A DNA stretch of 24,480 bases from a virus: IMG/VR virus record IMGVR_UViG_3300040808_001452, positions 1 through 24,480 of that record; one strand, given 5' to 3'. The position numbers and the translations under genes were made by a program. Below are positions 1-24,480 of the stretch, piece by piece. Numbering within the stretch: the stretch's first letter is position 1; each line of letters opens with the position of its first letter. The notes under the pieces are model-generated. The model made no database searches. It was not told the DNA's origin and was given only the letters and a program-made list of their open reading frames with translations.

Positions 1-2766
1 CCATTGCCTGGAAACAGTCCTGCATTGCTATTTAGAGATGACGGACAAGGCGCAGGAAGTTCAAATACAGGATTCTTTATGCATTTCCGCCAAGGCAAAT
101 TACAAACTGGCGAATTTAATGTAACTAATCCTGTACCTAATCAGGTCATAGCTATTGATACAAAAGATATTAACAACGATGATGTTTGGTTGTATTCTAT
201 TGACGCTAATGGATTTGAAAGTAATCTTTGGACAAAACTTCCTAGTGTTGAAGGCAACAACATAATTTATAATAGTTTACTAAAAAATGTAAAAAATGTT
301 TATGCAGCAACTACACGAGTTGGCGACAGAATCAATTTAATTTTTAGCGATGGCGTTTTTGGTAACTTACCTACAGGTAATTTTAGAGTTTATTATCGAA
401 CAAGTGATAATCGTAGCAGCACAATTACTCCTAGTGCGCTAAGAAATATAACTATTCAAGTTCCGTATATTAGTAGAAAAAATGCTTCAGAAACCTTAAC
501 AATTACTTTAGCTTTACAGTATACAGTTTCAAATGCAACACCTAGCGAATCTAATGACAGAATTAAAACTGTTGCACCTAGCACGTATTATACACAAAAT
601 AGATTAATTACAGCAGAAGACTATAATTTAGGTCCACTAGGTGTAAGTCAAGATGTAATTAAAACAAGATCAATTAACAGAATTAGTAGCGGAATAAGCA
701 GATATTTTGATTTAAAAGATGTAAGCGGAAAATATTCTAGTACTAATCTTTATGCTAATGACTGTGTTTTATACAAAGAAGAATTTACAAGAAAAGATTC
801 ATTTAGTTTTGTTACACAAAGTGATATTGAAGGTGTAATTTACAATCAAATTGAACCTATTTTGTCTAATACAAAAATGAGAAATTTCTATTTGGCAAAA
901 TACAATAAAATTATTGTTAGTGATCTTAAAGCTTCTTGGAACGGTACGACAAATGTTACTAATTATTCTTCGGGTTATTTTACTGACCAAGACGGTTCGT
1001 CCTATACAGTTGGGTCATTTACAAGTAACAGTTTAAGACTTTTAGAAGTTGGAAGTATGTGTAAGTTTGATGCTCCTGAAGGATATCATTTTATGGATGA
1101 TAATACACTTATGCCAGGAGCAGCAGATCATATCGGATCTAAGACTTTTATTTGGTCTAAAGTTGTAACTATTACAGGAAATGGATCAGAAGCTGACGGT
1201 ATTGGGTTTAATGATTTTATTCCAGATAATGCTTTACTTTCCGAAATTCGACCTAGACTAGCAGACACACTTATCAATGATGTAAAAACACAAATTATTG
1301 ATCAAGTTTTTGCATTTAGGGATTTTGCACTTAGATATGATGACCGTGATAGACAGTGGAAACTTATTACAGCAGATAATATTAATACAGTGCAAGACTT
1401 TAGCACAGGTAAAGCAGGCGATACTAGCGGCCAGCAGTTAGATTCTAGCTGGTTGTTATATTTTAAAACTAATGGAGAAAACTATACAATTACATATAGA
1501 AACTTAAGATATGTAATGGAAAGCGAAAGTGAAATTAGATTTTTCTATGATAGAGCTGATAAAATTTATGACAGTAAAACAGGCCGAATTCAAAAAGATA
1601 AAATTTCTGTTTTAAATGTAAATCGTCGTCCTGATGACTTAACTTCTTTTACACAGGACTTTGACTGGAGTATTGATGATTCTTATAGAGACAAAGAAGG
1701 ATACATCGATACTAAAAAAGTTGAAGTAACATTTTTTGATTCAGACGATGACGGTGTTGTAGACAATCCGGATATTTTTGATCAGATTGTTGATGAAACA
1801 GTTAACAGTAATTCTAAAATCATATTCCAAGAAAAATATACAACTAGTGACAATGTAGAAGATTTTAAATATTTTAACAACCACTCAAATACAATTATAA
1901 GTGTGCAAAACCAAGCACAGATAGGTGCATTTAGTCTTTACAATGATGGACAGGTATTTTACTTAATTGAAGAAGATGTTTTCAAAACACTAGATAGAAC
2001 AAATGCAAGATTAGATTTAAATTCTAATTATAGAGCATTTATAGGTAGAGCTGATTTAAAAATTTATTATTTACATGTAGCAGATTCAAATACAAGAATC
2101 GATCCTGCTCTTTCTAATATTATTGACACATATATTTTAACAAAAAATTATGATACACAATTTAGACTTTGGTTAGACGGTGAATTACGTTCAATGCCAT
2201 TGCCATTAAGTAGTGATCAATTATACAGAAGTTATGGAAAATCTTTAAATGACATTAAATCTATTTCGGACGAAATAATTTACCATCCTGTAAAATATAA
2301 AACACTTTTCGGAACTAAAGCTATGAGTGATTTACAAGTGACATTTAAAGTTGTAAAAAATAAAGATGTTGTAATAAATGATAATTCTTTAAAATCAAAT
2401 ATTGTTGATTTAATTAATAGATATTTTAGCATAGAAAATTGGGATTTTGGTGATACATTCTATTTCCAAGAATTATCAGCATATATTATTAATAATCTTT
2501 CACCAAAAATTGTAAGCATTGTTATTGTTCCTAATCAGGCTGATCAGTCATTTGGTAGTTTATTCCAAATTAAATCTGAACCAGACGAAATTTTTATTAG
2601 CGGAGCAACTGTGCAGGATATAGAAATGATAGATGAAATTACTGCTACAAAATTACAATCAGCAGGCAATGTTGTAACATCAGTTGATACAAGTGTAGTA
2701 GGTGTACAGAGTACAGCATCTACTACAACAGCATCTTCAAGTGTTAGTGGAGGAACTACATACTAA
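1..2766 (+). CDS. Baseplate wedge protein, gp6/gpJ-like, 5'-truncated by window edge
   Basis: Seen: the frame is open from base 1, so the TTG at 4 is not a credible start and the true N-terminus lies upstream. Counting from the codon at 4, residues ~107-125 read GDRINLIFSDGVFGNLPTG, the DGVFG-P-G signature of gp6/baseplate J-type wedge proteins. Residues ~194-207 (TYYTQNRLITAEDY) match the 'Y-TQ-R-vTaeDY' motif of the same family. A DSDDDGVVD loop at ~579-587 resembles a calcium-binding loop. Two further blocks, NIIDTYILTKNYD (~705) and FGDTFYFQEL (~815), are ones I recall from marine T4-like gp6-type proteins. The tail end is a Ser/Thr/Val-rich low-complexity stretch. Known: wedge proteins of this family dimerise and form the iris-like inner ring of the contractile-tail baseplate. 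Inference: same role here. At over 920 residues it is longer than T4 gp6 (~660), so it carries extra domains. The stop overlaps the next start by one base. Confidence 0.7.
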   Translation, partial: PLPGNSPALLFRDDGQGAGSSNTGFFMHFRQGKLQTGEFNVTNPVPNQVIAIDTKDINNDDVWLYSIDANGFESNLWTKLPSVEGNNIIYNSLLKNVKNVYAATTRVGDRINLIFSDGVFGNLPTGNFRVYYRTSDNRSSTITPSALRNITIQVPYISRKNASETLTITLALQYTVSNATPSESNDRIKTVAPSTYYTQNRLITAEDYNLGPLGVSQDVIKTRSINRISSGISRYFDLKDVSGKYSSTNLYANDCVLYKEEFTRKDSFSFVTQSDIEGVIYNQIEPILSNTKMRNFYLAKYNKIIVSDLKASWNGTTNVTNYSSGYFTDQDGSSYTVGSFTSNSLRLLEVGSMCKFDAPEGYHFMDDNTLMPGAADHIGSKTFIWSKVVTITGNGSEADGIGFNDFIPDNALLSEIRPRLADTLINDVKTQIIDQVFAFRDFALRYDDRDRQWKLITADNINTVQDFSTGKAGDTSGQQLDSSWLLYFKTNGENYTITYRNLRYVMESESEIRFFYDRADKIYDSKTGRIQKDKISVLNVNRRPDDLTSFTQDFDWSIDDSYRDKEGYIDTKKVEVTFFDSDDDGVVDNPDIFDQIVDETVNSNSKIIFQEKYTTSDNVEDFKYFNNHSNTIISVQNQAQIGAFSLYNDGQVFYLIEEDVFKTLDRTNARLDLNSNYRAFIGRADLKIYYLHVADSNTRIDPALSNIIDTYILTKNYDTQFRLWLDGELRSMPLPLSSDQLYRSYGKSLNDIKSISDEIIYHPVKYKTLFGTKAMSDLQVTFKVVKNKDVVINDNSLKSNIVDLINRYFSIENWDFGDTFYFQELSAYIINNLSPKIVSIVIVPNQADQSFGSLFQIKSEPDEIFISGATVQDIEMIDEITATKLQSAGNVVTSVDTSVVGVQSTASTTTASSSVSGGTTY
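1738..1764 (+). other. Putative calcium-binding loop (DxDDDGxxD) in wedge protein
   Basis: Residues ~579-587 read DSDDDGVVD, followed by N-P-D-x-F-D. The spacing of acidic residues and the central glycine match EF-hand-like or thrombospondin-type-3 calcium loops. No second loop or helix partner is obvious, so binding is inferred only. Confidence 0.4.
2749..2754 (+). promoter_or_regulatory. Shine-Dalgarno for the giant gene, inside the wedge gene
   Basis: GGAGGA lies 11 bases before the ATG at 2766. It sits within the last codons of the wedge gene, whose stop TAA (2764-2766) shares its final A with the ATG. This is the strongest ribosome-binding site in the window and supports both the chosen start and translational coupling. 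Confidence 0.75.
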
Positions 2767-5700
2767 TGTCTACTAATGAGCAAAATGAATATGGTCCTAA
2801 CGGTAAAAGAAAAACTAGCGAACTATTACCTCGATTTTTTAGAACCACAGCTAATAATAAGTTTTTGCAAGCTACATTAGACCAACTTACACAGCCCGGC
2901 GTTGCAGAAAAAATAGATGGATATTTTGGTAGAAAAAATGCAAAAGCATTTATGCCTAATGACAATTATGTCGGTGATGTATCAAAGCAGAGAGAAGATT
3001 ATCAGTTTGAACCTGCTGCTGTAATCAAAGACGATTTAGGAAATGTAACTTTTTACAAAGATTATAATGATTACATTAACCAAATAAAAGCATTTAATGG
3101 TAATACACAAAATCATGATAAATTAAATCGACAAGAAACATATGCATGGAATCCTAATATTGATTGGGACAAGTTTGCAAATTATCGTGAGTATTATTGG
3201 TTACCTAATGGTCCTCAACCTGTATCAGTTTATGGAGAATCTAAAGAAGTTGTTTCTACTTATACTATTGAATTAGTTGAAGATGACGACAATTTTGCTT
3301 ATGTATTTTCTCCTGATGGTAGAACAAGAAATCCTGTGTTAAATTTGTACAGAGGGCAAAAATATAGATTTGAAATTAATACTCCTGGACATCCTATTGC
3401 TTTTGCACTAAGCAGAAGTTGGACTCCGGGTGTAGCAGTTATAACTGCAAGCACAGAAGGTGTAAGAGCTAATGCACTATTTGATGTACAATTGTATGAT
3501 GATGTATCGTATGATGTAGGCGATTTTATTATTCTTCCTTCTACTGGCGGTATTGATTTCGGTGATGACGAAAATGTCTCTCAACTATATCCAGATGGAA
3601 TAATAAAGCTAGGTGAAGAAGGTGAAGAAGTAGCAAATCTTTATATAGAAAAAGGAACAATTGAATTTACTGTTCCAGATAATGCACCTGATAGATTATA
3701 TTATATTAGTAAAAACAACATTGATACAAGCGGTGAAGTTCGTATTGCTGATATTGAAGAAAACACATTTTTAAATATTGATACTATACTTGGTAAAAAA
3801 GACTATATTAGTGCAAACGGTATTAAATTTACAAACGGTTTAAAAGTTTATTTCCAAGGTGATATTACACCTGAAAAATACAGCAAAGGTCAGTGGTATG
3901 TCGAAGGTGTTGGCGATAAAATTAAACTTGTAAGTGAAGACAATCTATTAATTCCTACAACATACTCTGAAGAATTAATTGTACCTTTTGATTCTAATCC
4001 ATTTGATGTTTTACCATTTGGAAGTTCAAGTACATATGCAGCAAATAAAGATTATATAGTTGTTAATAAAGCTAGCCAAGATAGAAACCCCTGGAGTCGT
4101 TATAACAGATGGTTCCATAGAGATGTAATAGAGCAAGCTGCTGCATATAATACGCAACCTGTAAATGTAAACGAAGCAGCAAGGGCAAAACGTCCTATTA
4201 TTGAATTTAAAGCTGGATTGAAGTTATTTAACTTTGGATCAGCTGCTAAAGATGATGTAGATCTAGTAGATGATTTTACTACAGATGTATTTTCTATAAT
4301 TGAAGGATCAAGTGGATATAATATCGACGGAGTTGATATTACACAAGGTATGCGTATTTTATTTACAGCAGATACAGATATACTTGTAAAAGACAAAATT
4401 TATACTGTCAATTTTATTACTATAGGAAATAATCGTCAAGTAAGTCTTTTAGAAACAGAAGACACTCTTCCACAGGATTTAGAAACTGTGCTAGTTACTA
4501 ATGGTGAAAAATATGCAGGTAAAACATTTAGTTATGAAAATGGATCATGGAATTTATCTCAAGAAAAAATTAATTTAAATCAACCTCCATTATTTGATAT
4601 GTGCGATGCCGAAGGAATATCATATAATAATGAAAGCAAATATGAATCTTCTTCTTTTGCAGGAACTAAGATTTTTAGCTACAAGCAAGGTACTGGTATA
4701 AATGATACAGAATTAGGCTTTCCTTTGTCATATAAAAATATCGAAAACAGCGGTGATATTCTTTTTGATTTTAATTTGTTAATAGATTCTTTTACATATC
4801 AAGTTCAAGAAGGTGTATTTACTGTTGACGTAGACACAGGATTTGTAAAAAAATATTCTGATCTAACAACCTATACTTATGAAAACGGATGGAATGAAAT
4901 TCCTTACGATAGTAAACAGTATGTAATTAGACAATATGCAGCAGAATTAGGAAGTGTTAATAATTTTGAAATAGATGTATATAACAAGGCTGGCGATTTA
5001 AATGATTTAAAAGTTGTTGTTTACCGTAATAACAAAATTCAAATTAGATTATCTGATTATGAAATAGATAGAATTAACGGTAAAGCCTTTATAAGATTTT
5101 ATAATGATTTACCTATTGGAGATAAAGTTATTATAAAAACAAGTAGTGCAACTACTAAAAATAATAATGGCTATTATGAGTTTCCACATAATCTAGAACG
5201 TAATCCCCTCAATGAAGATGTAAGTGAATTTACACTAGGTGAGGTTTTAGACCATGTAGATACTATGATTGAGGAATTGACTCCTTTTAAAGGAACATAT
5301 CCAGGACCTAGTAATTTAAGAGATCTTGGAGAAATAGATAGATTAGGAAAAAGATTTGTAAAACATAGTGGACCTATAAATTTGCCGTTATATCATATTA
5401 CAAATAAAAATAATAATATGGTAAAAGCAATTAGATTTGCAATGCGAGAGTATGCTAAGTTTAAAAGAAATTTTGTGCAAACTGCAACAGATTTTCCTTT
5501 TGATGGTTCTGTAAAAGATCATGTTGATGCTATACTTACAGAAATTAACAAAGATAAAACAAAAAGCATGCCGTTCTACTTTAGTGATATGTTACCGGTA
5601 GGACCGAGCCGCAAACTAGATTACACTGTTTTAGATCCTAGAAATCCATTTTATGCGCTAACTAGTCCTTTTACTCTTGACACTCTTAGCGAAAAAGCAG

Positions 5701-8700
5701 TACAAGTATACTTAAATGGTAATCTTCTTTTACACGGAAGAGATTATACATTTGATCCAGAAGGTTTTGGACTACTAGTTGCAGGACAGCAGGAAGGCGA
5801 CACAGTAGAAATATATGAATGGGCAAGCACTGACGGAAGTTTTATTCCTCCTACACCTACTAAACTAGGTCTATATCCAGCATATGAACCTATGATTTTT
5901 GTAGACGATACTCACAAGCAACCTGTGCTTAGTATTCAAGGACATGATGGTAGTATTGTACGTGCCTTTGACGACTATAGAGATCAACTCGTATTAGAAT
6001 TTGAAAGAAGAATTTATAATAATATCAAGCAAGCATATAATCCTGAATTGTTAGATATACATGAATTTAAGGGCAGTAATTACAGAGATACAACTTTTTC
6101 TAGACAAGATATAAATGATGTTCTTTTAACTGATTTTACAAAATGGTTGCAATTAGTAGATTTCGATTATAACGACAATAGTTTTTACGATCGTAACGAT
6201 CAGTTTACATTTAATTACAGTCAAATGACTTCTCCTAATGGCAAAAGTCTTCCTGGATATTGGAGAGGTGTATACATAGAGGCATACGATACAGACCGTC
6301 CGCATACTCATCCGTGGGAAATGCTTGGATTTACAAGAAAACCTGACTGGTGGAATGAAGTATACGGCCCGGCTCCGTACACACGGAATAACCTAGTTTT
6401 ATGGAAAGATCTTGAAGAAGGAATCATAAGAGAACCAGGTAAAGCTGTTATAAGAAAACCTCAGTATGCAAGGCCAGGGTTACTAGATCATATTCCTACT
6501 AACGATAGTGGTAAACTATTGTCTCCACTTGCAAGCAATTTTGCAAAAAATTATGTTTTAAATCCTACAAGAAATAATTATGATTTTGGCGATCATTCTC
6601 CTGTAGAAAATGCTTGGAGGAAAAGCAGTGAGTATCCATTTAGTTTAATCACTGCTTGGTTGTTAAATCAGCCTGCTAAACTATTTGGATTAGGTTTTGA
6701 TATTTCAAGGATAAAGAAAAATCTAGCAAATCAATATGTCTATGCAGATACAAACAAGCACATTGAATTAAACAAGATTGCTTTGCCGAATACATATGAA
6801 TCTAATAATCGTGTTTTAACAAGCGGTTTAGTAAATTACATTTATAACTTAATTACAAATGATGTTACAAAATTCTATGAAAATTATGATTACGATCTTA
6901 AAAACTTAAACAATCAATTAGGCATTAAGATTGCTGGATTTACAGACAAACCTAAGTTTAATTTATTATTAGATAGTAGATCACCTAATGCTACTGAAAA
7001 AGGAGGCATATTTGTACCACAAGAAAATTATCAAATATTCCTTAATACAAGTTCTCCAGTAGATACTCCTATATATTCTGGTGTTACTGTAGAAAAAGCA
7101 GGCGGCGGATTTATTGTTAGAGGATATAGTTTTGATAATCCTTTCTTTAACTATTTTAAACCAATTAACACAAATGCTGACGTTGATGTTGTAATTGGAG
7201 GTGTTTCTGAAAACTTTGTTGATTGGACAGAAAACAAAAGATATAGTGTAGGACAAATTGTTAGAAACAATAACCGCTTTTATAGAGTCACTGATGATTT
7301 TACAAGCACCGAAAGTTTTGATACAGAAAATTTTGCTACATTACCTGAGCTACCAATTACCGGCGGTAGAAGAGCAAAATTTAGGAAAGTTTTCAACACA
7401 CGTAAAGTTGAAAGAATCAATTTTGGCACGTTATTTAGAACTGTACAAGAAGTTGTAGACTTTTTACTTGGATACGGAAAATATTTAGAAAGTCTAGGAT
7501 TTGAGTTTGATTACTTTAATGATGAAACTCAAGTAGTTGAAAATTGGGATTTCAGTGCAAGAGAATTTTTATTCTGGACAACACAAAATTGGGCGTTAGG
7601 AAGTGCAGTAAGTTTAAGTCCAGCAGCAAGTATAATAGAATTTAAATCTCAAAATAGTGTGGTTGATAATCTATTTGATAACTTCTATGAATACAGTATT
7701 TTAAATTCAGACGGTAGATCTGTATTACCTGAGCTTACACATGCACTAAGAGATGAAAATAGTTTTGGCTTAACATTTAAAAATACTACAGACGGTGTAT
7801 ACCATTTAAGACTACCACTTGTACAAAAAGAACACGTAGTTTTATTAGATAACAAAACACAGTTTAATGATATAATCTATCAAAAAACTACAGGTTATCG
7901 CCAAGAAAGAATTAGAGTGCTAGGTTATAGAACTGACGGCTGGACTGGCGGATTTAATATACCAGGTTTTGTTTATGACGATGCTAAAATTACAACTTGG
8001 CAACCTTGGACCGATTATGTAATTGGTAATATTGTAAAATACAAAGAATTTTATTATACAGCAAATATTAATATTACTGGTACATCTACTTTTGAAAGTA
8101 AAAACTGGCAACGTTTAAATTCTAAACCGGAGTCAGAACTTTTAACAAACTTTGATTATAAAATTAATCAATTTGCTGACTTTTATGATTTAGACAGCGA
8201 TAATTTTGATACAGAGCAACAAAAACTTGCACAGCATTTAATTGGATATCAAAAAAGAGATTATCTAAAGAATATTATCAAAGATGATGTAAGTCAATAT
8301 AAATTTTATCAAGGATTTATTCAAGATAAAGGTACTACTAATGCTCTTACCAAATTGTTTGATGCATTAGGATCAGCAGACAAAGATAGTTTAGAATTTT
8401 ATGAAGAATGGGCTATTCAACTCGGTCAGTATGGAGCAAGTACAAGTAAAGATTATATAGAATATGAGTTAGACGAAAAAGAATTTGAATTATCTCCACA
8501 GCCTATTGCATTAGTAAATAGCATTCCAGAAAAAGCAGGAGATCAAGTTTATAGAATTAGACCATTCCAAATTTATGATCAATCTCAAGAACACAGTATT
8601 ACTCCGTTTCCTGTTGTAGACAAATTACAAGAATATATTAAGAGCAGTGGATATGCTAGAGCAGACGATGTAAGATATCGTGTAGCAAGTATAGAAGATG

Positions 8701-11700
8701 TAGCCGGTATAGAAGTAAACAATGTAAACTTGGGAGATTATATTTGGGTATTAGACGATCTTGAAAATAATTGGACTGTTCTACAACTAGCTGATGCAGA
8801 AATGACTGTAGGTACAATTACTCTTAACGATCCTACTGACAATACAATATTGTCAAAGTATAATTTATCTGCATCTCAAGTAATGTCATTAACACTTAAT
8901 AGATATCCAAATGAATTAATTAATATTGATGACTACATCGGTATGATAGGTGCAGAACAGTATAACGCAAACTATTTTTATAAAGTTTTAGATATTTCAA
9001 AGAACATTATTACTGTTCAAAAACCCACTGATCCTGAAATAACAAGCACACTTATTACAGATCAGTATTTGCCGCTTGTGATTTTACGTAAAGTAAGAGC
9101 AATTGATATTAATTCTGCAAATGAAATAATTCAAGAATTTAAAGACAGAGGACAAAAAGTTTGGATAGACAATTATGACGGTGATTGGAAAGTTATTGAA
9201 AATGATCCAGTTTATAGTTCACTCCAGTCAATAAATAATCCCTCACAGTGGGATAGTACTTTCCATGATTTTGCAAGTAAAGTAGCAGTCAGTGAAAACA
9301 ACAGAGATTTGATAATTGGTGCTCCGGGTGAATTAGATGGTAGAGTGCATTATTACTTTAGAAATCAAGAAAGAAATAATACTGTCCTACAGCAAACAAT
9401 TGTTCCGCCTACAGATGTAATAGATAGTGAAAATAACAATTATCAGTTTGGACAATCTGTGGCTGTTTCACCAGACGGAGAATATCTAGCTATAGGTATT
9501 CCAAATGCAACTAATGTTCGTACTAGATTTAAAGGCGAATTTAGTGATCTTGGCACATATAACAAAGCTGAAATTGTAAAGTATAGAGAAAGCTATTGGA
9601 GAGCCAATAGAGAAATTTTACCTAAAACAGGCGGCCAAGAGTTTACAACGTTCAACTCTTATCTAGACATACTTAATGCAGATGAATCTGCAGACTCTTC
9701 TATAGTAAGACTATTAGTTACTGGTGATCCACAACTTCCAAATTCAGAAGTCGACCATTTCTTAGTAAGAGCAAATCAAGAACAATTTCTTGCTTCAAGT
9801 GTAGGAGATACTTTAGGATTAACATGGAATAGATTTTCGAGAGCTAATGGTGATCTAAATGAAACTTTACCGTGGAACGGAGATGCAGGATTAACGTATG
9901 ACAATATAACCGGTAATCATATCATTGCAGCAAAAGTAGACGTTATTTTCTATATTCCAACTTTTGTAGGATTGCCTGTTGTAGGAGATTTTGTTACAAC
10001 TGCTACCGGTAGTGCAGAAGTTGTTTATATAGGAACAGAAGCAGACGGTGCTGTAATTTATGGTAACAATCAAAATGGTACATTCCAGTTAGAAGGCAAT
10101 CTCTTTATTGGTGATGATGAATTAGTCGGTGCTTATAGTATAGCTGAAACTGATAACATAATTGATAGCTTAGGCGGCTTCTGGAAAATAGATGTTGCTC
10201 CGTATGATAATGGAAACACATGGTTTGATCAAGGTAAAGGTTTAATTTATAATGACCTTAGACTAGCAACAGAATCTAGAGATATATTTGAGTATTACAA
10301 TGTACAAAATATTATTAGTGGCCTAGGTAGCGGACTGAAACAAAAATTTCAAGGTTCGCAGATTATCAACCTTAAATATCAAGATGATCCAGATGCTCCT
10401 TTACCTAACACAATTAGTTCAGAAGACTTACTTGGACCAGGATTTGAAAACGTATGGTTAATTAGAGGTGCTAAAAATTACACAGATACTCTAAGCATTA
10501 GTGAAAAAATAAGATTGACTGTATACAATCTTGACAACTATGTTATTGATGTTGAAGCAGCTGGACTTACATTTGACCAACTAAACAAAGAGCATGAAGT
10601 TTTAGATCTTTGGGACGGATTTATAGATTTAGAATATACAGAATTCGATTTTATAGGTAATACTTTTAATATTGAAGTTGGTGATACGATAGAAGATGTA
10701 CAATATCCATTCGATATCTTTGGTGGTGTTGCAAGCACTCCTTATGCAGCAACAAGCACTGGGGAAGTTGTGTATGTGCAAACATTCTTTAATAGTGCTA
10801 GAGTATATTTAAAAAATATCACAGGAACTTGGGAAACACTTAATAACGTCGCTAGGTATAAAGTAAAAAGATTAGGTAATGAAGATCTAAGAGGTCTTGG
10901 AGATCCTGATAGGGTTAGTGCAACTATTGAAGATCCTGACAATGGTATTTCTTTAGGTACAAACAATGTACAATCTGATTTAAGTATAGGTAAATTAATT
11001 GTTTTACAATCAGATACACCTCTAGGATTACCAACAAGGCCGTATGCACCTAATATACAAACTGAATTAGCATATTCAAGTGCAGCAATTGTTGATGAAG
11101 AATATTGGTTCTTTAATATTAAGCAAACGGTGGGTGTTGGTAGAGGAGCTAGTTTCCCTCATAGTTTAAACAAAGACTATTCACAAGTTTATAGTATTCC
11201 TGTAAGCGAGTTTGGCGAAGCAAGTTATTATAACGAAGGTGTTGTTGCTTTATATAGAAAAGGGTTCTCAAACGACTACGAATATATGAACAGTATTGTT
11301 TCTGAATCAAGACAAGATAATAAAGGATTTGGCGAAAAGGTTGAATTTATACAAAATGGTTTAGAATACACATTGTTTATAACTAGCAAAGGAGATGGCT
11401 CCTCAAATAATAACGGCACATTAGAAGTTATAAAACATGGTATTCCTTTAATCGAACAAGACAATTATGTCGGCGATTGGATAGGACAAAGAAGCTATGA
11501 TAAAAATACTATTGTAAGTTATCTAGGAAAGTTTTATAGAGCTGTTAGAGCTGTGCCTGATTTAGATTTTGGCGCAACTGTATTTGTTAACAATACAGTT
11601 TACTGGGAAGACTATAGTTGGCGTTACGGTAAGGATCCTGAATACAGAGGATTATTCAATAACAATCTACCTTATGTTACTGGCGAGTTAGTAAGTCATC

Positions 11701-14700
11701 CGGTTGATGATAGTTCACTAGCTACACCTGCATTATATAGAGCAAGGACAAATATTGCAATTGGTGCTGTGTCTCCTGTATCTTCTCCTAATGCTTGGGA
11801 AAGAGTTACAGATGGTGTTGATTATTTAGGATCGCTACCGAATAGATCAGGAACAGCTTTCTTAGATAATGAAGAAGTTTTTGATCCTACTTCAACAAAT
11901 AGTTATGCATTAGAAGATACATTACAATTTGCAGAGAGCTTTGCAGTTAATAAAACTGGTGATGTATTAGCAGTAGTAAGTAAACAAACAACTGACTCTA
12001 CTCCGAGTAATGTTGTAGTAATTTATAGATTAGTTGAAGACAAATATATGTATGACCAAGTCATTACTACAGCGTCTTTAGATAAAACAGATATATCACA
12101 AAAATCTTTAGCAGACAGCGGTTTTGCACAAGATGTTCAAATTAGCCCAGATGGGTTGACTATTGCTATATCGCATCCATTCTCAGAAATTGATGTAGTA
12201 AATCAAGGTACAGTTCATATATATTCACAACAAACAGTAAATGGTAAAGCACAATTTGTTCTAAACCAAACATTACAAAGTCCTAAAAAACAAGAAAGTG
12301 AAAAGTTTGGATATAGTATTGCTTTAGATAATACACAACTTGCAATTACAAGTGTAAATGGAGATATTACTCTACCTACTACATTTGACAATGACGAAAC
12401 AAGTTTTGATAATAACTTTACACAATTTAAAAACGTTCAATACGATAGTGGTGTTGTTTATGTGTATGAAAACGTAGGCAGTAGCTTCTTATATTCTGAA
12501 CAGTTTGTATATAAAGCAGACAAAATGATATACTTCGGAGAATATCTAGAAGTTAAAGGAAATCACATTTATGTAGGTATTCCTAGATATAGACCAAACG
12601 AGTCAGAGCAAGGATTACTTGTTGACTTTAGAAAAAATATAAGTGCGTCTGGATGGAATATAATTAGAGAACCTAACCCAATTGTTGACGTTGATAAAAT
12701 ACGTAGTGTGTATCTGTATAACAAAGTGACAAAAAGTATTATCACTTACTTAGATTATGTTGACAGTATACAAGGAAAAATACCCGGACCTGCAGAACAA
12801 GAATTGCAGTATAAACTTCCTTATGATCCTGCAAGATATAATATTACTCCTATTAGTGATCTTTACAGTGAAACTAATCATTGGGGACCAGCACAAGTTG
12901 GCGAATTATGGTGGGATCTAAGTAGTGCAAGATTCTTACATGCATATCAAGGTGATATAATCTTCCAAAATAATAATTTTAATTTAATGAATCCTGGAAA
13001 AACTGTAGATGTCTACGAATGGGTTGAAAGTGATATTATACCTAGCGAATGGGACGATATAGCAGATACAGAAACAGGCTTACAAGCTGGCATAAGTGGA
13101 CAAAGTTTATATAGCGATACGCTTTATGTCCAAAAAATTAATTACGATGCAGCAAGTCAAACATTCGGAAGTAAATTCTACTTCTGGGTTAAAAACAAAA
13201 AGACTATACCTGTCAAAGAAGGTAGATCATTATCTGCACTAGACACAGCAAGATTAATACAAGACCCTTCACAGCAGGGATATAGACATATTTCGTTCTT
13301 ATCTAATGATAAGTTTGTGTTACATAACTGCAATTCTTTAATTAATGATAAAGATGTTGTTTTACACATTGATTGGCTATCAGGCAATGATCCTAAACAG
13401 AACACTCACACTCAGTATCAAATAATGAGCGAAGGTTTAGATACAAGCAGACTAAATGCTGATATTGAACGTAAATGGTTTGACAGTTTAGTAGGATATG
13501 ACGAAAAATTACGCATTGTTCCTGATCCTAGCTTACCGATTAGACAGCGTTATGGTAACAGATTTAAACCAAGACAAACAATGTTTGTAAATAAAACAGA
13601 AGCACTGAAACAGGTGATTGAAAGAATTAATGATATTACAGCTAAGAATTTAATAGCTGATGATTATGATATTAGCAATTTATCTCAAGCACAAACAGCA
13701 CCTTCTGAATTTACATTCCTATATGATACTACAATTGATACTGAACAAGAATTAAGATTTGTCGGTACAAGTAAAATTACAAAGGCAGAACTAGAGCCTG
13801 TTATCTTAAATGGCGAGATTGTACGTGTTAATATTATCAATCCTGGTAGAGGTTACAGAGTAGCACCTTCTTATACTATTAATGGTACAGGATATGATGC
13901 TGAAGTAGAATTTACAATTAATAATTTAGGCCAGATTACTTCGGTAGAAGTTATTAATGGCGGTAAAGAATACGAAAATAGTACTACTATCGATGTAAGA
14001 TATTTTAGTGTATTAGTAAGTAATGATAGTACAGTCTACGGCAAATGGTCAATATATTCATGGAATGATGTATCAAAAGAATGGTTTAGACAACAGGTAC
14101 AAGAATTTGATGTTTCTTTGTTCTGGGATTATATTGATTATTATGCAGATGGATTTAATCAATTTACTAAAATTGACTATGAAATTGATCAATCATATGA
14201 ATTATTTGGTTTAGGTGTTTCTATAGGAGACGTAGTAAAAATAAACAATATCGGAACAGGCGGCTGGCTATTGCTACAAAAAGTTGCAGATGAAGATACT
14301 GAAGACTTTACTATAAATTACGATACTATAGGACGCCAAAACGGTACAATTCAATTTAAATCATCTCTATATGATTTGTTAGGAAATAGCATAGGATATG
14401 ATACAAGAAGTTTTGATAGTTATTTCTACGATAGTCAACCGATTAATGAAACTAGAATTATTCTTGAGACCATTAGAGATAGTATTTTTGTCGGAACATT
14501 AGCAGTTGAGTATAATAAACTATGGTTTGCAAGTTTAAGATATGTATTTGCTGAACAAATTTTAGTTGATTGGGCATTTAAAACAAGCTTTGTAAAAAGT
14601 AAACACAATTTAGGTGAGCTAGAACAAGATATTACATTTAATGCAGATACATTGCCTGATTATGAATCGTATATTAATGAAGTTAAACCTTTCTCTACTA

Positions 14701-17700
14701 CAATTAGAGAGTTTATAAGTGCATATGATGCACTAGATAATACTTCATCAGCAGTTACAGATTTTGATTTGACGCCGGTATACGATCCGGCACTGCAAAA
14801 AATTGTTTCTAGCACAGCATTAGTAGTCGACGATACTGTTGTTGCAGAAAACTTACCAATAAATGAATATCCAAGAAAATATTGGAAGGATAATTTTGGT
14901 TATGAAGTTAAAGAAATTATAATTGCAAATCCGGGAAGTGAGTACACGTTCCCTCCTACAGTTAATATAAGCGGCGGTGGCGGCGAAGGCGCAACAGCAA
15001 GAGCATATATCGGTCAAGGTAAAGTTACAAAAATTGAAATTCTAAATCCAGGTACAGGATATATTAGTCAGCCTACAGTAACCATACAAGGTTCTCAGTC
15101 AGATACTGGTATACCTGCAAGTGCAAGTGTAGTATTAGGCAATGGCGTTGTTAGAAGTACAAAAGTTAAAATTAAGTTTGACAGAATCAAAGGATCATAC
15201 CTATTTACAGCATTAGACCAGTCAGAAAGTTTTGTCGGAACAGGTGATAAAACTAATTTTGATTTAGAATGGCCTATGAATTTACAAAACACATTGGTCA
15301 AAGTTTATGTAGACAATAGAGAGTTACTAAGAAGTGAATACAGATTTGAAAACATAGACAACAATGATAAATCTTATACTAGACAACAAGGTAGAATTAT
15401 TTTTACAAAACCACCTGTACAAGATCAGGCAATAACAGTAGAATATTTTAAACCTTTAAGTATGTTAGATGCAGCTGACAGAATTTATAACGCTTACACA
15501 CCAACATCAGGAATGGCAGGAGTTGAACTAGGACAACTTATGAACGGTGTAGATTATGGTGGAGTAGAAGTAAAAGGATTTGATTTTACAAGATCTAGAG
15601 GTTGGGATTCAGATAATTGGTATGACGGCGCATGGGATCCGTACGAAGAAACATTTGAAGATGAAGTCTTTACATTTGACGGATCAACAGTAAGCATTAC
15701 ACTTTCTAGACCATTAGAAGATGGTGTAGTTTATAATGTTTATTTTGGCTCCGGAATAGGGAACGAACTATGGCGTGCAGAAAGAATAGATGATCCAAAC
15801 TTTGATAGTGCTGAAAGACTATATGATGGTGTTGTTATTAATCCTATTACAGGAGACGGAGTTACAGACACAATCTACTTAGATGAATTAGGCATTGTTG
15901 TTACAGACGGTGATGTTATCATAATTAGAAAACAATCAAGTGATGGTAGTTTTGCTCCTGATCCTACAAGTTACGATACACAATTAAGTGGCGGCGATCT
16001 AGTTTATTCTACTGCTACTGGTTTAAATCCAGAAGATATAATTATAGATGGTGACGGATTTGTAACACCTACTACAAGTAAAGGTCCTGAAGAACTTGTT
16101 CCAGGTCAATTAGTAGATACACTTGACTTAAAAGTTTATACTAGAGAAGGTGCAGGACAAGGAGAAATATATTCTCAGTCATATACAACAGACGGTGTAA
16201 CAACAACATTTGATTTAGGAGTTATTCCTAACAATCCAAATGCTGTGTTAGTAAAGTTAGACAATGTCATTTTGCCAAAAACAGAATATACCATTGATTG
16301 GGAAGCAAATACAATTACTCTAAATAGTGTTGCTGACGCCGGCAAAGAATTTAATATTATAACAGTAAGCGGTAGTGCTCAAAATATTCTTGATAGTGGA
16401 ACTATTGTTGCAGACGGAACATCTGCAGAATATATTGTTCCGGTAGAATATATTGATACAGTGTCAGTATTTGCAACAATCGACGGAGTAAAAGTTGAAG
16501 ATTTGCTAGTAATCAATGATGCAGATACAGGAAATATTGCACTAAGATTTGACACAATACTTGCTGCTAATGTACTTGTAAGATATGTAGTGTTCTATGA
16601 TAACACACAAATTAACTATAGTCAAATGACAAGAGAAGATATTGTCAGTGATGGTAGTACTTTGGTGTATGATCTAGCAAATCAACCTTTGTATCAAGCT
16701 CCTACTGCGTATAACACACTTGTAAAAACAGGAAATACTATACTTAATGCAGGATATAATGTCCAATATACTATATCTGAATTAGAAGAAAGAGAATTCC
16801 AGTTAGAACTATTCCAACAACCTCTTGCAAGTGTTGATACAGATCAAATTCAAGTATACTTAAACGGAGAAAAATTAGAATTCCCAAGAGATTATGCTTA
16901 CAGTATTGCTAATAGTGCAGTTACATTAAATGGAGGTGTAGGCACCACAGGTGACATTTTAGAAATATATGTAAAAGAAGATGGAGATTACTTTATAGAA
17001 GGTAATCAAATCACTTTTGCTACAGCAATTGCTGAAGACCAAGTAATTGAAATTTACACATTTACTAATCATGATATATTAGGCATCGAAAGAATAAATT
17101 ATGATGTGGTAAACAGAACAACATTAACAGCAGGCACAAAGGAATATGGTACATATCATAGTTTAACTTCTGGAGTTATACAATTAAGAAAACCTGCTGT
17201 AAACGTAAAATATGTTTGGCTAAGTCTAAATGGCGAATTGCTAACACCTGCGGTTGATTACAGTCTTAATGACGATAAAACCGAAGTACATTTAGCACAA
17301 ACGCCTGCAGAAAATGATGTTATAGATATAATTCATTTTAGTGCAGATATCGGTACTGAAAGATTTGGCTTCAGACAATTTAAAGATATGCTTAACCGCA
17401 CACATTTCAAACGCCTTGATAGCCCAGAAACAGAATTAGCACAAGATCTAAATTGGTACGATATACGTATAGAAGTTTTAGATGGTGCTGCCCTGCCTGA
17501 ACCAAATAAAGGCGAAAATATGCCGGGTATAGTGTTTATAAATGGCGAAAGAATTGAATACTTTGTCAAAGAAGATAATACACTAAGACAAATACGCAGA
17601 GGAACATTAGGTACAGGTGTAGCAAATGTTCATAGTGCTGGTGAAGGTGTATATGATCAAGGGCCTGGTAAAACTATTCCTTATCAAGACAATACAATTA

Positions 17701-18053
17701 CACAGACTTATGTAGGAGACGGAGAAACAACAGAATTTAGTTTAAATTATACACCGTCAAGTGCAGATGAGTTTGAAGTTTTTGTAGCAGGTCGCAGACT
17801 AAGGAAGAATAATATTAGTGCGTTCGATTATACAATTGCTTTGGATAGTACCGAAGGTGATACTACATTACCTGCAGAATTTACTATTGACGGTAATACT
17901 TTAACACTAACAGAGGCTCCATTACAAAATACACAAGTTCTAGTAATTAGAAAAGTTGGAAAAATTTGGAGTCCAACAGGAACACAGCTTGCAAAAGCAG
18001 AAAATGACATTGCACGTTTCTTGCGAGCAGGAACAATAAAACTATCTGAATAA
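2766..18053 (+). CDS. Giant modular virion (baseplate/fibre-region) protein, 5095 aa
   Basis: Seen: a single open frame of 5095 codons (about 565 kDa) with a strong SD and no internal frameshift. Order: conserved start with LPRFFRTTANNKFLQATLDQ (20-39); cupredoxin-like domain (189-325); conserved blocks with PGPSNLRDLG (~845) and GHDGSI (~1060) leading to LEFERRIYNNIK; a Trp/Pro-rich block with YDTDRPHTHPWEMLGF (1151-1219); two CBM5/12-like modules (~1485 and ~1742); a split FG-GAP propeller with three more such modules (2166-3340); a VGELWWDL to IERIND block (3378-3628); G-x-GY repeats (3679-3746 and 4048-4109) around a Trp-rich core (3760-3990); and a C-terminal beta array (4156-5095). Only two cysteines were noticed. 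Known: I recall several of these blocks from uncharacterised virion proteins of marine T4-like phages. Inference: it is a large baseplate-periphery or fibre-network protein, because it sits between a gp6-like gene and the fibre genes, where T4 has genes 7-11. Homology to T4 gp7 or gp10 is not visible, and enzymatic motifs are not evident. Confidence 0.75.
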   Translation: MSTNEQNEYGPNGKRKTSELLPRFFRTTANNKFLQATLDQLTQPGVAEKIDGYFGRKNAKAFMPNDNYVGDVSKQREDYQFEPAAVIKDDLGNVTFYKDYNDYINQIKAFNGNTQNHDKLNRQETYAWNPNIDWDKFANYREYYWLPNGPQPVSVYGESKEVVSTYTIELVEDDDNFAYVFSPDGRTRNPVLNLYRGQKYRFEINTPGHPIAFALSRSWTPGVAVITASTEGVRANALFDVQLYDDVSYDVGDFIILPSTGGIDFGDDENVSQLYPDGIIKLGEEGEEVANLYIEKGTIEFTVPDNAPDRLYYISKNNIDTSGEVRIADIEENTFLNIDTILGKKDYISANGIKFTNGLKVYFQGDITPEKYSKGQWYVEGVGDKIKLVSEDNLLIPTTYSEELIVPFDSNPFDVLPFGSSSTYAANKDYIVVNKASQDRNPWSRYNRWFHRDVIEQAAAYNTQPVNVNEAARAKRPIIEFKAGLKLFNFGSAAKDDVDLVDDFTTDVFSIIEGSSGYNIDGVDITQGMRILFTADTDILVKDKIYTVNFITIGNNRQVSLLETEDTLPQDLETVLVTNGEKYAGKTFSYENGSWNLSQEKINLNQPPLFDMCDAEGISYNNESKYESSSFAGTKIFSYKQGTGINDTELGFPLSYKNIENSGDILFDFNLLIDSFTYQVQEGVFTVDVDTGFVKKYSDLTTYTYENGWNEIPYDSKQYVIRQYAAELGSVNNFEIDVYNKAGDLNDLKVVVYRNNKIQIRLSDYEIDRINGKAFIRFYNDLPIGDKVIIKTSSATTKNNNGYYEFPHNLERNPLNEDVSEFTLGEVLDHVDTMIEELTPFKGTYPGPSNLRDLGEIDRLGKRFVKHSGPINLPLYHITNKNNNMVKAIRFAMREYAKFKRNFVQTATDFPFDGSVKDHVDAILTEINKDKTKSMPFYFSDMLPVGPSRKLDYTVLDPRNPFYALTSPFTLDTLSEKAVQVYLNGNLLLHGRDYTFDPEGFGLLVAGQQEGDTVEIYEWASTDGSFIPPTPTKLGLYPAYEPMIFVDDTHKQPVLSIQGHDGSIVRAFDDYRDQLVLEFERRIYNNIKQAYNPELLDIHEFKGSNYRDTTFSRQDINDVLLTDFTKWLQLVDFDYNDNSFYDRNDQFTFNYSQMTSPNGKSLPGYWRGVYIEAYDTDRPHTHPWEMLGFTRKPDWWNEVYGPAPYTRNNLVLWKDLEEGIIREPGKAVIRKPQYARPGLLDHIPTNDSGKLLSPLASNFAKNYVLNPTRNNYDFGDHSPVENAWRKSSEYPFSLITAWLLNQPAKLFGLGFDISRIKKNLANQYVYADTNKHIELNKIALPNTYESNNRVLTSGLVNYIYNLITNDVTKFYENYDYDLKNLNNQLGIKIAGFTDKPKFNLLLDSRSPNATEKGGIFVPQENYQIFLNTSSPVDTPIYSGVTVEKAGGGFIVRGYSFDNPFFNYFKPINTNADVDVVIGGVSENFVDWTENKRYSVGQIVRNNNRFYRVTDDFTSTESFDTENFATLPELPITGGRRAKFRKVFNTRKVERINFGTLFRTVQEVVDFLLGYGKYLESLGFEFDYFNDETQVVENWDFSAREFLFWTTQNWALGSAVSLSPAASIIEFKSQNSVVDNLFDNFYEYSILNSDGRSVLPELTHALRDENSFGLTFKNTTDGVYHLRLPLVQKEHVVLLDNKTQFNDIIYQKTTGYRQERIRVLGYRTDGWTGGFNIPGFVYDDAKITTWQPWTDYVIGNIVKYKEFYYTANINITGTSTFESKNWQRLNSKPESELLTNFDYKINQFADFYDLDSDNFDTEQQKLAQHLIGYQKRDYLKNIIKDDVSQYKFYQGFIQDKGTTNALTKLFDALGSADKDSLEFYEEWAIQLGQYGASTSKDYIEYELDEKEFELSPQPIALVNSIPEKAGDQVYRIRPFQIYDQSQEHSITPFPVVDKLQEYIKSSGYARADDVRYRVASIEDVAGIEVNNVNLGDYIWVLDDLENNWTVLQLADAEMTVGTITLNDPTDNTILSKYNLSASQVMSLTLNRYPNELINIDDYIGMIGAEQYNANYFYKVLDISKNIITVQKPTDPEITSTLITDQYLPLVILRKVRAIDINSANEIIQEFKDRGQKVWIDNYDGDWKVIENDPVYSSLQSINNPSQWDSTFHDFASKVAVSENNRDLIIGAPGELDGRVHYYFRNQERNNTVLQQTIVPPTDVIDSENNNYQFGQSVAVSPDGEYLAIGIPNATNVRTRFKGEFSDLGTYNKAEIVKYRESYWRANREILPKTGGQEFTTFNSYLDILNADESADSSIVRLLVTGDPQLPNSEVDHFLVRANQEQFLASSVGDTLGLTWNRFSRANGDLNETLPWNGDAGLTYDNITGNHIIAAKVDVIFYIPTFVGLPVVGDFVTTATGSAEVVYIGTEADGAVIYGNNQNGTFQLEGNLFIGDDELVGAYSIAETDNIIDSLGGFWKIDVAPYDNGNTWFDQGKGLIYNDLRLATESRDIFEYYNVQNIISGLGSGLKQKFQGSQIINLKYQDDPDAPLPNTISSEDLLGPGFENVWLIRGAKNYTDTLSISEKIRLTVYNLDNYVIDVEAAGLTFDQLNKEHEVLDLWDGFIDLEYTEFDFIGNTFNIEVGDTIEDVQYPFDIFGGVASTPYAATSTGEVVYVQTFFNSARVYLKNITGTWETLNNVARYKVKRLGNEDLRGLGDPDRVSATIEDPDNGISLGTNNVQSDLSIGKLIVLQSDTPLGLPTRPYAPNIQTELAYSSAAIVDEEYWFFNIKQTVGVGRGASFPHSLNKDYSQVYSIPVSEFGEASYYNEGVVALYRKGFSNDYEYMNSIVSESRQDNKGFGEKVEFIQNGLEYTLFITSKGDGSSNNNGTLEVIKHGIPLIEQDNYVGDWIGQRSYDKNTIVSYLGKFYRAVRAVPDLDFGATVFVNNTVYWEDYSWRYGKDPEYRGLFNNNLPYVTGELVSHPVDDSSLATPALYRARTNIAIGAVSPVSSPNAWERVTDGVDYLGSLPNRSGTAFLDNEEVFDPTSTNSYALEDTLQFAESFAVNKTGDVLAVVSKQTTDSTPSNVVVIYRLVEDKYMYDQVITTASLDKTDISQKSLADSGFAQDVQISPDGLTIAISHPFSEIDVVNQGTVHIYSQQTVNGKAQFVLNQTLQSPKKQESEKFGYSIALDNTQLAITSVNGDITLPTTFDNDETSFDNNFTQFKNVQYDSGVVYVYENVGSSFLYSEQFVYKADKMIYFGEYLEVKGNHIYVGIPRYRPNESEQGLLVDFRKNISASGWNIIREPNPIVDVDKIRSVYLYNKVTKSIITYLDYVDSIQGKIPGPAEQELQYKLPYDPARYNITPISDLYSETNHWGPAQVGELWWDLSSARFLHAYQGDIIFQNNNFNLMNPGKTVDVYEWVESDIIPSEWDDIADTETGLQAGISGQSLYSDTLYVQKINYDAASQTFGSKFYFWVKNKKTIPVKEGRSLSALDTARLIQDPSQQGYRHISFLSNDKFVLHNCNSLINDKDVVLHIDWLSGNDPKQNTHTQYQIMSEGLDTSRLNADIERKWFDSLVGYDEKLRIVPDPSLPIRQRYGNRFKPRQTMFVNKTEALKQVIERINDITAKNLIADDYDISNLSQAQTAPSEFTFLYDTTIDTEQELRFVGTSKITKAELEPVILNGEIVRVNIINPGRGYRVAPSYTINGTGYDAEVEFTINNLGQITSVEVINGGKEYENSTTIDVRYFSVLVSNDSTVYGKWSIYSWNDVSKEWFRQQVQEFDVSLFWDYIDYYADGFNQFTKIDYEIDQSYELFGLGVSIGDVVKINNIGTGGWLLLQKVADEDTEDFTINYDTIGRQNGTIQFKSSLYDLLGNSIGYDTRSFDSYFYDSQPINETRIILETIRDSIFVGTLAVEYNKLWFASLRYVFAEQILVDWAFKTSFVKSKHNLGELEQDITFNADTLPDYESYINEVKPFSTTIREFISAYDALDNTSSAVTDFDLTPVYDPALQKIVSSTALVVDDTVVAENLPINEYPRKYWKDNFGYEVKEIIIANPGSEYTFPPTVNISGGGGEGATARAYIGQGKVTKIEILNPGTGYISQPTVTIQGSQSDTGIPASASVVLGNGVVRSTKVKIKFDRIKGSYLFTALDQSESFVGTGDKTNFDLEWPMNLQNTLVKVYVDNRELLRSEYRFENIDNNDKSYTRQQGRIIFTKPPVQDQAITVEYFKPLSMLDAADRIYNAYTPTSGMAGVELGQLMNGVDYGGVEVKGFDFTRSRGWDSDNWYDGAWDPYEETFEDEVFTFDGSTVSITLSRPLEDGVVYNVYFGSGIGNELWRAERIDDPNFDSAERLYDGVVINPITGDGVTDTIYLDELGIVVTDGDVIIIRKQSSDGSFAPDPTSYDTQLSGGDLVYSTATGLNPEDIIIDGDGFVTPTTSKGPEELVPGQLVDTLDLKVYTREGAGQGEIYSQSYTTDGVTTTFDLGVIPNNPNAVLVKLDNVILPKTEYTIDWEANTITLNSVADAGKEFNIITVSGSAQNILDSGTIVADGTSAEYIVPVEYIDTVSVFATIDGVKVEDLLVINDADTGNIALRFDTILAANVLVRYVVFYDNTQINYSQMTREDIVSDGSTLVYDLANQPLYQAPTAYNTLVKTGNTILNAGYNVQYTISELEEREFQLELFQQPLASVDTDQIQVYLNGEKLEFPRDYAYSIANSAVTLNGGVGTTGDILEIYVKEDGDYFIEGNQITFATAIAEDQVIEIYTFTNHDILGIERINYDVVNRTTLTAGTKEYGTYHSLTSGVIQLRKPAVNVKYVWLSLNGELLTPAVDYSLNDDKTEVHLAQTPAENDVIDIIHFSADIGTERFGFRQFKDMLNRTHFKRLDSPETELAQDLNWYDIRIEVLDGAALPEPNKGENMPGIVFINGERIEYFVKEDNTLRQIRRGTLGTGVANVHSAGEGVYDQGPGKTIPYQDNTITQTYVGDGETTEFSLNYTPSSADEFEVFVAGRRLRKNNISAFDYTIALDSTEGDTTLPAEFTIDGNTLTLTEAPLQNTQVLVIRKVGKIWSPTGTQLAKAENDIARFLRAGTIKLSE
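3330..3740 (+). other. Degenerate cupredoxin-like domain in giant protein
   Basis: Residues 189-210 read as a beta strand, then RGQKYRFEINTPGHP, matching the N-terminal half of the cupredoxin-like domains recalled from phage virion proteins, including the GHP histidine (H209). The second half (297-318) has GTIEFTVPDNAP followed by LYYISKNN. In a copper-binding family this position would be 'YYC..H..M'; here the Cys, His and Met ligands are absent. About 85 residues are inserted between the halves. The fold assignment is by motif only, and metal binding looks lost. Confidence 0.5.
5160..6780 (+). other. Conserved N-terminal-third blocks of the giant protein
   Basis: This segment covers residues ~800-1338. 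It holds, in order, LGEVLDHVDTMIEE, PGPSNLRDLG, a small beta unit with VQVYLNGNLLLHGRDY, PPTPTKLGLYPAYEP, QGHDGSI, LEFERRIYNNIK, and the very Trp/Pro/His-rich SLPGYWRGV to WWNEVYGPAPYT stretch. I recall near-identical phrases in unassigned structural proteins of marine T4-like phages, so this is the best part of the protein for family searches. No catalytic site was recognised. The density of aromatic and proline residues suggests a compact conserved assembly or docking domain (inference). Confidence 0.55.
7218..8124 (+). repeat. CBM5/12-like modules 1 and 2 in giant protein
   Basis: Residues 1486-1530 (W-T-E-N-K-R-Y-S-V-G-Q-I-V then N-R-F-Y-R-V) and 1742-1785 (WTDYVIGNIVKYKEFYYTA) fit the pattern W-x(4-6)-Y-x(4)-[IL]-V-x(5)-[FY]-Y-x-[AV], closing on a later Trp or aromatic. 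This is the layout of CBM5/12-type chitin-binding modules: a short three-stranded unit with exposed aromatics. Sugar binding is inferred from family resemblance only. They sit about 250 residues apart in the centre of the protein, upstream of the propeller. Confidence 0.4.
9525..9662 (+). repeat. CBM5/12-like module 3, at the break in propeller blade 2
   Basis: Residues 2254-2300 contain FSDLGTYNKAEIVKYRESYW then R-A, the same spacing as the other modules but with Phe in place of the first Trp. It starts immediately after blade 2's LAIGIP strand, so it opens the ~570-residue insertion that splits that blade. Confidence 0.35.
9984..10872 (+). repeat. Two distant 'G-x-V-V-Y' beta motifs inside the blade-2 insertion
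   Basis: Residues ~2407-2445 (GDFVTTATGSAEVVYIGTE, then A-V-I-Y and N-G-T-F) and ~2664-2700 (STGEVVYVQTFFNSARVYLK then ITGTW) share the layout G-x-x-x-V-V-Y-x(6-9)-A-x-[IV]-Y-x-[KN]-x-x-G-T-[FW]. They look like diverged copies of one small beta domain within the insertion. The function is unknown to me. Confidence 0.35.
11463..11812 (+). repeat. CBM5/12-like modules 4 and 5 between propeller blades 3 and 4
   Basis: Residues 2900-2945 (WIGQRSYDKNTIVSYLGKFY then R-A-V) and 2959-3012 (FNNNLPYVTGELVSHPV, then A-L-Y-R-A and a closing N-A-W-E-R-V) are back-to-back units with the same pattern as modules 1-3. Being in tandem and directly after blade 3, they would project from the propeller as an insertion. 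Sugar binding is an inference. Confidence 0.4.
12897..13649 (+). other. Conserved GELWWDL-to-IERIND block of giant protein
   Basis: Residues 3378-3628 begin at VGELWWDLSSARFLHAY, pass YEWVESDIIPSEW, FYFWVKNKKTIP and LIQDPSQQGYRHIS, and end at RQRYGNRFKPRQTMFVNK plus a short helical E-A-L-K-Q-V-I-E-R. The aromatic-rich wording is one I recall from large structural proteins of marine T4-like phages. It directly follows the propeller. One of only two cysteines I noticed in the protein lies here (LHNCNS). Confidence 0.5.
13800..15092 (+). repeat. Paired G-x-GY beta repeats flanking a Trp-rich core
   Basis: Repeat copies: residues 3679-3746 (VNIINPGRGYRVAPSYTI, then ITSVEVINGGKEY) and 4048-4109 (IIIANPGSEYTFPPTVNISG, then VTKIEILNPGTGYISQPTV). 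Each copy is itself a tandem pair of '[NG]-P-G-x-x-Y-x-x-x-P-x-x-x-I' strands, a pattern common in phage virion proteins. Between them, residues 3760-3990 form a Trp/Tyr-rich core with ILVDWAFKTSFVKSKH and ending in EVKPFSTTIREFISAYD, which I recall as conserved in marine T4-like phages. Confidence 0.5.
15231..18050 (+). repeat. C-terminal array of small beta domains in giant protein
   Basis: Residues 4156-5095 hold at least six units of the form 'G-D-G-x-T-x-F-x-L ... V-x-V-x-[VL]-[DN]-[GN]-x-x-L ... D-Y-x-[IV] ... I-x-[LF]-x-x-x-P-x-x-[GDN]-x-x-[IV]-x-[IV]'. Clear copies start near 4156, 4472, 4543, 4622, 4780 and 4979. Interspersed are three blocks I recall from marine T4-like structural proteins: GMAGVELGQLMNGVDYGG (~4249), GPEELVPGQLVDTLDLKVY (~4440) and FINGERIEYFVKEDNTLRQI with RRGTLGTG (~4920-4945). 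The array probably forms an extended string of beta sandwiches, like a fibre shaft (inference). Confidence 0.5.
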
Positions 18054-18056
18054 ATA
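18049..18056 (+). promoter_or_regulatory. Possible T4-type late promoter octamer AATAAATA
   Basis: AATAAATA differs at one base from the T4 late promoter TATAAATA and straddles the stop of the giant gene. Transcription would begin near 18062, leaving a leader of about 13 bases that carries only the SD. AATAAATA also occurs inside the giant gene near 9230, so chance in AT-rich DNA is a real alternative. Confidence 0.3.
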
Positions 18057-18062
18057 CGTAGT

Positions 18063-18066
18063 AGGA
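18063..18066 (+). promoter_or_regulatory. Shine-Dalgarno AGGA for the 200-aa gene
   Basis: AGGA lies 8 bases before the ATG at 18075 in the 21-base gap after the giant gene, which supports that start. Confidence 0.6.
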
Positions 18067-18074
18067 ATCATAAA

Positions 18075-18677
18075 ATGACAGAGATAAAAGATAACAACGG
18101 TGTACTATTACAAGGTCATATAAAAATCTTTGACCCTAATTCGGGAGAGGTTATAATTGACAAGCGTAATGCGATACATTATGAAAACATGAGTATTGCA
18201 CTTGCAGAAACTCTTTCTAATGCAGGTGAAGGTTTTATATATGAAATGAGTTTTGGTAATGGTGGAACAAGTGTTGATCCTACTGGTATCATTACATATT
18301 TAACACCTAACAGCACTGGTACGAATGCTAGTTTATATAATCAAACATTTACAAAAGTAGTAGATGATAGAAGTGTTAATAACACAGACCCTGCTCGTAA
18401 CAAATTAGAAACAAGACACGTTAGTGGTACAAATTATACAGATATTATTGTAAGTTGTTTGTTAGATTATGGCGAACCAAACGGACAAGAAGCATTTGAT
18501 ACTGCTACTAATCCAGAAAGTGCGTATGTATTTGATGAGTTAGGATTAAGAAGTTACTCACCATCCGGCACAGGAAGGCTTTTGACACACGTAGTATTTC
18601 ATCCAGTACAAAAAAGTTTAAACAGATTAATACAAATTGATTATACAGTTAGAGTACAAAGTTTGTCAGGAATTTAA
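18075..18677 (+). CDS. Conserved phage virion structural protein, 200 aa
   Basis: Seen: 200 residues from an ATG with SD AGGA at 8 bases. The first half has GHIKIFDPNSGEVIIDKRNA, then IHYENMSIAL and FIYEMSFGNGGTSVDPTG. The second half has FDELGLRSY and a hydrophobic strand LLTHVVFHPV, ending in strand-like IDYTVRVQS. There is no signal peptide or membrane segment, and one cysteine. Known: I recall this GHVKIWDP-, ENMS- and FGNGGTSVDPTG-type protein as a conserved but uncharacterised structural protein of marine T4-like phages; no enzymatic family is recognised. Inference: its position, 21 bases after the giant baseplate-region gene and 10 bases before the first fibre gene, suggests a connector or adaptor between baseplate and fibres, but it could equally be a minor decoration protein. 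Confidence 0.65.
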   Translation: MTEIKDNNGVLLQGHIKIFDPNSGEVIIDKRNAIHYENMSIALAETLSNAGEGFIYEMSFGNGGTSVDPTGIITYLTPNSTGTNASLYNQTFTKVVDDRSVNNTDPARNKLETRHVSGTNYTDIIVSCLLDYGEPNGQEAFDTATNPESAYVFDELGLRSYSPSGTGRLLTHVVFHPVQKSLNRLIQIDYTVRVQSLSGI

Positions 18678-18680
18678 GGA
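18676..18680 (+). promoter_or_regulatory. Shine-Dalgarno overlapping the stop codon
   Basis: AAGGA begins within the stop TAA (18675-18677) of the preceding gene and lies 7 bases before the ATG at 18688. Ribosomes terminating on the 200-aa gene would be positioned for reinitiation, so the pair is probably translationally coupled. Confidence 0.65.
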
Positions 18681-18687
18681 TTAAAAT

Positions 18688-20742
18688 ATGGCATATCAAG
18701 TAAAATACACAGACTTTGCAAACAAGGGAGCGGTTACTGTTGAGGACAACACAATCAACACTGAAACAAGTCTTCAATTGCCAGGCAGATTTACAAATTC
18801 CTACGGACAAATTATTTCAGAAAACTTATTACACCTTTTAGAAAATTTTGCAAACAATACTGCACCTCAGCGTCCTGTTGAAGGACAATTATGGTATGAT
18901 ATTTCAGAGGGTGTTGATCAGCTTAAAATATATGACGGCACTACTTGGATTTCTGCATCAGGACTTAAAAAATCTACACAAGAGCCTGCTGCAAGTAATT
19001 CAAACTCGGGAGATTTATGGGTAGATACAGACAATCAACAACTATATCTTTATACCGGTTCGAGTTGGGTACTTGTTGGACCGTCATTTAGTGATGGACT
19101 TGTCACAGGTGCTACACCTGTAGAACTAGTCGGACAAGATAACAATACATATGTTGTTTTACAAATCCAAATCCAAGATGTTGTAATTGGCATTATAAGT
19201 GACAGTGTATTTTCACCTAAATCTCGTATTCCAGGTTTTGATTCTATACAAAAAGGTTTTAATTTAATTAGCGGAACAGAGTATCAATTTGTTGGTACTG
19301 CATCTACTGCTGCATCATTACGTGTAACTAATGATCCTAACGACGGAACAAAAAATGTTGATGCAAATGAATTTTTAAGAGGTGATGTTCCAAGCACAAC
19401 AACAGAACAAATTAGGGTAAAAAGTAACGACGGCTTGCAAATTGGCGCAGGCGGACAACTAAATGTTGGCGTAGAAGGCGAAGCTGGTATTATACAACAC
19501 AATACTAGTGGATCTAACATAGATATTAGAGTTAGAGACGGCAGTCAAACTAAGACTGTTATGAGGATTGACAGTACAACAAATGTAGGAATTAATAATC
19601 TTGCACCAGATGAAGCACTAGACGTTGTAGGTAACATACAAATTACACCAGCAGCAGGTGATGCTGAAACAGGTGTGTTAAAAGTAGAAAGTGTTGTAGA
19701 TAGTGATACATTTGCAACAGGAAGTATTACTACTAAAGGCGGCGTTGGCGTTACAAAAAATCTAAATGTAGGCGGAAGTTTATCTGTTAACAGTTCATTT
19801 ACTAGTGCAGATATTTTACCCGATAGCACAAGTACACGTAATATCGGCTCAACATTAAATAGATATGATCAAGTTTGGTCAAATACATTTTTTGGTAATG
19901 TGCAAGGTAATGTAAGCGGCACAGTTTCTGGTAAATCTGGAAGTACAGATAGATTAGCAAGTGCTACACAGTTTGCAATGACAGGCGATGTAAGTGCAGC
20001 AAGTTTTAGTTTTGATGGAAAAACTGGCGGCAGCACAAAAACTTTTGTAACTTCTATCAGTAATAGTATTATTTCTACTAAAGATACACTTTATGATGTA
20101 AATCCTGGAGATGAAATACTAATCAACAAAACGTCAGGTGAAGAGCAAGGGCTTTATAAAGTTAGTCAAGCTAACTTACTTAAGAGTATTCCAATTATAC
20201 CAGCTGGCGTTATTATTCCTTATGGTGGATTACTAGCACCTACAGGTTGGCTATTATGTGATGGATCAGAAGTTAGAAAATCAGAATTTGGCGATTTGTT
20301 TATTGCTATCGGTTATAACTTTAAAGATCCTGCAGAACTAAGTGATAACGGGGTAAACTTCTTTGCTTTACCTGATCTAAGAGGTCGATTCCCATTGGGT
20401 GTTGATAATATGGGCGGCGCTGCTGCTAATAGGGTAACAAGTGCAGGTGCTACAGCAGTTGGTAACAACTTAGGAAGTGAAACTGCAAGCATAGATGTAG
20501 ATAACTTACCTGAACACGAACATGATATGCGTGGCGATACTGGCGCTCAGTACTATGCAATTAGAGATAATTCAGGTGTTCCTGCAGATACAAATGCTAT
20601 TCAGTTTGATGCTCCGACAGGCACAAACGCAGGACAAGCATTACCGTCTAGTGGTGGCATAAGAACTACTACTGCATTAGGGCAGCCCTTAGATATTATG
20701 AACCCATATATTTCACTAAATTACATTATATACACTGGATAA
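18688..20742 (+). CDS. Short-tail-fibre-like protein with tail collar tip, 684 aa
   Basis: Seen: residues 1-132 form the N-terminal domain shared with the next two genes, with two repeats of G-[QD]-L-W-[VY]-D ... Y-[DT]-G-x-x-W ending in VLVGP. A middle region carries fibre-shaft motifs: TKGGVGVTKNLNVGGSLSV (~350-368) and NIGSTLNRYDQVWSNTFFG (~380-400). Residues ~502-570 are a phage tail collar domain (IPAGVIIPYGGLLAPTGWLL, C-D-G-S, then PDLRGRFPLG at 562). The end has NLPEHEHDM with H610-x-H612 and a final MNPYISLNYIIYTG. Known: tail collar domains occur in T4 gp12, the trimeric short tail fibre that binds receptor, and its HxH pair coordinates a metal ion. Inference: trimeric receptor-binding fibre. 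The single cysteine noticed lies in the collar domain. Confidence 0.8.
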   Translation: MAYQVKYTDFANKGAVTVEDNTINTETSLQLPGRFTNSYGQIISENLLHLLENFANNTAPQRPVEGQLWYDISEGVDQLKIYDGTTWISASGLKKSTQEPAASNSNSGDLWVDTDNQQLYLYTGSSWVLVGPSFSDGLVTGATPVELVGQDNNTYVVLQIQIQDVVIGIISDSVFSPKSRIPGFDSIQKGFNLISGTEYQFVGTASTAASLRVTNDPNDGTKNVDANEFLRGDVPSTTTEQIRVKSNDGLQIGAGGQLNVGVEGEAGIIQHNTSGSNIDIRVRDGSQTKTVMRIDSTTNVGINNLAPDEALDVVGNIQITPAAGDAETGVLKVESVVDSDTFATGSITTKGGVGVTKNLNVGGSLSVNSSFTSADILPDSTSTRNIGSTLNRYDQVWSNTFFGNVQGNVSGTVSGKSGSTDRLASATQFAMTGDVSAASFSFDGKTGGSTKTFVTSISNSIISTKDTLYDVNPGDEILINKTSGEEQGLYKVSQANLLKSIPIIPAGVIIPYGGLLAPTGWLLCDGSEVRKSEFGDLFIAIGYNFKDPAELSDNGVNFFALPDLRGRFPLGVDNMGGAAANRVTSAGATAVGNNLGSETASIDVDNLPEHEHDMRGDTGAQYYAIRDNSGVPADTNAIQFDAPTGTNAGQALPSSGGIRTTTALGQPLDIMNPYISLNYIIYTG
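20191..20739 (+). other. Tail collar domain and HxH tip of the first fibre
   Basis: Residues 502-684. The start has the P-x-G-x-x-x-P-Y-G-G ... P-x-G-W-L-L-C-D-G pattern of the phage tail collar family, then PDLRGRFPLG. A Gly/Ala-rich turn follows, then E-H-E-H (610 and 612) and a terminal strand pair. In T4 gp12 an equivalent HxH from three chains binds zinc at the fibre tip; by analogy six histidines would meet on the trimer axis here (inference). Confidence 0.75.
20737..20739 (+). promoter_or_regulatory. Weak ribosome-binding site for the second fibre gene
   Basis: Only GGA is present, 7 bases before the ATG at 20747 and inside the last sense codons of the first fibre gene. With only 4 bases between stop and start, expression likely depends on coupling to the upstream gene, so this fibre may be made at lower levels (inference). 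Confidence 0.4.
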
Positions 20743-20746
20743 CAAA

Positions 20747-22900
20747 ATGAGCTATCAATTAAATAAAACAGACGGAACAATATTAATAGATCTTATAGAT
20801 GGGCAAATTGATAGTGCTAGTACTAATTTAACACTAGTTGGTAGAAACTATAGCGGTTTTGGCGAGTTTTTGAATGAAAACTTTATTAAATTGCTAGAAA
20901 ATTTTGCAAGTACTGCTGCACCTAGCAATCCATTAGAAGGTCAATTATGGTGGGATAAGTCCGAAGCGCGATTAAAATTATGGGACGGAACACAATGGAA
21001 AGCTTCAGGTGGTCCGTTTGTACAAAACTTTCAACCTCAAATGGTTGCAGGCGACTTATGGATAGATAATCTTAATAACCAGTTTTATTTTTATGACGGT
21101 ACAGATTTAGTATTAGTAGGACCGCAGTATAATTCATTCCAAGGTCTTACAGGATTCAAAATTGATAGTATACTAGATGAACAATCTAGATCTAGACCAG
21201 TTGCAAAATTATATGTCGGCGGCGACTCGGATGAAAATCTTGTTTCAGTAGTCTCTAACATACAATTTACCCCAACATTTAGTCAAAGAATTGATGGCCT
21301 TGTTACGGATGATAATCCTGATGGTATTATCAAAGAAGGCTTTAACATAATTGATACCGAAAACTTTAAATTTCACGGTACAGCAGTTGCATCTGAATCA
21401 CTTGTAACTGGCGGCGGCGATGTTGTTACAGCCGATCAGTTTTTAAGTTCGATATCTAATGACGTTACAACAGGTACATTAAGTATTCGTAACTCAGGTG
21501 GCCTTAGCATAGGTACAAGTGAAAACTTTAGACAGTTTATTCTAGGAAATGCAACAGTTTCTGAAAACCAGTTACGTGATGCAAATTATAGATTAAGAGT
21601 TGTTTCTTCATCTTTTGGCGGCACAAAAACAGATGCTATGTTTGTAAAAGCAGATACTGCTGCTGTAGGTATTTTTAACGACAATCCACAAGCAATGCTA
21701 CACATAGGTAGCAGCAATAATCCTGATAGTGTTCAAAACCAGGATGTTATAATCGAAGGTAACTTAATTGTAAGAGGTGAATCGGCACAAGTAATAGGAT
21801 CTGTTACATTCGGTACAGAAACAGTTATTGATTTTGGTACATTGCCTCATAAACTCACAGCTGGTAAGCAAGTACGTATTGCAAATGCTAGAGTGCAAAT
21901 TGCACCGTCACCTGCACCAGCAGTTGATTTAGATTTATTAAACGGTTATCACGATGTACTTAGTACAACAGAAAATACTGCTACACTTGACTTAGATACG
22001 TCTGCACAAGCAGGAACATATGTCACAAATAGTGCAAATGTATTAGGAGATTATACAAGTTTAAGTGTACAAAACTTACAAGTTGAAGATAAAAATATAG
22101 AATTAGGTATTGCTGAAGACTCTACACTATTATCAGACGAAGAAATGGATAATGCAGGTGTAATTGCAAGAGTAAGCGGTGTTGATAAAACACTACTATG
22201 GCGCATAGCAACAGATTCATGGACAAGTAACAGAAACTTTGACCTTAAAACTTCTGATAAATCGTATAAAATCGGCGGCGTAGACAAAGTTACTAACACA
22301 TATATAGATCCTTCTATTACACAAGCTACAGGTTTAGTTGAAGTAGGTACATTAGAATATTTAAATGTTGACAACATCAATATAAACAATAGCAGTATAT
22401 CTACAACAGGTGGTACAGCCCTACAAATTAATTCTACAGGCGGCAATATTACACTTACTACTAGACAAAAAATTGTAAACGTCGACGATCCGACTGATGA
22501 TCAAGATGCAGCTACAAAATACTATGTAGACACAGAAATTGCAAGCCAACCTATTGTATTTTCTTTAGATATTACTGGTTTAGCAACACCTGATACACAG
22601 ATAGCTACTATTTTACAAAGTATGTTCCCGGCAGCAAATAAAACAAACGGTACATATGCGTTCATACACACTACTGAATCTTCTGCATCTACAGCTGAAA
22701 ATATCGATGTCGACGCTGCAAAGAATATTTCATTCGTTGCTGTTGATGCTAACGGTACACAAAACGAATCAGTTGTTCAGGATATTGCATTCTTCCCAGC
22801 TAGTGGTACCGTTGAAATTGCTATTACAAGAGGGTTAAAAAGATTTAGAGTTCAAGGTACTTCGTGGGTATTTGATGCAGACTTACCAACAGGACTTTAA
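20747..22900 (+). CDS. Tail fibre protein with shared N-terminal domain, 717 aa
   Basis: Seen: residues 1-126 repeat the N-terminal domain of the neighbouring fibres (MSYQL start, GEFLNENFIKLLENFA, EGQLWWD, GDLWID ending in VLVGP). A second shared region follows (FHGTAVASESL, then GGLSIG). Residues ~445-520 contain LQVEDKNIELGIAED, KTLLWRIATDSWTS and SYKIGGVDKV, a motif set typical of phage tail fibres. DDPTDDQDAATKYYVD (~583-598) is the 'DAATK-YVD' segment often found just before a fibre tip. The final ~115 residues, with TRGLKRFRVQGTSWVFDADL, are a unique tip I do not recognise. No cysteine was noticed. Inference: trimeric fibre sharing the docking site type of its paralogues but binding a different partner or receptor. 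No chaperone-like intramolecular peptidase domain (S74 type) is visible. Confidence 0.7.
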   Translation: MSYQLNKTDGTILIDLIDGQIDSASTNLTLVGRNYSGFGEFLNENFIKLLENFASTAAPSNPLEGQLWWDKSEARLKLWDGTQWKASGGPFVQNFQPQMVAGDLWIDNLNNQFYFYDGTDLVLVGPQYNSFQGLTGFKIDSILDEQSRSRPVAKLYVGGDSDENLVSVVSNIQFTPTFSQRIDGLVTDDNPDGIIKEGFNIIDTENFKFHGTAVASESLVTGGGDVVTADQFLSSISNDVTTGTLSIRNSGGLSIGTSENFRQFILGNATVSENQLRDANYRLRVVSSSFGGTKTDAMFVKADTAAVGIFNDNPQAMLHIGSSNNPDSVQNQDVIIEGNLIVRGESAQVIGSVTFGTETVIDFGTLPHKLTAGKQVRIANARVQIAPSPAPAVDLDLLNGYHDVLSTTENTATLDLDTSAQAGTYVTNSANVLGDYTSLSVQNLQVEDKNIELGIAEDSTLLSDEEMDNAGVIARVSGVDKTLLWRIATDSWTSNRNFDLKTSDKSYKIGGVDKVTNTYIDPSITQATGLVEVGTLEYLNVDNININNSSISTTGGTALQINSTGGNITLTTRQKIVNVDDPTDDQDAATKYYVDTEIASQPIVFSLDITGLATPDTQIATILQSMFPAANKTNGTYAFIHTTESSASTAENIDVDAAKNISFVAVDANGTQNESVVQDIAFFPASGTVEIAITRGLKRFRVQGTSWVFDADLPTGL

Positions 22901-22910
22901 TTAAGAATAC

Positions 22911-22918
22911 GATAAATA
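22911..22918 (+). promoter_or_regulatory. Probable T4-type late promoter octamer GATAAATA
   Basis: GATAAATA differs at one base from the T4 late consensus TATAAATA and lies in the 42-base gap before the third fibre gene, the longest gap in the window. With T4 spacing, transcription would start near 22924, giving a leader of about 19 bases that contains the SD AGGG (22931-22934). Position and leader length fit a real late promoter better than the candidate at 18049. Confidence 0.45.
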
Positions 22919-22930
22919 ATATAAAGCAAA

Positions 22931-22934
22931 AGGG
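22931..22934 (+). promoter_or_regulatory. Shine-Dalgarno AGGG for the third fibre gene
   Basis: AGGG within a purine run (AAAAGGG) lies 8 bases before the ATG at 22943, which agrees with the paralogous MAYQ protein start. Confidence 0.55.
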
Positions 22935-22942
22935 TTTAATAG

Positions 22943-24415
22943 ATGGCTTATCAAATTGATAGATACAACAATACAGTACTTACAGTTGTACAAGACGGTA
23001 CAATTGATCAAACCACAGACCTAAAGTTCATTGGTAAAAACTATGCAGGTTATGGGGAAATACAAAACGAAAATTTTCTATATCTTTTAGAAAACTTTAG
23101 TGGTGCTAATCCTCCGCCAAGAGCAATTAGTGGTCAAGTTTGGTTCGACAGCAGCGGAAGTAAATTAAAGTTTTATGACGGTGCAAAATGGAGAACAACA
23201 GGCGGATCAGAAGTCTCTGCAACTGAACCAACAGGACTTACAGAAGGTGATTTTTGGTGGGATAGTGCTAATGATCAGCTTTATGTTTATAATGGTGTTA
23301 ATTTTGTATTAATTGGACCACAAAATGCAGGTGAGGGTTTGACCCAAATGGTAAGCCAGACTGTATTAGACGTTTCTAATAACCCTCATAGCATTATTTC
23401 TGCTACACTAGCAGATGAAGTTATTTTTGTAATAAGCCCAGATGAATTTACCCTAAACTCTGTTAACCCTATTACAGGTTTTTCTGTAATCAAAAAAGGT
23501 GTGACAATGTTAAACACACCTGCAACAGGTGCTAATTCAGGTAAAACAACAACTGATCATCGCTATTGGGGTACTGCTAGCGATTCAGATAGATTAGGTG
23601 GACTTCTAGCAAGCTCCTACTTAACATCAACTAACCCTAACTTTACAAGTCAAGTTACTTTTCCTGATGCAGGAATAGCTATAGGCGATTCATTAGACTT
23701 AAAAATCTTTATCGAAAGTAATGACCAGGGTGTTATACAAAATGATGTAGGTAATGACACAGTAATTAAAATGAAAGTTACAGACAGTGGCGGAACAACT
23801 GTGCATCCTATGTCTGTAACCAAAGATGGAATAATTCCGAGCGCAGATAATGCATATAGTTTAGGATCAAACTCATTAAAGTGGAATACTGTACACGCTA
23901 ATTTATTTAATGGTGCAGCAACAGTTGCAAATAAATTAAAAGAAGGTGCAAACGATAGATTAGCATCTAGTGCTGCGGTAGGTTCAACTGTAGCAGTAAG
24001 GACAGCAGCTGGTGATTTAGTTGCAAATATCTTCCAAGGTACAGCACTTCAAGCAAAATATGCTGACTTGGCTGAAAATTATTCAACATGTTGCGAACTT
24101 GCAGTAGGAACTGCTGTACAAGTATGTGATCATGACGATCACGAAGTAGATGAAGCATCTGCAGGATCTGTTTGCATTGGTGTAATTTCTGACAAGCCTG
24201 CCTACTTAATGAACGCAGAAGCTGAAGGCCAAGCAGTTGCACTTAAAGGGCGTGTCCCAGTAAGGGTTAGTGGTCCGGTCAAAAAAGGACAAGCGGTGTA
24301 TGCATGGAACGAGGGTGTATGTAAAACTATACAAACTTCTGCATTAGTAGGTATTGCTTTGGAGACTAACAACGACGAGGGCGAAAAACTAGTAGAGTGC
24401 GTACTAAAAGTATAA
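22943..24415 (+). CDS. Tail fibre protein with YADLAE-type, cysteine-rich C-terminus, 490 aa
   Basis: Seen: residues 1-126 match the N-terminal domain of the two upstream fibres (MAYQI start, GEIQNENFLYLLENF, SGQVWFD, GDFWWD, VLIGP). A shaft-like region follows, with DNAYSLGSNSLKWNTVHANL (~302-321) and ANDRLASSA (~337), which resembles the first fibre's NIGSTLNRYDQVW and DRLASA. The C-terminal ~115 residues start at KYADLAENY and include VIGVISDKP-like V-C-I-G-V-I-S-D-K-P-A-Y-L-M-N and LKGRVPVRVSGPVKKGQAVY, a domain I recall from many phage tail or structural proteins. All six cysteines (383, 384, 395, 411, 460, 486) fall in this domain, along with H397 and H400. Inference: it is a fibre whose tip is stabilised by metal or disulfides. 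No autocleavage motif is obvious. Confidence 0.7.
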   Translation: MAYQIDRYNNTVLTVVQDGTIDQTTDLKFIGKNYAGYGEIQNENFLYLLENFSGANPPPRAISGQVWFDSSGSKLKFYDGAKWRTTGGSEVSATEPTGLTEGDFWWDSANDQLYVYNGVNFVLIGPQNAGEGLTQMVSQTVLDVSNNPHSIISATLADEVIFVISPDEFTLNSVNPITGFSVIKKGVTMLNTPATGANSGKTTTDHRYWGTASDSDRLGGLLASSYLTSTNPNFTSQVTFPDAGIAIGDSLDLKIFIESNDQGVIQNDVGNDTVIKMKVTDSGGTTVHPMSVTKDGIIPSADNAYSLGSNSLKWNTVHANLFNGAATVANKLKEGANDRLASSAAVGSTVAVRTAAGDLVANIFQGTALQAKYADLAENYSTCCELAVGTAVQVCDHDDHEVDEASAGSVCIGVISDKPAYLMNAEAEGQAVALKGRVPVRVSGPVKKGQAVYAWNEGVCKTIQTSALVGIALETNNDEGEKLVECVLKV

Positions 24416-24419
24416 AGGA
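24415..24419 (+). promoter_or_regulatory. Shine-Dalgarno AAGGA overlapping the stop of the third fibre gene
   Basis: AAGGA starts on the last base of the stop TAA (24413-24415) and lies 8 bases before the ATG at 24428. This is the same stop-SD overlap arrangement as at 18676. Confidence 0.6.
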
Positions 24420-24427
24420 ACAAAAGT

Positions 24428-24480
24428 ATGGCCGTCGGAGATATAGTTACAGCAGCAAGATTTAATAATTTACAAGCACG
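24428..24480 (+). CDS. Start of the next structural-region gene, 3'-truncated by window edge
   Basis: Seen: an ATG preceded by AAGGA at good spacing opens a frame reading MAVGDIVTAARFNNLQA before the window ends. No stop occurs in the 17 visible codons. I recall proteins beginning in this way (M-A-x-G-D-x-x-x-A-A-R-x-N-N-L-Q) as conserved hypothetical virion proteins next to tail-fibre genes in marine T4-like phages, but 17 residues are too few for an assignment. It continues the same operon direction, 12 bases after the third fibre. Confidence 0.6.
   Translation, partial: MAVGDIVTAARFNNLQA

Follow-up and report, generated by a model that had tools for sequence, protein, structure and literature searches.

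A predicted integrin-type propeller, split by inserts, in a giant baseplate-cluster protein of uncultured phages

Results

Gene Order and Virion Context

The stretch of DNA analyzed here (the window) is the whole of IMG/VR record IMGVR_UViG_3300040808_001452, 24,480 bases in length. Its features are listed in Table 1. The window opens within a baseplate wedge gene of the gp6 type, continues with an open reading frame for a giant protein, and ends with a gene for a 200-aa protein and three fibre-like genes. Successive pieces of the body of the giant protein matched phrog_10938, annotated as "virion structural protein", with E values of 2e-268, 1e-34, and 5e-77. The same order of wedge gene and giant gene is found in phages PA5oct, RaK2, CBB, and Munch, and the PA5oct homologue gp355, which is free of the propeller described below, is annotated as detected by ESI-MS/MS.

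When the gene order was compared with the T4 map, the giant gene was found directly 3' of the gp6-like gene, as gp7 is in T4. A weak Pfam match to gp7 domain V was obtained in one relative (L041, E 0.012), and a T4-type capsid gene is present on the source contigs of several relatives. Alignment by hhalign against T4 gp6 to gp12 gave no match for the giant protein; the gp6 positive control likewise gave none. The best explanation of this gene content is that the window is part of the genome of a T4-related myovirus and encodes a giant protein of the baseplate cluster. The phages that carry the giant protein with the propeller are uncultured and mostly marine. The gene psbA was not found in 14 records, which are fragments, and this is a weak argument against a cyanobacterial host.

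Table 1. Features of the 24,480-base window; residues are those of the giant protein.
Feature	Residues	Position	Strand	Basis
Baseplate wedge gp6-like gene, 5' end outside the window		1..2766	+	phrog_10646 E 4.5e-199; phrog_219
Putative giant baseplate-cluster protein, 5095 aa		2766..18053	+	Open frame; phrog_10938; position after gp6-like wedge gene
Left flank of insertion site (KVWIDNYDGDWKVIEN), first strand of host hairpin		9147..9215	+	Joined flanks align with L030 and PA5oct
Probable ring-closing strand	2151-2157	9216..9236	+	DSSP strand 27-33 of model; integrin alignment from model residue 24
Blade 1	2166-2222	9261..9431	+	Blade profile 3.7 bits; strands 2172-2175/2181-2186/2193-2198/2207-2212
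Blade 2, strands one and two	2226-2251	9441..9518	+	Blade profile 13.3 bits; strands 2231-2234, 2240-2245
Blade-2 insert, 571 aa, in loop between second and third strands		9519..11231	+	Absent in insert-free relatives; homologous domain in most of close clade
CBM5/12-like module, start of blade-2 insert	2263-2295	9552..9650	+	Family-built profile E 1e-7; no Pfam match in window
Blade 2, strands three and four	2823-2852	11232..11321	+	Model strands 2825-2832, 2838-2844
Blade 3	2853-2894	11322..11447	+	Three model strands 2859-2864/2867-2873/2886-2892; fourth not clear
Blade-3 insert	2895-3048	11448..11909	+	Absent in insert-free relatives
CBM5/12-like module	2905-2950	11478..11615	+	Family profile E 2e-5; Pfam E 0.02, under cut-off
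Probable second degenerate CBM5/12-like module	2967-3015	11664..11810	+	Read by eye; counterparts in L041 and L032
Blade 4	3049-3110	11910..12095	+	Model strands 3051-3061/3067-3075/3080-3090/3093-3100
Blade 5	3118-3172	12117..12281	+	Blade profile 5.7 bits; strands 3124-3126/3132-3137/3149-3158/3161-3170
Blade 6	3180-3248	12303..12509	+	Blade profile 4.5 bits; strands 3181-3187/3191-3196/3230-3237/3240-3247
Blade 7	3256-3302	12531..12671	+	Four model strands 3260-3264/3267-3272/3284-3289/3297-3301
Right flank of insertion site (GWNIIREPNPIVDVDKI...DPARY)		12642..12860	+	Profile of propeller-free phages; alignment through junction

Sequence Evidence for the Blades

A first-pass annotation of the window had read seven FG-GAP-like units in the giant protein, and all seven are readable at the start residues that it proposed. 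The Pfam family FG-GAP_2 (PF14312) matched a piece of the window protein with an E value of 9.4e-6 and a score of 26.2 bits (curated cut-off, 23), the best stretch being residues 3177-3198 in the region of blade 6. FG-GAP_2 also matched 26 of 32 homologous regions (best E value, 3.6e-18). When PF14312 was searched against whole DNA records, the window was not detected; that search is therefore less sensitive than the protein scan, and its negatives were discarded. With a blade profile built from three relatives only, the window being left out, blades 1, 2, 5, and 6 were detected at the domain scores given in Table 1. Shuffled copies of the protein scored 0.6 bits at best, and its reversal produced no match. 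Divergence puts blades 3, 4, and 7 of the window below the threshold of this profile; these three are supported by the predicted structure and by the alignment of the family.

The family profile reached integrin alpha-4 by sequence alone (E 6.5e-6). Integrins were reached by the family profile only; phmmer searches of PDB sequences with individual pieces of the window gave no match. Profile searches thus yielded both FG-GAP and integrin matches, and the lack of any FG-GAP or propeller match to a blade, which the first-pass annotation had named as grounds for rejecting its proposal, was not observed.

Predicted Fold and Ring Closure

Residues 2125-3324, inserts included, were modeled by AlphaFold2 with 32 sequences (pLDDT 82.1, pTM 0.70; residue number = model index + 2124), and the blades were assigned from DSSP and sequence. 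Such a prediction, followed by a structure search for integrin-alpha or FG-GAP propellers, had been proposed with the first-pass annotation, and it returned integrin alpha-M (VIA, Z 23.2, rmsd 3.2 Å over 356 residues), with the alignment running from model residue 24 to 1175. The model could also be superimposed at 2.6 Å on 288 of the 293 residues of WDR61, which is a WD40 protein with seven blades. The first part of the integrin alignment contains the strand at residues 2151-2157, by which the ring is probably closed. Foldseek searches with the 1200-residue window model put large multi-propeller eukaryotic proteins on top at very low TM-scores; these matches were set aside as effects of size, and the VIA comparison and the L021 model (below) were preferred.

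Relatives that naturally lack the long inserts (L021, L023, and L017) took the place of the artificial deletion proposed with the first-pass annotation. The model of L021 had a pLDDT of 80.2 and a pTM of 0.82. In the VIA comparison its top 50 matches were integrins only, with Z 36.6 over 362 residues, and by Foldseek it matched an integrin at E 7.3e-15.

We considered whether the FG-GAP-like strings could be scattered motifs that form no single propeller. Repeats are plentiful in large beta-rich phage proteins, and blades 3, 4, and 7 of the window each score below threshold alone, but the closed-ring structural match spans the whole region, the insert-free relatives have seven clean blades, and the sequence profile reaches integrin, so that chance repeats can hardly be the explanation. 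Because the model covers integrin alpha-M over 356 residues and also WDR61, closure of the seven FG-GAP-type blades as one propeller is supported by the predicted structure. The first-pass proposal of a single closed propeller in place of scattered repeats agrees with this end-to-end alignment, and no model lacking such a ring was obtained. Of the span that it had given (9261-12785), the seven units were confirmed, but the 3' limit was too far downstream: blade 7, and with it the domain, stops at about residue 3302 (window position 12671).

Insertion Site and History of the Propeller

In propeller-free members such as PA5oct and L030, the alignment crosses the site without interruption. When the two flanks of the window propeller were joined, they matched the uninterrupted proteins of L030 (E 4e-13) and PA5oct (E 1e-12), in which "KVWID..DW.V" runs directly into the "...LVD" strand. 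The right flank alone was detected by a profile of propeller-free phages, which matched window residues 3278-3363 at E 3.3e-17. Since the flanks align through without the propeller, the place at which it interrupts the protein is the turn of a beta-hairpin. These alignments support well the view of the propeller as a unit inserted into the hairpin turn of an older baseplate-cluster protein that is shared with RaK2-like jumbo phages.

A tree was calculated from 877 columns of the upstream body, with the propeller columns excluded and the root not placed. A single branch with 100/100 support separated the 22 propeller carriers from the 12 non-carriers. One gain or one loss is a well-supported account of this pattern as far as the tree goes; of the two, gain is simpler to assume, since several non-carriers that are deep and distinct have an intact site. 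In a census of the 80 nearest relatives (contigs), both flanks were readable in 67, and all 67 had blade matches, two of them with one blade match only. The spans of L074, L075, L135, and L138, in which the left border was misplaced, were ignored.

Inserts and CBM5/12-Like Modules

The first-pass annotation had described an interruption of blade 2 by about 570 residues and an insertion of about 150 residues after blade 3. Both were found: the former is 571 aa long (residues 2252-2822) and separates the second and third strands of blade 2, and the latter covers approximately residues 2895-3048. The large blade-2 insert was not found in L021, L023, L017, L019, or L024. Median identity was 64% for the blade-2 insert, 58% for the blades, and 52% for the blade-3 insert. 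A fast-evolving or hypervariable tip was therefore rejected as a reading of the blade-2 insert (64% vs. 58% for the blades).

Several of the propeller inserts carry CBM5/12-like modules, which the first-pass annotation had not named. Pfam CBM_5_12 (PF02839) matched 23 of 32 homologous regions (best E value, 4.1e-13), and it recognized a copy upstream of the propeller in the window protein itself (residues 1487-1513). The modules within the window propeller are degenerate, with a Pfam E value of 0.02 or no match, and were detected by the family profile (Table 1). In L041 the blade-3 insert gave a Pfam CBM5/12 match in two stretches (E 1.7e-5). The counterparts of the probable second blade-3 module of the window gave E values of 1e-13 in L041 and 4e-14 in L032 with the family profile.

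CBM-like modules were also located between blades 1 and 2 (L041, L036, L006, and L013). The other sites are the B-C loop of blade 2, the connection between blades 3 and 4, and the B-C loops of blade 4 (L025) and blade 6 (L036). In propellers of the usual geometry the B-C and D-A loops lie on the same face, which is the ligand face of integrins. Five of the six module sites appear to fall on that face, a tendency that is not significant on its own. The sixth site, that of one of the two paired blade-3 modules, seems to be between strands C and D, on the other face.

Among the early-branching carriers (L024, then L019, L027, L021, and L023), neither a CBM-like match in the propeller nor a homologue of the large insert was found, and the blades run without interruption. 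L025 has CBM5/12-like modules in its loops, and the large domain was not matched there except for its module-like start. The domain of ∼500 aa occurs in 15 rows that form one clade including the window, with L025 just outside, and it follows the module in the loop that connects the second strand of blade 2 to the third. An order of nesting that runs from the hairpin to the propeller, then to CBM5/12-like modules and finally to the ∼500-aa domain, the last two in blade loops, is well supported by this distribution. Taken together, the fold and the history of the split propeller are well supported.

Discussion

Comparison With Known Propellers and Baseplate Proteins

The phage propeller resembles that of integrin alpha chains in its fold, its seven blades, the FG-GAP strand motif, and probably an N-terminal closing strand, and the alpha-I integrins also have a domain inserted between propeller blades. 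It differs in having FG-GAP_2 and not classical FG-GAP repeats, in being embedded in a phage protein, and in its inserts, which are CBM5/12-like modules and a ∼500-aa domain where alpha-I integrins have the I domain. The calcium motif D.[DN].[DN]G..[DE] (DxDxDG type) was not found in the window or in eight relatives; we therefore do not classify the domain as an integrin.

FG-GAP propellers are widespread in viruses, and matches in BFVD included giant-virus proteins, a virion protein of S-TIM5, and the "hemagglutinin" of Atu_ph07. The rhizobial jumbo phage protein AP-J-162 gp213 has been likened to human integrin (PMC11242549). This protein and its Atu_ph07 counterpart (A0A2L0UZX4) share an integrin-type propeller and come from a related phage group, but they are stand-alone proteins of about 375-394 aa outside the baseplate protein. 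Similarly, S-TIM5 H6WG31 (407 aa), annotated as a virion structural protein, is predicted to fold as a propeller, but it is small and separate and no insertion into a giant protein was seen.

The giant phrog_10938 proteins of the RaK2, PA5oct, Atu_ph07, and 121Q type have a homologous body and post-propeller part and the same position after the gp6-like gene, but the named phages sampled lack the propeller; in Atu_ph07 and Phosso, the hairpin is preceded by other sequence that is about as long. The Vp4 wedge protein Gp119 (PMC11406892) and evolved Dits (PMC8540738) are known examples of baseplate proteins into which glycan-binding modules have been inserted. These differ from the present case in having no propeller as carrier, in their CBM families, and in belonging to unrelated phages. 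A tblastn search with two insert-free propellers against 50,697 phage records, a set that may not include the nearest records of the window, found none with this propeller in the giant protein. The first-pass annotation knew of no described virion protein of this architecture, and none came up in the phage collection, the PHROGs, and the literature searched; in themselves, FG-GAP propellers are not new among phages.

Possible Function

We infer that the giant protein forms a nested adhesion platform on the periphery of the baseplate, in which the propeller displays glycan-binding modules (estimated probability, about 0.6). Held outward from the baseplate wedge by the two strands of the hairpin, the propeller would expose its carbohydrate-binding modules to host-surface polysaccharide, toward which a ligand face of its own may also be turned. 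Such contacts would be reversible and of low affinity and would add to those of the tail fibres encoded by neighboring genes. The placement on the virion, the binding of glycans, and the role in adsorption are conjectured from the baseplate-cluster location, the recurrent gain of modules of a glycan-binding type, and the precedent of Vp4, whose baseplate wedge protein Gp119 has CBM folds and binds to cells of bacteria; polysaccharides are required for the adsorption of Vp4-type phages (PMC11406892). Several observations speak against adhesion. The modules in the window propeller are degenerate, with Pfam scores under the cut-off; one of the paired blade-3 modules seems to be on the other face; the conservation of the blade-2 insert equals that of the body and would be no less expected of a structural part than of a hypervariable receptor tip; and FG-GAP propellers serve elsewhere as plain protein-protein scaffolds.

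A rival reading is a propeller that stays within the baseplate with its inserts, docking tail fibres or bracing neighboring wedges and making no direct contact with the host. Beta-propellers are frequent as protein-protein platforms, the blade-2 insert is conserved like the rest of the protein, and blades were found in every flank-readable row of the census. We regard this scaffold role as possible and rather unlikely, given that CBM5/12-like modules recur at several loop sites and that the propeller-free PA5oct homologue keeps the same downstream genes, including those for the 200-aa protein and the fibre-like proteins. The fibre-like genes of PA5oct, which follow a giant gene lacking the propeller, argue against fibre docking as the sole role. 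Polysaccharide degradation is known for some propeller proteins, and CBM5/12 modules often accompany such enzymes, so an enzyme or enzyme-like propeller acting on host surface polymers was also considered. No enzyme family scored above cut-off in profile scans of any piece of the region, however, and the best structural matches are integrins, which makes enzymatic activity very improbable.

Within the adhesion platform reading, a more specific and tentative idea, which we think has less than an even chance of being correct, is a modular device: a baseplate protein would have gained an integrin-type propeller once, and the loops of one face would have become repeated landing sites for glycan-binding modules. 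If true, such a "display carousel" would let a phage lineage change its surface specificity while the fibres remain unchanged. In this core virion protein, insertions are nested in an ordered series (hairpin, propeller, modules, large domain), and lineages living today still include uninterrupted forms and others in which the site is empty. The locus also points to a specific candidate for attachment to the host in a group of phages that is abundant and uncultured, whose giant protein family is encoded on at least 596 contigs of one viral collection.

Modules flanking the propeller and the fibre-like genes

Two CBM5/12-like modules, resembling those inside the propeller loops, precede the propeller in the giant protein, and both are kept in almost all relatives. 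The GxGYxxxP-type modules that follow the propeller are common to many PHROGs families annotated as baseplate wedge or virion. A repeated N-terminal module occurs in all three fibre-like genes, where short stretches are 71-80% identical at the DNA level. The C-terminal ends of these genes differ: one is of tail collar type, one gave no domain, and one is Peptidase_G2/cement-like.

Features of the window outside the propeller
Feature	Window position	Residues	Pfam
CBM5/12-like module, upstream of propeller	7224-7304	1487-1513	1e-6
CBM5/12-like module, upstream of propeller	7998-8123	about 1745-1786	
GxGYxxxP-type module 1 of 2	13782-14003		
GxGYxxxP-type module 2 of 2	14895-15140		
Fibre-like genes (n = 3)	18688-24415		

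Relatives of the giant protein

Source contigs of the giant-protein homologues L005, L006, L008, L023, L028, L032 and L042 carry a match to the T4-type major capsid protein gp23 (E about 1e-80 or better). psbA was found in none of the 14 contigs searched. The propeller-free homologue L028 lies on a contig of 523,836 bases, longer than any phage isolate that the literature covered mentions by name. In the L045 and L017 contigs the giant frame is in two pieces, interrupted by a stop or frameshift that reflects either an error or a true gene split.

Atu_ph07 and Phosso (L057 and L059) have ∼1500 aa of unrelated sequence ahead of an intact hairpin (the beta-hairpin whose turn holds the propeller in the window), at the position of the window's propeller; the region concerned lies around residues 1900-3160 of the giant protein. 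It looks like a recurrent insertion site.
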